A program made the translations under genes and the position numbers. A model generated the notes under the pieces. The model made no database searches and was not told the origin of the DNA. It saw nothing but the letters and a program-made list of their open reading frames with translations. 64,000 bases of DNA from Acidithiobacillus montserratensis. Lineage in GTDB: Bacteria; Pseudomonadota; Gammaproteobacteria; Acidithiobacillales; Acidithiobacillaceae. The stretch lies in NCBI RefSeq assembly GCF_018853465.1, contig NZ_JABBOU010000051.1, positions 1 to 64,000 on the forward strand, in the 5' to 3' direction. Below, in pieces: positions 1 through 64,000 of the stretch (positions are counted from its first letter, which is position 1; each line of letters opens with the position of its first letter).

Positions 1-1
1 C

Positions 2-352
2 CGCAAGTTAAACATGCCGACGACGGGAAATGCCGGGGGTGTTCACAATCTGACTCTGGAACCCGGCAGTCATTCTTTGCAGGAAATGATCCGGGAAATG
101 GGGCGTGGTCTGCTGGTCACAGAGCTGATTGGCTTTGGGATCAATATGGTCACTGGCGACTATTCTCGCGGCGCCGCCGGTTTCTGGGTAGAAAATGGCG
201 AGATTCAATACCCGGTGGAGGAAATCACCATCGCGGGCAGCCTGCAAGCCATGTTCAAGGGCCTGCAGATGGTCGGCAATGATCTGCTCACCCACGGCAA
301 CACGGGTTGTGCCTCTATTCTTATTGACGAGATGATGATTGCCGGCGAGTAA
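2..352 (+). CDS. pmbA: Metalloprotease PmbA/TldE, C-terminal part
   Basis: This is the 3' end of a gene whose start lies outside the window; reading is open from base 2. The residues match the C-terminus of the TldD/PmbA (TldE) family, including TTGNAGGVHN, a GDYSRGAAGFWVENGEIQYP stretch and the VEEITIAG segment. TldD and TldE form a cytoplasmic heterodimeric protease in which TldD carries the metal site; the complex processes some antibiotic peptides and degrades unfolded peptides. Only about 117 residues of an expected roughly 450 are visible. The last 32 bp overlap the 3' end of the convergent lnt gene, so no terminator can separate the two. Family assignment is secure. Confidence 0.9.
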   Translation, partial: RKLNMPTTGNAGGVHNLTLEPGSHSLQEMIREMGRGLLVTELIGFGINMVTGDYSRGAAGFWVENGEIQYPVEEITIAGSLQAMFKGLQMVGNDLLTHGNTGCASILIDEMMIAGE

Positions 353-1841
353 GCCCCAGCGCCAGCAGTACCCATAACCCACTAAGCAACAAGTAAGGCA
401 GACTCCCCCAACGGCCATAGGGGGTTTCACCCGCCATGGGCTGAACGGCACCATTCAGGGTGCCGGTCACAAATTGCGGGAGTTGGGTGCTTATCTGACC
501 ATCGGGTGAAATCAGGGTGGTGATGCCGGTATTGGTATCGCGCACATCTGGCTTTTGTTGCTGCCGCGACTGCATAGCCGCCATCTGCATACTCTGGGCA
601 GCGGCAATACTATGTCCATACCAGGCATAATCACTGATATTGAGCAGGAAGGTCGCCCCTTCCCTGACGCCCTTGCGAACGTCTCTGGAAAAGGATTCTT
701 CATAACAGATGCTCATCCCCGCTTTTTGTCCGTCCACCGGCAGGACATAGGGGCCATGCCCGAAGGAGAAACTTCCCAGACCGGGCAAAAAATGGTGCAC
801 CAGAGGGCCTAACAGTTGCGGTAAGGGAATATATTCGCCAAAAGGCACCAGATGTTCTTTCTGATACCAGCGCAGGGGCGCATGGCCATCAATTTCCATG
901 GCGGCGTTGTAGTATTTACCGCCCGCCGCTTCAGGAATACCGATAATCAGGATTTTGTGGTTTTGCGCGGACCACTCTTGCAACTGGCTGATGAGGCCGG
1001 GAATTTCCGTCTGAAAAACAGGGAAGGCCGTCTCTGGCAACACAATGAGTTGGCTATTTTTAGGCGCCTGCAAAATCAATTGGACATAATGATGCAAAAT
1101 ATGGCCAATGGCGGCATTGTTCCATTTTTCCGTAATGGGGATATCGCCTTGCAGCAAGCTGACCCGCAGCTTGTGCCCGGTGGGATGAGTAAAACGCACT
1201 GAACCCGCCGCCAGCGCCAGACCGGAAAGCAGCAGCAAGGCCGAAACCCCACCGAGCAGCACCTGCCTGGACAGGGACTCCCGCAAAATCCATAGCAAAA
1301 TGGCCGCAAAAGCAGCCGTGGCGAGACCTACGCCGTATTGCCCCAACCAGGGCGCGAAGCCACCCAGGAATGCATGGGTCTGGGTATAGCCTGTGGCCAG
1401 CCAGGGAAAACCAGTGAACAAGCGGGCCCGAGACCATTCAGCGAATATCCAGAACACCGGCAATGCCAGCAATCGGAGATTCCCCTGAAAAAACCGGCTG
1501 GCCAGCCACAGAGCGAGGGCCGGATAAATGGCGCAGTAAGCGGCCAGCAAAGCGACAGCACCACCCGCCAGCAGCCAGTCCATGTGGGCAAAATTGTGCA
1601 AGGTGATGGAAATCCAGCTGACCCCGCTGCAAAAAGCCCCGAAACCGAAGGCATAACCCAAGGCCGCCGCCTGCCGGGAACGTTCTGCGGTGATAGCCAG
1701 CCAGAACAGGCCGAACAGCAGAACGATAGCCAGATACCAGGCATTGAAAGGAGCAAAAGCTAGAGGCCAAAGGCCACCCAAAATTAATGCGGCCAGAAGC
1801 CGCAGGGGAAATGCCAGGGTACGGGCTGTGGCCTGGGTCAT
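321..1841 (-). CDS. lnt: Apolipoprotein N-acyltransferase Lnt
   Basis: Lnt transfers the third acyl chain from phospholipid to the N-terminal cysteine of lipoproteins in the inner membrane. At 506 residues the length is normal. The N-terminal 220 residues are hydrophobic membrane segments, followed by a periplasmic carbon-nitrogen hydrolase domain and a final hydrophobic helix. The catalytic Glu-Lys-Cys triad can be placed in VLPETAFPVF, WYQKEHLVPFGEY and MSICYEES. The ATG overlaps the corC stop codon as ATGA, so it is the last gene of the miaB-phoH-ybeY-corC-lnt operon, an order common in gammaproteobacteria. Confidence 0.95.
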   Translation of the reverse strand: MTQATARTLAFPLRLLAALILGGLWPLAFAPFNAWYLAIVLLFGLFWLAITAERSRQAAALGYAFGFGAFCSGVSWISITLHNFAHMDWLLAGGAVALLAAYCAIYPALALWLASRFFQGNLRLLALPVFWIFAEWSRARLFTGFPWLATGYTQTHAFLGGFAPWLGQYGVGLATAAFAAILLWILRESLSRQVLLGGVSALLLLSGLALAAGSVRFTHPTGHKLRVSLLQGDIPITEKWNNAAIGHILHHYVQLILQAPKNSQLIVLPETAFPVFQTEIPGLISQLQEWSAQNHKILIIGIPEAAGGKYYNAAMEIDGHAPLRWYQKEHLVPFGEYIPLPQLLGPLVHHFLPGLGSFSFGHGPYVLPVDGQKAGMSICYEESFSRDVRKGVREGATFLLNISDYAWYGHSIAAAQSMQMAAMQSRQQQKPDVRDTNTGITTLISPDGQISTQLPQFVTGTLNGAVQPMAGETPYGRWGSLPYLLLSGLWVLLALGLTRRQSSSRQ

Positions 1842-2713
1842 GAAGGCTCCTGCTCGGGCAGCTCCGGCAAGGCAGCACTTCGCGGTGGGGATACCCGAAC
1901 AATTTGCACCCGCCGCCGATCCGCTCTGAGTACTTCCAGTCGCAAATTACCCTCCTCAATCACCTCGCCCACCCTCGGCACATGACCCAGACGGGTAGCC
2001 ACCCAACCGCCCAGAGTATCAGCATGACCATCAGCAAGGCGTGCGCCAAAATGGGCATTAAAATCTTCCAGAGCAATCAGAGCATTCACCAGAAAGTCAC
2101 CGTCCTCCCGTGAGGCTATCATGACATCTTCATCAATGTCATATTCGTCCTCGATTTCCCCGACAATGATTTCCAGCACGTCCTCAATAGTAATCAGTCC
2201 GGCTACCCCACCGTACTCATCCACCACCACGGCCATATGATGGCGCCCGGTACGAAATTCGTAGAGCAAATGATCCAGATGCTTGCTTTCGGGGATGAAG
2301 GTCGCCGGCCGCAGCAGCTCAGCGAGACGTGGCATGGGGGTATCGGCACGACAGGCTTGCAGCAGATCCTTGGCCAGGAGGATGCCACGCACGTCGTCCC
2401 GGTCCTCGCCCACCACCGGAAAACGCGAGTGGCCGACTTCCGAAACCCGGGCGATGATCTCCGGCAAGGCCATATCCATTTCGATGACTTCCATCTGGGC
2501 ACGGGGAATCATCACATCGCGCACCGTCAATTCACCCATCCGGAAAATACCGTCCACCATGCGCGCCGCTTCAGCATCAATCACCTGCCTTTCGCCCGCC
2601 TCCCGGACCAGATCCAGCAGACTGTCCTGATCTTCGACATTACCGCGCAGGGACTGGGTAAAACGCGCCCACCAACTGCGCGGGCGCTCCTGGGTACTTC
2701 GATCTTCACTCAT
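1838..2713 (-). CDS. corC: CBS/CorC_HlyC domain protein CorC (YbeX)
   Basis: This 291-residue cytoplasmic protein has two CBS repeats at about residues 65-190 (MIPRAQMEVIEMD, then VAGLITIEDVLEIIVGEIEDE) and a C-terminal CorC/HlyC domain containing the ALIALEDFNAHFG and LGGWVATRLGHVP segments. The family is linked to magnesium/cobalt efflux and, as YbeX, to ribosome and Mg homeostasis; the exact biochemical role is unsettled. It overlaps ybeY by 8 bp upstream and lnt by 4 bp downstream, consistent with translational coupling. No transmembrane segment is present, so it is the short CorC form and not the membrane-bound CNNM/YhdP type. Confidence 0.9.
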   Translation of the reverse strand: MSEDRSTQERPRSWWARFTQSLRGNVEDQDSLLDLVREAGERQVIDAEAARMVDGIFRMGELTVRDVMIPRAQMEVIEMDMALPEIIARVSEVGHSRFPVVGEDRDDVRGILLAKDLLQACRADTPMPRLAELLRPATFIPESKHLDHLLYEFRTGRHHMAVVVDEYGGVAGLITIEDVLEIIVGEIEDEYDIDEDVMIASREDGDFLVNALIALEDFNAHFGARLADGHADTLGGWVATRLGHVPRVGEVIEEGNLRLEVLRADRRRVQIVRVSPPRSAALPELPEQEPS

Positions 2714-3203
2714 GTACGTGGTTCAGGTAAGGGTCGGCCACACCCATTTCAGCCAGTAATCGGGTTTCCAGTTGTTCCATGATCAGGGCTTCCTGCTCGT
2801 CAATATGGTCAAAGCCCAGAAGATGCAAGGTACTGTGAATCAACAAATGACGATAATGATGCATCAGTGGTTTACCCTGATCTGCCGCTTCCCCGATAAC
2901 GACGTCAGGGGCAATGACGATATCGCCGAGCAGATCACGACGGAATACCGGAGGCAAAGGATCCTGGGGGAAAGAGAGACAGTTGGTCGGCTGCTGGCGT
3001 TGCCGATATTGGTCATTCAAGGCGGCAATTTCTGCGTTACTCACCAGAGCCAGGGAAACTTCCACCATGCGTTGCGGATCAGCCAGTCGCGGCGACGCTA
3101 CCGACAATGCCCGAAGAATGGCCTCTCGGGCCTGCTGCCGGGAGGGGATAGCAGCTTCGGCTACTGCGCCATCCACAGCGATGCGCAAGTATAAGCGGCT
3201 CAT
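2706..3203 (-). CDS. ybeY: Endoribonuclease YbeY (rRNA maturation)
   Basis: YbeY is a zinc-dependent single-strand endoribonuclease needed for 16S rRNA 3'-end maturation and 70S quality control. The diagnostic metal motif H-x3-H-x5-H is complete in the stretch HSTLHLLGFDH near residue 115. The length of 165 residues is typical. The upstream NCLSFPQDP segment is also characteristic. Its ATG overlaps the phoH stop (ATGA), and the phoH-ybeY pair is strongly conserved across bacteria. Confidence 0.95.
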   Translation of the reverse strand: MSRLYLRIAVDGAVAEAAIPSRQQAREAILRALSVASPRLADPQRMVEVSLALVSNAEIAALNDQYRQRQQPTNCLSFPQDPLPPVFRRDLLGDIVIAPDVVIGEAADQGKPLMHHYRHLLIHSTLHLLGFDHIDEQEALIMEQLETRLLAEMGVADPYLNHVHE

Positions 3204-4186
3204 GTCTTTTCCCCGAAGCGATCATAAGCCTGGATGATACGCGCCACCAGCGGATGACGAACCACGTCAGCACTTTCGAAAAAAACCATGTCCACTCCCG
3301 GCATGGCGTCCAACACATCCAGCACCTGCACCAGTCCGGAAAGCTGTCCACGGGGCAAATCGATCTGGGTCACGTCGCCGGTCACAACGACTTTTGCCCC
3401 GAAACCCATGCGCGTCAAAAACATTTTCATCTGTTCGGGAGTGGTGTTCTGGGCTTCATCGAGAATGATGAAAGCATCATTAAGGGTGCGCCCGCGCATA
3501 TAGGCCAGGGGTGCTACTTCAATAATCTGTCGCTCAATGAGTTTGGCCACTTTTTCATAGCCGATCATCTCGTGGAGGGCGTCATAGAGGGGGCGCAAAT
3601 AAGGATCGACTTTTTCGCTCAGGGATCCGGGCAGGAATCCCAGGCGTTCACCCGCTTCCACCGCCGGCCGGACCAATACCAGGCGACGCACCTGATTGCG
3701 CTCGATCTGCTCCACCGCTGCCGCTACCGCCAGATAGGTTTTTCCGGTGCCTGCCGGACCAATACCAAATGTCAGATCATTCTGCCGGATGGAATCCAGA
3801 TAACGGCGCTGACGGGCGCCCCGGCCCCTGATAGTACCCTTGAGGGTTTGAATACCTGCGGATTCCAAATTTTCGGAGGCATCTTTTTCCGCTTCCACCT
3901 GAACCCGTTGGATACATTGGTGTACCCAATGACTGGAAAGCCTGCGCCCCTGACTCACCTGATCATAGAGCTGGGTCAGTACGATTTTGGCGGCCTCTAC
4001 GGAAGCTTGCGGTCCGGTAATATGAAAACGCTCCCCACGGGGGAGCACGACGACGCCCAGTCGGGATTCCAGTTGCTTGAGATGACTGTCCAGTTCTCCG
4101 GCAAGTTCTGACAGCGCTGTGGCGCTGGCCTGCTCGGCAATAAAATCGCCATGGGTGACAGCAGCAGGCTTACTGGGAGGCTCCAT
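3200..4186 (-). CDS. phoH: PhoH-family ATPase (YbeZ)
   Basis: This cytoplasmic P-loop ATPase is the usual partner of YbeY and is thought to act in RNA metabolism as an NTPase/helicase. Walker A is GPAGTGKTYLA and Walker B is AFIILDEAQN; the VTGDVTQIDLP sensor region and the VRPAVEAGE segment are all present. I chose the ATG at 4186, giving 328 residues, which starts 4 bp after the miaB stop. A GTG 54 bp upstream would extend the protein but overlaps miaB and has no visible ribosome site. Neither start has a good Shine-Dalgarno sequence, so coupling to miaB is likely. Confidence 0.92.
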   Translation of the reverse strand: MEPPSKPAAVTHGDFIAEQASATALSELAGELDSHLKQLESRLGVVVLPRGERFHITGPQASVEAAKIVLTQLYDQVSQGRRLSSHWVHQCIQRVQVEAEKDASENLESAGIQTLKGTIRGRGARQRRYLDSIRQNDLTFGIGPAGTGKTYLAVAAAVEQIERNQVRRLVLVRPAVEAGERLGFLPGSLSEKVDPYLRPLYDALHEMIGYEKVAKLIERQIIEVAPLAYMRGRTLNDAFIILDEAQNTTPEQMKMFLTRMGFGAKVVVTGDVTQIDLPRGQLSGLVQVLDVLDAMPGVDMVFFESADVVRHPLVARIIQAYDRFGEKT

Positions 4187-4190
4187 GGGA

Positions 4191-5546
4191 TTATACGGCA
4201 AGACGATGGGCCGTAGGATCAGACTGCGCCAGGCGACCACGCAGACTGTTGGGCAAAGCCGCCGTGATTTCTACGTCCAGCATCTGCCCCGCCCAGTGGC
4301 TACTGCCGGGCAGATTGACAGAGCGATTACAGGCCGTTTTGCCGGTCACTTCCTGAGGATCCCGCCGCGAAGGACCGGTAATCAGTACCGCCTGACGCGT
4401 ACCTACCAGAGCCTCGGCATAACCCTGGGCAAGTCCGTTGATACGGCTTTGCAAAATGGCAAGGCGGGCATTTTTTTCGGCTTCAGGCACATCATCCTTG
4501 AGTTTCAGGGCAGGGGTATTGGGACGCTGGCTGTATTTGAAGGAGAAGGACTGATCAAAACGTACCGTCTCGATCAAATCCATGGTCGCCGCAAAATCAG
4601 CCTCTGTCTCCCCCGGAAATCCGACAATGAAATCCGAGGAAATCTGTATGCCCGGCCGCGCTGCCCGCAAGCGCGCGATTTTATCCAGATACTGTTCGAC
4701 ATTATGCTTACGATGCATCCGGCGCAAAATGCGGTCCGAACCACTTTGCACCGGAAGATGCAGATGGGGTGCCAGCATATCAATGGAACCGTGGGCGGCA
4801 ATCAGTTCATCATCCAGATTGCTGGGGTGCGAGGTCGTGTAGCGCAGGCGCAATAAACCGGGAATGCGGGCCAGACGTTCCAGCAGTTCGGCCAGACCGC
4901 CTTCACCGATCAGTCCTGTGGCCCCCCGATAGGCGTTGACATTCTGGCCGAGCAGGGTGATTTCGCGCACCCCCTGATCCACCAGACTGCGGGCTTCACG
5001 AAGAATATCGGGCATGGAACGGCTATATTCCCGCCCCCGGGTATGGGGCACTACGCAGAAAGTACAGAACTTGTCGCAACCTTCCTGAATGGTCAGAAAA
5101 GCCGTGGCACCGTCACGTCCGGGGCGCTGCGGCAGGCGATCGAATTTTTCCAACACCGGAAAGTCCACATCCACCTGGGGATGGCGCTCCGCCAGACAGG
5201 CATCCAGCAAATCCGGCAGACGGTGCAGGGTCTGCGGACCGAATACCAGATCCACATAAGGCGCACGGCGACGCAGCTTTACACCCTCCTGACTGGCCAC
5301 ACAGCCGCCCACACCAATAATGACTTCAGGGCGTTTTTCCTTGAATGGACGCCAGAATCCCAACTGGGTAAAAACCTTGTCTTCGGCTTTTTCGCGAATG
5401 GAACAGGTATTGAGGAGCAGCACGTCAGCTTGCTGAGGATCATCCACGAGTGTCAGACCATGACTTTGCGCCAGCAGATCGGCCATGCGCTCGGAGTCAT
5501 ATTCGTTCATCTGACAACCGTAAGTTTTAATAAACAGATTTTGCAA
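4191..5546 (-). CDS. miaB: tRNA-2-methylthio-N6-dimethylallyladenosine synthase MiaB
   Basis: MiaB is a radical-SAM methylthiotransferase that modifies A37 of tRNAs reading UNN codons. Counting from the chosen start, the N-terminal cluster cysteines are C11 (TYGCQMN), C48 and C82, and the radical-SAM CxxxCxxC motif is C157/C161/C164 in EGCDKFCTFC. A TRAM domain follows at the C-terminus. I prefer the TTG at 5546 (451 residues): it directly precedes the conserved NLFIKTYGCQMNEYDSE start and has GGAA about 7 nt upstream. An extension to 5654 is open but would add residues with no family counterpart. First gene of the leftward operon. Confidence 0.92.
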   Translation of the reverse strand: MQNLFIKTYGCQMNEYDSERMADLLAQSHGLTLVDDPQQADVLLLNTCSIREKAEDKVFTQLGFWRPFKEKRPEVIIGVGGCVASQEGVKLRRRAPYVDLVFGPQTLHRLPDLLDACLAERHPQVDVDFPVLEKFDRLPQRPGRDGATAFLTIQEGCDKFCTFCVVPHTRGREYSRSMPDILREARSLVDQGVREITLLGQNVNAYRGATGLIGEGGLAELLERLARIPGLLRLRYTTSHPSNLDDELIAAHGSIDMLAPHLHLPVQSGSDRILRRMHRKHNVEQYLDKIARLRAARPGIQISSDFIVGFPGETEADFAATMDLIETVRFDQSFSFKYSQRPNTPALKLKDDVPEAEKNARLAILQSRINGLAQGYAEALVGTRQAVLITGPSRRDPQEVTGKTACNRSVNLPGSSHWAGQMLDVEITAALPNSLRGRLAQSDPTAHRLAV

Positions 5547-5710
5547 TGCATTTCCGGAAAAAAATGACTCGTAGTCGATGATAGGGCCAGTCCTTCCGCT
5601 TGACAAGGGGGCTTGTTTCGCTCGGCCTGCCGCCCATGCTAGAGTATGGGCCATTCAATGGAGCCCCGCGCAAATCCGTGCACAGCTCTGTCATCCGGTG
5701 GAGGAGCTTC

Positions 5711-6283
5711 ATGTCCAAATCTTCCGGGCCAGTATCCCAGGCTTGGCATTTTACCCGCGAATTTTTGCGCGATCCCCAGGCCATTGGCGCCGTACTTCCG
5801 AGCTCGCCTTTTCTCGCCAGACGTATGGCAGCCATGGTTCCCGACGGACCGGGTCTGGTGATTGAACTCGGACCGGGCATGGGACCGGTCACCAAAGCCC
5901 TGCTCGCCCGGGGTATTGATGCCCGGGATCTGGTGCTGGTCGAACAGGCGCCCAGTATGGTCCGGCATCTGCGCCAGCAGTTTCCGCAGCTGGAAATCAT
6001 TGAAGGCGATGCCGCCCAACTTCAGGAGATGCTGGCACAGCGGGGCAAGGTGCGGGCCATTGTGTCCAGCCTGCCCCTGCGCACCATTCCCCGGGAAATT
6101 GTCACCCGGATTTTTCAGCAGCTTCCGGGGATCAGCCAGCAAGGTACGGTATTTATTCAGTTCACCTACCACTTCCGCAGTTCCTGCCAGGGCTTGCCTG
6201 CGGCGTTTCGGCGCGGGCGCCCCGCCATGGTCTTGCGCAATCTGCCGCCCGCACGGGTCGATCAATTCGTTTTTCACCCTTAG
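5711..6283 (+). CDS. Class I SAM methyltransferase, phospholipid N-methyltransferase-like
   Basis: This 190-residue protein carries the SAM-binding motif I as ELGPGMGPVTKALL and resembles the PmtA/COG3963 group, which methylates phosphatidylethanolamine towards phosphatidylcholine; rRNA adenine dimethylases are a related alternative. The ATG at 5711 is chosen because GGAGGAG lies 5 nt upstream; the upstream in-frame codons have no such site. It is divergent from miaB, and its leader overlaps the non-coding part of that longer open frame. Specific substrate is an inference from family resemblance. It is followed after 25 bp by ubiC. Confidence 0.75.
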   Translation: MSKSSGPVSQAWHFTREFLRDPQAIGAVLPSSPFLARRMAAMVPDGPGLVIELGPGMGPVTKALLARGIDARDLVLVEQAPSMVRHLRQQFPQLEIIEGDAAQLQEMLAQRGKVRAIVSSLPLRTIPREIVTRIFQQLPGISQQGTVFIQFTYHFRSSCQGLPAAFRRGRPAMVLRNLPPARVDQFVFHP

Positions 6284-6308
6284 GGATGGGCCTGCTTTGT
6301 TTCCGGTC

Positions 6309-6821
6309 ATGGCTTATAAAACTCCGTCCTTGCAGCATGCGCCCAGGCATTTATGGTCTTGGTTGACTCTTCCGGCGTCCCTGACGGCCGCCCTCCAGCG
6401 CGCCTATGGTGACGCTCGACAGGTCCGCGCCCAGGTCATTGGCAGCGGGCGACGCAGGCCCTTCCACGCTGAGCAGCGGCTCTTGCATTTACATCGGGGC
6501 GAGCGAATTTTCTGGCGGGAAGTCTTGCTCCACGCCGGAGATCCTCAGCGTCCGGCCATCTGGGCCATGACCAGCATTCCCCTGAGTGGCCTGCGACATG
6601 GTCTGCTACCCCTGGCCCGACATGGATCCCGTCCCATCGGCAACACACTTTTCCGGCATCGGCGTTTGCGGCGATCGCCGATCACTCTGGATAGCCTACC
6701 CCGTTATGGCGAACGCGCCTGGCGGCGGCGCTCCATTTTACGACGGGGACATACTGAGGTACTGGTGGAAGAGTACTTTCTGCCGGACCTACCGCGCTGG
6801 GCAGGGCGAGGGCGACGCTGA
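6309..6821 (+). CDS. ubiC: Chorismate lyase UbiC-like
   Basis: UbiC removes pyruvate from chorismate to give 4-hydroxybenzoate, the first step of ubiquinone synthesis. The 170-residue product shows the diverged UbiC pattern: a TLPASLTAALQ segment near the N-terminus, WAMTSIPLSGL in the middle, GNTLF before the C-terminal third, and a basic tail with EEYFLPDLPRW. The match is mainly supported by its position, since its stop overlaps the ubiA start. The frame is open further upstream, but that part is antisense or out-of-frame to the methyltransferase gene; the ATG at 6309 is the first sensible start, though its ribosome site is weak. Confidence 0.8.
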   Translation: MAYKTPSLQHAPRHLWSWLTLPASLTAALQRAYGDARQVRAQVIGSGRRRPFHAEQRLLHLHRGERIFWREVLLHAGDPQRPAIWAMTSIPLSGLRHGLLPLARHGSRPIGNTLFRHRRLRRSPITLDSLPRYGERAWRRRSILRRGHTEVLVEEYFLPDLPRWAGRGRR

Positions 6822-7723
6822 TGACTGCGCAAAGCTCCCTGCAGCAGCGCTGGTCGGCCTATCTGGCCTTGATGCGGGTAGATCGTCCCATCGGCACGCT
6901 CCTGTTACTGTGGCCAACCTACTGGGGACTCTGGTTGGCCGCCCAAGGCACCCCTTCCCTGCGGCTTTTTGTAATTTTCACTCTGGGTACCTGGCTGATG
7001 CGTTCGGCTGGCTGTGTCATCAATGATTATTTCGATCGGGATTTTGACCAGCAGGTAGCCCGCACCAGACAAAGGCCGCTGGCAGCGGGACTGATTCAAC
7101 CCGCTGCAGCTCTGCGCCTCTTTGTGCTGCTCTGCCTGCTGGCGGCAGCGTTACTGCCTTTTTTGAATTGGCTCAGCCTGGCTTTGGCGGGCGGCGCGGT
7201 ATTCATCACCATTACCTATCCGCTGTTCAAACGCTTCACCCATCTTCCTCAAGCCTATCTGGGCATTGCCTTTTCCTTCGGAATTCCCATGGCCTTTGCC
7301 GCCACCCGGGGCAGCGTCCCGGCCATTGCCTGGTGGCTGATGCTGGCCAACGCCTGCTGGGTGGTCGCCTACGATACGGCCTATGCCATGGCCGACCGTC
7401 CCGACGACCTGAAGGCCGGTATCAAGTCCACTGCCATTCTTTTTGGGCGCTGGGATCGCTACGCCATTGCCGGACTGCAACTGGTCATGTTCGGCATTTT
7501 TTGCGGTATTGGTCTGAACAACCCCATGCACTGGCCTTACTGGGTAGCTTTGCTGGGGGCCCTGCTGCTCGCTATTTATGAACAAAACTTGCTGGGCGGG
7601 GATCGGGATCAAGCTTTTCGCGCATTCCTGCACAATAACTGGATCGGCCTCATTCTCTTCTGGGGGATTGTCGCCGGTCTCGCACATCCCGGGGCCATTT
7701 CGGCGCCGGTAACATGGGGATAA
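6821..7723 (+). CDS. ubiA: 4-hydroxybenzoate polyprenyltransferase UbiA
   Basis: UbiA is an inner-membrane prenyltransferase that joins a polyprenyl chain to 4-hydroxybenzoate. The 300-residue protein is highly hydrophobic with about eight to nine membrane helices. Both Mg-diphosphate-binding aspartate motifs are visible: NDYFDRDFD near residue 68 and YAMADRPDD near residue 188. The start ATG overlaps the ubiC stop codon. The pair forms a compact ubiquinone operon. No terminator hairpin with a T-tract was seen after the stop. Confidence 0.95.
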   Translation: MTAQSSLQQRWSAYLALMRVDRPIGTLLLLWPTYWGLWLAAQGTPSLRLFVIFTLGTWLMRSAGCVINDYFDRDFDQQVARTRQRPLAAGLIQPAAALRLFVLLCLLAAALLPFLNWLSLALAGGAVFITITYPLFKRFTHLPQAYLGIAFSFGIPMAFAATRGSVPAIAWWLMLANACWVVAYDTAYAMADRPDDLKAGIKSTAILFGRWDRYAIAGLQLVMFGIFCGIGLNNPMHWPYWVALLGALLLAIYEQNLLGGDRDQAFRAFLHNNWIGLILFWGIVAGLAHPGAISAPVTWG

Positions 7724-7752
7724 TGGGAAGGGATTGCGCGTTTTTGGAAAAC

Positions 7753-7938
7753 TTATACACAGTTTACGAATAAACTACTGAAACTTCGCCCACTGGGCTT
7801 AAGTTGTTGTTGAAAAATACTATCATTTTGTTTTTAATATACTTTTGCTCTTGCCACTTTTTTGAGCAAGCCCTCTAAGCTCTTGAAGCACTGGACATAT
7901 GCGTGTTTTCCGAAGGTCCATACACAGACTTATCCACA
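7753..7938. promoter_or_regulatory. Two DnaA-box-like sites between ubiA and priA
   Basis: The 234-bp ubiA-priA gap is AT-rich compared with its neighbours and holds TTATACACA at 7753-7761 and a perfect consensus-type DnaA box TTATCCACA at 7930-7938, just 20 bp before the priA start. A CCATACACA variant lies at about 7919. These are direct matches to the 9-mer; function is not shown. They could couple expression of the replication-restart helicase to DnaA or mark a DnaA titration site. No dnaA, dnaN or 13-mer unwinding array accompanies them, so this is not called an origin. Confidence 0.45.
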
Positions 7939-7957
7939 GAACTTGTGGGCAACTTGA

Positions 7958-10108
7958 ATGCCTGCTGAGATAGCCTGCCTGGAAGTAGCCATTCTGGGTC
8001 CCCTACCCCGAATATTTTCCTACGCCCTGCCCAGCATCACCGGTCCACTTCCTCCCGGGGTGCGGCTCCGCGTTCCTTTTGGCAAAACCAGCCGCGTGGG
8101 CATATTGCTGGGCTATGGCGACTGTCCGCCAGACATCCACTTAAAACCCATAGAGGCGGTCATCGATACCAAGCCTCTGCTTCCAGAAGTCCTGCAACAG
8201 CTGCTGCACTTTGGTGCCCGCTATTATCATCATCCGCTGGGCGATGTCTGGTCTGCAGCCTTACCTGCCCTGCTTCGCCAGGGGCGGTCATTACCCGAGG
8301 TTGCGCCACGCGTCTACCAGCTCTCCCGATCTGAACAGCTACCGCCCCGTCCCGGCAGTCGGCAAATGGCTCTGATCAGCCTGCTCAGCGCCCCCAAACC
8401 CATAGCTGAAATTCCGACCCCCTTACGGCCCATCCTCCAGCAGGCTCTCAAAAAAGGCTGGGTAGAAGCACGGACATTACCCACGCCCCAGATTTGTGCG
8501 CAGCCTGTGCCTTATGCCCTGAATTCCGAGCAATCCCAAGCCATCCTGCAGTTGCGCCAGAATCAGGGTTTCAGCTGCTGGCTGCTGGACGGGGTGACGG
8601 GCAGTGGCAAAACTGAAGTGTACTTCGAAACCATTCGCCCTCACCTGGAAGCTGGACAGCAGGTGCTCATCCTCGTCCCGGAAATTGGTCTGACCCCCCA
8701 ACTGCTCGCCCGCTGTCAAACCCGTTTTGGCAGCGCCGGCGTCGCCGCCCTGCATTCTGCCCAGAGCGATACAGAGCGCCTACGCATCTGGACCCGGGCT
8801 GCCACGGGGCAGTTGCAGCTCCTCATCGGCACCCGCTCCACCCTTTTTGTGCCCCTGCCGCGCCTGGCCTGCATCATTATCGACGAGGAACACGACCCTT
8901 CCTTCAAACAACATCAGGGCTGGCATTACTCCGCCAGAGATATGGCCATTCAGCGCGCCCGGCTTGAGCAAATTCCGGTTATTCTCGGCTCCGCCACTCC
9001 CTCCCTGGAAAGTCTCTACAATGTTCAGCAAGGCCGCTATCAGCTCCTCCAGCTCCGCCAGCGCGCCACCAAGGCGTCGCTTCCGGGCATAACGATTATC
9101 CCCCTGCGCCGCCAATATCTGCAGGGCGGTTTATCCAGCACCCTGCTCAGCGCCTGCCGGGATACCCTCGCAGCAGGCAACCAGGTGCTGCTTTTTTTGA
9201 ATCGCCGGGGTTATGCACCCGCCGTTCTCTGCCACGATTGCGGTCATGTTCTGCACTGCCCGCGTTGCAGTGCCGCTCTCACCTGGCATCGTCAACAGGA
9301 ACGCCTGCGCTGCCACCATTGCGGGCACGAATCCCGCTGGCCCGCAGACTGCCCGGAATGTCACAGCGCCGCCCTGGTTACCGCCGGACAGGGTACGGAG
9401 CAACTGGAGGAGGTCCTGTGCCAGCGCTTTACCAACACACCCGTCTGGCGTATTGATCGGGATGCGCTCCCCGGGCGAGAGGGATTTGCCCGGATACTGG
9501 AACAGATCCATCAAAACCAGCCGGCCATTCTGGTGGGTACTCAGATGCTCGCCAAGGGCCATCATTTCCCGGCGGTGACTCTGGTCGGCATCATCAATAC
9601 GGATCAGGGCCTGTTCAGCGCCGATTTCCGCGCTCCGGAGCGCCTACTGCAAACGGTCCTGCAAGTAGCAGGGAGAGCGGGACGCGAAGATCGACCCGGA
9701 CAAGTGCTGTTACAAACCCATCTGCCCCAGCATCCCCTGATCCAGAAACTGGCTTCTGGAGACTACCACGAAGCCGCCCAATTGCTCCTGCAGGAACGCA
9801 TCCAGGCGCGGCTCCCTCCTTACACTGCCCTGACCCTGCTCAGCGCCGAAGCCCATCAACGGCCCCCCATTGAACGCTTTCTCAAAGCGGCTCGTTACTG
9901 CGCGCCGGCATTTCTGCAGATCAGCGGCCCGCAACCGGCTCTGCTGGAAAAACGGGCCGGATTTGAACGCGCAGAACTGTGGGTAGAAGCGCCCACCCGT
10001 CAGGACATGCAAAAAGCCCTGAGAATCTGGTTACCACTCTGTCAAAAACTGCCGGAAGCGCGCAAGGTGCGCTGGTCGGTGGATGTCGATCCCCAATCCC
10101 TGCGTTAA
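7958..10108 (+). CDS. priA: Primosomal replication restart helicase PriA
   Basis: PriA is a 3'-5' superfamily-2 helicase that reloads the replisome at stalled forks. At 716 residues the length is normal. It has an N-terminal DNA-binding domain, Walker A in GVTGSGKTEVY near residue 212, a DEEHD box near 305, and a zinc module of eight cysteines (CHDCGH, CPRC, CHHCGH, CPEC) around residues 424-470 inside the helicase core, as in E. coli PriA. The C-terminal domain is intact. The ATG at 7958 lacks a strong ribosome site. It stands alone between ubiA and the VpsR-like gene. Confidence 0.96.
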   Translation: MPAEIACLEVAILGPLPRIFSYALPSITGPLPPGVRLRVPFGKTSRVGILLGYGDCPPDIHLKPIEAVIDTKPLLPEVLQQLLHFGARYYHHPLGDVWSAALPALLRQGRSLPEVAPRVYQLSRSEQLPPRPGSRQMALISLLSAPKPIAEIPTPLRPILQQALKKGWVEARTLPTPQICAQPVPYALNSEQSQAILQLRQNQGFSCWLLDGVTGSGKTEVYFETIRPHLEAGQQVLILVPEIGLTPQLLARCQTRFGSAGVAALHSAQSDTERLRIWTRAATGQLQLLIGTRSTLFVPLPRLACIIIDEEHDPSFKQHQGWHYSARDMAIQRARLEQIPVILGSATPSLESLYNVQQGRYQLLQLRQRATKASLPGITIIPLRRQYLQGGLSSTLLSACRDTLAAGNQVLLFLNRRGYAPAVLCHDCGHVLHCPRCSAALTWHRQQERLRCHHCGHESRWPADCPECHSAALVTAGQGTEQLEEVLCQRFTNTPVWRIDRDALPGREGFARILEQIHQNQPAILVGTQMLAKGHHFPAVTLVGIINTDQGLFSADFRAPERLLQTVLQVAGRAGREDRPGQVLLQTHLPQHPLIQKLASGDYHEAAQLLLQERIQARLPPYTALTLLSAEAHQRPPIERFLKAARYCAPAFLQISGPQPALLEKRAGFERAELWVEAPTRQDMQKALRIWLPLCQKLPEARKVRWSVDVDPQSLR

Positions 10109-10191
10109 GGAGGCCATTCCGGGGCCGCCATGGGTGTATTGGGAATTTGTGAAATCTATGCGACACTTGTAACAAATTCGAAGGAGTAGAC

Positions 10192-11580
10192 ATGCCCAAA
10201 AAAGCTGCGCTCAATGTCTCTGAACAATCTGTAGAACGCTCTGTCCTCTACGTTGGAGAAAAGGAAATCATCGCCAGTGCTGTGGACGTCCTCAAAGAAG
10301 AGGGATGGCATATTCTCTGCGTGCCCTCTCTGGCCGAACTTCCTCAATTTGCCATAAAAACCGGCGCCCTGGTCGGGGTCGTCGGCTTTGGCGAGAAAGA
10401 GTTTGTGGACCACGCCCATCGGGTTGAGTTGATGCTGGCCCAATCCCAGATGCTGAAATAGATCGCTCTGATTCCCCCCAGAGCCTCAGAGTTCCCGGCT
10501 TTTCGCCAGCTGATCGGCAGCGCCTTTTATGACTATCACACCTTGCCGGTGGATGCGCGCCGCCTTGCCATCACTCTTGGTCATGCCCTCGGCATGGCCG
10601 AAATCAGTGCTGATACCTTTACTAAAGATCACTGGGACCTTCATCGTCATCCCGAAAGCGAAATGGTCGGGGCCAGTGATCAGATGCAGAAAATCTACCA
10701 GGAAATCCGCAAGGTGGCGGGAGTGGAAGCGCCTGTCCTCATTACCGGAGAAAGTGGTACCGGCAAGGAACTCACCGCCCAGGCCATTCATGAACGCTCC
10801 GCCCGCAAGGATGGGCCTTTTGTCGCTGTCAACTGCGGCGCCCTGCCCACCAATCTGATTCAGTCTGAATTGTTCGGTCATGAGAAAGGATCTTTTACAG
10901 GTGCCCATGAACGTAAAATTGGCCGGATTGAATCAGCTGCCAACGGCACTCTTTTTCTGGATGAAATCGGCGACCTGCCCTTGGATCTGCAAACCAATCT
11001 GCTGCGTTTTCTCCAGGAAAAAACCATCCACCGGGTGGGTGCCCGTCAGGATATTGAAGTCAATGTCCGGGTACTGGCCGCGACTCACATCAATCTGGAA
11101 GCAGCTATCAAGGACGGACGCTTCCGCCAGGATCTCTACTATCGCCTTAATGTATTGCAGATCAAAATGCCGCCGCTGCGCGAGCGCATGGGTGATATCC
11201 CTTTGCTGGCGCAATACATTTTTACCCGTTTTTCTGATGAAAAAGCTCAGCGCGTCAAAGGCTTCAGTGAAGAGGCCCTGCATGCCATGAATCATTATGA
11301 CTGGCCGGGCAACATACGCGAACTCATCAATCGCGTCCGCCGCGCCATGGTGATGTGTGAAAAATTCCTGATTTCTCCCGTTGATCTGGGCCTGGAACGG
11401 CGTACCAACTCGCGTATGCAGGTCACCCTGAATGAAGCCCGCGATACGGCCGAGGCCAGCACCATTCGTGGCGCTCTGGCACAGAGCCGGGGCAGCGTCA
11501 GTAATGCGGCCCGACAACTGGGAATTTCGCGGGTGTCACTGTATCGCCTCATGGAAAAACACGGCATTTCCAAAAGCTGA
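10192..11580 (+). pseudogene. VpsR-like sigma-54 activator split by an in-frame TAG
   Basis: Reading from the ATG at 10192 (GAAGGAG ribosome site just upstream) gives 89 residues of a VpsR-type receiver-like domain, then TAG at 10459-10461. The same frame continues without another stop to 11580: residues after the stop (IALIPPRASEF, then FYDYHTLPVD) are the expected VpsR-family continuation, followed by an AAA+ sigma-54 activator domain (GESGTGKE Walker A, GSFTGA in place of the usual GAFTGA, FLDEIGDLP Walker B) and a Fis-type helix-turn-helix (ARQLGISRVSLYRLM). Full length would be 462 residues. A TGG-to-TAG change is plausible because family members carry Trp there. A TTG at 10543 could start a truncated 345-residue activator. 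VpsR-like proteins control biofilm and exopolysaccharide in relatives. Confidence 0.8.
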
Positions 11581-11682
11581 GCGCCTAACAAACTGATCGG
11601 CCAACGAACTTGCGCGGGGCTTGGTATATGCTATTCTTGAAAACAGCCAGTTGGGCTATTTTTGATTATTTTGGGGTGTGAA

Positions 11683-11886
11683 ATGGCGGTTGGTACAGTG
11701 AAGTGGTTCAATGACAGCAAGGGATTTGGGTTCATTACACCGGAAGATGGCAAGGAAGATGTGTTCGTACACCACTCCGCCATCGAAGGTACGGGTTTCA
11801 AGACCCTGGCCGAAGGTGAACGGGTCAATTTTGAAGTAACGCGTGGTCCTAAAGGTCTGCAAGCCGAGAAGGTGCGTCGGGCCTGA
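11683..11886 (+). CDS. Cold-shock domain protein (CspA family)
   Basis: This 67-residue single OB-fold protein has the RNP1 motif [11 protein letters not shown] and the RNP2 motif DVFVHHSAI. Such proteins bind single-stranded nucleic acid and melt RNA secondary structure. The ATG at 11683 follows GGGGTGTGAA; upstream in-frame TTG extension is not conserved. A GC hairpin lies 9 bp after the stop. It faces the DEAD-box helicase gene, another cold-associated RNA-remodelling factor, tail to tail. Confidence 0.95.
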
Positions 11887-11894
11887 TGGTTTCA

Positions 11895-11915
11895 GCGGGT
11901 GGGCCAGCCACCCGC
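11895..11915 (+). terminator. Hairpin after the cold-shock gene
   Basis: An 8-bp perfect stem (GCGGGTGG with CCACCCGC) closes a 5-nt loop 9 bp after the csp stop. The downstream sequence is TTCCCC and then TAATGTTT, so the U-tract is poor; it could act as a weak bidirectional terminator between csp and the convergent helicase gene. Confidence 0.5.
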
Positions 11916-12010
11916 TTCCCCTAATGTTTCCATCTACAAAAGTTCTACGGGAAGCTTGTGGCCTCCCGATTCTCTGGTCTGTTCCATCCCAGGCCCGGAA
12001 ACCTTGATAA

Positions 12011-13879
12011 TTAACGTTCTCTGCCAGGCTTCTTGCGTTTTCCGGCTGTGCTGCTGCAGGTTTTTCCCTCAGTTTTGCCTGATTTTGCCGTCACCGACAA
12101 AATTTTTCGCGGAGCTTTAGCCGCTTCATCGGTACGGGCGCGTGCTGTTGTGGAGCGTTTGGGTGCAGCTGACTTTTCCCTGCCTGCTTCCTGGGGCGCA
12201 ATCTGCAAAGGGCGACCAGCTACCCAGACTTTTTGCAAATGTTGCAAGGCCGCCGCCGGGGTATCTGCGGGCAACTCCAAGGTGCTGTAATCCCCATGGA
12301 TTTCAACCTTGCGGATATGACGACTGGGAATACCCGCCTCATTGGCAATGGCACCGACAATATTCTTGATCTGGGCACCGTGGTCTTCGCCCACATCCAG
12401 CCGAAAGCGGCGCATGGGGAGATCATCGCCCAGGGGCTTGCGGGGCGTACGGTTGGCACCGCGATCATTGCGAACCGGCCTTTCGTTGTCGCCCTGCCGT
12501 CGCCCGGATGCAGGCCGTCCGCTGCCGCTGGATTCCGTACGCATGGGGCGAGTCGGTTCTTCCACCGGAATCAGTGGCCGCTCCTTTTGGACCATGTAGG
12601 CCAGTGCCGCTGCAATTTCACTGAGTCCCACATCATGTTCCTGCTGGAAATCCGCGATGAGCGATTCAAAAACCGACAGGTCTTCCGCATTGATGACTTC
12701 GGATAACTGATCCTTGAACTGGGTCATGCGCCGATCCGCCACATCGGCGATACTGGGCAACTGCATGGCAGTGATGGTCTGTCCCGTCGCTCTTTCGATG
12801 GCGCGGAGCAAATGCCTTTCGCGGGGCGCGACAAACAAAATGGCATCGCCGGTCCGGCCGGCCCGCCCGGTCCGCCCGATCCGATGCACATAGGCTTCGG
12901 TATCGTTGGGAATATCATAATTGATGACGTGGGTGATGCGCTCCACATCCAGCCCCCGCGCAGCCACATCCGTGGCGATGACAATATCCAGAGCCCCGGA
13001 TTTCAGCCGTTCGATGGTTTGCTCACGCAAGGCCTGGCTCAAATCACCATTCAAGGCACCGCAGGCATATCCCCGGGCTTCCAGACGTTCGGCCAGTTCC
13101 ACCGTGGCGGTTTTGGTGCGTACAAACACAATCCAGGCATTACTGTCTTCCACTTCCAGAATCCGGGTCAGGGCATCGAGCTTGTGAGTGCCGCTGACTT
13201 GCCAGTAGCGCTGGCGAATGGTCGCTACCGTCGTGGTGGCAGACTTGATGCGAATTTCCAGAGGATCCTTGAGATAGGTCTTGGCAATGCGCCGGATAGC
13301 CTCGGGCATAGTCGCCGAGAACAGGGCCACCTGCCGGCCATCGGGGGTATGCTGAAGAATATCTTCCACGGCATCGATGAAACCCATCCGCAGCATTTCA
13401 TCGGCTTCATCCAGCACCACCGCCTGCAACTGGTCCAAATGCAGGGTCTTGCGGCGCAGATGATCCTGAATGCGTCCGGGCGTTCCCACCACCACATGCA
13501 CACCACGCTGTAATTGCTTCAGCTGCAGACCCATGGACTGCCCGCCATAAATAGGCAGCACATGGAAGCCGGGCAGGAATTTGGCATAGCTCTGCATGGC
13601 CTCGGCTACCTGAATGGCCAGTTCACGGGTAGGAGCCAGTACCAGCAATTGCGGCACGCGCAGACTGATATCCACCCGACTGAGCAAGGGTAAGGCAAAA
13701 GCGGCCGTCTTGCCCGTACCCGTCTGGGCCAGACCAATGACATCCCGCCCTTCCAGCAAGGGGGGGATGCTCTGTGCCTGGATCGGGGAGGGCTGTTCGT
13801 AGCCGATCTCCGCCACTGCCTTCTGCAGGGGTTCGGCGAGCGCAAAATCAATAAAACGGAGATCAGACTGTTGAGACAT
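12011..13879 (-). CDS. deaD: DEAD-box ATP-dependent RNA helicase (DeaD/CsdA type)
   Basis: The 622-residue cytoplasmic helicase has the Q motif followed by AQTGTGKT (Walker A, about residue 50), DEADEML (about 155), SATMP, ARGLD and HRIGRTGRAGR. A DbpA/CsdA-type RNA-binding domain sits at about residues 490-565 (MRRFRLDVGEDHGAQIKN onward), followed by a basic low-complexity tail. This layout matches CsdA/DeaD, which helps ribosome assembly and mRNA turnover at low temperature. I use the ATG at 13879; a GTG two codons upstream is also open. It converges on the cold-shock gene with about 120 bp between. Confidence 0.93.
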   Translation of the reverse strand: MSQQSDLRFIDFALAEPLQKAVAEIGYEQPSPIQAQSIPPLLEGRDVIGLAQTGTGKTAAFALPLLSRVDISLRVPQLLVLAPTRELAIQVAEAMQSYAKFLPGFHVLPIYGGQSMGLQLKQLQRGVHVVVGTPGRIQDHLRRKTLHLDQLQAVVLDEADEMLRMGFIDAVEDILQHTPDGRQVALFSATMPEAIRRIAKTYLKDPLEIRIKSATTTVATIRQRYWQVSGTHKLDALTRILEVEDSNAWIVFVRTKTATVELAERLEARGYACGALNGDLSQALREQTIERLKSGALDIVIATDVAARGLDVERITHVINYDIPNDTEAYVHRIGRTGRAGRTGDAILFVAPRERHLLRAIERATGQTITAMQLPSIADVADRRMTQFKDQLSEVINAEDLSVFESLIADFQQEHDVGLSEIAAALAYMVQKERPLIPVEEPTRPMRTESSGSGRPASGRRQGDNERPVRNDRGANRTPRKPLGDDLPMRRFRLDVGEDHGAQIKNIVGAIANEAGIPSRHIRKVEIHGDYSTLELPADTPAAALQHLQKVWVAGRPLQIAPQEAGREKSAAPKRSTTARARTDEAAKAPRKILSVTAKSGKTEGKTCSSTAGKRKKPGRER

Positions 13880-13943
13880 GGACACACCTGGACAAAGAAT
13901 TCAGGGTCGGAACTATACGCCAATTATCGCGAATTTGCAGCGT

Positions 13944-14564
13944 TTAATTGTCCAGTACCGCGTTCAAAGCCGACTGAATAGCCTGATCGGCTCCAGGGCC
14001 AAAGGGCGTCTTTTCTGCAACAAAGGTATCGCTAAAGGCATATTCATAATGTACGTCCTGCAGACCCAGACTGCCAAAAATGCGGGTTTCCCAGGAATGA
14101 TCATCGGCATGGGCAATCAGGGTAGGCCATTGATCCGGTTCGGGACATTCGAGAATAGGACCGAAAAAAATAGCTCCCGGTTTGTTTTTCAGACGCATGG
14201 CACAACTCCCGGGAGTACGACCGGACATCGGCAGAAAATCGATGGTTCGGGTCAGCCGCAGTTTGCTGTCCAAGGGTATATCGATGGAAGCCTGCAGATA
14301 ATGGCCTTCCGCCGGCTGGGCGACCAGCTTGCAACCCGCCTGCTGCCAGAGAGAGACATCCTGAGCACCGAAATGACTCGGCAAAAACAAGACTTGGAGG
14401 GGGGCCAAAGCCGCCAGTTCCGCCTGCAAGGTGGTGCTGTAAGCCGGAGCATTGACCAGAATGCCTCCGGCATCCTTGTCCGCAATAAAAAATACGGCGG
14501 GCCGGGTTTCTCCACCCTCCACATGATAAATATCCCGGTCGAAGAAACTGCATACCTTTTGCAT
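13944..14564 (-). CDS. Metallo-beta-lactamase-fold protein lacking the metal motif
   Basis: The 206-residue protein follows the layout of small MBL-fold hydrolases: an early strand pair (VFFIADKDAGGILVNAP), a helix-preceding loop, and an SGRTPGSCAMRL segment equivalent to the TPGHTPGS loop. However, where the family has HxHxDH, this protein reads LPSHFGAQDVSLW, so most zinc ligands are absent. It may be a catalytically dead or differently active member. A good ribosome site (GGAGCAGAGT) precedes the ATG. It is divergent from the CaCA exchanger gene. Assignment to the fold is by motif spacing only and should be regarded as moderate. Confidence 0.55.
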   Translation of the reverse strand: MQKVCSFFDRDIYHVEGGETRPAVFFIADKDAGGILVNAPAYSTTLQAELAALAPLQVLFLPSHFGAQDVSLWQQAGCKLVAQPAEGHYLQASIDIPLDSKLRLTRTIDFLPMSGRTPGSCAMRLKNKPGAIFFGPILECPEPDQWPTLIAHADDHSWETRIFGSLGLQDVHYEYAFSDTFVAEKTPFGPGADQAIQSALNAVLDN

Positions 14565-14627
14565 ACTCTGCTCCTGTCATCCGCCATTCCCCACGATGGC
14601 GGCAGTATATCATTATCCCCGCTGCCG

Positions 14628-14655
14628 TTGTGCTTCATTCCGGCTGTGGCATAAT
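14628..14655 (+). promoter_or_regulatory. Promoter candidate placing the start site at the ATG
   Basis: A CATAAT -10 element (14650-14655) ends 6 nt before the ATG at 14662, with a weak TTGTGC -35-like hexamer 16 bp upstream. Transcription would begin at or next to the start codon, suggesting a leaderless mRNA; no Shine-Dalgarno sequence is visible. Confidence 0.35.
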
Positions 14656-14661
14656 CTCTTT

Positions 14662-15669
14662 ATGAATATACTCTTGCTGATTGCGGCCCTGATCATTATC
14701 CTCGCCGGCGCCGAGGCGTTTACCAATGCCCTGGAACACCTCGGTGACCGTATGGGCATTTCCGAAGGCGTCACCGGCTCGATATTTGCCGCTGTCGGCA
14801 CCGCCCTCCCCGAAGCCATGGTTCCTATTGTCGCCGTTTTTGCTGCCGCTTCCGGCAAGCCCGCCCATCTCGGCGAAGAAGTGGGTGTTGGCGCCATTCT
14901 CGGGGCACCCATGATGTTATCCACGCTGACCATGTTTTTGATGGCGGTATTTGTTTCCCCGCAACGGGGATGGGGCGGTACCCTGCAACCGGAATCCAGC
15001 GGTTTACGGCGTGATTTGAGCTGGTTTCTGGCTGCCTTTGGCATTTCCTGCATCGCCTTGTTTGTGCCCCACCAGATCACCCTGGCCCGGGTCAGCATCG
15101 CCCTGATCTTGATTGTACTGTACTTTTTGTATGTGTTGAGCACCCTGCGGGCGTCTGCAGCCTTAGTTGCCGAAGGTCATGGTACTGAGGCCGGACATGC
15201 CCTGTACCTCAGCAAAACCGGATTACCTGTACAAATGCCGGTCATTTTGCTGCAGTTGATGATCGGTTTGGGCATGATTGTTTTTGGGGCCAGCTTGTTT
15301 GTGGATGGCATAGAGGGGATGTCCAGTTGGCTCGGTATTTCCGCCCTGATCCTGTCACTGCTGGTGGTCCCCATTGCTACCGAGCTGCCGGAAAAAATCA
15401 ACAGCATTCTCTGGATACGCCGTGGCAAAGACACCCTGGCCTTTGGCAACATTACCGGTGCTCTGGTGTTTCAGGGCAGCCTCCTGCCCGCCATTGGCGT
15501 TTTATTGACACCCTGGAATCCTTCTTTTGCTGTGCTGCTGGGGGCCGGACTGACTTTGCTGGCGGGCGGCTATACCTTCTTGCTGGTGATGCGCGGAGTG
15601 ACCCTGCGCCCCTACCATTTCGTAGTCAATGGGTTTTGCTATGCGACGTATTTCCTGACCTTGACTTAA
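14662..15669 (+). CDS. CaCA-family cation exchanger (sodium/calcium exchanger-like)
   Basis: This 335-residue inner-membrane protein has two homologous halves, each with about five hydrophobic helices, as in YrbG-type calcium/cation antiporters. The alpha-repeat signatures are seen as GSIFAAVGTALPEAMV near residue 40 and LVVPIATELPEKIN near residue 240, each with the conserved Glu. It exchanges Na+ or H+ for Ca2+ or another cation; the ion is not predictable here. I choose the ATG at 14662; an upstream frame extension lacks hydrophobic character. It ends 57 bp before tRNA-Arg. Confidence 0.85.
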   Translation: MNILLLIAALIIILAGAEAFTNALEHLGDRMGISEGVTGSIFAAVGTALPEAMVPIVAVFAAASGKPAHLGEEVGVGAILGAPMMLSTLTMFLMAVFVSPQRGWGGTLQPESSGLRRDLSWFLAAFGISCIALFVPHQITLARVSIALILIVLYFLYVLSTLRASAALVAEGHGTEAGHALYLSKTGLPVQMPVILLQLMIGLGMIVFGASLFVDGIEGMSSWLGISALILSLLVVPIATELPEKINSILWIRRGKDTLAFGNITGALVFQGSLLPAIGVLLTPWNPSFAVLLGAGLTLLAGGYTFLLVMRGVTLRPYHFVVNGFCYATYFLTLT

Positions 15670-15726
15670 AAACAAGATTGCTGGGGCTCGCACCGAAACC
15701 CCAGCTTTTGCTAGACTATCTTCCAT

Positions 15727-15802
15727 GCCCCGGTAGCTCAGTGGATAGAGCAACCGCCTCCTAAGCGGTAGGTCAACGGTTCGATTCCGTTCCGGGGCAC
15801 CA
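15727..15802 (+). tRNA. tRNA-Arg (anticodon CCU)
   Basis: A 76-nt cloverleaf: acceptor GCCCCGG pairs with CCGGGGC, D-stem GCTC/GAGC, anticodon stem ACCGC/GCGGT with loop CTCCTAA (anticodon CCT at 15760-15762), T-stem AACGG/CCGTT with loop TTCGATT, and an encoded CCA. The composition changes from GC-rich to AT-rich immediately downstream, so this gene probably marks the left edge of the island. No second copy of its 3' end was seen in the window. Confidence 0.97.
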
Positions 15803-15854
15803 ATTGCGAAGCACTCAGTGATTAATCCAATTGCAGCACAAGGTAAACACAGTA

Positions 15855-16379
15855 ATGCCAGCAAATACTCCACAAATTCGTAAAGCCGCTATTGAAGATG
15901 CTCCAGCCATTGCACGAGTCCACGTCACGAGCTGGCAAAAAGCTTATGCTCATCTTTTTCCCTCAAAATATTTAGAACAAATATCCGTATGGGAAAAGAC
16001 AGAAATGTGGGAGAAATCAATAGAACAAGATGTAGCTCATACTTTGGTCGCAAGATATAATAAACAGATAATTGGGTTCATCTCTATCGGTCCTGAACGT
16101 CATATAAACAATTCCTCATCAAATCTCGAAGTATGGGCTTTCTACGTTCTGCCAGAGCACTGGTCTACTTGGGTAGGGCAATCCCTCTGGAAGGAAGCGC
16201 AAAAAATATTGGTTGCACAGGGTACCCCAAAAATTAGCCTTTGGGTTTTCGACAACAATCCGCGTGCAAAACGATTTTATGAAGCTGCAGGCTGTACACC
16301 AGAACTCAACAGCGTACAGCAATTTGAGCTGGATGGAGTTATATTAGAAGAAATCCGTTATACCCAGCATCTGGATTAG
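15855..16379 (+). CDS. GNAT-family N-acetyltransferase
   Basis: This 174-residue cytoplasmic protein has the GNAT layout: IRKAAIEDAPAIARVHVTSW at the N-terminus, a central AFYVLPEHW strand and an FDNNPRAKRFYEAAGC motif for acetyl-CoA binding and the terminal helix. The acceptor substrate is unknown. The ATG at 15855 is preferred over a TTG 24 bp upstream. It is the first AT-rich gene after tRNA-Arg and converges on the phosphoesterase gene, with only 7 bp between the two stop codons. Confidence 0.85.
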   Translation: MPANTPQIRKAAIEDAPAIARVHVTSWQKAYAHLFPSKYLEQISVWEKTEMWEKSIEQDVAHTLVARYNKQIIGFISIGPERHINNSSSNLEVWAFYVLPEHWSTWVGQSLWKEAQKILVAQGTPKISLWVFDNNPRAKRFYEAAGCTPELNSVQQFELDGVILEEIRYTQHLD

Positions 16380-16386
16380 CCATCCC

Positions 16387-19203
16387 TCATTCCTTCTCGC
16401 CTGCCTGATAAGCAGCCAGTGGAGCATGCTGCTTTTGGGCGTAGGCCTTCAGGTATTGCATTTCCTTGTGCCACGCCTTGATTCCTTTAGCCGCAATCCA
16501 CTCCTGCTTCATCTGCTCCGGACCAGGAACTTTGAGTAAAGTCGTTGGCGTATAGGCGTGGCTCGCACTGGGAGCTAGCAATCCTGCTCCATGAGCGGTT
16601 TGATGCGCCTTATACCATGCATACCACTGAGAGTCGGGGTGCAGATAATGGCCTGAAGCTCCGGCCTCCCGTCTCAGCAAGGTATAGTTGGAGCATTTAC
16701 CCGCGTTGAATGCGACTGGTATCTGCATGGGGATCACTGGAGGCGTAGGCGAAAAATCAGGATGATCGGTCCATATTCCTGCAAATACGCTCGCATTTTG
16801 ATCCCATTGAGACATGGGTGGCAACCCGAAAATGGCTTCTGTGGTCTTGAGAATATTGACTTGAGAGTACAGGTTGGTTTCCAGATACCCCTTTTTGACC
16901 CAAGGCCCCATGGCGAGCGCAAAAGTCCGATGCGCATTGATATGATCGGCACCGGATTGCGCGTCATCTTCATTCAAAAAGACGACCATATGCTTCCATT
17001 CCGGGGTAGTTGAAAGATAGTGAATGAACTTTGCCGTCGCGAAATCATTGTTCGACAAATAATAATTAGGCGTGTAGTAGCATGGCTCGCGTCCCGCCGT
17101 GTGATCATCCGGCAGCCAAATATAAATGAAATGCGGAAATTTTGAGCCTGGGTGCGCTTTGAGCCAGTTCACCGCCTTTTTTTCCCGATAGGTGTCGAGA
17201 ATCATGCGATCCCAGCCGGGGAAACCCGTCGCCAGGTATTTTTTCATGGCGGTGGAAATGTTTCCGGCCTCCGATCTCGATACAAATTCGCCAAAGTCCT
17301 CGAATGAAATCTTGTGATCTAGGAGATCATTAAAAAGAAAGAGGCGCTCAGGATAACTGATCCACGGATTCGACCATTTGCCCAGTACGGAAAGATTTTC
17401 ATAAATGGCATAAGGATTATCCACCCCTGCGGGCATGCCACCAGTACCGGTTGCGCCTCCGGGCACCAGGGATTGCGTCCATCCAGGATTGGCCACCAAG
17501 CCCCGGCCAGAATAGTATTCCGGCCAGGTACGTTGCACGAAATCCGAATCGGATGCGGCTGTGGTCCATTGGTGCCCCTGTGCCGTGACTTCTCCATCGG
17601 CCATGAAGTTCACGAAAAGGGCATAGTGTTTCGACAGGTTATATAGATTCGGTAACTCTTTCGGACCATACAAATCCAACTGTGGATCCGCCCAAGCACC
17701 GGCAGCTTTATAGTCACCTAAATCTTCATCAAAGGTCTTGTTCTCCCGTAAGATGAACACCACGTAATGGATATGCTTACGCAGAAACCGATCTGTCTGG
17801 CTATCTGTCAAATGACGAGCAGCGCGTTGTGCGGCTGTGAAACCATCATTTTCAAGACTTTCCTCGGTCCATGCTGGAAGCGCATGATCCAGCCCGGACA
17901 AATCAATTTTTTGTACCACACCATCCATCATGTCCCCCACCCATTGATGCTCGACGTTCGGACCAGAACTCAGTCCTTTTGCGGAAACCACATAAAGATG
18001 GTTCCCGACATGTGAAATCGCCGTGGGATACCAGGCCGTGGGAATCAATCCCAAAGCTTTTCCAGTAGGGATATTGAACACGGCAACATCATTATTCCCA
18101 GCATTGGCCACATACAGATGCAAACCTACAATGGTCAGGCCATCGGGATATGTTCCGGGAGGGGCATCGGGATAAGGGCTATCATTCAAAAAGCCTTTTA
18201 CACGCAAATCGGCGACATTTACTTCCGCAATCCGATCTATATTGGCCAGCGCTACAAACACGTCTGGTGAATGGGGCAGCGCTGCCAGCGCCGTAGGATG
18301 TACACCGGCTGCCGTATTGTTGGGACCTGTCGGAGGCCCCACCCGAATATCGCCCAGGAGTTGCATCTTTTCCGGATTGACGACAGCCACCGCATTGCCT
18401 CCCCACAGGCTGACAACCAACCGCTGTCCACTATCAGCCAATGTGATGGCAAAAGGATAGGGGCCTACATTGAGATAACGTGTTTTTCCACTCTGAATAT
18501 TGATCCGCGCCAAGCTGTTGGAAAGCATGCCCGTCACATAAAGATGTTGACCATGAGGGCCAACCGCAATGGCGTCTGGATAAAACAGCCTGGGCTTATC
18601 ATTATAATGGCCTTGATATGCATAGGGATATTGTGTGTTAGGGAATGCCTGCCAACGCAAGGGATAACGCCGGATCAGCCGGGGCAGACCATGCACTAGA
18701 TGAAATGCGGCCACATCCCCAGTGTCTCCACCGGCTGCATACAAGATGCTATGTGGACCTGCCGCAAGTCCCTGGAAAAAACTCTGGTGACCAATGACAT
18801 TTTTATGAATATCAGTGGCGTCCGTAGGGTTTATCGTGGATTTTGCTGATTGTTTGTACGCGGCCATGTCAGCCATACGTTGCAAGGTATTCTGATCATA
18901 CCAGGTAATCGTTTGGGCATAGGTCGCGCCATTGGCCAGAGCGGCAACATCATGCCCAATCGGAACCACTTGGGTGACAAAATTGGGGGCACCGTTGACC
19001 GTACCCACCGGACTGACTATGCGCCCAGTAGGTAGTACATGGGTAACCCAGTCTATATTGTCCGCATTGATCTGAATGGGGTGATTAATATTAAGTGTAT
19101 TAGATGGTGGTAAAAAAGTGTGGCAAAAAGCAATTTCAGGGTTAAGCCACAATAGCGGAATAACACAAAAAAGACCGACCTTGACTCGAGACAATAAATA
19201 CAT
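16387..19203 (-). CDS. Secreted YncE-like beta-propeller / phosphoesterase fusion
   Basis: A 938-residue exported protein. Residues 1-27 form a signal peptide (hydrophobic VGLFCVIPLLWL core). A YncE/NHL-type beta-propeller follows at about 60-480 with repeated GPHGQHLYVTG and GLHLYVANAGNN-type blades, then an alkaline-phosphatase-superfamily phosphoesterase domain from about 500 (VVFILRENKTFDEDLGDY, equivalent to the MENRSFD metal/nucleophile motif) to about 860 (HMVVFLNEDDAQSGADHIN). Known relatives are annotated as bifunctional YncE/phosphoesterase proteins and act on phosphate esters outside the cytoplasm. Its place at the end of a receptor-nucleosidase operon suggests it dephosphorylates or cleaves nucleotides, which is an inference. 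AAGGG lies 9 nt before the ATG. Confidence 0.85.
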   Translation of the reverse strand: MYLLSRVKVGLFCVIPLLWLNPEIAFCHTFLPPSNTLNINHPIQINADNIDWVTHVLPTGRIVSPVGTVNGAPNFVTQVVPIGHDVAALANGATYAQTITWYDQNTLQRMADMAAYKQSAKSTINPTDATDIHKNVIGHQSFFQGLAAGPHSILYAAGGDTGDVAAFHLVHGLPRLIRRYPLRWQAFPNTQYPYAYQGHYNDKPRLFYPDAIAVGPHGQHLYVTGMLSNSLARINIQSGKTRYLNVGPYPFAITLADSGQRLVVSLWGGNAVAVVNPEKMQLLGDIRVGPPTGPNNTAAGVHPTALAALPHSPDVFVALANIDRIAEVNVADLRVKGFLNDSPYPDAPPGTYPDGLTIVGLHLYVANAGNNDVAVFNIPTGKALGLIPTAWYPTAISHVGNHLYVVSAKGLSSGPNVEHQWVGDMMDGVVQKIDLSGLDHALPAWTEESLENDGFTAAQRAARHLTDSQTDRFLRKHIHYVVFILRENKTFDEDLGDYKAAGAWADPQLDLYGPKELPNLYNLSKHYALFVNFMADGEVTAQGHQWTTAASDSDFVQRTWPEYYSGRGLVANPGWTQSLVPGGATGTGGMPAGVDNPYAIYENLSVLGKWSNPWISYPERLFLFNDLLDHKISFEDFGEFVSRSEAGNISTAMKKYLATGFPGWDRMILDTYREKKAVNWLKAHPGSKFPHFIYIWLPDDHTAGREPCYYTPNYYLSNNDFATAKFIHYLSTTPEWKHMVVFLNEDDAQSGADHINAHRTFALAMGPWVKKGYLETNLYSQVNILKTTEAIFGLPPMSQWDQNASVFAGIWTDHPDFSPTPPVIPMQIPVAFNAGKCSNYTLLRREAGASGHYLHPDSQWYAWYKAHQTAHGAGLLAPSASHAYTPTTLLKVPGPEQMKQEWIAAKGIKAWHKEMQYLKAYAQKQHAPLAAYQAGEKE

Positions 19204-19277
19204 AAAATAACCCTTGCGTATTTAACTACAGAAGAAACTTAAAAGGGATTAGAAGAGTGCTGTTATTGACATAATCG

Positions 19278-20330
19278 TCAGCGCAGCACACCATATTTTT
19301 TAGTCCATTGAGAGACATATCCAGGAGGCTTCATGGAGCTCAAAAATATTTCACCAGACCAAGGATCATAAAAACCTCCAGAAAAAGTGTTAAAATCTTT
19401 ATTATTATGATCACGGGATATCATCTGTATCATCTTTAACGCAATAAGGTTAGACCTTTTCTGAGCATATTCGGAACACAAATGAAAGTAGTTATTTATC
19501 ACAGTGGGAACATTCATTGCGGCGTCAGAAATAGTATGAATCTCTATAAAATTAGTCTTATTCAATGTCGAGACCAGTGCAATAGGATAATTACCAGCCT
19601 CATCATCTTCATGGAATATATTGGTACTATTAGTAATTTGCTTAATATTACGAAGCCAAGCCGCTCCAGATCCTTGCGTCCCATAAACTAAAATCCATGG
19701 CCTACGTCCAGCAGGTGCAGACAAAATATTAGCAGGGGTAAATCGAGCAACTTTTTTTGCTGCCAACTCGGCAAGCTTAACCAGCTTCGGAGCTGCATAT
19801 ATGTACTCAGGATTAGGGTTGCCTTTTTTATACCCCTCTTTGTCCGTGACTAATGAGCTAAATTGACCAGGAACAATTTTTCCCAGACTATTAGTCATAT
19901 AATTGCTAAAATTAACAACTCGGGCTCCAATGACTACATCACCCATCGATAAGTCTGGCAAATGTGATCCTGCAGTGCCGGGATCAATTACAAAACCAGG
20001 ATGGAAAATCGTTTCCAGTAAATACGTATCAATGGCTGTAAGACTAAAACTACCAATGGGAGGAGGTGAAGAGAGAATCACAGGAACACCATAAATTGTA
20101 CCACTAGTAAATTTAAATAAACCATCCTTATAAATTTTTGGATTCTTTATTTTGCTCGCCATTTGATCATAAGTATTGGGACTTGAGGGAAGTATGATAC
20201 CGACGAGAGGGCGTGGCATAGCTAATTTAATACTATGAGAGATAGCAATTGTATCTGCCATAGAGCATGAAGAAAAAAGAAATAAGAAGACATGCCAAAA
20301 AGTATAAAAATAACTTACCTTAGTATTCAC
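19278..20330 (-). CDS. Exported nucleoside phosphorylase/nucleosidase-like protein
   Basis: This 350-residue protein begins at a GTG with GGAGAA 5 nt upstream; a longer TTG-initiated form is open but lacks a ribosome site. The N-terminus is a hydrophobic export signal ending either at a lipobox-like FSSC or at a SMA cleavage site. The mature part has the PNP/UDP/MTAN fold signatures: VIDPGTAGSHLPDLSMGDVV, LVYGTQGSGAAW and a C-terminal EIHTISDAAM. The usual catalytic EMES-type segment is diverged (EDDEAGNYPIALV). It would split the N-glycosidic bond of nucleosides in the periplasm or at the cell surface. It lies 74 bp before the phosphoesterase gene and 85 bp after the TonB receptor gene in the same direction. 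Confidence 0.75.
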   Translation of the reverse strand: MNTKVSYFYTFWHVFLFLFSSCSMADTIAISHSIKLAMPRPLVGIILPSSPNTYDQMASKIKNPKIYKDGLFKFTSGTIYGVPVILSSPPPIGSFSLTAIDTYLLETIFHPGFVIDPGTAGSHLPDLSMGDVVIGARVVNFSNYMTNSLGKIVPGQFSSLVTDKEGYKKGNPNPEYIYAAPKLVKLAELAAKKVARFTPANILSAPAGRRPWILVYGTQGSGAAWLRNIKQITNSTNIFHEDDEAGNYPIALVSTLNKTNFIEIHTISDAAMNVPTVINNYFHLCSEYAQKRSNLIALKMIQMISRDHNNKDFNTFSGGFYDPWSGEIFLSSMKPPGYVSQWTKKYGVLR

Positions 20331-20415
20331 TATTTTCTCCAGGTGTAACAGGCACAAAAACAGTAAAACAGCAAGGTAATGTGCCTGCAAATAAGTTCAG
20401 CTCACAAATCTATAA

Positions 20416-22767
20416 TCACTCAAAGCGAAGGCTTACATTACTCCCAACAAAGACAGGCGCCCCTGCCTGACCCTGTAAATAAGAAAATGGCTTACTCATT
20501 TGTTCCGCATATACTAGATAATTGTTATTTAGAATATTATCTGCATATAAACTGAGCCTCAAGGATTTCACATAGGCAGAATTAATAGGCATTTCATAAG
20601 ACACATTAAAATCTAATGTATCATAGGATGGCAAGGTCAAACCGATTGTCTGGCCTTTGTTAGTTGCCATATATTGTCGACCAACAAAATGACCAGTCAG
20701 CGCAGCATACAAACCATTATGCTCATAACGAATGCCTGCAGTAGCCGTATAGGTCGGTACATATGGGCGGTATTCCCCAGGATATGACGTTCCGTTTGTT
20801 CCAACTGAAAGCGTTGTATATTTTGCACTCGTGTAATTATAAGAACCAAATAGCGATACATTATCTTTAACTGGTACGTCCAAACCTAAGGTCACCCCCT
20901 GGTATAAAGCCGCTCCATTATTGTACTCAAATGTCTGGCCAGTGGCAGAGTCATAATACTCACTAAATATGTTGCTGAAATTCCGCCGGAAAAATGAAAG
21001 GTTAGTGGAGAGCAAACTACTCTTATATCTTATTCCAGCATCATAACTTATATCGCCTTCTGGCTGGACGGTAATGGCTGCGGGCGTCGATGATACGCCA
21101 ATAGCGGAGTAATAAGCACTAATATTTGGCACCTTATTGGTTTTACCAACACTGAAATACAAATTTACATCATGAACCGGAGTATATGAGAAACCTAATG
21201 AAGGCTCCAAGAAATAATAGGTATTATCAACATGGCCGCCATACGCATAATAGTATCCGGTTACATCATCACAACCAGTTGAAACTATATTATATTTTAC
21301 GCCCGGATATATATGTAGCTTGCCATTTAAAAGATCTATATTATCCTGTAAATAAACATAATTATAATTTCTAGTATCATGCTCATTCCAAGCATTATTA
21401 TATCCGTCAATGTTTGGCACTGGGCTACTCCCATACCAGTACTCAGCACTATGATCTTGACTGTAATCCACCATAGCACCCAATTCAACGGTATTATGAG
21501 GCGCAAAAAATGTTAGTGATGGAATAAATCCAACACTTTGAATGTCATCAATATAGTTATGATATTGTGTTCCATTAACAGCTGAGCCAAATTCAGCGAC
21601 TGGATCATAACTATTGTTGGTAGAAGGAGGCGCAGCATAGGGCTCTAAATTTGTTCCAACTGGAAAACCTTGATAAATAGCATAACCATAATAGTTTTTA
21701 TCATAGTATTCAGAATTGGTGAATGATGTTCTATTAGCTGCCTGCTGCTGGATAAATACTTTTGTTTTAGCCATCATATATTGATTTAACAAACTCTTCC
21801 ATGACAGGATCACATTTAAGGCATGGGTATTTGTAGCACTATATGCCACTCCTAAAGGAGCCTGATAGGCCCTGTTTCCCGCCAAAAGTGCCAAAGGCAC
21901 CAACGATGGTTGTCGGGCCTGTTCTACGTTATAAACAGCAACAAGCTTAAGCTGTGACAACCCATTATTATAAGGTTGTACAATAGCAGCGTAATAGGAA
22001 TTAATATCCGCATATACATTGTTCATAAAGCTTGGGGCGTGCGTGTATGAATACTTAAAGAGCATCTCAGTACTGGTACCCGGTAAAGCCCCACTATTAA
22101 CTGAGAAGCCAGTTGTGTAATTTCCACCCCTGTACCCGTATTTACCACCTGAAGCATTAAGATCTACATAAAACTTTGACGACGGCAAAGCCGGTTCATA
22201 TGATATAGTTCCTCCCAATGAATTGATTCCATTCTGAGAAGGCTGATTAGCTCCACTGAAAACCTTGACAGTAGATATCTGGCCCATAGTCAAGGGCGTA
22301 TATGCATGGTCGTCACCAGTTCCACCAGCTCCACCGCGAAACGTATTGATAATAGGAACCCCATCAAAATTTGAGGCCATTTGGCTACTGGTAAATCCCT
22401 GATAGGTAAATTCGTTATCTGTGGCTGAAAGATTGCCAGGCCCTTGTGAGATTACATTCATTCCTGGAACATGTTTAAGTACCGATTGGAAATTTTGGGC
22501 TGGAGACGCGTGAGTGACAGTTTTCTTATTTACGGAAGTTACGGCCTTTTCAGGTGGGGCAACTTTTTTGACAGCACCAATATCGGTCACAGCCGATGTG
22601 CTTTGACTAGCAGGCACTACAGATCCATCGCTGGCATGAGCCAAACTTGCAAACACACTTAACGCGGCCAAGACGGAGGTAGATAAAATTTTCGGCCCTA
22701 GAACGGGTCGTAAACTAGATCTTTTTAATACAGAAAAGATTGGCTCAACATTACATTTAGTTTTCAT
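20416..22767 (-). CDS. TonB-dependent outer-membrane receptor 1
   Basis: A 783-residue outer-membrane active transporter. A long signal peptide (ending SLAHA near residue 45) precedes a plug domain (QSVLKHVPGMNVISQG, YQGFTSSQMASNFDGVPI, INSLGGTISYEP) and a 22-strand beta-barrel rich in Tyr, Asn and Gly. The chain ends SLRFE, so the customary terminal aromatic residue is penultimate. There is no N-terminal signalling (STN) domain. The ATG has GGAGAA 8 nt upstream. It heads an operon with a secreted nucleosidase and phosphoesterase, which points to a nucleobase or nucleoside substrate; this is an inference from context. Confidence 0.92.
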   Translation of the reverse strand: MKTKCNVEPIFSVLKRSSLRPVLGPKILSTSVLAALSVFASLAHASDGSVVPASQSTSAVTDIGAVKKVAPPEKAVTSVNKKTVTHASPAQNFQSVLKHVPGMNVISQGPGNLSATDNEFTYQGFTSSQMASNFDGVPIINTFRGGAGGTGDDHAYTPLTMGQISTVKVFSGANQPSQNGINSLGGTISYEPALPSSKFYVDLNASGGKYGYRGGNYTTGFSVNSGALPGTSTEMLFKYSYTHAPSFMNNVYADINSYYAAIVQPYNNGLSQLKLVAVYNVEQARQPSLVPLALLAGNRAYQAPLGVAYSATNTHALNVILSWKSLLNQYMMAKTKVFIQQQAANRTSFTNSEYYDKNYYGYAIYQGFPVGTNLEPYAAPPSTNNSYDPVAEFGSAVNGTQYHNYIDDIQSVGFIPSLTFFAPHNTVELGAMVDYSQDHSAEYWYGSSPVPNIDGYNNAWNEHDTRNYNYVYLQDNIDLLNGKLHIYPGVKYNIVSTGCDDVTGYYYAYGGHVDNTYYFLEPSLGFSYTPVHDVNLYFSVGKTNKVPNISAYYSAIGVSSTPAAITVQPEGDISYDAGIRYKSSLLSTNLSFFRRNFSNIFSEYYDSATGQTFEYNNGAALYQGVTLGLDVPVKDNVSLFGSYNYTSAKYTTLSVGTNGTSYPGEYRPYVPTYTATAGIRYEHNGLYAALTGHFVGRQYMATNKGQTIGLTLPSYDTLDFNVSYEMPINSAYVKSLRLSLYADNILNNNYLVYAEQMSKPFSYLQGQAGAPVFVGSNVSLRFE

Positions 22768-22784
22768 TGGTATATTCTCCCTCT

Positions 22785-22814
22785 ATAATAAAAAATAAAG
22801 TAAAACTTATTCAA
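22785..22814 (-). promoter_or_regulatory. Promoter candidate for TonB receptor 1 operon
   Basis: On the minus strand TTGAAT (22814-22809), an 18-bp spacer and TATTAT (22790-22785) lie about 18 bp before the receptor ATG. Matches to sigma-70 consensus are partial; no experimental support. Confidence 0.4.
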
Positions 22815-22874
22815 ACCATCACGAATAACGACTTGAATACCAGATATAACTCACCATCAGAGCTCTCTATAAAA

Positions 22875-22963
22875 ATCATGTCGCACCATAAATCGCCCCC
22901 GTTTACAATAAATGTCATTTGGGTGAATATTATCATGTCGCTGTTCACAATAAAGACCATTTT
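22875..22963. repeat. Imperfect direct repeats in the receptor 1 - udp gap
   Basis: The 500-bp gap 22768-23267 has no convincing gene. Within it ATCATGTCGC occurs at 22875-22884 and 22932-22941, and each copy is followed by a related block, GTTTACAATAAATGTCATTT (22901-22920) and GTTCACAATAAAGACCATTT (22943-22962). The paired arrangement resembles a duplicated operator upstream of the receptor operon. Apart from the promoter candidate and these repeats, the rest of the gap shows no structure that I can name. Confidence 0.4.
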
Positions 22964-23267
22964 AAGGCTTACTGGTCTTGACAAGGATAAACAACGTGTG
23001 CAAGGCCAAGCTTAATGATATAAAACCATGGCAACCCTGTCTTTGCTATTATCTAAGTTATTCGTGCAATATAAAAGTGTCATTTACGCATCGCCATACA
23101 TCAAAAAAGGCAACGCTTAACCAATAGAAAAAATTAGTCATGAAATCCAAGCTTGATTATTTAGAAAAATATGTCTACCAATTGAAAAACTGTTCGATGC
23201 GGAGAATCATCAGCACGACTTGAACAAAATTACAGCCTAGGGAAAACTGATGCACTGAAACAAGTAT

Positions 23268-24056
23268 TTATATATATTCGTTATGAAGACGAACCATTAC
23301 GCGCGCAACGAGCGCGAGACGCTCTATTACCTGGGCGTAAACATCCTGCTGAACAGATTCCCCTTCAGTGCGTAGAGCGATGACACCACACAATGAGGCA
23401 GCGTGCATACCTATAGTACGCGCAATGGTAAACAGCGCTGAACTTTCCATCTCAAAATTCAACACGCCCAAACGTCTCCACTCCTCCAAGCTACCTTGAA
23501 ATCGTCTGGGCACAAAGCCAGAGAAAGAGTCATATCTTTCTTGACCTGGCCAAAAGCTATCTGATGAACAGCAAATACCAGTATGATAAGAAATACTTTG
23601 TAATCTTGAAGAATCAACCAGTTTCTGAGTAAGTATTAATGAGGGGACTGCTGGATACTCTATCGGTGCATAGTGCCCCGAAGTACCCTCCAATCTTACT
23701 GCGCCCTCGCTGATAATTAAATCCCCCAAACGCACATGAGGTTGAATTGCACCAGTGGTACCCAAGCGCAAGAAATGGGTAATACCTAGCCTGGCTAGTT
23801 CTTCAACAGCAATTCCAGTAGAAGGAGCTCCTATCCCGGTGGACATAACAAGTACTGGGATACTGTCCACATACCCCAATACCGAACGATATTCTCGATG
23901 CTGTGTGAGTACACTTGAATTATCCAGGTACTTCGAAATAGGCTCTACACGACCAGGATCACCAGGTAAAAAAGCATATTTGGCACCGCACAACATCTGT
24001 TTTGATAACCCAATATGATATTGAATAGCTTTCATATCCGCTGTGGTACCAGTCAT
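23268..24056 (-). CDS. udp: Uridine phosphorylase
   Basis: Uridine phosphorylase converts uridine and phosphate to uracil and ribose-1-phosphate in the cytoplasm. The 262-residue protein has the phosphate-binding start KYAFLPGDPGRVEPI, the GTTGAIQPHVRLGDLIISE segment and the catalytic-pocket FEMESSALFTIA motif typical of Udp. AAAGGACT precedes the ATG. A gap of about 190 bp separates it from cdd, so it may have its own promoter. It feeds uracil into the reductive pathway encoded just upstream on the same strand. Confidence 0.9.
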   Translation of the reverse strand: MTGTTADMKAIQYHIGLSKQMLCGAKYAFLPGDPGRVEPISKYLDNSSVLTQHREYRSVLGYVDSIPVLVMSTGIGAPSTGIAVEELARLGITHFLRLGTTGAIQPHVRLGDLIISEGAVRLEGTSGHYAPIEYPAVPSLILTQKLVDSSRLQSISYHTGICCSSDSFWPGQERYDSFSGFVPRRFQGSLEEWRRLGVLNFEMESSALFTIARTIGMHAASLCGVIALRTEGESVQQDVYAQVIERLALVARVMVRLHNEYI

Positions 24057-24246
24057 AGTCCTTTCTCCAAGTTAACCAAATTATCCACTAAACGACTGGT
24101 GTCATACTCATCCTATTAAAGACAAATAATATTAACCATCATTAATACGCTTGTAAGAATATATAAATTAAAGCACATATGAAGCCAGTTCAGGGTTTTG
24201 TTGATTGACTAACCACTTAATTTATCAACATTTATATTACAAAGTA

Positions 24247-24693
24247 TCATAAACGAATTCCTTCTAAATCCGCTGCACCAAAATGATGTGGAAGCAAATC
24301 ACGAAAAAGCAAGGCATCAGGTCTTCCGTCGTCAACGGATGTGTAAACCCACATATCGTCATCTGCGAACTCATTGAGGCGTTGACGACAATTTCCACAT
24401 GGCCAAGCGGGCACGCGCCCTTTGCATGACACATAACACGCAAGAATCCTCTGAGGCCCCATAGTCGTCACCATTTGTCCGATGGCCACCGCCTCTGCAC
24501 ATAATCCTGAAGGATATGCTGCATTTTCAATATTACACCCACTAAAAATGTGACCACTTGCTGTTAATATCGCAGCTCCTACAGAAAAGCGAGAATAGGG
24601 AGCATAAGCATTGCGCAAAGCATCCTCGGCAGATCTTCTTAGTTGAGCAATGGTCGCGTCGGAGACTGCAAATTTTGTGTCGGCTCTTTTCAT
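24247..24693 (-). CDS. cdd: Cytidine deaminase
   Basis: This 148-residue zinc enzyme deaminates cytidine or deoxycytidine to the uridine form. The zinc and catalytic motifs are complete: SGLCAEAVA (Cys and Glu) and WPCGNCRQ (two Cys), with the substrate-contacting GCNIENAAYP ahead of them. The start ATG at 24693 overlaps the stop of the NCS1 permease gene as TAATG, so the frame open further upstream is not used. It is the last gene of the operon running from the ureidopropionase gene. Confidence 0.93.
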   Translation of the reverse strand: MKRADTKFAVSDATIAQLRRSAEDALRNAYAPYSRFSVGAAILTASGHIFSGCNIENAAYPSGLCAEAVAIGQMVTTMGPQRILACYVSCKGRVPAWPCGNCRQRLNEFADDDMWVYTSVDDGRPDALLFRDLLPHHFGAADLEGIRL

Positions 24694-26069
24694 TAAGCCA
24701 ATCCCCTCTGTCTTTGTCGATGTTCTAAAATATTTAAGCCCATATAGTAGATCGCTCCAGTAATCAGCGCTGATGAAACCTGCCACGGAATATAATAAAA
24801 AATATAACTAAAGATATGAATTTTAATTTGCGCCAGTAAAATTCCAAAAATCAACATACTTATAGCCCATGGCGCTGGCCAGGAAATATTTTCTTGCCAT
24901 CTTCTGGCAGGTTGATAAAAAAGGCTAATATTCTCTGTATAACGTCGATAATAAAACCAGTCAATAATGAGAATAAAAGTAAATGGAAACAGGAATGATC
25001 CCAACAAAGAAAGAAACCCTTCGATATAATTCAGGATACCGACTATCGCTAGAAAAGTTGCAAAGACTCCCAAAATAACCACTATCACAGGCTGCATCAA
25101 GTGTCCTGGTTTATTGGCAGTATTCACAACTGCGAGTAATTTAGTAACCGCAGGATACAAATTCATGGCGTTAGTATGCGCAATAGCCAGTATGACACCT
25201 ATCGCCGATACCTCTCCCCAAAATGGTAGATCTTTTCCCAATAAAGCGATATTCCAGTCCCCTGTCATTTGCAGTGCTATCAATCCTAGTATTCCCATGA
25301 GCAAAACGGCTGTCATAACTCCTGTTGCTGGCGCGAATGCATAAATGGCTTGCCGAAATATGTTCTCGCTCTCTTGTGTAGGTGAACAGAATCTGGTCAC
25401 CGTCGGAAAATCATAAGCCCATGCCAAAAGGCTAAAACTCAATACAAGATCTATATCTTTACCCCAATGTACAGGCTCAGAGGCAATCGGCATTGAAAAT
25501 GGATGCTGAGTAAACAAGTAATAGGCCAGGATCATATAGCACATAATGAAAATTAATGCCGTATATTTATAAAATTTTTCGAGTAACTCCATACCAAAAA
25601 AAACAAGAAAAATTTGTAATGCGCCCAGAAGAATGTACCAAAGGATACCGTATCCGGGGAAAAGCGTTTCCAATATTTTCCCACCCACATCCGTGTTCAA
25701 CCCAAACCAACCAGCACCCACAATCGTGTACATGAGCGCTAGCACCGTTGCCCCTCCGATTCCGAATGTACGCCTGGCCATAATCATGGAAATAACCGGC
25801 ACCTGGCGTCCCATATGCGCCATTAATACGGCGGGGATCAAACCAATAAATAGTGCCAGAATTACAATCCAAACAAAATTCCTCAAGCCAATGCCATTGA
25901 GTAGCAACCCAATAACCGGCGTGGTCGCAGACGCAGAAGCCAATGCCCAGATAAGAAAAAGCATACCTGGTCGCATGGTACGCGCTGAATCTGGAACCGG
26001 AGCTACCCCCAAAGTTTCAACTTTATGGCTTTCTGTCTCTCCAGCCACTGCGTTAGTTGTTTTATTCAT
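24693..26069 (-). CDS. NCS1-family nucleobase permease (A)
   Basis: A 458-residue inner-membrane transporter with about twelve hydrophobic helices. It has NCS1 features such as RRTFGIGGATVLALMYTIVGAGWFGLNTDVGG near residue 100 and YDFPTVTRF in helix 6. NCS1 proteins import cytosine, uracil, hydantoins or purines with H+ or Na+. The ATG at 26069 overlaps the preceding permease gene by 8 bp; an upstream-extended frame would lie inside that gene. It resembles the CodB/PucI group less strongly than its neighbour resembles Mhp1. Substrate is probably a pyrimidine base or nucleoside, judging by the adjacent cdd and udp genes. Confidence 0.85.
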   Translation of the reverse strand: MNKTTNAVAGETESHKVETLGVAPVPDSARTMRPGMLFLIWALASASATTPVIGLLLNGIGLRNFVWIVILALFIGLIPAVLMAHMGRQVPVISMIMARRTFGIGGATVLALMYTIVGAGWFGLNTDVGGKILETLFPGYGILWYILLGALQIFLVFFGMELLEKFYKYTALIFIMCYMILAYYLFTQHPFSMPIASEPVHWGKDIDLVLSFSLLAWAYDFPTVTRFCSPTQESENIFRQAIYAFAPATGVMTAVLLMGILGLIALQMTGDWNIALLGKDLPFWGEVSAIGVILAIAHTNAMNLYPAVTKLLAVVNTANKPGHLMQPVIVVILGVFATFLAIVGILNYIEGFLSLLGSFLFPFTFILIIDWFYYRRYTENISLFYQPARRWQENISWPAPWAISMLIFGILLAQIKIHIFSYIFYYIPWQVSSALITGAIYYMGLNILEHRQRQRGLA

Positions 26070-27618
26070 GAGACACGCGTGAATGCACTGCCGAGTGCTG
26101 TTCTTCCTGCTTACCCATGAGATGAGGCTGGAATACCCACCGTAGCAAAAGATAAGACATCCCGGCCACAAAAAATGTCCAAAACCAACCATAGGTATAT
26201 ATACGATCAAATAAATCCGGCTGTATTACAATACCACCTGTACTTTGCGCTGCCGCGTAAAACCCAGGAAGGAGCGGCACTACAGCCAGAGCGGTGGCCA
26301 GAAATGCATACTTGTTCCAACGAGAATAGACGCCATTCTCTCTATAGAGATCCTCTAAATGAATTATTCTTTTTTGCCAAATCCAATAATCTGCGATCAT
26401 GACGCCGGCTATGGCCCCTAGTAGGCTGCCATAGCCGGCCAACCAGGTAAAAATATAAGCCGAGGCATTCTCCATCAGTAACCATGGGCACATCAAAATT
26501 CCTATTACCCCAGTGATAAAGCTGCCAGTACGAAAACTGATACGTTGCGGTGCTAAGTTAGAAAAATCATTAGCCGGTGAGACAATATTGGCGCCCATAT
26601 TTATGCTGGTCTGTGCGAGTAAAATGGCGCCCATAGCCAGCAATAATAACCCGCTATTCTGGGTTATATGGGGTATCAGGGTTATCGGACTCCAAAGGAC
26701 TTGATGAAATAACCCGATGGCCGCCGCTGTCACAAAAATACCGATAAAACTGGTACTCATCATACCCAACGGCAACCCCAATGATTGTCCAATGATCTGA
26801 GTTTTTTGCGATTTGGCGTAGCGTGTAAAATCAGGAATATTAAGACTCAATGTGGCCCAGTACCCCACATTGGCGGCCAAGCCCGGCCAGAAAATATCCC
26901 AGAAACGAGGCGAAGTAGGAGATACTAAACTGTTCGAGTGCTGAAGCACCTCAAAAAAACCTTGCCCCGTACCGATTGCCCAAAAAAACAGCAGCATGAG
27001 CAGCAAAATCAGGATGGGTGCAGCCACTGTTTCAAAGCGTTTAATTGCACGCATGCCACGCATGACAATCGCCATTTGCAGTAGCCAGAATAAACCAAAT
27101 GCTACGAAATTATGATCCTGTAACTTGCTCCAGAAAGGCCAGAAATGGGCCATCAGCGCTGAAAGCGCAAGACCACCTAACCAAGTCTGAATGCCAAACC
27201 AGCCACAAGCCACCAAACCCCGTGCCATGGCAGCCACCTTCGCACCACTGGTCCCAAATGAGGCCCGGACAAACACCGGAAAGGGAATCCCGTAACGCAC
27301 TCCCACGTAAGCGTTCAGAAGCATAGGAATCAATACAAGCACATTTCCTAGTGTCACGGTCAGCAACGCCTGCCACCAGAGCATACCCGCCATCATCAGT
27401 CCTGAAGCCAGGGTATAGGTTGTCAATACAGCTGACATGCTGATCCACAATGCGGTCATGTTCCAGGTGCTCCAACTCCGCTCTGATGCGCCAACCGGAG
27501 CCATGTCGGCATTATACAGTTTTGAATTTTCCAGCGAGGCTTTCATCTCTCGAAGCGCGCCTCCATCGGGAACCGCAATCCCGGACCATCCTGTGGACAT
27601 GCTTTTATGCGGCGACAT
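26062..27618 (-). CDS. NCS1-family permease (B), uracil/hydantoin/allantoin type
   Basis: A 518-residue inner-membrane transporter. The N-terminal segment (SKLYNADMAPVGASERSW, then TWNMTALWISM) is characteristic of Mhp1/PucI/FUR-type transporters for hydantoins, allantoin and uracil, and the R-ASFGTSGAKVAAMARGLVACGWFG block follows. The ATG at 27618 starts one base after the dihydropyrimidinase stop. Having two different NCS1 genes in direct succession suggests separate substrates, for instance uracil/thymine and cytosine or dihydro derivatives. Confidence 0.87.
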   Translation of the reverse strand: MSPHKSMSTGWSGIAVPDGGALREMKASLENSKLYNADMAPVGASERSWSTWNMTALWISMSAVLTTYTLASGLMMAGMLWWQALLTVTLGNVLVLIPMLLNAYVGVRYGIPFPVFVRASFGTSGAKVAAMARGLVACGWFGIQTWLGGLALSALMAHFWPFWSKLQDHNFVAFGLFWLLQMAIVMRGMRAIKRFETVAAPILILLLMLLFFWAIGTGQGFFEVLQHSNSLVSPTSPRFWDIFWPGLAANVGYWATLSLNIPDFTRYAKSQKTQIIGQSLGLPLGMMSTSFIGIFVTAAAIGLFHQVLWSPITLIPHITQNSGLLLLAMGAILLAQTSINMGANIVSPANDFSNLAPQRISFRTGSFITGVIGILMCPWLLMENASAYIFTWLAGYGSLLGAIAGVMIADYWIWQKRIIHLEDLYRENGVYSRWNKYAFLATALAVVPLLPGFYAAAQSTGGIVIQPDLFDRIYTYGWFWTFFVAGMSYLLLRWVFQPHLMGKQEEQHSAVHSRVSHE

Positions 27619-27619
27619 A

Positions 27620-30415
<2,796 letters not shown>

Positions 30416-30419
<4 letters not shown>

Positions 30420-31780
30420 ACACAGCTCCTCATATCTGACGCGAGGTCGGCTATCATGGAGGAAACAGCTATTTTGGCATCCGCTACTGCATGCACCGTA
30501 AGATCACCACTTAAACTTGCGCAATCACCTACCGCCCAAATTCCTGCAAGGCTTGTCTGTGCGAATTCATCTACGAGAATTTTCCCTCTGGAATCCAACT
30601 GCAGTTCAGGGGTGCCGGCAATCCAGCTTTCCGTTTCTAATTGCTGGCCAACAGCCACAAAGACCTGATCTACAGACCAAGTTACCATTTCTCCTTGATC
30701 CTGTAGTTGACCATCCAAAATATGCGTAGGCTGAAATTGGATGCTCCCGCACTGACCATTTTTCTCGTAGATCGCTACTGGACGCAGATAATGATGAATG
30801 AAAACGCCCTGATCTCTCGCCAATTGTTGCTCATAGGTACTTGCGCCCATGGCCTCTTCTCCTCGCCGATAAGCAATATGCACATCATCGGCGCCGAGCA
30901 GTCGTATTTGGATAGCGATATCTATAGCTGTCATTCCTCCACCAATCACGACGACATGTTTGCCGACTGGAACAGGTTCCTTGCGACGCATTTTCGCTAT
31001 ATACGGAACGGCACTTACCACTCCCGGCAAATCTTCACCAGGTATATGCAATTGCCGTTGTTTTTGGAGACCTACAGCCAAGACTACCCCCGAATACTCT
31101 TCACGCAGTTTCGGTAGACTTAATCCACTCCCCAAGGCTTTACCGTAATGCACATGAATTTTAGGATGGGATAACAAATTGTTGGCTTCTCGCTGCGCGG
31201 CATCATCCAGCATTTTATATGCGGCTATACCACTTTCATTGAGCCCCCCGGGCAAGTTTTGCGCTTCATAAACATCCACCATTAAACCTGCCTGAGCCAA
31301 CAAATAGGCAACGGTCATCCCCGCAGGGCCAGCGCCAACCACCGCTACTTTAGGTTTTGCATGTAATGCTGCAATTTCAACGGATTCTGCTGACTTCATA
31401 GAATCCAAATCAAAATGATCCATCGCATACCGCTGCAGTAAGCCGATGGGGACAGGTCCACCTGCCTCGTGCATGCGAACACAAGCTTGCTCACACAATG
31501 TTTCCACTGGACATACTCTGGAGCAGGAAGCACCTAGAGGATTCGCCTGGATAATACGCTCCGCCGCACGAGCGGCTTGCCCCACGGCTAGCGCCCGAAT
31601 AAATCCGGGAATATCGATATCAGTAGGACAAGCAGAGACACAAGGAGCATCATAACAGTAATAACAACGCTCCGACTCAATGTATGCAGATTCGTCAGAG
31701 AGGCGTTTTTCCAACCGTCGGAATTTCACCTCCAGCAAAGGCTCATCCAAAGTGATTTCAATCAGCGTAGTGTTACTCAT
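30416..31780 (-). CDS. preT: Dihydropyrimidine dehydrogenase subunit PreT
   Basis: PreT is the NAD(P)H-oxidising, FAD and Fe-S partner of PreA. The 454-residue chain starts with Fe-S cysteines (CYYCYDAPCVSACP and CSRVCPVETLCEQAC), followed by an FAD Rossmann motif VVGAGPAGMTVAYL near 150 and an NAD motif VVIGGGMTAIDIA near 290. The ATG at 31780 overlaps the ureidopropionase stop as ATGA; the GTG three codons upstream is less likely. The family is glutamate-synthase small-subunit-like, but its direct link to preA settles the role. Confidence 0.94.
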
Positions 31781-32646
31781 GGTCGACACAAGTCACCATA
31801 CATATCGGGTCTGCGGTCCCGATAAAACTGCCAAAGATCTCGTGCTTCCGCAATTTCTGCGAAATCCAGATCACTGACCAGGACTTCTTCCTGATCTCGA
31901 CTGGCCTTGGCAATAATTTGTCCGCGTGGACTGGAAAAATAGCTTTGCCCATAAAACTCCCCAATATTCCAGGGTGCCTCAGTACCAACCCGGTTAATCG
32001 CACCCACAAAATAGCCGTTAGCGGCCGCATGCGCAGGCTGTTCAAGAGTCCATAGATATTCGGAAAGCCCAGCAACAGTAGCAGATGGATTAAAGACAAT
32101 TTCTGCTCCGTTCAAGCCCAAGGCTCTGGCACCCTCCGGAAAATGCCGATCATAACAAATGTAGACTCCCACTTTCCCGTAAGCCGTCTGAAAAACAGGA
32201 TAACCGAGATTACCGGGACGGAAGAAGAATTTCTCCCAAAAACCTTGTACCTGCGGAATATGGGTTTTCCGATACTTGCCAAGATAACGACCATCTGCAT
32301 CAATGACAGCCGCTGTATTATAGTAAACGCCCGCCATTTCTCGCTCGTAAACTGGAACAATCATCACCATTTGATATTTTTTGGCATACTCCTGCAGCAA
32401 GCGTATGGTCGGACCATCTGGCACCTCTTCTGTCAGTGTATACCAACGTATATCCTGACTTGGGCAAAAATAGGGCCCATAGAATAATTCCTGCATACAT
32501 AGCATCTGGGCCCCTTGAGCCGCGGCCAACCCGATATGTTGCAGATGTCGAGCAATCATTTCCTCCTTGATGGCTTCAGGGGAAAGAGCTTCAGCACCCA
32601 CTGTTTGAGGCGCCTGAATAAGGGCACATCGGACAATTTGATTCAT
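31777..32646 (-). CDS. Beta-ureidopropionase (N-carbamoyl-beta-alanine amidohydrolase)
   Basis: This 289-residue nitrilase-superfamily enzyme hydrolyses N-carbamoyl-beta-alanine to beta-alanine, CO2 and ammonia. The Glu-Lys-Cys triad is visible in CMQELFYGPYF, KYRKTHIP and VYICYDRHFPE. The ATG at 32646 has AAGGA upstream; a TTG five codons earlier is rejected. It is the first gene of the leftward pathway operon ureidopropionase-preT-preA-hydA-NCS1-NCS1-cdd. An N-carbamoylputrescine amidase would look similar, but the neighbours make the beta-alanine route much more likely. Confidence 0.9.
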   Translation of the reverse strand: MNQIVRCALIQAPQTVGAEALSPEAIKEEMIARHLQHIGLAAAQGAQMLCMQELFYGPYFCPSQDIRWYTLTEEVPDGPTIRLLQEYAKKYQMVMIVPVYEREMAGVYYNTAAVIDADGRYLGKYRKTHIPQVQGFWEKFFFRPGNLGYPVFQTAYGKVGVYICYDRHFPEGARALGLNGAEIVFNPSATVAGLSEYLWTLEQPAHAAANGYFVGAINRVGTEAPWNIGEFYGQSYFSSPRGQIIAKASRDQEEVLVSDLDFAEIAEARDLWQFYRDRRPDMYGDLCRP

Positions 32647-32907
32647 ACCAATCCTTGCCAAAGAATGTGATGTTTACAGCTATCTCAGCAAGGTATGTGC
32701 CAACCTCAACAACCCTCGATACATTTTTTCAATATAGATTTATCATCTTGTTTTATGAAGATTAAAAATTAAGTACTGATTACAAGCTGCTCTTGAATTC
32801 TCCTCATCCGAGATTGTGGCTGAATATTTTATTAAACATTGAGGTGCAGGGCGCACCAAAGTAATGCAGCCATCCATCACCACTCCCTATCCTGGTGCAA
32901 GCGTCTT

Positions 32908-32935
32908 TTGCCCTATTAGGCGTGATGTATACAAT
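32908..32935 (+). promoter_or_regulatory. Promoter candidate with overlapping palindrome, aminotransferase gene
   Basis: The 393-bp divergent gap 32647-33039 holds TTGCCC (32908-32913), a 16-bp spacer and TACAAT (32930-32935). The 8-bp palindrome TGTATACA (32926-32933) overlaps the -10 element and could be an operator. The rest of the gap is AT-rich, presumably with the opposite promoter for the ureidopropionase operon, but I could not place that one with confidence. Confidence 0.4.
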
Positions 32936-33039
32936 ATTTTTGCAGCCTTGCTGCACCCCCAATGAAAGCAAGCAAAGGCATAACTTTTGCTTAGCATATT
33001 TAACACGACCACAAGACGACACAAGAAGGTAAAGACTGC

Positions 33040-34359
33040 ATGAATAACCGCGCAAAAACCTGTATTGATCCCGCCTGCTGGCTGCCGTTTACCGCCAATC
33101 GTGATTTTCTCCAGAGGCCACGTCTCCTGCAGCGCGCCAAAGGAATGTACTATCAAACCCCGGATGGCCGTCCCATACTCGATGCAACAGCGGGTTTGTG
33201 GTGCGTCAATGCTGGACATTGTCGTTCGGAAATCATTGATGCCATCACCAGGCAAGTCCAAGAAATGGATTTTGCCCCCACCTTCCAAATGGGACACCCT
33301 CTAGTTTTTCAACTCGCCCAACGTCTAATTGGACTTATGCCAGCATCACTACAGCATGTTTTTTTTACTAACTCCGGATCCGAGTCAGCCGATACCGCCC
33401 TGAAAATTGCCCGTGCCTACCATCATGGTCGTGGAGAACCGCAACGCACATTATTTGTCGGGCGGGAAAAAGCTTATCATGGCGTGGGATTTGGAGGACT
33501 GAGTGTGGGGGGGCTACCACGCAACAAGGCCGCCTTTGGCCCATTACTGGACAGTGAACTACTTCCACATACCCTGGATCAGGAACATCATCGTTTTACC
33601 CGAGGTATTCCCGCCTGGGGAGATGATCCGGGTATAGCACTGGATAAAATTATTCAGAAGTATGGCTCAGAACGTATAGCAGCAGTCATAGTAGAACCTG
33701 TGGCCGGCTCTGCAGGCGTTATTGTCCCTCCCCAAAATTATCTTCAACAGCTCCGTAACGCCTGTGATAAAAATGGTTTGTTATTAATCTTTGATGAAGT
33801 TATCACTGGCTTTGGTCGCTTAGGAACCCCATTTGCCGCGCATTATTTTGCGGTGACACCCGATATTTTGACGACGGCAAAAGGCTTGACCAATGCTGCT
33901 GTACCTATGGGAGCCGTTTTTGTCAGCGACAATATTTATCAAAGCATCATGACCAACGCCCAAGAAGGGATTGAATTATTTCATGGCTACACCTACTCTG
34001 GACACCCTCTGGCCTGTGCTGCAGCGATGGCCACACTTGACATCCACGAAAAAGAAGGGCTACTTACTCGTGGGCGCGAAATCGCTCCCTATTTTGAGAA
34101 TGCACTTCACAGCTTGAGAGACTTGCCGCTGGTTACAGACATACGCAACATTGGAATGATGGGCGCCATTGAAATGCAAAGCCTGTCAGAGCATATCGGG
34201 GCACGGGGAATGGCTGCGCTCCAAAAAGCCTTTGATAGGGGACTACTCATTCGTAACACCGCTGATACCATTGCTCTTTCCCCCCCGCTGATCATTTCTG
34301 AGGAAGAAATAGATATAGCCATCAACATCATACGAGAGACTCTATTGAGTTTAGCATGA
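33040..34359 (+). CDS. Omega-amino acid (beta-alanine):pyruvate aminotransferase
   Basis: This 439-residue class III PLP aminotransferase has the Schiff-base lysine at K281 (TTAKGLTNA), the LLIFDEVITGFGRLG segment with the PLP-contacting Asp, and the N-terminal DATAGLWCVNAGH typical of beta-alanine/omega-amino acid transaminases. It would convert beta-alanine, or beta-aminoisobutyrate from thymine, to a malonate semialdehyde with pyruvate as acceptor, completing reductive pyrimidine catabolism. It is divergent from the pathway operon and followed 88 bp later by an XRE-cupin regulator gene. Confidence 0.92.
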   Translation: MNNRAKTCIDPACWLPFTANRDFLQRPRLLQRAKGMYYQTPDGRPILDATAGLWCVNAGHCRSEIIDAITRQVQEMDFAPTFQMGHPLVFQLAQRLIGLMPASLQHVFFTNSGSESADTALKIARAYHHGRGEPQRTLFVGREKAYHGVGFGGLSVGGLPRNKAAFGPLLDSELLPHTLDQEHHRFTRGIPAWGDDPGIALDKIIQKYGSERIAAVIVEPVAGSAGVIVPPQNYLQQLRNACDKNGLLLIFDEVITGFGRLGTPFAAHYFAVTPDILTTAKGLTNAAVPMGAVFVSDNIYQSIMTNAQEGIELFHGYTYSGHPLACAAAMATLDIHEKEGLLTRGREIAPYFENALHSLRDLPLVTDIRNIGMMGAIEMQSLSEHIGARGMAALQKAFDRGLLIRNTADTIALSPPLIISEEEIDIAINIIRETLLSLA

Positions 34360-34386
34360 CCACTTCCAGTCATAAATAATTTATTT

Positions 34387-34416
34387 TTTACTTTCACCAC
34401 CTGATTTCACTATAAT
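34387..34416 (+). promoter_or_regulatory. Promoter candidate for the XRE-cupin regulator
   Basis: TTTACT (34387-34392), an 18-bp spacer and a perfect TATAAT (34411-34416) lie about 30 bp before the ATG at 34448, with a G-rich ribosome-site region (GGGGGTGGGG) between. Confidence 0.5.
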
Positions 34417-34447
34417 CACATTGTCAATAGGGGGTGGGGTAAATCAC

Positions 34448-35005
34448 ATGAGTAATCAAGATGATATCGGGCAGAGACTGCTACTTGTCAGAAAAATATA
34501 CGGCCTCACCCAACGTGAACTTGCCCGACGAGCAGGTGTCACCAATGGAGCCATATCTTTAATTGAACAGAACCGGGTAAGCCCATCCATCAGTTCTCTC
34601 AAAAAAATATTGGATGGACTACCCATGTCTATCGCCGAGTTTTTTACATTGGACCTGATAACTTCTGATAAAGTTTTTTTCCGGGATAATGAGCTTCCGG
34701 ATATCACCATGGATACCAAGATTACCATGAAACTCCTGGGTCTCAGCTCCAAAGGAAGAACCATACAAATATTACATGAATATTATGAACCTGGCGCAGA
34801 TACAGGAGAAGCCATGCTCCGCCATAACGGCGAAGAAGGTGGAATCATAGTAAGAGGCACTATTCAACTGACCGTCGGTGATAAAATTGAAAATCTTTCG
34901 GTCGGTGATGGATATTATTTTAACAGCCAATTACCGCATAGATTTGTTAATAATGGAAATGAAATTTGTGAGATTGTGAGCGCTAACTCCCCACCCAGCT
35001 TTTAG
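34448..35005 (+). CDS. XRE-cupin transcriptional regulator (PuuR-like)
   Basis: A 185-residue regulator with an XRE helix-turn-helix at about residues 10-65 (LTQRELARRAGVTNGAISLIEQ) and a C-terminal cupin domain (EGGIIVRGTIQLTVGD, then LPHRFVNNG). PuuR-type relatives sense small amines or amino acids and repress their catabolic genes. Adjacent to the beta-alanine aminotransferase, it may respond to beta-alanine or a ureido intermediate; the ligand is unproven. The TTG upstream of the chosen ATG is rejected because it lies in the leader. Confidence 0.88.
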   Translation: MSNQDDIGQRLLLVRKIYGLTQRELARRAGVTNGAISLIEQNRVSPSISSLKKILDGLPMSIAEFFTLDLITSDKVFFRDNELPDITMDTKITMKLLGLSSKGRTIQILHEYYEPGADTGEAMLRHNGEEGGIIVRGTIQLTVGDKIENLSVGDGYYFNSQLPHRFVNNGNEICEIVSANSPPSF

Positions 35006-35015
35006 ATTCGTCCCT

Positions 35016-35038
35016 GGGAAGCCCAACCTGAGCTTCCC
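35016..35038 (+). terminator. Hairpin between regulator and TonB receptor 2
   Basis: A 7-bp stem GGGAAGC/GCTTCCC with a 9-nt loop lies 10 bp after the regulator stop; a TTTTT run starts 8 nt beyond the stem, so terminator strength is uncertain. It separates two convergent genes. Confidence 0.45.
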
Positions 35039-35050
35039 GAGCACATTTTT

Positions 35051-37378
35051 CTAGAACACCATCTTGACTGTACCAAAGAAGGACCGGGGCATCATAGGTT
35101 CTGCCTCTAGGTAATTCCCGGTAAACCCATTAATATAAGGAAATTGTTTTTCCAAAACTGATGCTTCTGAATTCAATAGGTTTACTCCGCTTAAACTCAA
35201 GGTCACATTTTTGATACCATACTGATGTATGGCAAAGGTGTGGGCAAGATTGAAATTCATTGTAGCATAGGCAGGCATGCTCAGGTCTGTCGGAGCACCA
35301 GTGCTTGCCTCAATATATTGCGGGCCAACCAAATTTCCATAAAGCCTTGCCCGTGTATGCATATAATGACCGAGAATGCCGACACCAGCAAGGTATGTAG
35401 GCGTATTTGGGCGTGGCTCACCAATACTGGTTGATACACCATATTGACTGGAAGAATTAGATGTATATTTTGCTTCCTGAATTGAATAATTACCATATAG
35501 TGACAAATAGCCATCCACAGCATATGCAGTAGCAATATTTATCCCTTGATATTGGGAAGATCCAATATTGTATTCATATGTCAATCCGGTATTGGTATCA
35601 TAATATGAACTAAAAGTATTCCCAAAATCAGATCTATAAAAAGAAATACTGGCGTCTATCGGACCCTTGTTATACGCCATACCAAATTGATAGGTGTTCA
35701 CCACCTCTGGCTTGATGGTTACAGGCGTCGCTGGGGAGGTTGTAGTGGCATTGCTGTCCGCAGCATAAAATGCTGTAATATTTGGATATTTATACCCCTT
35801 GGCATAATTGGCATACAACGTGACTCCCTTTAGGGGCTTATACTGAACGCCTACATAAGGACTGACTTCGCTATATGTTTTTCCACTAGTAGCACCAACA
35901 GTATAATAATATCCTGGGACATCATTAATATGCGTTGAAATAGTTTCATATTTTACTCCCGGAGTGACTGCGAAATTGCTGGTTGGCTTAATTTTGGCTT
36001 GAGCATAAACTTTGCCATAAATTCGCCAACCATGTTCGTCCCATAGATTGTTATACCCCGGAACCTCGGGCACATCGGGAGAACCATAAACATAATTACG
36101 AGAATTATACGTAGAAACAACACCCAGACCACCCGCCTTGAGATTAACATATCGGTTGAACCACTCAAAAGACGGATTCAACCCAAAGGTATTGGTTGTA
36201 TAAGTATAACTATGATAGTTATCTCCATTAATCGTCTGCGCCTGACAAGCCGCAGAATCATTCCCCATAAAATCATTTCCTGAATATTGACAAACAGTTT
36301 CTGCCGGATTTAGATAAAATGTGACGAAACTGTTATATTGCGAATTGGCATTGGGATTTACATACTCAAGCCTGTGCGAATTGGTATAAGCATAAAATCC
36401 TTTGAAACCAAATACCGAATGCGCTGAGATGAGTGTTTTATTTTGCAGAATGGCCATCATGTGTTCAGCCTGGCTGTTGGCATAGGTGAAAGATGTAGGC
36501 CATTGATAATATGGCCCATACTGAGCAAGCAAAGCTTTAGGCATCCGCGCAGCTGTAGCCCCCTGATTTTTATTCAACAAAAAAACCAAGGACCATTTCG
36601 AAGTTGGCGAAATTTGTGGCAAATCATAAGCTGCATAATATGAATATTCACGATCCGGACTATGATCCAAATAACCCGCAGTCTGACGCGAGGAAAATCT
36701 TAGCAAAAGATTACCATAACCAGCCGCTGACCCTGTATTGATTTCTGCCCCATAATTACGTGTAGCAAAAGATCCATATCCTGCAAACACCGACTCATAC
36801 TGCTTGGATGAAGGAACTAAGGGCAAATAATTAATATTACCACCTATTGCCCCCACGGCGTTTACGTCCGGAGGCGGGGTACCATAAGTCACCTGAATAC
36901 CCGATGTTTCTCCTAAAGTTACCGGGATCAGATTGGTCAAATCCGCATAGTTGTTATTCCCACCAGACAACCCACCATTAAAAAGATCAGCAATGGGTAA
37001 ATTGTCAAATGTATATCCGACTTGAGTCTGCGAGAAACCACGCACCGATATATGGGTTTTGACCCCGATAGGATTTGTACTGGTTGCGTTGATTCCGGGC
37101 ACAAAGCTCAGAATCGTAGAAGCATTCTGCGTAGACTCCTGGCCATGAAGAAACTTTTTGGGGATCAAGGCTGTTTCCGCTCCGTAAACTGGCTTCACCT
37201 TGGTCAGGGCTGCCTTATCGACCATACGCAGCAAGTCTTTTGATACCTGCTTTATTTTATAAACCTTCCTAGTAGGAGTTGTTCTGTTAGCAGCATGAAC
37301 CGGTATAAATCCACTACCTAACAAACCTGCTGCCACTAAGATACTGTGCCGTAGCAATTGTTTTGGGGATCTCGTCAT
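35051..37378 (-). CDS. TonB-dependent outer-membrane receptor 2
   Basis: A 775-residue receptor with a signal peptide ending near residue 29 (GFIPVHA), a plug domain (ASTILSFVPGINATS, VRGFSQTQVGYTFDNLPIADL, NAVGAIGGNINYLP) and a Tyr/Asn-rich beta-barrel ending in the canonical terminal Phe (VKMVF). It shares the barrel block VPGYNNLWDEHG with receptor 1 (there NIDGYNNAWNEHD), so the two appear to be paralogues of one subfamily. AGGAGT precedes the ATG. It is divergent from a LysR gene across a palindrome-containing gap. The substrate is probably another nucleobase or ureide, inferred from context only. Confidence 0.92.
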   Translation of the reverse strand: MTRSPKQLLRHSILVAAGLLGSGFIPVHAANRTTPTRKVYKIKQVSKDLLRMVDKAALTKVKPVYGAETALIPKKFLHGQESTQNASTILSFVPGINATSTNPIGVKTHISVRGFSQTQVGYTFDNLPIADLFNGGLSGGNNNYADLTNLIPVTLGETSGIQVTYGTPPPDVNAVGAIGGNINYLPLVPSSKQYESVFAGYGSFATRNYGAEINTGSAAGYGNLLLRFSSRQTAGYLDHSPDREYSYYAAYDLPQISPTSKWSLVFLLNKNQGATAARMPKALLAQYGPYYQWPTSFTYANSQAEHMMAILQNKTLISAHSVFGFKGFYAYTNSHRLEYVNPNANSQYNSFVTFYLNPAETVCQYSGNDFMGNDSAACQAQTINGDNYHSYTYTTNTFGLNPSFEWFNRYVNLKAGGLGVVSTYNSRNYVYGSPDVPEVPGYNNLWDEHGWRIYGKVYAQAKIKPTSNFAVTPGVKYETISTHINDVPGYYYTVGATSGKTYSEVSPYVGVQYKPLKGVTLYANYAKGYKYPNITAFYAADSNATTTSPATPVTIKPEVVNTYQFGMAYNKGPIDASISFYRSDFGNTFSSYYDTNTGLTYEYNIGSSQYQGINIATAYAVDGYLSLYGNYSIQEAKYTSNSSSQYGVSTSIGEPRPNTPTYLAGVGILGHYMHTRARLYGNLVGPQYIEASTGAPTDLSMPAYATMNFNLAHTFAIHQYGIKNVTLSLSGVNLLNSEASVLEKQFPYINGFTGNYLEAEPMMPRSFFGTVKMVF

Positions 37379-37488
37379 TATATTTACTCCTGTCGCTTAC
37401 AAGTCATTTTAGTTAAGCAGCATACATGCCATGCTTAGCCCCATTCATCTTGGCTTATTCATCTCACTTAGCCGCGCAACACTTTGCG

Positions 37489-37526
37489 TTATATTGGTGC
37501 AATAATATTTTTTTGCACCAATATAA
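37489..37526. promoter_or_regulatory. Large inverted repeat between TonB receptor 2 and lysR
   Basis: A perfect 14-bp inverted repeat, TTATATTGGTGCAA (37489-37502) and its complement (37513-37526), surrounds a 10-nt AT spacer. Beyond a 2-nt bulge the pairing continues with TTTGCG and CGCAAA. It lies in the 278-bp divergent gap about 110 bp from the receptor ATG and about 130 bp from the LysR ATG. The position fits an operator for the divergent LysR protein or another dimeric regulator better than a terminator. Confidence 0.55.
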
Positions 37527-37656
37527 TGCGCAAAAGAAAATCATCGATTCCATGCTCTCCATGGTGAATTTTCATGATTATGTTATAGTATACCGTCCGT
37601 TTATAGTGTTGTTTTATTGTTTAACCGTTCGAAAAAAATCAACGCGAGGCCTCTTC

Positions 37657-38559
37657 ATGAAACACCTACGTCTTTTCAAATACGTGGACGCTATTGTCCG
37701 TGAGGGCTCTGTCAGACGGGCTGCGGATAAATTGCACATCACGGCTTCGGCTTTGGATCGGCGAATTCAGGACTTGGAAGACGAACTGGGCGCGAGCATT
37801 TTTGAGCGCCACCCCCGTGGAATGCGACTCTCAGCGGCAGGCGAGGTATTCTTGGTTTACGTGCGCAGACATTTATCGGATATGCAGCGTCTTCGCTCAG
37901 AAATCGATAGCCTCAATGGTTTACGGCGTGGACAAGTCTCCTTGGCAGTCAGCCCAGCCTTGGCCCGAGAATTTATCCCACGGATCATTAATAACTTTCG
38001 CGCCCAGTATCCGGGGGTTTCTTTCGCGGTGAATGTTGCCAAACATGCGGATGCCATCCGCGCCTTATTGGCGTTTGAGGTAGATCTTGTGGTCATAGTT
38101 GCCCCTCCGCGCCATCCTGATGTCATTGATCTCGCTATATCAGAGCAGCCTCTGGTTGCCACTATGGATAGTCAACATCCTTTAGCAAACAAAGAACTAC
38201 TCCGTTTCAGCGATTGCGTGCAATACCCATTGGTCATTCCTGCGCCGGGACTCACCTCCCGAGAAATGCTGGAATCCGCCTTGCATAGCGTCGCCTCGGA
38301 AATTCAAATTGCTGCCGAAACCAATTCCTACGAAATCATGCGCGGAATGTTGCAGAACTCTGAAAACATCGGCTTTGTGATTTCCACAGGAACACCCAAA
38401 CTACAAACCAATGAGCAGATTGTTTACAAAGCTATTTCGGCATTAGATATACGTCCGGTACCACTAGTCTGTGCGCAACTGAAAAGTCGGGGAATTTCTG
38501 TTGCTGCGGCGCGTTTTTCTAATTGTATTGCTGAAGAGTTGAATGAAATTTCAATTTAA
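37657..38559 (+). CDS. LysR-family transcriptional regulator
   Basis: A 300-residue regulator with a winged helix-turn-helix at the N-terminus (GSVRRAADKLHITASALDRRIQDLEDELG) and a periplasmic-binding-protein-like effector domain (RGQVSLAVSPALAREFIPRI onward). The ATG at 37657 has a GAGG site upstream; the long open frame before it is AT-rich promoter DNA. It is divergent from TonB receptor 2 and converges, 3 bp away, on the HpxW-like gene that ends the purine/barbiturate operon. Likely targets are both neighbours; the effector is unknown. Confidence 0.9.
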   Translation: MKHLRLFKYVDAIVREGSVRRAADKLHITASALDRRIQDLEDELGASIFERHPRGMRLSAAGEVFLVYVRRHLSDMQRLRSEIDSLNGLRRGQVSLAVSPALAREFIPRIINNFRAQYPGVSFAVNVAKHADAIRALLAFEVDLVVIVAPPRHPDVIDLAISEQPLVATMDSQHPLANKELLRFSDCVQYPLVIPAPGLTSREMLESALHSVASEIQIAAETNSYEIMRGMLQNSENIGFVISTGTPKLQTNEQIVYKAISALDIRPVPLVCAQLKSRGISVAAARFSNCIAEELNEISI

Positions 38560-38562
38560 GTT

Positions 38563-40194
38563 TTAGATATCTACGCCCATCACGCCGCCATCACTCCGCG
38601 GATCTGTTGCTGCTGCAAAAGTTGATTTCTCAGCATTTGCAAATCCAACCATGCCGGCGTGACCCATGACATCACTATAATCGGGTACCCATGCAACCAT
38701 GTGGCCCCAGCTCTGCAAGTCGTTGTATACCTGCTTTGGATATCGGTGTTCTAGCCGTAAACCTGCATTGCGTTCTCCCCAGGTACGGCCGTATAACCAA
38801 CGGGGGCTGGCTACAGCTTCTGCCAGTGACAAGCCAAAGTGTTTAGCCCGCATGAGGATGGCAGCCTGTGTCTGCGGTTGTCCATCTCCTCCCATGGTGC
38901 CATAGGCTAGTTGTACTCGTTTATTTTCTGCATACATAGCCGGATTCAAGGTATGGAAAGGACGTTTGCCGGGTTCCAGGATATTAATATGCCCCGGGGT
39001 CAATGAAAAAGCGCAGCCCCGGTTATTCCAAAGTACCCCGGTGTCACCCGCTACAACACCACACCCAAATTCATGATAAAGGCTTTGAATAACACTGACC
39101 ATACGACCTGTAGCATCAGCAACGCCAAACCATACCGTATCGCCAGCACCAGTATCTAGGGCAGGTGAAGGCTGAATATGGCGCGGCTCAATCAAAGCGG
39201 CTATGTCATCCAGGAAGCTTGCTTTTAACAGGGCAGACAGATCGAAATCATGATAATGAGGGTCCGCTATGACCTGATCTCGCCAACCAAAAACCTGCTT
39301 CGTGATTTCTACACTGCAATGAATAAAATCAGCACCCCAATGATCTTCAAAGCTCGTTTTAAAACGATCTAACAGTGCCAGAATCATAAGCGAAGCCAAT
39401 CCCTGAGTTGGTGCAGGTAAATTCAAGACTTCACCATGACCAAACGGAACCCGTAATGGTTGCATCCATTCAGTCCTGAAGCTGCTCATATCTTTCTCTG
39501 TCAAAAGACTACCTGAAGCGCGCAAGCCTTTGATCATTTTTTCTGCTAGATAACCTTGATAAAAGCTCTCAGGACCATTTTCTGCAATCTCTTTTATGGT
39601 TCTACCTAGCGCTTTTTGGGGCCAGACTGCATCCGGTTTGGGAATTTCACCATTCGGCATAAAAGCATGACTGAATCCTGGTTGCTTATATAAAACTGGC
39701 ACATAATGGGTTAAGGTGGCTGTCTGATTAGGGCTGATCGGAAAACCACGTAGCGCATGTTCATAAGCCGTTTCCAGAAGGTCGCCCCAAGACAAACTTC
39801 CGTGCCAGGAATTTCTGGAATAATCATAAGCAGTTCCCCAACCAGCGACTATTCCAGGGACCGTCAATGCTGACCTTCCCCCTCGAAAAGGAATTTCTTG
39901 AATATGCGCATCACAAAAAGTATGGGCTGAGTATTTATGACCAGCCGGACCAGCAGCAGCCAAACCCATCGCTGATTCTGAATTTCCATCGGAAATCAGC
40001 CAGAATGCGTCGCCGCCCAAACCATTCATATGGGGATAGACCACAGCCAGGGTTGATCCCACGGCAATGGCGGCCTCTATGGCATTCCCCCCCCTTCGCA
40101 ACACTTCTCCACCAGCTTCTGCAGCCAGAAAATGAGGAGCACTGACTATACCGCCAGTTGCTTGTGCATATTTTTGAGGCGTAATGACTGTCAT
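38563..40194 (-). CDS. hpxW: Gamma-glutamyltranspeptidase-family amidohydrolase, HpxW-like
   Basis: A 543-residue Ntn-hydrolase of the GGT family. It has no signal peptide, so it is cytoplasmic like HpxW and unlike secreted GGT. Autocleavage is expected before Thr353 in GAGDTVWFGVAD. The best-matched characterised relative is Klebsiella HpxW, an oxamate amidohydrolase (oxamate to oxalate and ammonia) acting after the hpxXYZ products; here hpxX, hpxY and hpxZ homologues precede it in the same operon. It may act on oxamate or on malonamate, the one-carbon-longer analogue. The ATG overlaps the upstream stop as ATGA. It is the final gene of the leftward operon. Confidence 0.8.
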   Translation of the reverse strand: MTVITPQKYAQATGGIVSAPHFLAAEAGGEVLRRGGNAIEAAIAVGSTLAVVYPHMNGLGGDAFWLISDGNSESAMGLAAAGPAGHKYSAHTFCDAHIQEIPFRGGRSALTVPGIVAGWGTAYDYSRNSWHGSLSWGDLLETAYEHALRGFPISPNQTATLTHYVPVLYKQPGFSHAFMPNGEIPKPDAVWPQKALGRTIKEIAENGPESFYQGYLAEKMIKGLRASGSLLTEKDMSSFRTEWMQPLRVPFGHGEVLNLPAPTQGLASLMILALLDRFKTSFEDHWGADFIHCSVEITKQVFGWRDQVIADPHYHDFDLSALLKASFLDDIAALIEPRHIQPSPALDTGAGDTVWFGVADATGRMVSVIQSLYHEFGCGVVAGDTGVLWNNRGCAFSLTPGHINILEPGKRPFHTLNPAMYAENKRVQLAYGTMGGDGQPQTQAAILMRAKHFGLSLAEAVASPRWLYGRTWGERNAGLRLEHRYPKQVYNDLQSWGHMVAWVPDYSDVMGHAGMVGFANAEKSTFAAATDPRSDGGVMGVDI

Positions 40195-40799
40195 GGCAAT
40201 CGTCTGGCTCGGATCCGAGAGGAGCACCATTCTCTCTGGGTATTAAGTCGAGGAAATGAATGATCCATTTTTCTGTTCAAACGCTTATATTGTTCTGGAG
40301 GCAAATAACTGAGCTGTTTATCCAGGCGGGCATCGGGATTTTCCCATAATAGTGCTTGTAAATTTCTTGCCATAAAACCCGATAACATCAACGGATGCCC
40401 ACCACTCCCACAGTCATTGACCATGCTGGCCGCAGCAATTGTTTGATTTTGCATGGTGCGCCGCAAACACTGCAAGTCACTCACCGATGGTAATACCGTA
40501 TCTGTTTGTACTATCAGTAGCGGATTACGGATGTTTTTTACGGCTCTTTGCAATGTACTGAATGGTCCCTGGACCGCCTTGAAATGGTGCCTAAAACTGA
40601 CACGACGATGCAAACAGCGATGGACCCGTTGTGGCCGAAGACCCGTCACTACGATAACGGGTGCAAAACCTGCGTATCTGAGCCGATCTACTTGTCGATC
40701 AATCCAGGAACGCAGGTCGCCGGGAACTTTTCGACAAGATTTGTGTAAAGTTCCCGAACGAGAAGACCGACCACCGGCCAAAATGACGGCTACTGCCAT
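40191..40799 (-). CDS. MobA/MocA-like nucleotidyltransferase
   Basis: A 202-residue protein starting with AVILAGGRSSRSGTLHK, the NTP-binding signature of molybdenum-cofactor guanylyl- or cytidylyltransferases, although the usual Met before Gly is Ser here. An IVQTDTVLPS segment replaces the usual Asp-containing ALGDQP metal site. A GSGGHPLML stretch matches the GHP motif of MocA. It may attach CMP to molybdopterin for the molybdenum hydroxylase encoded upstream. The basic, Arg-rich composition is unusual, and activity is uncertain. Confidence 0.65.
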   Translation of the reverse strand: MAVAVILAGGRSSRSGTLHKSCRKVPGDLRSWIDRQVDRLRYAGFAPVIVVTGLRPQRVHRCLHRRVSFRHHFKAVQGPFSTLQRAVKNIRNPLLIVQTDTVLPSVSDLQCLRRTMQNQTIAAASMVNDCGSGGHPLMLSGFMARNLQALLWENPDARLDKQLSYLPPEQYKRLNRKMDHSFPRLNTQREWCSSRIRARRLP

Positions 40800-40805
40800 G
40801 CAAAC

Positions 40806-41192
40806 TTAAGTATTTTTCGGCATCAGACTGACATGGGCGGCAACCACCCGCCAGCCCTCTGGGGTACGTAACCAGGTCTGACTTTGCCGGCCGTGCACCT
40901 GATCACGTCGAAACTCTGTATTTGCGGTAGCAAAATCATAGCCATAAGTAGTTATGGTGGTATTGATTAATTCGCGATTCAGCGCTGGGGTCGGACGTGT
41001 TGCGCGAAAATCCGCAATTGCAGCATAACCATAGAGGTTCTCAGCTACTCCATAACGCAAAGTATGCTCGCTATTCCAGAATAATTCATCTAATACTTCC
41101 ACATCATTTTCAACCAAGGCTTTTTCGTAGCGTAGAAAAACTTCCTGCACTTCTTTAAATACTTCCGGCGCATTAATTTCAACATAACTCAT
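40806..41192 (-). CDS. hpxZ: HpxZ/AtzH-like DUF3225 protein
   Basis: A 128-residue SnoaL/NTF2-like protein with the DUF3225 pattern: [33 protein letters not shown] at the start, [17 protein letters not shown] in the middle and [23 protein letters not shown] at the end. HpxZ belongs to the Klebsiella oxalurate cluster; the homologue AtzH of Pseudomonas sp. ADP is a decarboxylating amidohydrolase acting on 1,3-dicarboxyurea. The ATG at 41192 has an AAGGAAAA site and overlaps the amidase gene by 14 bp; the open extension upstream lies within that gene. Confidence 0.87.
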
Positions 41193-42603
41193 AGGGGTTT
41201 TCCTTCTGGTTTTGTGGAAGCGGACTGGTAAAACCGAATAACTCAAGATATCGTGCCACTCTCAAGGCTTTTTTTTCCTGCCAGGGTGCCGCAATAATCT
41301 GAACTCCAATGGGCATGGCTCCTGGTGTAGATACGGGGACAACAACTACCGGCAAGCCGATAAAGGAAAGGGGCTGGGTATATAATCCCAAATGCGGGCG
41401 GACCAGCATGCTGTGCCCGTCCAGTTCCATAGATCTCTGGCCGATAAGCGGAGCAGTCATCGGTGTAGCAGGTGCAATCAGCAGATCAAATTTTGCAAAA
41501 ACCATTTGCATTTCTCTACGGTAATAACTGCGGAACCGCTGGGCTTGAATCACCCAGGAAGCAGGTAGTAAGGCACCAGCGAGCATACGATCACGCACGT
41601 CAGGATCGTAGTCCGCAGCATACTGTCGTAAACGTCCCAGATGTAAATTACTACTCTCTGCATTGGTAATCAGGTAGGCGGCCGCACGGGCTTGGGCTAC
41701 ACTGGCAATTTCTATTTCTTGAGTCACCCCAAGACAATCTATCACTTTCTGCACAGCTTGCTGCGCTTGTTCAGTAGCTTGTGTACGGAAATAACCCCCC
41801 GCAAGCGCAATTTTTAGATCGGCAATGCCGTCATCAAGGCCATCGCTAGTCAATTCACATTCCTGCTGCGCAGATACAGGGTCCTTAGGATCATAGCCTT
41901 GTAACACGTCATAAGCCATGGCCAAATCCATTACGTTACGTGCCATAGGCCCCACATGATCGAGGCTAGGACAAAACGGAAATGTACCCGCACGCGACAG
42001 ACGACCATATGTGGGTTTCAACCCAAAAATTCCACAGAGCGATGATGGCACACGTATTGAACCGTTCGTGTCAGAACCTAGAGCAACCGGTACCATCCCA
42101 CCAGCTACCGCGGCACCACTGCCACCACTGGACCCGCCCGTCATGCGGGATAGATCATGAGGATTTCGTGATGGGCCGTAATGCACATTCTCTCCTGTAA
42201 AGTCATAGGCATACTCACCCATGTTGAGCCCACCAAGAAGGACGGCCCCAGCAGCATTCATCTTATGAATCAGCGTGGCATCCACTGTTGCCGGGGCGTC
42301 CTCCCGATTGATTTTGGAACCCGCCAAGGTCACTTGCCCTTCTATATCAAAAAGATTTTTAACCGCAAATGGCACACCAGCCATGGTGCCGGGATCTTCG
42401 CCCCTGGCGACTTTCCTATCTATCTGTTCAGCCTCATGGAGCGCTCGATCTTCGGAAACGTAGGTAAAAGCATTGAATTGAGTATTTGTGGATTGAACAT
42501 ACCGCAAAGATTCTTCAACCACCGCAACGGCTTTCCATTCACCAAGCCGCACTCTTCGGGCAATTTCTCGTGCCTCTGAAAAACTATGAAATAAATCGCT
42601 CAT
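41179..42603 (-). CDS. hpxY: AtzE/HpxY-type amidase
   Basis: A 474-residue amidase-signature enzyme. The Ser-cisSer-Lys triad is visible: K82 (FAVKNLFD), the cis-Ser in GGSSGGSG near residue 158, and the nucleophile S182 in [13 protein letters not shown]. In Pseudomonas ADP, AtzE deaminates 1-carboxybiuret in complex with the small protein AtzG; in Klebsiella, HpxY is tied to oxalurate. Here the partner gene (hpxX/atzG) directly precedes it, with ATGA overlap. By analogy it could deaminate ureidomalonate, the carbon analogue of 1-carboxybiuret; that is an inference. GatA-type activity is unlikely in this context. Confidence 0.88.
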
Positions 42604-42800
42604 GGCCGAAACACCGTAGCAAGATCTTCAGTAAAATCGAGGGGAAATGCTTCAAGGACCCCCGCAAGATGGGCACTGATATTGAAGTAATTACGAATAT
42701 CTGGATACCAAGCGGTCTCTACTGTCAAGTCCATAGCTTCAAACGTGATCTGCATGTATTGTTCAATCATCGCCTCGCTGAGAGGCCTTAAAGTATTCAT
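42600..42800 (-). CDS. hpxX: HpxX/AtzG-like small subunit (DUF4089)
   Basis: A 66-residue protein of the AtzG/HpxX family. AtzG binds AtzE as a small structural subunit, a relic of the GatC-GatA relationship, and is needed for the stability of the amidase. Visible family traits are the short helical N-terminus, the PDIRNYFNISAHLAGVLEAFPL segment and an acidic tail with EDLATVFRP. It overlaps xdhC and the amidase gene by 4 bp each, implying translational coupling and stoichiometric synthesis. Confidence 0.85.
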   Translation of the reverse strand: MNTLRPLSEAMIEQYMQITFEAMDLTVETAWYPDIRNYFNISAHLAGVLEAFPLDFTEDLATVFRP

Positions 42801-43741
42801 GAAAATACTCCTTTATGGCGTAACTGTAACAACTCTGCCAAAATACTGACCGCAATTTCCATTGGTTTTTTGCCTATTCCAGGCAAACCCATAGGCATGT
42901 GTAGAAAATCTGGAATAGGGCGAGCAGCCCGGATAAGCTGATGTCTAAAACGTGCCGCCTTGGATTCACTGGCAATCACACCGAGATATAACAGTGGCTG
43001 GTCGGCAAAATATTCCAGTAGAGCATAATCCAGAGCATGACTATAGGTCATAATCAAAACTATATTGGCACATTTCAGCTCCTTAATAACGCTTTGATCA
43101 CAACTATTGGTCAATACAACTTCTTTTGGAAAATCGGCGGGATCAGTCCATTCTGGCCGATCATCATAAAGTGTGATCTGAAAATCCAGCCCAACAGCAA
43201 GGCGCGTAAAAGCGCGTCCGACATGCCCGGCACCAAAAATCCAAACGGTCTGTTGCTGAGGTGCCGGGAGCAAAAAATAATCACCATGCACCGAAAATTC
43301 AGGAACTGAAGCAGTTTCAAGCAAGTTAAGCGCCACGGAATCTCCCAATCTCTGTCCATTGTTGGTAATCCCTGCTATCAAATGCAAATATCCTCGCTCA
43401 TCCACATGATAAGAGCGGGCTGCTCCTGAAGCATATAGCTCTGCAAAAAAAGGCTGGACATCTACTAAGGCGATAGCCACACGACCACCGCAACACTGAT
43501 CATCTTTTGTACCCAAAACAAATTCTACACGCGCATGCCAGTTTTTTTTATCCCTATTTCTCAACAAATTGAGAACAGAGTATTCCATATGGCCACCGCC
43601 TACAGTACCCAAAACGTGATTATCGTCTCGCAAAGCAACGCTTCTACCTATCGCCGTGGGCGCCGATCCCTGTACTTGCACGACCAAGGCCTCTGTAATT
43701 ACCCGTGAATGATGTTTGGAGAGTTGTATCAGGGTATTCAT
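42797..43741 (-). CDS. xdhC: XdhC-family molybdenum cofactor maturation factor
   Basis: A 314-residue protein that binds molybdenum cofactor, helps its sulfuration and inserts it into xanthine-dehydrogenase-type enzymes. The N-terminal XdhC/CoxI domain has GSAPTAIGRSVAL, GTVGGGHME and the DQCCGGRV cysteine pair; a C-terminal Rossmann domain follows (VWIFGAGHVGRAF near residue 168). It overlaps the genes on both sides by 4 bp. Its presence supports a functional sulfurated Mo hydroxylase encoded three genes upstream. Confidence 0.93.
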   Translation of the reverse strand: MNTLIQLSKHHSRVITEALVVQVQGSAPTAIGRSVALRDDNHVLGTVGGGHMEYSVLNLLRNRDKKNWHARVEFVLGTKDDQCCGGRVAIALVDVQPFFAELYASGAARSYHVDERGYLHLIAGITNNGQRLGDSVALNLLETASVPEFSVHGDYFLLPAPQQQTVWIFGAGHVGRAFTRLAVGLDFQITLYDDRPEWTDPADFPKEVVLTNSCDQSVIKELKCANIVLIMTYSHALDYALLEYFADQPLLYLGVIASESKAARFRHQLIRAARPIPDFLHMPMGLPGIGKKPMEIAVSILAELLQLRHKGVFS

Positions 43742-44811
43742 GGGGCGATTCCGATTATTGCTACTGGACCGCCCCCCTGGGGCCCTTGATGCTCAGCACG
43801 GGTAGAGACGTAAACACCTGTGTCTCCAAGCACTCCTGCCAGCAGTGCTGCCACAACGCAACGGGAATAGCGCATATCCGAAATATCGGCATCCGTCCAC
43901 ATCGTATGCCGACGATTCCTAATATAATTCCCAGGATGAGCATCGGACTTGGCAAATACGCCGACAATTTTTTTGGAATCACCTGCAGTGAGTTGTCCAT
44001 TCACAGGCTTTATTCCCAGCTGCTTAAGAACGCCATAAATACTTGGTACATCAATGATATCGCGCATCAAGCCATGAGCTATCGCCAGATCGCCTTCCCA
44101 GCAATCGGAATTCGCAAAAAGTATGATTTCAGAACGTATCAAGCATGGTTTTGCAGAGACGCTGGCTCTACTAGAATACAAAGACCAATCACTTTGAATA
44201 GCGGCATCAGATAACTGATTCTCGCTTATCTCACCCAGCGCCAAGGCTACACCAAGGGCTGAGGCGGCTCGCGACCAGGCCATATCACAACGGAGCGCTG
44301 TTGCGGGCGAAGAAACTGGGGGAATAGCTGCTTTTATTTGCACCAGATGCACATCATCGGCAGTTACCCGTAACTCCTGCATCAAATTTACCACTACTCG
44401 AGCAGTCTCATGAATCATAGCCATGCGTCCTACTTCATCTGGCGAAAAATTTCTGCTCGAGCCAGTTGCAATGGCCAGTCTTTTGCTTGACCGTTTTAAT
44501 GTCGACGGCTGACCAATTACAGAAAACACCAAAAGATGCGGTGCAGTTACCCCCTCACTTCCTCCCGAAAAAGACAATACGATCCTTTCTTCAACCTGCT
44601 CCGGAAGACAATCCAAAAAAGGGGCCAGAAGATAACCCAGTGCCTGAATAGACAAATTCCTTGTGAAATCATTTATCCCGCCATTACCTTCCGTTTTGCC
44701 GATAATGGCAACAATATTCTGGGGATGTATTTCTTCACGGGCAATGGCATCCACCAAACCCGACATGTCAGCGGGACTTTGAGTAAAAAAACGAGCCACT
44801 TCAGTGCGCAC
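43738..44811 (-). CDS. Ring-opening amidohydrolase, barbiturase/cyanuric acid hydrolase family
   Basis: A 357-residue member of the small AtzD/TrzD/barbiturase family, which opens six-membered cyclic ureides with three Ser-Lys dyads. Candidate lysines are K39 (IIGKTEGNGG), K160 (VQIKAAIP) and K288 (VFAKSDAHP); matching serines lie in the SFSGGSEG stretch, in SSRASVSA near 216, and in VSTRAEHQGP near 336. The C-terminal EHQGPQGGGPVAII is diagnostic. Start is GTG with AGGTGAAG upstream. Barbiturate, cyanurate or a related ureide are the possible substrates; with a Mo hydroxylase and no triazine genes nearby, barbiturate is favoured. The product would be ureidomalonate. Confidence 0.85.
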   Translation of the reverse strand: MRTEVARFFTQSPADMSGLVDAIAREEIHPQNIVAIIGKTEGNGGINDFTRNLSIQALGYLLAPFLDCLPEQVEERIVLSFSGGSEGVTAPHLLVFSVIGQPSTLKRSSKRLAIATGSSRNFSPDEVGRMAMIHETARVVVNLMQELRVTADDVHLVQIKAAIPPVSSPATALRCDMAWSRAASALGVALALGEISENQLSDAAIQSDWSLYSSRASVSAKPCLIRSEIILFANSDCWEGDLAIAHGLMRDIIDVPSIYGVLKQLGIKPVNGQLTAGDSKKIVGVFAKSDAHPGNYIRNRRHTMWTDADISDMRYSRCVVAALLAGVLGDTGVYVSTRAEHQGPQGGGPVAIIGIAP

Positions 44812-44829
44812 GAAACTTCACCTCAATGC

Positions 44830-45408
44830 TTAAAACGGCACTTTCAAAGTTCGACCCGTACGTCTGCGAATATCAATTTTATAGACATCTCCTGCATCCA
44901 TTTCATCTGCACTTTTAGCATTGGCCAGGGCGTGCACCACTTCATCGGAGTTCATGGTTAAAACTGTCACTGGATCAACGATGGCCATTGGAAAATCATG
45001 CCAAGTACCCGCATGAATCATAACGCCATGACCTGCAGGAATACGAAAGGCACACACATCTTCCAAGCAAGGGGCATCATGTCCGGTAGCTTGATTCGGC
45101 TTGCCTAACACCATAGCAAATGGTGACGTACCAAGCCCGACAAAAATTTGGGTCATATTCAAATGCCGTTCTAGCCAGGTAATTTCCGGACTGCGGTGTG
45201 AAATACGTGCTGTGCGGATCACCGCCTGTCCAGTATACTTAAAATCCAGATTTTGCCCTTCTTCAACGCTCCCTTTATAAAAAGGAATACTCAATCCTGG
45301 TCGGTATACCGCTTCAGTAATCATCACCCCATAGTCTTGCATATTTTCTGGATTAGCATCTACAAAGGGAATTTCCATTACCATATTATCTTCTAATTGG
45401 GCGCCCAT
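44830..45408 (-). CDS. Ureidoglycolate-lyase-like protein (AllA superfamily)
   Basis: A 192-residue cupin-like protein with segments typical of the ureidoglycolate lyase family: EDVCAFRIPAGHGVMIHAGTWHDFP near residue 125 and VLTMNSDEVVHALANAKS near 155. The family member AllA splits ureidoglycolate to glyoxylate and urea. No allantoinase or allantoicase accompanies it here, so another ureido acid, possibly ureidomalonate, may be its target; this is speculative. GAGGAGAGTAAT precedes the ATG. It lies between the FAD subunit of the Mo hydroxylase and the barbiturase-like gene, with gaps of about 20 bp. Confidence 0.7.
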   Translation of the reverse strand: MGAQLEDNMVMEIPFVDANPENMQDYGVMITEAVYRPGLSIPFYKGSVEEGQNLDFKYTGQAVIRTARISHRSPEITWLERHLNMTQIFVGLGTSPFAMVLGKPNQATGHDAPCLEDVCAFRIPAGHGVMIHAGTWHDFPMAIVDPVTVLTMNSDEVVHALANAKSADEMDAGDVYKIDIRRRTGRTLKVPF

Positions 45409-45428
45409 ATTACTCTCCTCTTTGCTCG

Positions 45429-46280
45429 TTATTCAACGTGTTGTATGGCATCCCAGATCAGACGGGATGTGGTTTCCAGACGATATTCTGCGCTTGAGCG
45501 AATATCATCAACCGGTGCAATATCATGCGTTATACCTTTCCGAACTATTGCCGCATCAATCTGCTTGATCTTCTTTCCCTGTAAATAATGACTTACAGTG
45601 GGCAAACTACAGGGAATCGCTGCTACGCTGGCAATACCAAACCGGGCCTGGACAATGGTCTTAGCTGCATCTATCTGAAAACAAGCGGCAACACCAACTT
45701 TTGCAATGGCCTGCGCGGCACGGGTACCTACTTTCCGGTATAAACTGACGGATTTATCGGGAGGATAAGGAATATGCACCGCAACAAGTAACTCCGCTGC
45801 AGCCAAAGCAGTTTTGCGATAAGCGACATGAAAGGCGGCATAATCCATGATGCGCGATCCCTGTTGGCCGGCAATTTCAAGACTGGCCCCATATGCCAGT
45901 AATACGGGAGCATTATCTGCAGCGGGAGAGGCATTACATAGGTTCCCACCCAGAGTGGCACGATTCTGTATAGGTGCAGCACCGGTCACTGCAGCAGAAG
46001 CAGCCAACATTGGCCAGAATTTTTGGACTTGTGGATGGCGTCGCAAAGCGCTCAGCGTCACCCCCGCTCCGATGCGAATACCCTTGTCATGAACTTCGAT
46101 CTCTTTTAAATCCGGGATGGCGCTCAAATCTAACCAATCCCGGTTTTTTTGATGCATACTCAATCGCTGTGTCACCATGACATCCGTGCCCCCGGAAATG
46201 ATCTGATAATGATCTAGGGGCATTTTAGAGAGTAAGCTTATGGCTTCACCCACCCGTTGAGGACGCACCCATTCAACCAT
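45429..46280 (-). CDS. Molybdenum hydroxylase FAD-binding subunit (XdhB/CoxM-like)
   Basis: The 283-residue medium subunit has FAD-binding signatures IISGGTDVMVT near residue 30 and NRATLGGNLCNASPAADNAP near residue 105, plus the C-terminal CO-dehydrogenase flavoprotein domain. It passes electrons from the Fe-S clusters to NAD+ or another acceptor. The ATG at 46280 has AGGAGTTACTC directly upstream and overlaps the Fe-S subunit gene by 8 bp; an earlier in-frame ATG lies inside that gene. Confidence 0.92.
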   Translation of the reverse strand: MVEWVRPQRVGEAISLLSKMPLDHYQIISGGTDVMVTQRLSMHQKNRDWLDLSAIPDLKEIEVHDKGIRIGAGVTLSALRRHPQVQKFWPMLAASAAVTGAAPIQNRATLGGNLCNASPAADNAPVLLAYGASLEIAGQQGSRIMDYAAFHVAYRKTALAAAELLVAVHIPYPPDKSVSLYRKVGTRAAQAIAKVGVAACFQIDAAKTIVQARFGIASVAAIPCSLPTVSHYLQGKKIKQIDAAIVRKGITHDIAPVDDIRSSAEYRLETTSRLIWDAIQHVE

Positions 46281-46731
46281 GAGTAACTCCTGTGGCAGCC
46301 TGAAGAACCGCTTCATAAATGCGACCGTAACCCGTACAGCGACATAAATTCCCGCTGAGTCCCTCCCGTATTTCTTCTAGCGTGGGCTGCGGATACTCAC
46401 TCAGCAATGCCGTTGCTGCCATCATCATTCCCGGGGTACAAATTCCACATTGGGCGGCAAAACAGGCATGAAAAGAGGCCACCAACGGACTGTCAGAAGG
46501 TAAGCCTTCTATCGTCACAATGTCGGCGTTATCCATTTGCCCCAGAGGAAGCAAACAACTGTTGAGAACCTGACCATTGACTAAAACTGCACAGGCCCCG
46601 CACTCCCCCTCACCACAGCCCTCCTTGGTCCCTTTCAAACCCAGTTCATCACGCAATACGTCCAGGAGGCGGCTATCTGGCTTTGCCTGCACTTGCATTT
46701 TCTGACCATTTATCTGCATGCTTACTTTCAT
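46273..46731 (-). CDS. Molybdenum hydroxylase 2Fe-2S subunit
   Basis: The 152-residue small subunit carries a plant-type [2Fe-2S] site ([14 protein letters not shown] with a later NSC) and the alpha-helical [2Fe-2S] site ([10 protein letters not shown] and CRCTGY) that contacts the molybdenum cofactor. Its ATG at 46731 overlaps the large-subunit stop as ATGA. Together the three genes encode an (alpha-beta-gamma)2 enzyme of the xanthine dehydrogenase/CO dehydrogenase family. Confidence 0.94.
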
Positions 46732-48992
46732 TGGGACACTCTCTCTGAACAAGCCAGTTTCATCAACAATTCCGGCATCACGGGGATCTGATCAATGTTC
46801 ATTTTTAATGCCTGTTGAATAGCATTCACAATGGCCGGCGCCGGGCCATCCATGGGAAGCTCTCCTACCCCCTTTGCACCTTTGGGACCGGCACCCAATC
46901 CTTTCTCCATCAATACCACTTGTATAGGCCCGATATCCGCAGTGGTTGGGATAATATAATTAGTCAAACGATCATTGGCCATCACCCCAACATCGTTCCA
47001 GAGCACGTTTTCATAGAGTGCATAACCAATACCCTGCACTACCCCCCCCTCGATCTGTCCCTGTACAATTTGCGGATGTACCGCATGCCCTATTTCCTGG
47101 ACGGCAGTAAAGTTCAGGATACGGGTTTCATAAGTTAATTTATCAATTTCCACTTCGGCAATATATGCAGCCCAAGCGAAACTGGAATAAGCTCGACCAG
47201 TAAATTTATTTTCATCCCAAAGCATTTGCGCGGGCGGTTGATAGCTCGCTGACACCAACAAATCTTTTTTAGACTCCTGCATCCGGAGACAGGCATCAGC
47301 AAATTCATCAACTGAATATAGCTTGGAAAGTCCACCTTCAGTCATTAGCTTCTGCAATAAAAGATTGGCTGCTCTTTCAACTAACTCACCAACCACCATA
47401 CATGTGCGAGAAGCAACAGTCGGTCCGGAATTAGGCACTCTTGTTGTATCCGTTTGCGCCAGGTGAATCTTGTCCATGGGTAATTGCAGAGCATCAGCAG
47501 CGATTTGTACTAAGGTGGTCGCAGCACCCTGGCCCATCTCCGTATTTGAGCACAGAATCTCTACCTGACCGTTGCCATGAGCTTGCAACAATACTCGCGA
47601 AGCCAGATATAATTCACCATTCCCAGTGAAGCCTGCTCCGTGTGCAAAGGTTGCCAAACCAATGCCGCGAACAGTACCATTATTTTGTTTATTCCAATGT
47701 TTAAATTCTGCCTGACGCTCATAATATTGACTTACCCGAAGTGCTTCTTCGAGAGCATCCTGAGCAAAGCAATCGTTTTGAAGAATATCACCTGTCGGAC
47801 TGACATCCCCACTCCTTAACAAATTTTTTCGACGAAACTCTGCAGGATCCATTGCTAACTTTGCAGCGAGCTGATCCATCGCCACTTCCAGAGCAAAAAT
47901 ACTCTGCGGAGCGCCAAACCCGCGAAATGCTCCAAAAGGAGGATGATTAGTAGCTATGGCACGCCCTCTAACCCGAATATTTTTGCAGAAATAAGGTCCA
48001 GGAGCATGAATAACTCCACGAGACAGGACGACCGGGCTTAGCGTCCGGTAAGCACCACCATCAATGGCAAAATCCATGTCGATAAATTGCAGTTCACCAG
48101 CACGGTTTGCACCAAGGCGAAGCATCGTGCGTGAAGGATGCCGTTTAGGTGTAACCCGCATATCCTCACCGCGTTCATAAACCAGTTTGACTGGTTTCCC
48201 ACCAGCTTTGATGGCCAGCAAAGCAGCATGACAAGCAATTACCGAAGGATAATCTTCTTTACCGCCAAAGGCACCACCCGTTGTAGTTTGTACAACGCGC
48301 AGTAGGTCTTTACTTAATCCCGTACATTGCTCCAAAGCGTCCAAAACATAATAAGGACATTGCATCGAACCGTCGATTCTCAGTACCCCATCATTCTGCA
48401 GGATGGCAATCATACCTTGAGGTTCTATATAAAGCTGTTCCTGTGAAGGAGTAATGAACCTTGCATCGATAAAACATTCAATTTCATCGAAAGACTTATC
48501 AACATCACCTTTCTCAAGAAGATAATCTGAATATACATTGCCTGGAATTATCTTATTTTCGGCAGAGAGAGCTTCATCAATATCAAAAACTGGATGCGCT
48601 AGAGGTACTTCGTGAACGCGAATATGAGATAAAGCTTTTTTGAGCATATCCGGTTCAGAATGTCCCAACAGAACCAACGCCTCCCCCGCGTGACGAAATA
48701 CCCGATCCACCAATACTGGCTGATCATTCTCCAGCAGCTTGACAGCATTAAGCCCCGGAATATCTTTTGCTGTGACAATAATGAATTCAGACCAGTCAAG
48801 CGCTGGGTCAAAAAAAATCTCTTCGACTACACCACCAGCACTTGCAGTACGCAACGTCGTTGCATATATGACATCGTTTAATTCAATATCATCTACATAC
48901 ACAGCCGTCCCTAAGATCTTAGAAAGACCGTCAACACGCTTTGGTTGAGCTTTGTCAACTACCGCGCCAACATCTCTCTTATATATTTCCAT
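46728..48992 (-). CDS. Molybdenum hydroxylase large subunit (xanthine/uracil dehydrogenase-like)
   Basis: This 754-residue catalytic subunit binds molybdopterin. Recognisable segments are GGAFGGKED near residue 235, FRGFGAPQSIFALEVAMD near residue 350 and GAKGVGELPMDGPAPAIVNAI near 720, where the Glu is the conserved catalytic base. It may oxidise hypoxanthine/xanthine, or uracil/thymine to barbiturates as in actinobacterial uracil dehydrogenase. The barbiturase-family gene three positions downstream favours the second, while the adjacent adenine and guanine deaminases favour the first; one enzyme could serve both. The ATG at 48992 has AAGGTGAG upstream. Confidence 0.88.
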   Translation of the reverse strand: MEIYKRDVGAVVDKAQPKRVDGLSKILGTAVYVDDIELNDVIYATTLRTASAGGVVEEIFFDPALDWSEFIIVTAKDIPGLNAVKLLENDQPVLVDRVFRHAGEALVLLGHSEPDMLKKALSHIRVHEVPLAHPVFDIDEALSAENKIIPGNVYSDYLLEKGDVDKSFDEIECFIDARFITPSQEQLYIEPQGMIAILQNDGVLRIDGSMQCPYYVLDALEQCTGLSKDLLRVVQTTTGGAFGGKEDYPSVIACHAALLAIKAGGKPVKLVYERGEDMRVTPKRHPSRTMLRLGANRAGELQFIDMDFAIDGGAYRTLSPVVLSRGVIHAPGPYFCKNIRVRGRAIATNHPPFGAFRGFGAPQSIFALEVAMDQLAAKLAMDPAEFRRKNLLRSGDVSPTGDILQNDCFAQDALEEALRVSQYYERQAEFKHWNKQNNGTVRGIGLATFAHGAGFTGNGELYLASRVLLQAHGNGQVEILCSNTEMGQGAATTLVQIAADALQLPMDKIHLAQTDTTRVPNSGPTVASRTCMVVGELVERAANLLLQKLMTEGGLSKLYSVDEFADACLRMQESKKDLLVSASYQPPAQMLWDENKFTGRAYSSFAWAAYIAEVEIDKLTYETRILNFTAVQEIGHAVHPQIVQGQIEGGVVQGIGYALYENVLWNDVGVMANDRLTNYIIPTTADIGPIQVVLMEKGLGAGPKGAKGVGELPMDGPAPAIVNAIQQALKMNIDQIPVMPELLMKLACSERVSQ

Positions 48993-49042
48993 AATAAATC
49001 TCACCTTAAATACGTCAAAACCACTGACGAAATATTCGCACA

Positions 49043-50071
49043 TTAATTACTGTTATTGTTTTTTTTATCAACATCCAGAATATGTTTAATAATCGCCTTA
49101 GTTACTTTGACGGCGTTTTCTTCGGCCAACTCACTAGCATAAAGATCTCCAGTTTTCCAGATTTGCTCCTCAGTTTTCCCTGGTGGCGGAATATCAATAT
49201 CTGAGATACCACGAACTGACAAATAATTATTTTCCAAACCAAATCGAGATAAAGCGGCAACATCACCAAGATCTTCCATGGCTGTATTGGTATACGCAGC
49301 TTGGCCATGAGTATAGAGATTTACAATCTTTTCAGCTATGGCCTGATTTTCTTTACCAATCCAAAAGTCATCGCCTGTAATCGTCGCCCCAACCATAATT
49401 TTAGGCTGAGTAGAAATGGAAAAAGTGTGATCCAGCTTTTTAGCTTCGGAAGTATTCTCCAGTTTTACACCTGCAGATGCTTTCACCGCCATATTCAATA
49501 TTTGTGGATTAATCTTATAGGCAAGATTCTCCAGTGTATTTTGTGTGAAATTGGCACAATCACCAGGGTGTGAGTAATCATCACATCCTGGCGGCGCCCA
49601 AGCCAACGTTTTTTTATCACTCAAATAGTGATGACCAAATGCCCACGAAACAACCCAGCTATTAATATAAACACTACCGAGTGCTGATTCTTTATTATCA
49701 ACACCACCGGCTATGCCACTACGTATAAATATGGTTTTTCTCACGTTCAGTTCAGGGTCTTTCACCATACTTGTAACCGATATAGCTGCGTTCATTTCTC
49801 CTTCGCCTGTTTCAGTTACGCAAACCCCGTGTTCATTACATATCAGGGGTCGATATAATCCAGGAATATTTATGCTTTTATACTGATATGATTTTTGACT
49901 TTTCCATGCATGCCATTCTGGTGGGAAAGCTGTTAATACGATCACTTTTGGTTGCATAATCAGTGATTTTTGACCTGCTGCTGGGTTAGCAAAAGCCTCG
50001 TTTGCTATTATTGCCAGCCCTACGAAAAAGGGTACCATGCCAATTCTAATATTCTTATCTAAAAATCTCAT
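49043..50071 (-). CDS. Exported NUP-family purine nucleosidase-like protein
   Basis: A 342-residue protein with a clear signal peptide (cleavage near residue 28, NEAFA before NPAAG). The body matches the purine nucleoside permease (NUP) family, which structurally belongs with nucleoside phosphorylases: VIVLTAFPPEWHAW, GEGEMNAAISVTSM, IFIRSGIAGGV, YTNTAMEDLGDVAAL and LSVRGISDID. No membrane helices other than the signal are present, so despite the name it is probably a periplasmic or secreted nucleosidase. It sits between the Mo hydroxylase and the adenine deaminase genes, 21 bp from the latter. GGAAGAAATT precedes the ATG. Confidence 0.83.
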   Translation of the reverse strand: MRFLDKNIRIGMVPFFVGLAIIANEAFANPAAGQKSLIMQPKVIVLTAFPPEWHAWKSQKSYQYKSINIPGLYRPLICNEHGVCVTETGEGEMNAAISVTSMVKDPELNVRKTIFIRSGIAGGVDNKESALGSVYINSWVVSWAFGHHYLSDKKTLAWAPPGCDDYSHPGDCANFTQNTLENLAYKINPQILNMAVKASAGVKLENTSEAKKLDHTFSISTQPKIMVGATITGDDFWIGKENQAIAEKIVNLYTHGQAAYTNTAMEDLGDVAALSRFGLENNYLSVRGISDIDIPPPGKTEEQIWKTGDLYASELAEENAVKVTKAIIKHILDVDKKNNNSN

Positions 50072-50092
50072 AATTTCTTCCTTTTCCTACTA

Positions 50093-51124
50093 TTAAGATA
50101 GAAAACCATCAACATAATTTTCTAGTGCTGAAAACATTTGCTTTTTTTTCTCTGTGGTACAGAAAGAAGCTTCTATAGCATTTTTTTGCAGTAAAATTAT
50201 ATCATTGATATCGCGTTCTAGACAGTTTACAGTGCTGATGATGTTTTCATTCAGATACCCCCCGAAATAAGCCGGATCATCAGAATTAATGGTCACATGT
50301 AAACCTGCATCTATCATTTTACCCAAATTATGAGATTCAAGATCGGGGAAAACCTTGAGTTCCACATTGGAAAAAGGACACACAGTCAACGGAATACGTT
50401 CTTCCAACAATCGCTCAACCAAACCAGAATCCTCTAGACAACGCACACCATGATCAATACGTTCCACCTTCAAGAGGTTCAAGGCTTCCCATATATATTC
50501 TGGCGGTCCTTCTTCACCTGCATGTGCAACTCGATGTAGTCCTAAGTTTTTAGCCCTCTGAAAAACCTCTTGAAATTTACGAGGAGGATTCCCAAGCTCT
50601 GCCGAATCCAAACCGATTCCTGCAATTCCACCAATTTTCATGGCGTCGTGCAGAAGACTAACCGTTGACTCTGCGTCACGGTCTCTTTCGAAACAGAGAA
50701 TCAGCGCACTACTTATCCCCCATTCACATTCTGCTTCTGCAAGGGCTGAACGAATCCCCCCCATAACCACATCTAGGGCAATCCCATGAGACAAATGTGT
50801 CTGAGGATCAAAAAAAATCTCCGTATGCATTATTCCTTGCTGTTTACAGCGCTGCAGATAAGCTTTAGTTAATTCATAAAAATCAAGCTCTTCACGTAAA
50901 ACCGAGGCTCCTAGATAATAGACATTAAGAAAACTTTGTAAATCCTTAAACTGGTAAGCAGATCTGGCGCTCTCGATATCTTTATAGGGCAAATTGATTT
51001 CATTCCGCTGCGCAAACCTCAGTAACATCTCTGGCTCAAGGGTTCCCTCGATATGAAGATGTAATTCTACTTTGGGCATATGCTTTACGAAGCTTTCAAA
51101 CTCTATTTTGCTTTCTTCTTTCAT
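50093..51124 (-). CDS. Adenine deaminase-type member of the adenosine deaminase family
   Basis: The 343-residue metal-dependent deaminase has all metal and catalytic motifs: VELHLHIEG, HAGEEG, DHGVRCLED and NSDDPAYFGGY. The last motif, with PAYFGGY, is the form seen in yeast Aah1 and bacterial adenine deaminases of this family, whereas adenosine deaminases usually read TDDP followed by other residues. It would thus turn adenine into hypoxanthine, which agrees with the presence of nucleosidases that act earlier. The distinction from adenosine deaminase is by motif memory and not by alignment. Confidence 0.82.
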   Translation of the reverse strand: MKEESKIEFESFVKHMPKVELHLHIEGTLEPEMLLRFAQRNEINLPYKDIESARSAYQFKDLQSFLNVYYLGASVLREELDFYELTKAYLQRCKQQGIMHTEIFFDPQTHLSHGIALDVVMGGIRSALAEAECEWGISSALILCFERDRDAESTVSLLHDAMKIGGIAGIGLDSAELGNPPRKFQEVFQRAKNLGLHRVAHAGEEGPPEYIWEALNLLKVERIDHGVRCLEDSGLVERLLEERIPLTVCPFSNVELKVFPDLESHNLGKMIDAGLHVTINSDDPAYFGGYLNENIISTVNCLERDINDIILLQKNAIEASFCTTEKKKQMFSALENYVDGFLS

Positions 51125-51168
51125 TCGGTAAAACGCTCCTAATGTTTGTTATAGACTCAGATGAATAC

Positions 51169-52401
51169 TCAGGCGGCACGCTCACTAGCGAGCCAGGTTC
51201 CTTGTGGTCGTTCTTCTAATTCAGACATTGTTCCGCCAATACATTCAGAGAACCAACCGTCCCAGGACTGATTCTTTTGCTTAGATGGCAATAATATAAA
51301 ATCTGCTCTTTTCCCCGGACATAGATTTCCTGCAATGGCATCTCGATTCATCGCCTCAGCGCCAGCTAATGTGGCACGATAGAGCGCTTCTTGAAAGGAG
51401 ATCTTAATCCCCGCTTTTCGGTGTATCGCTATAAATCTCTGAATGACATGCAACATACTATGACTTGGACCGGCACCAACATCAGTTGCTAATGCATATG
51501 GAATATGATATTCCTGCAATTTCTCCAGAGGCATACGGTTGTTTCCGAGTGCCTCGTTACTACTCGGACAATGGGCGACCCAAGAACCTCGTGCAAACAG
51601 ACATTGCCATTCTGAATCATTCATTTCGATGCAGTGCCCAAGAATAGTTTTTGGCGTAAGCAAACCCGCCTTATCATAAACTTGCGTATAGCTTTCGGCA
51701 TCCGGAAATAACTCCTTGACCCACGCTATCTCAGCATTTGATTCAGCTAAATGTGTCTGCACAAATGAAGATGTTTGAACTGCTATCATACCAAGATAAC
51801 TAAGAATTTCTGTACTGAGATTGGGTGCGAAACGTGGCGTTAACGCATAATGGTGACGATCATTTCTCATCATAATTTCGTTTAAAAGAATAGGATCATG
51901 TAAACTATAATCGGTTAAATCATTAGGGGCATTTATAGCCATCAACACATTGCCAATTATCCAGTCACCACGCATTTTTTGCATGGCAATCTCTGTTGCT
52001 GCGGCATGCGGACTAGAGTAACTCATTCCCATGACTGTACCTGCCCGCAACATATCGGCATAAAACTCTTCTGCTGCCTGACCTGCCTTTCCAGTATCTA
52101 TATAACTTGCTTCCTCAGGCCATATATGCTCCTTTAACCAGGTTAATAATTCTCCAGAATATTTACCCCTTACTTGATGCTGTACCCAATGTAAATGCAC
52201 ATCAGCAAATCCCGGCATCAACACCCCATCCAACTCTACAGTTTCAATATTATTTTCACATCCTTTAATTACATCACTAAAATACCCTATTTTTTTAATT
52301 ATACCATCCTCTGTATAAATTGCCCCATCAACAAAGCAGTCTGCAACCGCGTGATTTCTGGGATTTATGATTGAAGCTCGAAATATTTTTTTATTTTCCA
52401 T
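51169..52401 (-). CDS. guaD: Guanine deaminase
   Basis: A 410-residue amidohydrolase that converts guanine to xanthine. Motifs are PGFADVHLHWVQHQ (HxH metal ligands), LGHCIEMNDSEW, VAHCPSSNEALGNNRMPL and ATDVGAGPSHSMLHVI, which correspond one by one to guanine deaminase signatures. It lies between the NCS1 permease (8-bp gap) and the adenine deaminase genes, so both purine bases are funnelled to oxypurines. The ribosome site before the ATG is weak (AGAAAAG). Confidence 0.9.
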   Translation of the reverse strand: MENKKIFRASIINPRNHAVADCFVDGAIYTEDGIIKKIGYFSDVIKGCENNIETVELDGVLMPGFADVHLHWVQHQVRGKYSGELLTWLKEHIWPEEASYIDTGKAGQAAEEFYADMLRAGTVMGMSYSSPHAAATEIAMQKMRGDWIIGNVLMAINAPNDLTDYSLHDPILLNEIMMRNDRHHYALTPRFAPNLSTEILSYLGMIAVQTSSFVQTHLAESNAEIAWVKELFPDAESYTQVYDKAGLLTPKTILGHCIEMNDSEWQCLFARGSWVAHCPSSNEALGNNRMPLEKLQEYHIPYALATDVGAGPSHSMLHVIQRFIAIHRKAGIKISFQEALYRATLAGAEAMNRDAIAGNLCPGKRADFILLPSKQKNQSWDGWFSECIGGTMSELEERPQGTWLASERAA

Positions 52402-52409
52402 CTTTTCTA

Positions 52410-53813
52410 TTACTCAGCAATTTTAGGTTTTTCAATATTCAAAGAACCTACTTCATTATTGCGACTTTCTGTTTTTTCAGAATATCTCGACACAGACCTA
52501 AAAGCCACGAATAACACCACACCTGTAATTGCCCCTAATAATGGTGAAATATCATTACCATGTAACCATTGCGCTCCTGGACCTTCCCAAAGTGGATTAT
52601 TGGAAAACAGAATTGTAATAATTACTCCCAATACCAATATGGCAATATTCATCCCATGGTTTTGTGAAAAACTGATACCATGAATTTTTTCGGGAACCAC
52701 ATCCATCAATACATAACCAACCATTAATCCAGTCCAAGGGGCAGCAATAATTATCAGCAAATCCAAGAATGTCTGAAATGAATCCCAGAAAGAAGGAGCT
52801 ATAAACAACATATAGATACCAACAAGTGTAGCTAGAATTGCATCTACAACCGTAAATATTTTACGATCTATATCTCTACCAACTACCACCGCCAGACTGA
52901 AGGCTGAGCTGTAGGAGTTTAGAAAATTAGAAGCGAGAAGACCTAGAACAGCAAATAAACAAAATCCTAAATACAACAATGAATCACCCAAACCTTTTGC
53001 CGCTATGGTGATCCCCGAGGGACCCACCTGAATTCCACCATGCACATAAAGTGTTATAGCCAAAGCTAAAATGAGGGCACCACCGACAAAACCACCGAGG
53101 CTTGGCCACAGCGCAATTTGCGTAAGGCTCGTATCTTGGCGAACATAACGTGAGTAATCCGAGGCAAACATGGTCCAGGAAAAAGCCCCTCCCATCAATG
53201 CTAAAGAAATACCTCCCAAAGCTTGCAATGCGCTAAAATGTCCAGAAGCCGGGACAGATGTTAATGCTTCTCCTCCATGCAACCAGATTAAAATAGCCGC
53301 CGCAAACAAGGCCAAAAAGATTGCGCCGACGGTTTGCGCCGAGACAATAGCCCTATAACCGATCACCGGGATCACAAAATTTGCACATAAGGCTATGATA
53401 AGGGCTAAATAAAGACTTTGTTCAGGAGACACTAGTGCGTAGCTATTGAATACACTACGTAGAATATATACTACCAGGACGAGAACCACAGCCTGCCAGC
53501 CAATCTGTGACAGCCAGTTACTGAGAGATATCAGTTTATTAAATGGTTGTCCAAAAACTCTTGCTGAAACCGCCATAGTGGGAATGCCATAGACGAACCC
53601 TGGGATACTCAATATTCCCACAGCAAGAAAAAGCAAGGACGCCAGAAGCACCACCCAAAGAAAGGATGCCAAGGGAAACAACTGGGCGATGAGCACACCC
53701 ACTGGCAAACTGGACGCCGTCATGGTAGCAGCCAACCAAATCAAAGCCACTCGCGGGGCAGTGCTGGTCCGTTCTAGATTGGTAGTTGCACTGATGGAAT
53801 GGGTGTCACTCAT
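52410..53813 (-). CDS. NCS1-family purine/cytosine permease (C, CodB-like)
   Basis: A 467-residue inner-membrane transporter with about twelve helices, of the CodB/cytosine-purine branch of NCS1 (SLPVGVLIAQLFP in helix 1, FASDYSRYVRQDTS after helix 6, NFLNSYSSAFSLAVVVGR in helix 8). Its position ahead of guanine and adenine deaminase genes suggests purine base import. It starts 23 bp after the tonB stop on the same strand, with GGAG near the ATG, so it is likely co-transcribed with tonB. Confidence 0.88.
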   Translation of the reverse strand: MSDTHSISATTNLERTSTAPRVALIWLAATMTASSLPVGVLIAQLFPLASFLWVVLLASLLFLAVGILSIPGFVYGIPTMAVSARVFGQPFNKLISLSNWLSQIGWQAVVLVLVVYILRSVFNSYALVSPEQSLYLALIIALCANFVIPVIGYRAIVSAQTVGAIFLALFAAAILIWLHGGEALTSVPASGHFSALQALGGISLALMGGAFSWTMFASDYSRYVRQDTSLTQIALWPSLGGFVGGALILALAITLYVHGGIQVGPSGITIAAKGLGDSLLYLGFCLFAVLGLLASNFLNSYSSAFSLAVVVGRDIDRKIFTVVDAILATLVGIYMLFIAPSFWDSFQTFLDLLIIIAAPWTGLMVGYVLMDVVPEKIHGISFSQNHGMNIAILVLGVIITILFSNNPLWEGPGAQWLHGNDISPLLGAITGVVLFVAFRSVSRYSEKTESRNNEVGSLNIEKPKIAE

Positions 53814-53836
53814 TTCATTTCTCCAACTATTCTGAT

Positions 53837-54598
53837 TTAGTCAGAACTAGCCCCGACTTCGACAGGTATCTGAAAAATGGTATTCTGCTTGGGCATTTTC
53901 TTCAGGAAGGGCGGAAAACTTCCGCTCTCCACGGCCGCCAGTGCCGCTCGATTCACTGCCGACAAAGGACTGGGATCAATAACTTTTGCCCACAAGACTT
54001 TCCCGGTCGGCGAAACTTCAAATTCCACGGTAGCCTTCCCTTTCAAACCCATGGCCTTCAGTTCGGCGGGTACGTGCAAATTCTGCTGGATCATCGGCCT
54101 TAACAAACCGACATATCGTCCCATCAACGAGGCCGTTTGCGCTGCCGACAGTGGCGGCGGCGCGGGTGGTGGAGGGGTCACGACCGGTTTGGGCGGTGCT
54201 GGTGGCGCAGGCGGTACCGGCAACGGTTTGGGCGCTGGTGGTGTCACTGTTTTCACCGGCGGTGTCGGTACCGGAACCGGTTTTGGCGGTATCACCACTT
54301 TGGGATGCGGTCGTGGAGGCGGTGGCGTCACATGATGCACTACCGGCTTGGGTGGCACGGGTTTCGGTTGGGGAATCACCTTCGGTGGCGGTGGCGGTAA
54401 CGTCACCACTTGCACGGCAATCACATGTTCCTTGGGTTTAACGACGGGGGGTATAGGTCTGCTCTGACCATACCAGACCAAGCCGAGTACCAGCATTATT
54501 TCGACCGCAACAGCAGCACCCAAAGCATATTTGAAATGCTGATCTTTTACGTTCGGCACAAATGCGAAATTGCCATTTTCAGTGATCATGCTTGCCAT
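53837..54598 (-). CDS. tonB: TonB energy-transducing protein
   Basis: A 253-residue inner-membrane protein: a cytoplasmic N-terminus, one transmembrane helix at about residues 26-44 (ALGAAVAVEIMLVLGLVWY), a long Pro/Lys/Val-rich periplasmic spacer (about 60-150) and a C-terminal TonB domain (MGLKGKATVEFEVSPTGKV). It transmits proton-motive force to outer-membrane receptors. It is less AT-rich than the catabolic genes, due mainly to proline codons. Gaps of 66 bp to exbD and 23 bp to the permease gene suggest an operon. Start ATG has only a weak site; a second in-frame ATG three codons later is possible. Confidence 0.93.
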   Translation of the reverse strand: MASMITENGNFAFVPNVKDQHFKYALGAAVAVEIMLVLGLVWYGQSRPIPPVVKPKEHVIAVQVVTLPPPPPKVIPQPKPVPPKPVVHHVTPPPPRPHPKVVIPPKPVPVPTPPVKTVTPPAPKPLPVPPAPPAPPKPVVTPPPPAPPPLSAAQTASLMGRYVGLLRPMIQQNLHVPAELKAMGLKGKATVEFEVSPTGKVLWAKVIDPSPLSAVNRAALAAVESGSFPPFLKKMPKQNTIFQIPVEVGASSD

Positions 54599-54664
54599 CT
54601 GCGCTTATCCTGTTTTCCAAATGCCCACTTACCCGTAAAAAACCCTTTTTTGATATCAGTCTGT

Positions 54665-55063
54665 TCATGTGGCCTTTGCAGCTATACCGATCCCGGTGAC
54701 TCCCGCTTTCTGACAGGCGTCCATGACATGCACGAAATCCTTGAAGGGCACCATTTTGTCCGCCGCAATGGTGACTTGGGTATGCTTGGTATCACCATCC
54801 GCTCCCAGAAAACTTTGCAACTCGTCTAGCGTCATTTTTTTTCCTTTCACCACCACGCTACCGTCCTGCACTATATTCAATACAAAATGCGGGTGCGGCA
54901 GTACCTTGGTTTCGCTGGATGTCGGCAGATGTAGTTTCAGTCCTTTGTCGGTGATCATCTGTAAGGTGATCATGATGAAAAAGACCAAGAGAAAGAGCAT
55001 GACATCAATCATCGGAATAATTTCTACACGTCCTTTTTTTCGGGGACGACGCTGGGGTAGCAT
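54665..55063 (-). CDS. exbD: ExbD-family biopolymer transport protein
   Basis: This 132-residue inner-membrane protein has one N-terminal membrane helix with the conserved proton-path Asp (IPMIDVMLFLLVFFIMIT) and a periplasmic domain. With ExbB it forms the proton-driven motor for TonB. The ATG at 55063 has AGGAGTTGCTT upstream; a TTG two codons earlier is rejected. Confidence 0.94.
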   Translation of the reverse strand: MLPQRRPRKKGRVEIIPMIDVMLFLLVFFIMITLQMITDKGLKLHLPTSSETKVLPHPHFVLNIVQDGSVVVKGKKMTLDELQSFLGADGDTKHTQVTIAADKMVPFKDFVHVMDACQKAGVTGIGIAAKAT

Positions 55064-55112
55064 AAGCAACTCCTTGTCCTAAATGATAAATAGCACAACA
55101 ATCATCAGTTGA

Positions 55113-55811
55113 TTATGCCGTGGCCTTTTTTATTACCGAGGCTTGTTGCGGTATGGCTTCTTCTTCCAACACCACCGGCGCGCCGTCTAAGCGATTCATC
55201 AATACCACTTTCAGAGATTCCAGTTGAAATATCGTTTTCTCAATGGAATTATTGAACGCGTTGAAACTGAGAAGACCGAGCATGGCGATAAATAGTCCCG
55301 AGGCCGTTGCGATGAGTGCATCAGCAACCCCACCCGTCACAGAAGTCGCGTCATGGCCTGGAGCTGCCAAAATTGAAAACGCGTGGAACATCCCCAGGAT
55401 CGTGCCAAACAGACCCAGCAGCGGGGCGAGCGTGACAATCGTATCCAGAATCCACAAGCGTTTATCCAGGCTGGGCGTGGTGAGGAAAATGGCTTCGTCC
55501 AGACGATTGGCAAACGCTTCTCCTCTGGCGCTCCCATAATGGTGGATCAGGTTGAAGTGACGCAGCGCCACGCTTAACAAGGCTTCTTCCGGCAACCCTT
55601 TAGCCATTCCCGATAGTTCTTCGAGATCAGGACGTCTGAGCTTTCCCCGGTTGGAGATACCCCAGAGTATCTTCTTCCCCTTGCTGATAGCATTACGGAG
55701 ATACCAACCCCTATCAAAAATCACTGCCAATTCAATGACGAACAAGAGCATCAGAATATACAGAACGCCATCGGAGTAATTGGCAAGGTGAACGATGTAA
55801 GCAAATGACAT
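55113..55811 (-). CDS. exbB: ExbB/MotA/TolQ-family proton channel protein
   Basis: This 232-residue inner-membrane protein has three hydrophobic helices at about residues 15-32, 125-150 and 165-190, including the family core TLAPLLGLFGTILGMFHAF. It partners ExbD and TonB. It heads the leftward series exbB-exbD-tonB-NCS1-guaD and onward, with GAGGTTAC before the ATG. The N-terminus is short, as in systems dedicated to TonB. Confidence 0.94.
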   Translation of the reverse strand: MSFAYIVHLANYSDGVLYILMLLFVIELAVIFDRGWYLRNAISKGKKILWGISNRGKLRRPDLEELSGMAKGLPEEALLSVALRHFNLIHHYGSARGEAFANRLDEAIFLTTPSLDKRLWILDTIVTLAPLLGLFGTILGMFHAFSILAAPGHDATSVTGGVADALIATASGLFIAMLGLLSFNAFNNSIEKTIFQLESLKVVLMNRLDGAPVVLEEEAIPQQASVIKKATA

Positions 55812-55892
55812 AAAGTAACCTCATCTTCAGTGATTAAAAACTACCCAGCACAGATATTGCAGAAAACATGCCACCCACTGAAACTACTCAAA

Positions 55893-56015
55893 ATAGGATG
55901 ATTTTTTTCTAATTAACGAGGATCCATCATCCTTATTGCGCAATCTCGGTGCGATAACAGTATCAACGCACTATTTAAGTGCATTCAAACTGTTCGATCC
56001 TTGGGATAGGATGAT
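55893..56015. repeat. ATAGGATGAT repeats in the exbB - permease gap
   Basis: The 309-bp divergent gap 55812-56120 has no gene. It contains ATAGGATGAT at 55893-55902 and again at 56006-56015, and the complement ATCATCCT at 55926-55933, making both a direct and an inverted repeat. These may be binding sites controlling exbB or the permease. No clear consensus promoter was seen for either gene. Confidence 0.35.
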
Positions 56016-56120
56016 GTATGGCATAACAGGTTCTTTAAAGTTCTTTTTCTGCAGATAGCTCCCACAAAAAAGTCAACGCTCAACATTTTATGAAGCTTAT
56101 ACATGGAGGACCCTTCAAAC

Positions 56121-57707
56121 ATGGTCAGAAAACTAAAAAGAGAGGTCGGCTTTTCAGGGCTGATATTCGCCAGCCTGGGAGGCATCATCGGATCAGGCTG
56201 GTTGTTTGGACCTTTGAATGCGGCCCGTATGGCCGGGCCACTCAGCATTTTTTCCTGGTTGATTGGTGCGATAACCATACTTTTTCTAGGGCTGACTTAT
56301 GCTGAAGTCGGCCCTTTGTTCCCCCGCGCCGGTGCTGCTGCTCATATTGCCAATGTGGTGCATGGCAACCTGCTGGGTAAAATCTGGGCCTGGCTGCTAT
56401 TCATGTTCTACATTGCCATTGCTCCGGTGGAGGTCATTGCGGTGCTGACCTACGCCAACAATTACATTCCCGGTCTTTTGCTGGGGAATACCGGTCTGCT
56501 CAGCCGGTTGGGCCTGATAGCCGCTGTTGCGCTGCTGGGTATCATGTTTTTGCTGAATTTTATGGGTATCAAACGGGTCGCCCAGATTTTTACCGGTCTG
56601 GGATGGTGGAAACTGGGAGTGCCTGTCCTGACCATCATTGTCTTGGTGGCTTTTTCCTATCATCCCGAAAATCTTCATATTCTTCATATGAAGGACAATG
56701 TGCATGGTATGTTTGTGGCTGTTGCCTCTTCCGGCATTGTCTTCAGCTATCTGGGGTTCAGACAAGCCATTGAGTTAGGTGGGGAAAGCAGAAATCCTGG
56801 CAAACATATTCCGCTGGCTGTCATCGGCTCCATCCTTGTTGGTGGCTGCCTGTATGTTGCCCTGCAATGGGCCTTCCTGGTCAGCATGCCTCCGGATCAA
56901 CTCACTCAGGGCTGGACCAAACTCAGTTTCAGTGGGGTTTTTGGTCCTTTTGCGGCGGTGGCCGGGATGTTGGGAATCACCTGGCTGGCGGTACTGATTT
57001 ATGCCGATGCCCTCATTTCTCCCGGCGGCACTGCCCTCGTCTATGCCACTTCGGCGGCGCGGGCGGTGGTGGCCAATGGTGAGGTCAAGGCCGGCCCGAG
57101 TTTTTTCACCAAGATCAGCGAAGGGGGCGTGCCCTGGGTCGGGGTGATTGTTGCTTATGTGATTGGTTGCCTGTATTTCCTGCCCTTCCCGTCCTGGCAG
57201 AAACTGGTCGGGTTCATTACTACCATTTCGGTCATTACCTACGGTATCGGCCCTATCGTCCTGCTGCAGTTGCGGCGCTCGGTTCCGGATTTGCCCCGGC
57301 CTTTCCGCTTATGGGGCGCCCATGTCATTGCGCCGATTGCTTTTATTTTATCCTCACTGGTCGCCTATTGGGGTGGTCTGCAGGCGCTTTCCTACATTTT
57401 TGGTGTCCTGTTTGGCGTGCTGATCATCTACGGGATCGTTCATTTGATCCGGGGAAAAGCCGATGACAAGCCCCTCGGCTTCAAGCATATCACCTGGATA
57501 TTTCCCTATTTCATCGGACTCTGGGTGCTTTCCTGGTTTGGTCCCAAGGTCTTGGGCGGAACCGGAGATATCCCGTTTTATCTGTCCATGGTCTTGGTGG
57601 CCATTCTCGCCATCATCTGTATGATCTGGGCGTTGAAGGTCACGGTGCCGGATGGTCGTGTCAGCGATTATTTTTCGGCCATGGAACAGGAGGGTATCGA
57701 TCTGTAA
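56121..57707 (+). CDS. APC-family amino acid permease
   Basis: A 528-residue inner-membrane transporter with about twelve helices. The helix-1 signature GLIFASLGGIIGSGWLFGP is typical of APC amino acid/polyamine/organocation transporters, and FSYLGFRQAIELGGESRNPGKHIP marks helix 6 and the following loop. The substrate is not predictable. The ATG at 56121 is chosen since GGAGGA lies 11 nt upstream; an ATG 18 bp earlier includes that ribosome site in its codons. A strong terminator follows the stop. Confidence 0.88.
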   Translation: MVRKLKREVGFSGLIFASLGGIIGSGWLFGPLNAARMAGPLSIFSWLIGAITILFLGLTYAEVGPLFPRAGAAAHIANVVHGNLLGKIWAWLLFMFYIAIAPVEVIAVLTYANNYIPGLLLGNTGLLSRLGLIAAVALLGIMFLLNFMGIKRVAQIFTGLGWWKLGVPVLTIIVLVAFSYHPENLHILHMKDNVHGMFVAVASSGIVFSYLGFRQAIELGGESRNPGKHIPLAVIGSILVGGCLYVALQWAFLVSMPPDQLTQGWTKLSFSGVFGPFAAVAGMLGITWLAVLIYADALISPGGTALVYATSAARAVVANGEVKAGPSFFTKISEGGVPWVGVIVAYVIGCLYFLPFPSWQKLVGFITTISVITYGIGPIVLLQLRRSVPDLPRPFRLWGAHVIAPIAFILSSLVAYWGGLQALSYIFGVLFGVLIIYGIVHLIRGKADDKPLGFKHITWIFPYFIGLWVLSWFGPKVLGGTGDIPFYLSMVLVAILAIICMIWALKVTVPDGRVSDYFSAMEQEGIDL

Positions 57708-57734
57708 ATACCGATCATCCTGCGGTCTATGGTC

Positions 57735-57758
57735 AGCCCCCTTTTCAGGGGGCTTTTT
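57735..57758 (+). terminator. Rho-independent terminator after the APC permease
   Basis: A 7-bp GC-rich stem AGCCCCC/GGGGGCT with loop TTTTCA is followed directly by TTTTT, 28 bp after the permease stop. This is the clearest intrinsic terminator in the window, and it rules out umuD starts upstream of it. Confidence 0.88.
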
Positions 57759-57797
57759 GCTATGATGGAGACTATCTGGCGTTCCGATAGTGGAGTG

Positions 57798-58283
57798 ATG
57801 AGCATCATGGGGAAGACAGCATCCAGTAACGTCCGCAAACTGGCTGCGGCGCAGAAGCCGATGGTTTTTCGTCCGCCCAGCCACCCCGCACCCTTAAAAA
57901 GGCCATTGTATTTATCACGTATTCCGGCCGGCTTCCCTTCTCCGGCCGATGATCATATCGAGCGCTCGCTGGATCTGCATGAACATTTGCTCCTCCATCC
58001 CGATGCCAGCTTTTTTTTGCGGGTTTCGGGCGACTCCATGCTGGACTATGGTATTCACGATGGCGATCTGCTGATTGTCGATCGCGCCATTGATGCCAGG
58101 GAAGGACATATTGTCATTGCTGCCGTGGATGGCGAGCTCACCGTCAAAAAGCTCGGCAGACACGCCGGACAACTGGCTCTGCTACCGGGCAATAGCGCAT
58201 ACCCACCACTCTTGCTGGATCCCGAACAGGAATTGGTGATCTGGGGCGTGGTGCGTCATGTCATTCACAGCCTGGGCCAGTAA
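57798..58283 (+). CDS. umuD: UmuD-like SOS mutagenesis protease subunit
   Basis: A 161-residue LexA-fold protein that self-cleaves after RecA activation and then forms DNA polymerase V with UmuC. The cleavage site is visible as AG-FPSPADDH, and the catalytic Ser and Lys as SGDSMLDYGIHDGD and GELTVKKLG. The ATG at 57798 follows TGGAGTG; a second ATG is three codons later. An earlier open frame includes the permease terminator. No classical CTG-N10-CAG LexA box was recognised upstream. UmuC starts 2 bp after the stop. Confidence 0.9.
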   Translation: MSIMGKTASSNVRKLAAAQKPMVFRPPSHPAPLKRPLYLSRIPAGFPSPADDHIERSLDLHEHLLLHPDASFFLRVSGDSMLDYGIHDGDLLIVDRAIDAREGHIVIAAVDGELTVKKLGRHAGQLALLPGNSAYPPLLLDPEQELVIWGVVRHVIHSLGQ

Positions 58284-58285
58284 AC

Positions 58286-59656
58286 ATGACCTTCGCCCTG
58301 GTGGACGCCAATAATTTCTACGTATCCTGCGAGCGTTTGTTTGCCCCCCAACTGGAGGGGCGCCCCGTCGTGATTCTCAGCAACAATGATGGATGTGCTG
58401 TTTCCCGATCCGCCGAAGCCAAGGCCCTGGGTATCGGGATGGGCAAACCGTATTTTCAGTGGCAGAAACTGGCGGAACAACAGGGCGTTGTCGTGCTGTC
58501 TTCCAACTATGCGCTGTATGGAGAATTGTCGGCACGGATGATGCGCCTGCTGGGAAGCTTGAGCGCAGCACAGGAAATCTACAGCATTGACGAGTCCTTT
58601 CTGCACATTCCCGTTCAGGGGAGCGAAGCCCTGCTCTGGGGCCAAGCCACCCGGCGGCGGGTGCACAAGGAATTGGGCTTGCCGGTTTGCGTCGGGATGG
58701 GGCCTTCCAAAACCCTGGCCAAACTCTGTAACCACTGGGCCAAAAAAGGGCGGATGGCCGGGGGCGTATGTGACTGGGACAGCATACCCGCCGATCAGAA
58801 GGCGCAGTGGCTCCAGGAAACACCGGTAGATGCCGTCTGGGGAATCGGCAGACAAGGGAGTAAAAGCCTGGCGCAGCAGCATATCCATCAGGTCATGGAT
58901 TTGTTGCGCGCGGATCCCGTTGCTCTCCGGCAGCGCTATGGTGTCGTTCTGGCCCGTATCCACAGAGAACTACAAGGCGTTTCCTGTCTGTCGCTGGAGC
59001 AAATACCGCCGAAACATCAGCATATCCAGTGCAGCCGTTCCTTTGGCCGCGCCACGGAAAAACTCGCTGACCTGGAAGAAAGTTTATCCGTGCACGCGCA
59101 GCGTTGCGCAGCCAAATTGCGTCAGGATGGTCAGGTGGCCCAGGGGGTTCAGATCCAGATTCGCAGCTCACCCCATCGCGGACGCTATTATTCCGGTGTC
59201 GCCTTTCGGCGTTTGAACCGGCCGAGTAATGATTACCGGGAATTGTGGTCTGCAGTGAAAGTGGCGCTGGCAGAGGCGTATCGGCCAGGCGTGCGCTACG
59301 TCAAATCCGGCATTTTGCTGAGCGACTTGCAGGACGTGAATGCACCAGAAACCCGGAATCTGTTTGCCCCGGAAACCGATGCCGCTGAATGCCGGAATCA
59401 AAAACAGGCAGCACTGGCGGAAACCTTGTCGCTGCTGCAAAAGCGCTACGGAAAAGCCGCTCCCGGATTCGGGGTGGCGGGTCTGCGCACCCCACAAGTC
59501 TGGTCCATGCGTACCGGCAAGCGCTCGCCCCACTATCTGAGCGACTGGTCTGATATTCCCGTGGTTCAGGCTGGCTATTCGACCACCACTTCCAGCGCCC
59601 CTACGTCCAGAAAAGCAGCTTCCACCATTGCCGATTCTTTCTCGTCAAAACCGTAA
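58286..59656 (+). CDS. umuC: UmuC-like translesion DNA polymerase V subunit
   Basis: This 456-residue Y-family polymerase has FALVDANNFYVSCERLF (first catalytic Asp), the steric segment SNNDGCAVSRS, YSIDESFLHI (second acidic pair) and the little-finger and C-terminal UmuC domain. The family usually ends shortly after the RSPHYLSDWSDIPVVQA equivalent, near residue 430. Here about 25 extra residues rich in Ser, Thr and Ala follow, and their DNA is antisense to the neighbouring small gene. Loss of the original stop codon is a likely explanation. Confidence 0.9.
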   Translation: MTFALVDANNFYVSCERLFAPQLEGRPVVILSNNDGCAVSRSAEAKALGIGMGKPYFQWQKLAEQQGVVVLSSNYALYGELSARMMRLLGSLSAAQEIYSIDESFLHIPVQGSEALLWGQATRRRVHKELGLPVCVGMGPSKTLAKLCNHWAKKGRMAGGVCDWDSIPADQKAQWLQETPVDAVWGIGRQGSKSLAQQHIHQVMDLLRADPVALRQRYGVVLARIHRELQGVSCLSLEQIPPKHQHIQCSRSFGRATEKLADLEESLSVHAQRCAAKLRQDGQVAQGVQIQIRSSPHRGRYYSGVAFRRLNRPSNDYRELWSAVKVALAEAYRPGVRYVKSGILLSDLQDVNAPETRNLFAPETDAAECRNQKQAALAETLSLLQKRYGKAAPGFGVAGLRTPQVWSMRTGKRSPHYLSDWSDIPVVQAGYSTTTSSAPTSRKAASTIADSFSSKP

Positions 59657-59847
59657 AACTCACAGGCAAGCACATCTTTTTCGGCAAAAATGGCCGGGCG
59701 GTAGTGCAACGGCTGCTGTAACAATTTCTGCAGGGCGGCATAGTAATCGGGATGATCCCCGTGCTGCTCTGTCCAGGCCGTGCGAATACTGGAAAGGGCT
59801 TCCTGAGCCGCTTTTTCATCATCAAACAATACTTTCAGGGCAAACAT
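59575..59847 (-). CDS. Small conserved-looking protein of unknown function
   Basis: A 90-residue, acidic, soluble protein with an AGGAGTGTTTT ribosome site before the ATG. It begins MFALKVLFDDEKAAQEALSS and ends in a short hydrophobic strand (VGALEVVVE); no motif allows a function to be named. The 3' end overlaps the tail of umuC on the opposite strand by 82 bp. The codon pattern and good ribosome site support a real gene in preference to a shadow of umuC, whose tail is atypical. Confidence 0.65.
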   Translation of the reverse strand: MFALKVLFDDEKAAQEALSSIRTAWTEQHGDHPDYYAALQKLLQQPLHYRPAIFAEKDVLACEFYGFDEKESAMVEAAFLDVGALEVVVE

Positions 59848-60055
59848 AAAACACTCCTGTGGGGCAATGGCATCGCGTTTTCTATTTGAAGAATGGCTGG
59901 GGACAAACAAGCCAAATCAGTATAACAGCTTCCAGAAAACCGCACATTTCATTTGCTGAAAACTTCATGCGCAACTGCAGCTTTATCTTTCCGGTAGAGC
60001 GGAATCCGCAGGCCGGTAGCGCAGCCTGATTACGTGTCCCGATTGCGTGATCAGA

Positions 60056-60084
60056 TTGCGTTTGCGGTATGGGCCTGGCATAAT
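60056..60084 (+). promoter_or_regulatory. Promoter candidate for the alpha-2-macroglobulin gene
   Basis: TTGCGT (60056-60061), a 17-bp spacer and CATAAT (60079-60084) lie 40 bp before the ATG at 60124. The remainder of the 276-bp gap 59848-60123 holds no recognised feature. Confidence 0.45.
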
Positions 60085-60123
60085 TTAACCAGGCTATCCT
60101 GCAGATTATACAGAGAAAATAAT

Positions 60124-63100
60124 ATGGCTGAGCGGAAAACCAGGTCCCCGATTCTGTGGATAGTTTCAGCAGCACTGTTATTATTCATCGCTTTGGCCGC
60201 ATGGGTTTTTGCGAGCCAGCACAGCAGATCCAGCAGCAAGGCAGATGCCCATAGTACACCGGAAGCCACCACCCCTGCTGTGGAATTATCTCGGTCTACC
60301 GCCCCCCAAAAGAATACTCCTGCCAGCGCCAAGCGCTCTGCTATCAGCACCCATGATAGCAGCACCAGCGTCCCGATTGTCCATTTATCGCGTGCCCTGC
60401 CCGGCCTGGATAATGATGCGGAAAATTACGCCAGCACCCTGGAGTCTTCCGACAAGGGACAGGAATTTCGCCAGCAGTGTCAGGAGAAAGAAAAAGAAAT
60501 CCAGAGCGCCCTGCAATCGGGGAATCTGACTCATGCAGGCGTGTTACAGAGCGAATATGCTGCATGGAAACAGCAACAGCGCGACGCGGCCCTGCGCAAA
60601 GCCGAACACGCGGATGCCCAAGATGACTGGTCATCAGCCGTTGCCGACTATCAACATCGTATTGCCCTCGGTGATAATGCCTCCCCCCAAATCTGGTGGC
60701 ATTTGGCCAATGCTCTGCACAAACAGGGAGCTGCCACTGCGAAAGAAGCCAAATATGCCGCTTATCTGGCCTATGAGCGCAACATTTACAGCCAGAAGCC
60801 AGATCTCGACCTCCTGCTGCCGACTTTACAGCTCCTGCAGAAAGCCCTGACTGCGGAGGGCGATCAGCTCGGTGAAATTCATCTTCTGGAGGCCATGTAC
60901 CGCGCTTATCCCCATGATCCCCAGGTCGCCTTTGACCTCAAAAAAGCCGTCCTGACCGATGGTTTCAAAATTCAGAGTATTACCCCGGATACCAACCAGT
61001 TTCCGACGCGGACCTGCGTTCGCTTTACGGCACCCCTGTCGGAGGCGCCGGATTTTCATGTCAGTAACTGGGTCAGCTTTTCGCCGGCCCGTGCGCAGCT
61101 TGCCGTAGTCCGCGAAAATGGCGGCATTTGCATCAGTGGCCTGCCCGCTGGCAGCAGCACCCAGATGCATATTCGCGCCGGTCTTCCCGCCATTGCCGGA
61201 GCGGTTCTGGTCCACGCCAAAACCATTACCCTGACCCTGCCCAATCGCTCCCCCAGCATTATCACCGATACAGGTAGGTTCATTATTCCTGCGTCCCTGC
61301 CTCCCGCCGTGGGTTTTTCCAGTGTCAATATTTCCCGGGTCAAGCTGAAAATCAATCGGGTACCGGAACGTGCCCTGTTGGCTTTTATTACCAACCACCC
61401 GTTGCTGAACCAGGACGATAGCGAATCCACCCTGAATAACCAGAACAGCCTGACAGTATGGAAAGGCAGCGCGGATGTACCCCATTTCAGCCCCAACAAA
61501 TTGATGCACAGCATTTTGCCCCTGCCCAAAATTCTGCAAAAGCCGGGGCTCTATGCCATTCAAATCAGTCCCGGAGATGGCACTCCCAACCCGAACGGGG
61601 GCTTGAACAGCGTCCAACTGGTTTTGCGCACCAATCTGGCACCGACCGTCTGGCAGGGGCGCAACGGCTTGACGGTACAAATCCGTCATTATACCGATGC
61701 CAGCCCCTGGCCGGGGGTCGCGGTCAAGCTCATCGCCCAGGACAACGATATCCTGCAGACGGTCCAGACCAACGCCGACGGCATTGCCTTTTTCCCCAAG
61801 CCCATTCTCCAGGGCAGTGGCGGACAAAGCCCGGCGGCCCTGCATATTTATGGGCCGGGGCAGGAGTTTACCCTGTTCAACCTGCAGGACTCGCCCCTGA
61901 ACTTATCGGGACGCGGTATTTCCGGACGTCCGGCATTGAAACCCGTCAGTCCTTTTCTCTGGCTGGACCGGGGTATTTATCGTCCCGGCGAGACGGTGCA
62001 TGTTTCGGCTATTTATCGCAGTGCCACCGGTCAACCACTGAATCTGCCTCTGCACCTCATTGTCCGGCGGCCCGGTGGGCAGGTATTTCTGGATACGGTG
62101 CCACTATTGTCTGATGACGATGCCATGACTGTCCCGGTCAAACTGCCTCTGGCCGCGCAGGATGGAAACTGGAGCGTCAGTCTCGCTACTGGTCTCCATG
62201 AACCCGCCCTGGCCCGGGAAAACTTTACCGTCTCGGCCTTTGTCCCACCCACCCTGGCGGTGGAACTGGGCAACCCCAAACCCATCCCGGCCGGGCAAGC
62301 CCTGCAGTGGCCCATAGCAGCACGCTACCTTTATGGGGCGCCGGGTGCCCATCTTTCGGGTACGGCAAGGATCAGCCTGAGCAGCGGCCCGACGCCCTAC
62401 CCGCAATGGCAGGACTACCATTTCGGCTTGCAGGGCGAAATATTTACGGCTCCGGTGCAGGAACCGGCCTTGCCCGAAACCGATGCCACCGGCCACACGC
62501 AGGTACCCGTCAATTTGCAGAAACTGCCGGACAGTACCCGCTTTCTGGAAGCCCATGTGGCGGTATCCATCAATGAACCCTCCGGTCGCCCGGTAAGTAG
62601 TGAGATTACCCTGCCTATCCTTCCCGATCATCCCCTGATCGGTATTGCCAGCGACTTTAAAAATGACACGGTGGCCGCAGGAAAAATACCAGAATTCCAT
62701 ATTGTCGCTGTCGCAGCGGATGGCAAGGCCAGCGCCATGCCCGTGCAGATCCAGTTGGTGCGGCAATCCTCCCAATGGAACATTTCCATGCATCACGGGG
62801 TGGCGAGTTGGGGGTATAGCTACATCGACCATTCAGTACTGAGCAAAAATGTCACCCTGCCTGCCGGGCAGGCTTATGTGCTGCAGTTGCCGGTGCTCGA
62901 TTATGGACGTTATCGCCTGCGCGTGATGGAAGCCCATGGCGGGCTGGCGGCGAGTTCCGTGGTTTTTTATTCCGGCTGGCAGACCAGCGCCAATCCGGGC
63001 GTGCCGCAGCGGGTTTCCGTGCGTAGCAGTGCTGCAGAATATGCGGCGGGTAGTGTAGCGAATGTGCATGTTACCGCGCCCTTCGCCGGTCCAGCGGTTC

Positions 63101-64000
63101 TGGTGCTGGCCAATGACAAAATTCTCTCCCTGAAAAATTTCTATCTGCCTCAAGGCGGGACCACCATGCACATACCGGTTCAGAAAGATTGGGGCGCGGG
63201 GACCTACGCGCTGGTAGATGTATTCCGCCCCGCCAGCGCCACCGAGGCGCCGGAACGGGCTATCGGTCTGACCTGGCTGGGTCTCCAGCCCGGCGCGCGG
63301 GCCATCCCGGTCCACTTTATGGTACAGCCGGCGTATCGCCCGCGCCAAAAGATCGAGATTCCCGTCAAAACCCGTCCGGGCGCCTATGTCAGCCTCGCCG
63401 CCGTAGACCAGGGCATTCTCAATCTCACCCAGTTTCCCAACCCCAATCCGCTCTATCATTTTTTTGGCAAACGCCGCCTGGATATCAGTGTTGCTGACAA
63501 CTACGGCGCCCTGCTGGCCCGCCCCACCGGCTACGAGGCGTTGTTGCAAAACGGTGCCGGCGCCAATTTCGGACCGGCAGTACGACCTATTCCCCAGAAA
63601 GTGGTGGCCCTGTTTGCGGGCCCTGTACAGGCCAACAGCGCGGGTATCGCGGAACTGCCCATCGATGTCCCGGAATTCAATGGCAGCCTGCATCTGATGG
63701 CCGTGACCTGGCAGGGCGATGCCGTAGGGGCCGGTGATGCCAACATCATCGTGCGCAACCGGCTCATCGCCAACTTGCTCCTGCCCCGCTTTTTGTCCCC
63801 CGGCGATCAGGCCGAGGCAACGGTCATGCTGCAGAACCTGAACCTGCCTGCGGGCACATATCACAGTATCGTCAAGGCCAGCGGACCGCTGCGCGTCAGT
63901 GCCAACGGCCAGGCCAATACCTTCTTGAAAGCCCAGGCCATGCACCTGTTGCCGGTCACCCTGACCGGAACTGGAGAAGGTATGGCGCAGCTTACTCTCA
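60124..64000 (+). CDS. Bacterial alpha-2-macroglobulin family protein, N-terminal part
   Basis: The reading frame is open from the ATG at 60124 to the window end (about 1292 residues) and continues beyond. An N-terminal hydrophobic helix at about residues 11-30 would export or anchor it in the inner membrane; no lipobox Cys is seen, unlike E. coli YfhM. A Ser/Thr/Ala-rich linker and a helical segment follow, then repeated macroglobulin-type beta domains. Family signatures include FLWLDRGIYRPGETVHVSAIYR-like bait-side residues near 615, SLAAVDQGILNLT near 1095 and HLMAVTWQGDAVG near 1190. These periplasmic proteins trap proteases, often as partners of PBP1C. The thioester region would lie outside the window. 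Confidence 0.88.
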   Translation, partial: MAERKTRSPILWIVSAALLLFIALAAWVFASQHSRSSSKADAHSTPEATTPAVELSRSTAPQKNTPASAKRSAISTHDSSTSVPIVHLSRALPGLDNDAENYASTLESSDKGQEFRQQCQEKEKEIQSALQSGNLTHAGVLQSEYAAWKQQQRDAALRKAEHADAQDDWSSAVADYQHRIALGDNASPQIWWHLANALHKQGAATAKEAKYAAYLAYERNIYSQKPDLDLLLPTLQLLQKALTAEGDQLGEIHLLEAMYRAYPHDPQVAFDLKKAVLTDGFKIQSITPDTNQFPTRTCVRFTAPLSEAPDFHVSNWVSFSPARAQLAVVRENGGICISGLPAGSSTQMHIRAGLPAIAGAVLVHAKTITLTLPNRSPSIITDTGRFIIPASLPPAVGFSSVNISRVKLKINRVPERALLAFITNHPLLNQDDSESTLNNQNSLTVWKGSADVPHFSPNKLMHSILPLPKILQKPGLYAIQISPGDGTPNPNGGLNSVQLVLRTNLAPTVWQGRNGLTVQIRHYTDASPWPGVAVKLIAQDNDILQTVQTNADGIAFFPKPILQGSGGQSPAALHIYGPGQEFTLFNLQDSPLNLSGRGISGRPALKPVSPFLWLDRGIYRPGETVHVSAIYRSATGQPLNLPLHLIVRRPGGQVFLDTVPLLSDDDAMTVPVKLPLAAQDGNWSVSLATGLHEPALARENFTVSAFVPPTLAVELGNPKPIPAGQALQWPIAARYLYGAPGAHLSGTARISLSSGPTPYPQWQDYHFGLQGEIFTAPVQEPALPETDATGHTQVPVNLQKLPDSTRFLEAHVAVSINEPSGRPVSSEITLPILPDHPLIGIASDFKNDTVAAGKIPEFHIVAVAADGKASAMPVQIQLVRQSSQWNISMHHGVASWGYSYIDHSVLSKNVTLPAGQAYVLQLPVLDYGRYRLRVMEAHGGLAASSVVFYSGWQTSANPGVPQRVSVRSSAAEYAAGSVANVHVTAPFAGPAVLVLANDKILSLKNFYLPQGGTTMHIPVQKDWGAGTYALVDVFRPASATEAPERAIGLTWLGLQPGARAIPVHFMVQPAYRPRQKIEIPVKTRPGAYVSLAAVDQGILNLTQFPNPNPLYHFFGKRRLDISVADNYGALLARPTGYEALLQNGAGANFGPAVRPIPQKVVALFAGPVQANSAGIAELPIDVPEFNGSLHLMAVTWQGDAVGAGDANIIVRNRLIANLLLPRFLSPGDQAEATVMLQNLNLPAGTYHSIVKASGPLRVSANGQANTFLKAQAMHLLPVTLTGTGEGMAQLTL

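Follow-up and report, generated by a model that had tools for sequence, protein, structure and literature searches.

A gene series with a Group IV AtzD-like ring-opener in Acidithiobacillus montserratensis and a possible hydrolytic route of purine breakdown through xanthine

In the oxidative pyrimidine pathway of Rhodococcus, the oxidation is of the Mo type and ureidomalonase is an amidase-family enzyme. Among the ring-openers of the AtzD/barbiturase family, class IV reportedly could not be tested in the work of Peat in 2017 because of lack of expression. An earlier survey (Peat 2013; PMC3758960) gives, in its accessible parts, the signature Asn195, His321, Lys325, Val345 and Ser/Ala346 for barbiturase (Group VI), Arg195, Thr321, Arg325, Gly345 and Gly346 for cyanuric acid hydrolase (CAH), and Arg195, Met/Thr321, Arg325, Thr345 and Arg346 for Group IV, which includes Acidithiobacillus and for which these parts name no activity. 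The CAH motif is SGGxExQGPxGGGP according to the accessible text of PMC9118981, and hydrolysis of the N1-C6 amide of xanthine is known chemistry according to that of PMC3519856 and PMC12507026. Our literature search, which covered mainly openly readable papers and these in part, gave none stating the pathway proposed below or a Group IV substrate.

Composition of the gene series

We have analysed a stretch of 64,000 nucleotides of contig NZ_JABBOU010000051.1 of Acidithiobacillus montserratensis, the whole of which is called the window. A sequence-only reading had listed a run of genes for Mo hydroxylase, AllA-like, AtzD-like, AtzG-E-H and HpxW-like proteins and had likened its architecture to atzD-G-E-H plus hpxW. 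All these genes were found on the minus strand with the coordinates and order claimed and with family matches (Table 1), and the likeness also holds, the homologues lying in matching order. The aforementioned run is, however, the lower half of a longer minus-strand series, which opens with genes for TonB, an NCS1 permease, guanine-deaminase-like, adenine-deaminase-like and NUP proteins (upstream half, 49043-54598) and which has also been met in other Acidithiobacillaceae, so that the gene arrangement is not due to chance. An apparently complete reductive pyrimidine cluster (19278-34359) adjoins the series in the same window. The upstream purine half and this pyrimidine cluster, both absent from the sequence-only reading, have changed our reading of the cluster. 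At gathering thresholds, the only Rfam match in the whole window was a tRNA, and thus no xanthine riboswitch was seen, and the tRNA 3' end (12 to 39 bases) had no exact repeat elsewhere in the window that could mark an island boundary.

Table 1. Genes of the series and its immediate neighbours in the window, with family matches
Feature	Positions	Strand	Matches
TonB-dependent receptor	35051..37378	-	PF00593, PF07715
LysR regulator	37426..38559	+	PF03466, PF00126
HpxW-like Ntn hydrolase, gamma-glutamyltransferase family	38563..40230	-	PF01019
MobA-like nucleotidyltransferase (Mo cofactor)	40191..40799	-	PF12804
AtzH/HpxZ-like protein	40806..41246	-	NF033625 195 bits (cut-off 135); PF11533
AtzE/HpxY-like amidase, predicted ureido deaminase	41179..42603	-	NF006631 699 bits (cut-off 461)
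AtzG/HpxX-like small subunit	42600..42800	-	PF13318 31.4 bits (cut-off 24; scanned as 42600-42797; ORF start read from the DNA, 42800)
XdhC maturation factor	42797..43741	-	PF13478, PF02625
Group IV Toblerone cyclic amide hydrolase (AtzD-like ring-opener), predicted xanthine amidohydrolase	43738..44811	-	AtzD/TrzD PF09663 405 bits (cut-off 25)
AllA-like (ureidoglycolate-lyase fold) protein	44830..45408	-	PF04115 41.6 bits (cut-off 23)
Mo hydroxylase FAD subunit	45429..46316	-	PF00941, PF03450
Mo hydroxylase 2Fe-2S subunit	46273..46752	-	PF01799, PF00111
Mo hydroxylase large subunit, xanthine-dehydrogenase-like, predicted hypoxanthine to xanthine	46728..49043	-	PF02738, PF20256
NUP family protein, predicted nucleoside-processing	49043..50071	-	PF06516 164 bits
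Adenine deaminase-like (ADA superfamily)	50093..51124	-	NF006850; nearest solved 3ou8, 3rys
Guanine deaminase-like, predicted xanthine source	51169..52401	-	best solved match guanine deaminase 6ohb, 211 bits
NCS1-type nucleobase permease	52410..53813	-	PF02133 68 bits
TonB-like protein	53837..54598	-	PF03544

The Mo hydroxylase large subunit is the sole PF02738 match in the genome, and in its alignment to 3sr6 the residues Glu802, Arg880, Phe914, Phe1009 and Glu1261, which we take to be the purine site of xanthine dehydrogenase (XDH) in bovine numbering, are the same. The adenine deaminase-like protein is far nearer to 3ou8 (362.8 bits) and 3rys (356.6 bits) than to classical adenosine deaminases (next 109.9, all others 110 or less); it also exceeds the cut-off of NF006850, a model named adenosine deaminase (490 vs 419), and 3ou8 and 3rys, deposited under that same name, are presumably adenine deaminases. 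The HpxW-like protein matches unannotated sequence immediately upstream of hpxX in a Klebsiella record, with 42.7% identity over two pieces. Among solved structures its highest-scoring single entries are 2nlz (233.4 bits) and 2i3o (222.7 bits); the two deposited chains of 5hft, which we take to be Klebsiella HpxW, score 210.1 and 195.9 bits. The match of the small chain begins at residue 365, in agreement with Thr365 of GDTVW as the expected nucleophile. NCBIfam would name this protein gamma-glutamyltransferase (361.8 vs 357.85). A structure search with the AllA-like protein gave ureidoglycolate lyases as top matches, which do not settle its substrate; we take it to be tied to the ring-opener. 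AllA-like matches at 30-34% identity in five Novosphingobium plasmid records were set aside; in the two stretches fetched, nothing matched the AtzD or AtzE of the window. Nor did the genes around the closest AtzE relatives on plasmids point any further to a substrate.

Signature of the ring-opener and its relatives

By its PF09663 match and Toblerone fold the ring-opener belongs to the AtzD/barbiturase family, and its catalytic residues, three Ser-Lys dyads and three Arg, are kept. K42, R54, S85, K162, R195, S233, K296, R325 and S344 were present in 175 of 175 rows of an alignment consisting of the window protein, the best 120 of 3786 relatives (truncated to 400 residues each) and 54 fetched loci, with duplicates kept in and seven loci (L001, L023, L033, L066, L067, L069, L070) left out beforehand. 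Its residues at 195, 321, 325, 345 and 346 are Arg, Met, Arg, Thr and Arg, which is the Group IV signature of Peat 2013; it thus has neither the barbiturase signature nor the Gly345 and Gly346 of CAHs. Lys-Pro stands at 235-236, like Thr-Arg at pocket positions, in place of Gly-Ile/Val/Gly, in all 151 Thr-Arg rows and in none of the 24 others; as the 151-row group was selected by Thr-Arg at 345-346, Lys-Pro is the independent part of this pattern. The Group IV signature was also seen in proteins from Myxococcales, Nannocystis and Obscuribacterales records. Many relatives among the matches listed bear the source name "cyanuric acid amidohydrolase", a label that may be wrong.

One relative, G419, retains the genes for TonB, NCS1, the guanine-deaminase-like protein (GuaD), the adenine-deaminase-like protein, NUP, AllA, AtzD, AtzG, AtzE, AtzH, HpxW, LysR and the TonB-dependent receptor, and its cluster lacks XdhC, MobA and the genes of the Mo hydroxylase; its genome (99% complete) gave no match to PF02738 or PF20256. 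Nine retained genes are open, with pN of 0.08-0.33 vs pS of 0.68-0.82; because dS had reached saturation in 12 of the 18 comparisons, only pN vs pS was used. G419 is placed among Mo-bearing relatives in the AtzE tree and so seems to have kept the ring-opener without a Mo hydroxylase, though this is one genome and some of its divergence may be older than the Mo gene loss. Because its genome has no Mo hydroxylase, conversion of uracil to barbiturate by such an enzyme is impossible there, while xanthine would still be available from guanine, xanthine being the expected product of the retained GuaD. Use of an imported substrate in G419 is possible.

We also examined 16 Group IV loci, a set that excludes the window, L050 (repeating L009), L065 (repeating L005) and short search loci, and in which L006 ends at a contig end. 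GuaD lies within the stretch in 11 of them and the Mo hydroxylase in 14. L040 has GuaD and no Mo hydroxylase in its stretch; L042 has neither, and its genome encodes elsewhere a 1286-aa fused XDH/aldehyde oxidase family protein. Both purine deaminases are absent from five stretches (L005, L042, L071, L074, L075), though they may lie elsewhere in the genome. A search of the own genome for three families of the urate pathway (uricase, HIU hydrolase and OHCU decarboxylase) gave no match, and PF00576 was likewise without a match in 25 further genomes, some carrying the cluster and some not.

In an AtzE tree of 21 rows, pADP-1 AtzE groups with Klebsiella HpxY (support 100/100). Constraining it with the acidophile clade was rejected (AU p 0.0076), as was constraining pADP-1 AtzD with the acidophile AtzD rows (AU p 2.75e-79). 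The suggestion of the sequence-only reading that the triazine operon could have arisen from this locus is thus not supported by the trees, which are evidence against direct descent and not a full history. An initial AtzE tree was not relied on, since it was weakly rooted, the two distant amidases that served as its outgroup sitting on very long branches. The idea that an atzG-E-H cluster is older than the triazine operon, in print in the accessible part of PMC6219798, is not contradicted by these trees.

Candidate substrates and pathway

From the gene content, conservation, residue signatures and genome absences observed, we infer every substrate and product that follows. There is about an even chance, judged on sequence, that the series is a purine-catabolic, nitrogen-scavenging operon, in which the Group IV enzyme would open xanthine hydrolytically and AtzEGH would follow. 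Nucleosides or bases would be taken up through the TonB-dependent receptor, TonB, NUP and NCS1; the guanine-deaminase-like enzyme would convert guanine to xanthine, and adenine would be deaminated to hypoxanthine, which the Mo hydroxylase would convert to xanthine. Direct hydrolysis of xanthine at its N1-C6 amide by the AtzD-like enzyme would then yield 4-ureido-5-imidazolecarboxylate, which is also the intermediate in clostridia and resembles ureidomalonate sterically. From this compound AtzE/G/H (the HpxX/Y/Z homologues) would release CO2 and the nitrogen at the end of the ureido group, leaving 4-amino-5-imidazolecarboxylate; the next nitrogen, where there is an amidine or amide, may be taken off by the HpxW-like Ntn hydrolase, and the AllA-like protein would act beside the ring-opener on a ureido intermediate. 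Removal of ureido nitrogen by the AtzE/G/H homologues without release of urea, proposed in the sequence-only reading, is plausible.

For the opening of xanthine we count the purine deaminases heading the series, G419, the 11 of 16 loci with GuaD, the distinct Group IV signature, the searches for the three urate families and PF00576 that gave no match, and the precedent for hydrolysis of xanthine at N1-C6. Against it we count the five stretches without purine deaminases; the scores of the Mo subunits below NCBIfam equivalog cut-offs (large subunit, pucD 421 vs 783.65 and XdhA 362 vs 780) and of the guanine-deaminase-like protein below those for guanine deaminase (314.9 vs 351, 309.3 vs 375.4); the score of the ring-opener just above the CAH cut-off; and the fact that no enzyme for the imidazole half was recognised in the cluster. 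To our knowledge, moreover, the substrates of AtzE and HpxY are acyl-ureas, not aryl-ureas.

Several other substrates have to be weighed. The Mo hydroxylase might take xanthine on to urate, whose pyrimidine ring the AtzD-like enzyme would open hydrolytically, the AllA-like protein and AtzEGH handling the two ureido groups; an XDH-type hydroxylase in 14 of 16 loci, two ureido-directed proteins matching two ureido groups and the three oxidative urate families missing from the own genome agree with this, but G419, keeping the rest without the hydroxylase, could use imported urate only, and we consider urate unlikely. Slightly more doubtful still is some other cyclic amide, modified or derived from a purine (such as a base that is methylated or damaged, or a pteridine-like ring), with the purine deaminases merely co-regulated. 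One member of the family is titled "orotic acid hydrolase" in the PDB (5hy0), so the specificity of the family may be plastic, and the deaminases are missing from five stretches, but xanthine is the simplest substrate that the enzymes retained in the observed variants could make.

Barbiturate, the substrate in the sequence-only reading, is probably wrong. There, uracil would be oxidised by the Mo hydroxylase to barbiturate, which would be opened to ureidomalonate and converted to malonamate by AtzEGH and to malonate by the HpxW-like protein. The gene order resembles atzD-G-E-H, barbiturase belongs to the family of the ring-opener, and ureidomalonate has a shape that suits AtzE; nevertheless, the Arg/Met/Arg/Thr/Arg residues are neither published signature, purine genes open the same series, separate reductive genes for uracil adjoin it, and G419 lacks any Mo hydroxylase, which leaves this pathway very improbable. 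Most improbable is a CAH operon: the ring-opener scores just over the cut-off of the NCBIfam CAH model NF052395 (367.1 vs 360) and its closest solved structures are CAHs, but the CAH motif is replaced by STRAEHQGPQGGGP and accompanied by Lys-Pro at 235-236, no atzF-like gene was found among the genes scanned in 35051-54598, and a Mo hydroxylase would have no role in it.

Returning to xanthine, we propose more tentatively, at somewhat below even confidence and from sequence comparison, that Group IV Toblerone enzymes may be xanthine amidohydrolases independent in origin of clostridial xanthinase. With the AllA-like partner and the AtzEGH and HpxW homologues they would make up a route of hydrolytic purine breakdown in acidophiles and certain other bacteria, bypassing urate, uricase and allantoin and releasing nitrogen as ammonia, not urea. 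If this is true, a branch of the AtzD/barbiturase family left without a substrate in the accessible parts of the 2013 survey (PMC3758960) would gain one, the Toblerone fold would have a natural role in purine breakdown, and acidophiles would have a urate-free purine pathway usable for nitrogen scavenging.

Comparison with known systems

The atzD-G-E-H-F operon of Pseudomonas sp. ADP has homologues of AtzD, AtzG, AtzE and AtzH in the same order as here. It differs in that AtzD is here preceded by AllA-like and Mo hydroxylase genes and separated from AtzG by XdhC, an HpxW-like gene is present and no atzF-like gene is among those scanned; the ring-opener signature also differs, and AtzE belongs to another clade. 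Homologues of all four genes of Klebsiella hpxWXYZ (oxalurate/oxamate) stand together here, whereas the 13 kb Klebsiella stretch has no ring-opener or Mo hydroxylase annotated and the acidophile series has purine deaminases upstream. With the Rhodococcus pathway, as described in the accessible parts of PMC3758960, the locus has in common a Toblerone-fold ring-opener on an oxidised base, but here there is no barbiturase signature, reductive pyrimidine genes lie nearby and a relative has no Mo hydroxylase. The clostridial xanthinase pathway, as given in the accessible text of PMC3519856, shares the first reaction and intermediate proposed here and an upstream guanine deaminase; the ring-opener here is a Toblerone-fold protein, and the clostridial gene cluster is known from Tong 2023 as cited in the accessible part of PMC12507026. 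The Group IV proteins of Peat 2013 have the same five signature residues and include the same genus, Acidithiobacillus; the accessible parts of that survey name no activity for them, and opening of xanthine is the one proposed here.

Gene series and its surroundings

All genes named by the sequence-only reading were found on the minus strand in the order it gave, and they form the downstream part of a longer series on that strand: tonB, an NCS1-type permease, guanine-deaminase-like and adenine-deaminase-like genes, NUP, a Mo hydroxylase (large, 2Fe-2S and FAD subunits), and then AllA-like, AtzD-like, XdhC, AtzG, AtzE, AtzH, MobA-like and HpxW-like genes. A LysR gene on the opposite strand and a TonB-dependent receptor follow. 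Because genes in the series overlap or are separated by a few tens of bases at most, it is likely to form a single transcript. The two structures matched by the adenine-deaminase-like protein are both deposited as adenosine deaminase, and we take them to be adenine deaminases; the Mo hydroxylase, when aligned to bovine xanthine oxidase, has the same residues at the positions presumed to bind the purine.

Features of the window and the matches on which their names rest
Feature	Position	Strand	Match (score vs cut-off where given)
tRNA-Arg gene	15727-15802		
Low-GC stretch	16001-54000		
938-aa protein	16387-19203		PF04185 phosphoesterase
Reductive pyrimidine set	19278-34359		
Uridine phosphorylase	within 19278-34359		NF008383, 295 vs 262
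Cytidine deaminase	within 19278-34359		TIGR01354, 133 vs 114
PreA	within 19278-34359		NF006183, 654 vs 335
PreT-like protein	within 19278-34359		
Dihydropyrimidinase	within 19278-34359		TIGR02033, 587 vs 393
Carbon-nitrogen hydrolase	within 19278-34359		best NCBIfam match 259 vs 410 (under cut-off)
Two NCS1-type permeases	within 19278-34359		under NCS1 cut-off
Phosphorylase-superfamily protein, TonB-dependent receptor, omega-aminotransferase	within 19278-34359		
AtzD-like (ring-opening) protein	43738-44811	-	
Adenine-deaminase-like protein	50093-51124	-	structures 3ou8 (362.8 bits) and 3rys (356.6 bits); every other entry at most 110
Guanine-deaminase-like protein	51169-52401	-	closest solved structures are guanine deaminases; under NCBI cut-offs

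The reductive pyrimidine set lies in the other half of the window from the purine series, and with these genes uracil catabolism is likely to be served already; its carbon-nitrogen hydrolase is a predicted beta-ureidopropionase from gene position. This cluster, found here in an Acidithiobacillus, has transport and phosphorylase-superfamily genes of its own, and the adjoining 938-aa protein possibly supplies nucleosides from nucleotides. Both nucleobase clusters are contained in the low-GC stretch. GC3 of the genes measured there is 0.31-0.50; flanking genes reach 0.62-0.65, and the tonB and exbB-like genes that close the stretch have 0.56-0.57. This composition and the tRNA-Arg gene at the edge suggest a genomic island, but the window contains no second copy of the tRNA end.

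The nearest relatives are Acidithiobacillus. In the host genome PF09663 and PF02738 each matched once, in either case inside the cluster, and searches for uricase, HIU hydrolase and OHCU decarboxylase gave zero matches. Control genomes gave matches for PF02738 and for these three families, and 0 of 14 for PF09663; HIU hydrolase matched in none of 25 further genomes, both with and without the cluster.

Signature and conservation of the ring-opening protein

Sequence and fold both place the AtzD-like protein in the AtzD/Bar family, and its three-fold active site retains 9/9 of the Ser, Lys and Arg residues. Positions 345-346, numbered on AtzD as in Peat 2013, carry Thr-Arg in place of Gly-Gly, and positions 235-236 carry Lys-Pro in place of Gly-Ile/Val/Gly. 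In the protein's own numbering these include Thr337, Arg338 and Lys221. Thr-Arg is present in all 120 nearest proteins (best 120 of 3786); in a 175-row alignment it occurs in 151 rows, all with Lys-Pro, and neither pair occurs in the other 24. The AtzD tree separates 16 signature-bearing rows from 12 others by a 100/100 branch. This signature is that of Group IV (Acidithiobacillus and Sulfobacillus; Arg195, Met/Thr321, Arg325, Thr345, Arg346), described as unlike cyanuric acid hydrolase (CAH) or barbiturase and, in the group's description, given no activity (Peat 2013, PMC3758960). Myxococcota and Obscuribacterales have Group IV members as well. One genome, G402 (loci L038 and L065), encodes two AtzD-family proteins, one of Group IV and one with the CAH-type Gly-Gly signature.

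Among 16 Group IV loci, the window excluded, AtzD and the AllA-like gene are present in all, adjoining each other in 15; the Mo hydroxylase large subunit is found in 14, AtzE and AtzH in 14, HpxW-like in 12 and GuaD in 11. In P0089, AtzD and AllA-like are fused into one protein. At L074 and L075, which come from another family, a NUP gene sits within the Mo hydroxylase run; L074 has a Bmp-type ABC transporter gene nearby and L075 an NCS1-type permease gene. In the stretch examined of the A. caldus megaplasmid, the core is present and the deaminases are absent. In Acidithiobacillus sp. HP-2 and in G402 (L005, L065), the core likewise has no purine deaminases in its stretch and is flanked by transposase-like ORFs (judged by eye in L005), and thus the core cluster may be mobile.

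The genome of one relative, G419, is 99% complete in two contigs and carries every gene of the series apart from XdhC, MobA and the three encoding the Mo hydroxylase; AtzG is recognised there with 60 bits. The absence is clean, because NUP directly adjoins AllA-like and the AtzD and AtzG genes overlap. PF02738 and PF20256 gave zero matches in the whole genome, whereas the sister genomes G416 and G422 match. Loss of the Mo genes is the simplest history, since G419 falls among Mo-bearing relatives in the AtzE tree. Across nine retained genes tested, pN is 0.08-0.33 vs pS of 0.68-0.82, as would be seen if purifying selection had continued, but some of the divergence may be older than the loss. 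In this one genome the rest of the pathway thus seems maintained without Mo-dependent oxidation.

Substrate of the ring-opening step

We judge with moderate confidence that the substrate is not barbiturate but a purine, xanthine being the likeliest. Barbiturate, proposed by the sequence-only reading, is disfavoured because the barbiturase signature is absent from the protein, the context is one of purine genes, a likely uracil route lies nearby, and G419 keeps the series without the Mo hydroxylase. Urate would account for the frequent Mo hydroxylase and the two ureido-directed proteins but leaves G419 unexplained. Cyanurate accounts for the NCBI CAH model, whose cut-off is exceeded by 7 bits, a point against the non-CAH reading, but for nothing beyond that score; another cyclic amide is conceivable in a family that includes 5hy0, an entry titled orotic acid hydrolase.

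Xanthine resembles barbiturate in its N1-C2-N3 segment and its C6 carbonyl, and the enzyme would hydrolyse xanthine N1-C6, producing 4-ureido-5-imidazolecarboxylate; in G419, guanine deaminase would still provide xanthine. This reaction is known in clostridia (PMC3519856, PMC12507026); identification of the clostridial gene cluster dates to 2023, and a kcat of 0.1 per second is given for its xanthinase (PMC12507026). As in ureidomalonate, the ureido-bearing carbon of the product adjoins the carboxylate-bearing carbon, and therefore the logic first proposed for AtzE/G/H is transferable: we infer terminal deamination and then CO2 loss, which would give 4-amino-5-imidazolecarboxylate without urea. 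Removal of the next nitrogen might fall to the HpxW-like enzyme, which may not be essential everywhere, because its gene is missing from the L074 and L075 stretches.

Relation to the triazine operon

An operon resembling atzD-F-G-E-H, together with a gene for an SLC23-type transporter, is present on a Pseudomonas putida plasmid (L077). In the AtzE tree, pADP-1 AtzE clusters with Klebsiella HpxY (100/100); a tree forcing it with the acidophile clade was rejected (AU p 0.0076), as was one forcing the AtzD of pADP-1 together with the acidophile rows. The phylogenies do not support the suggestion that the acidophile series is the direct ancestor of the triazine operon. They are compatible with the proposal, made in PMC6219798, that some atzG-E-H cluster predated that operon.
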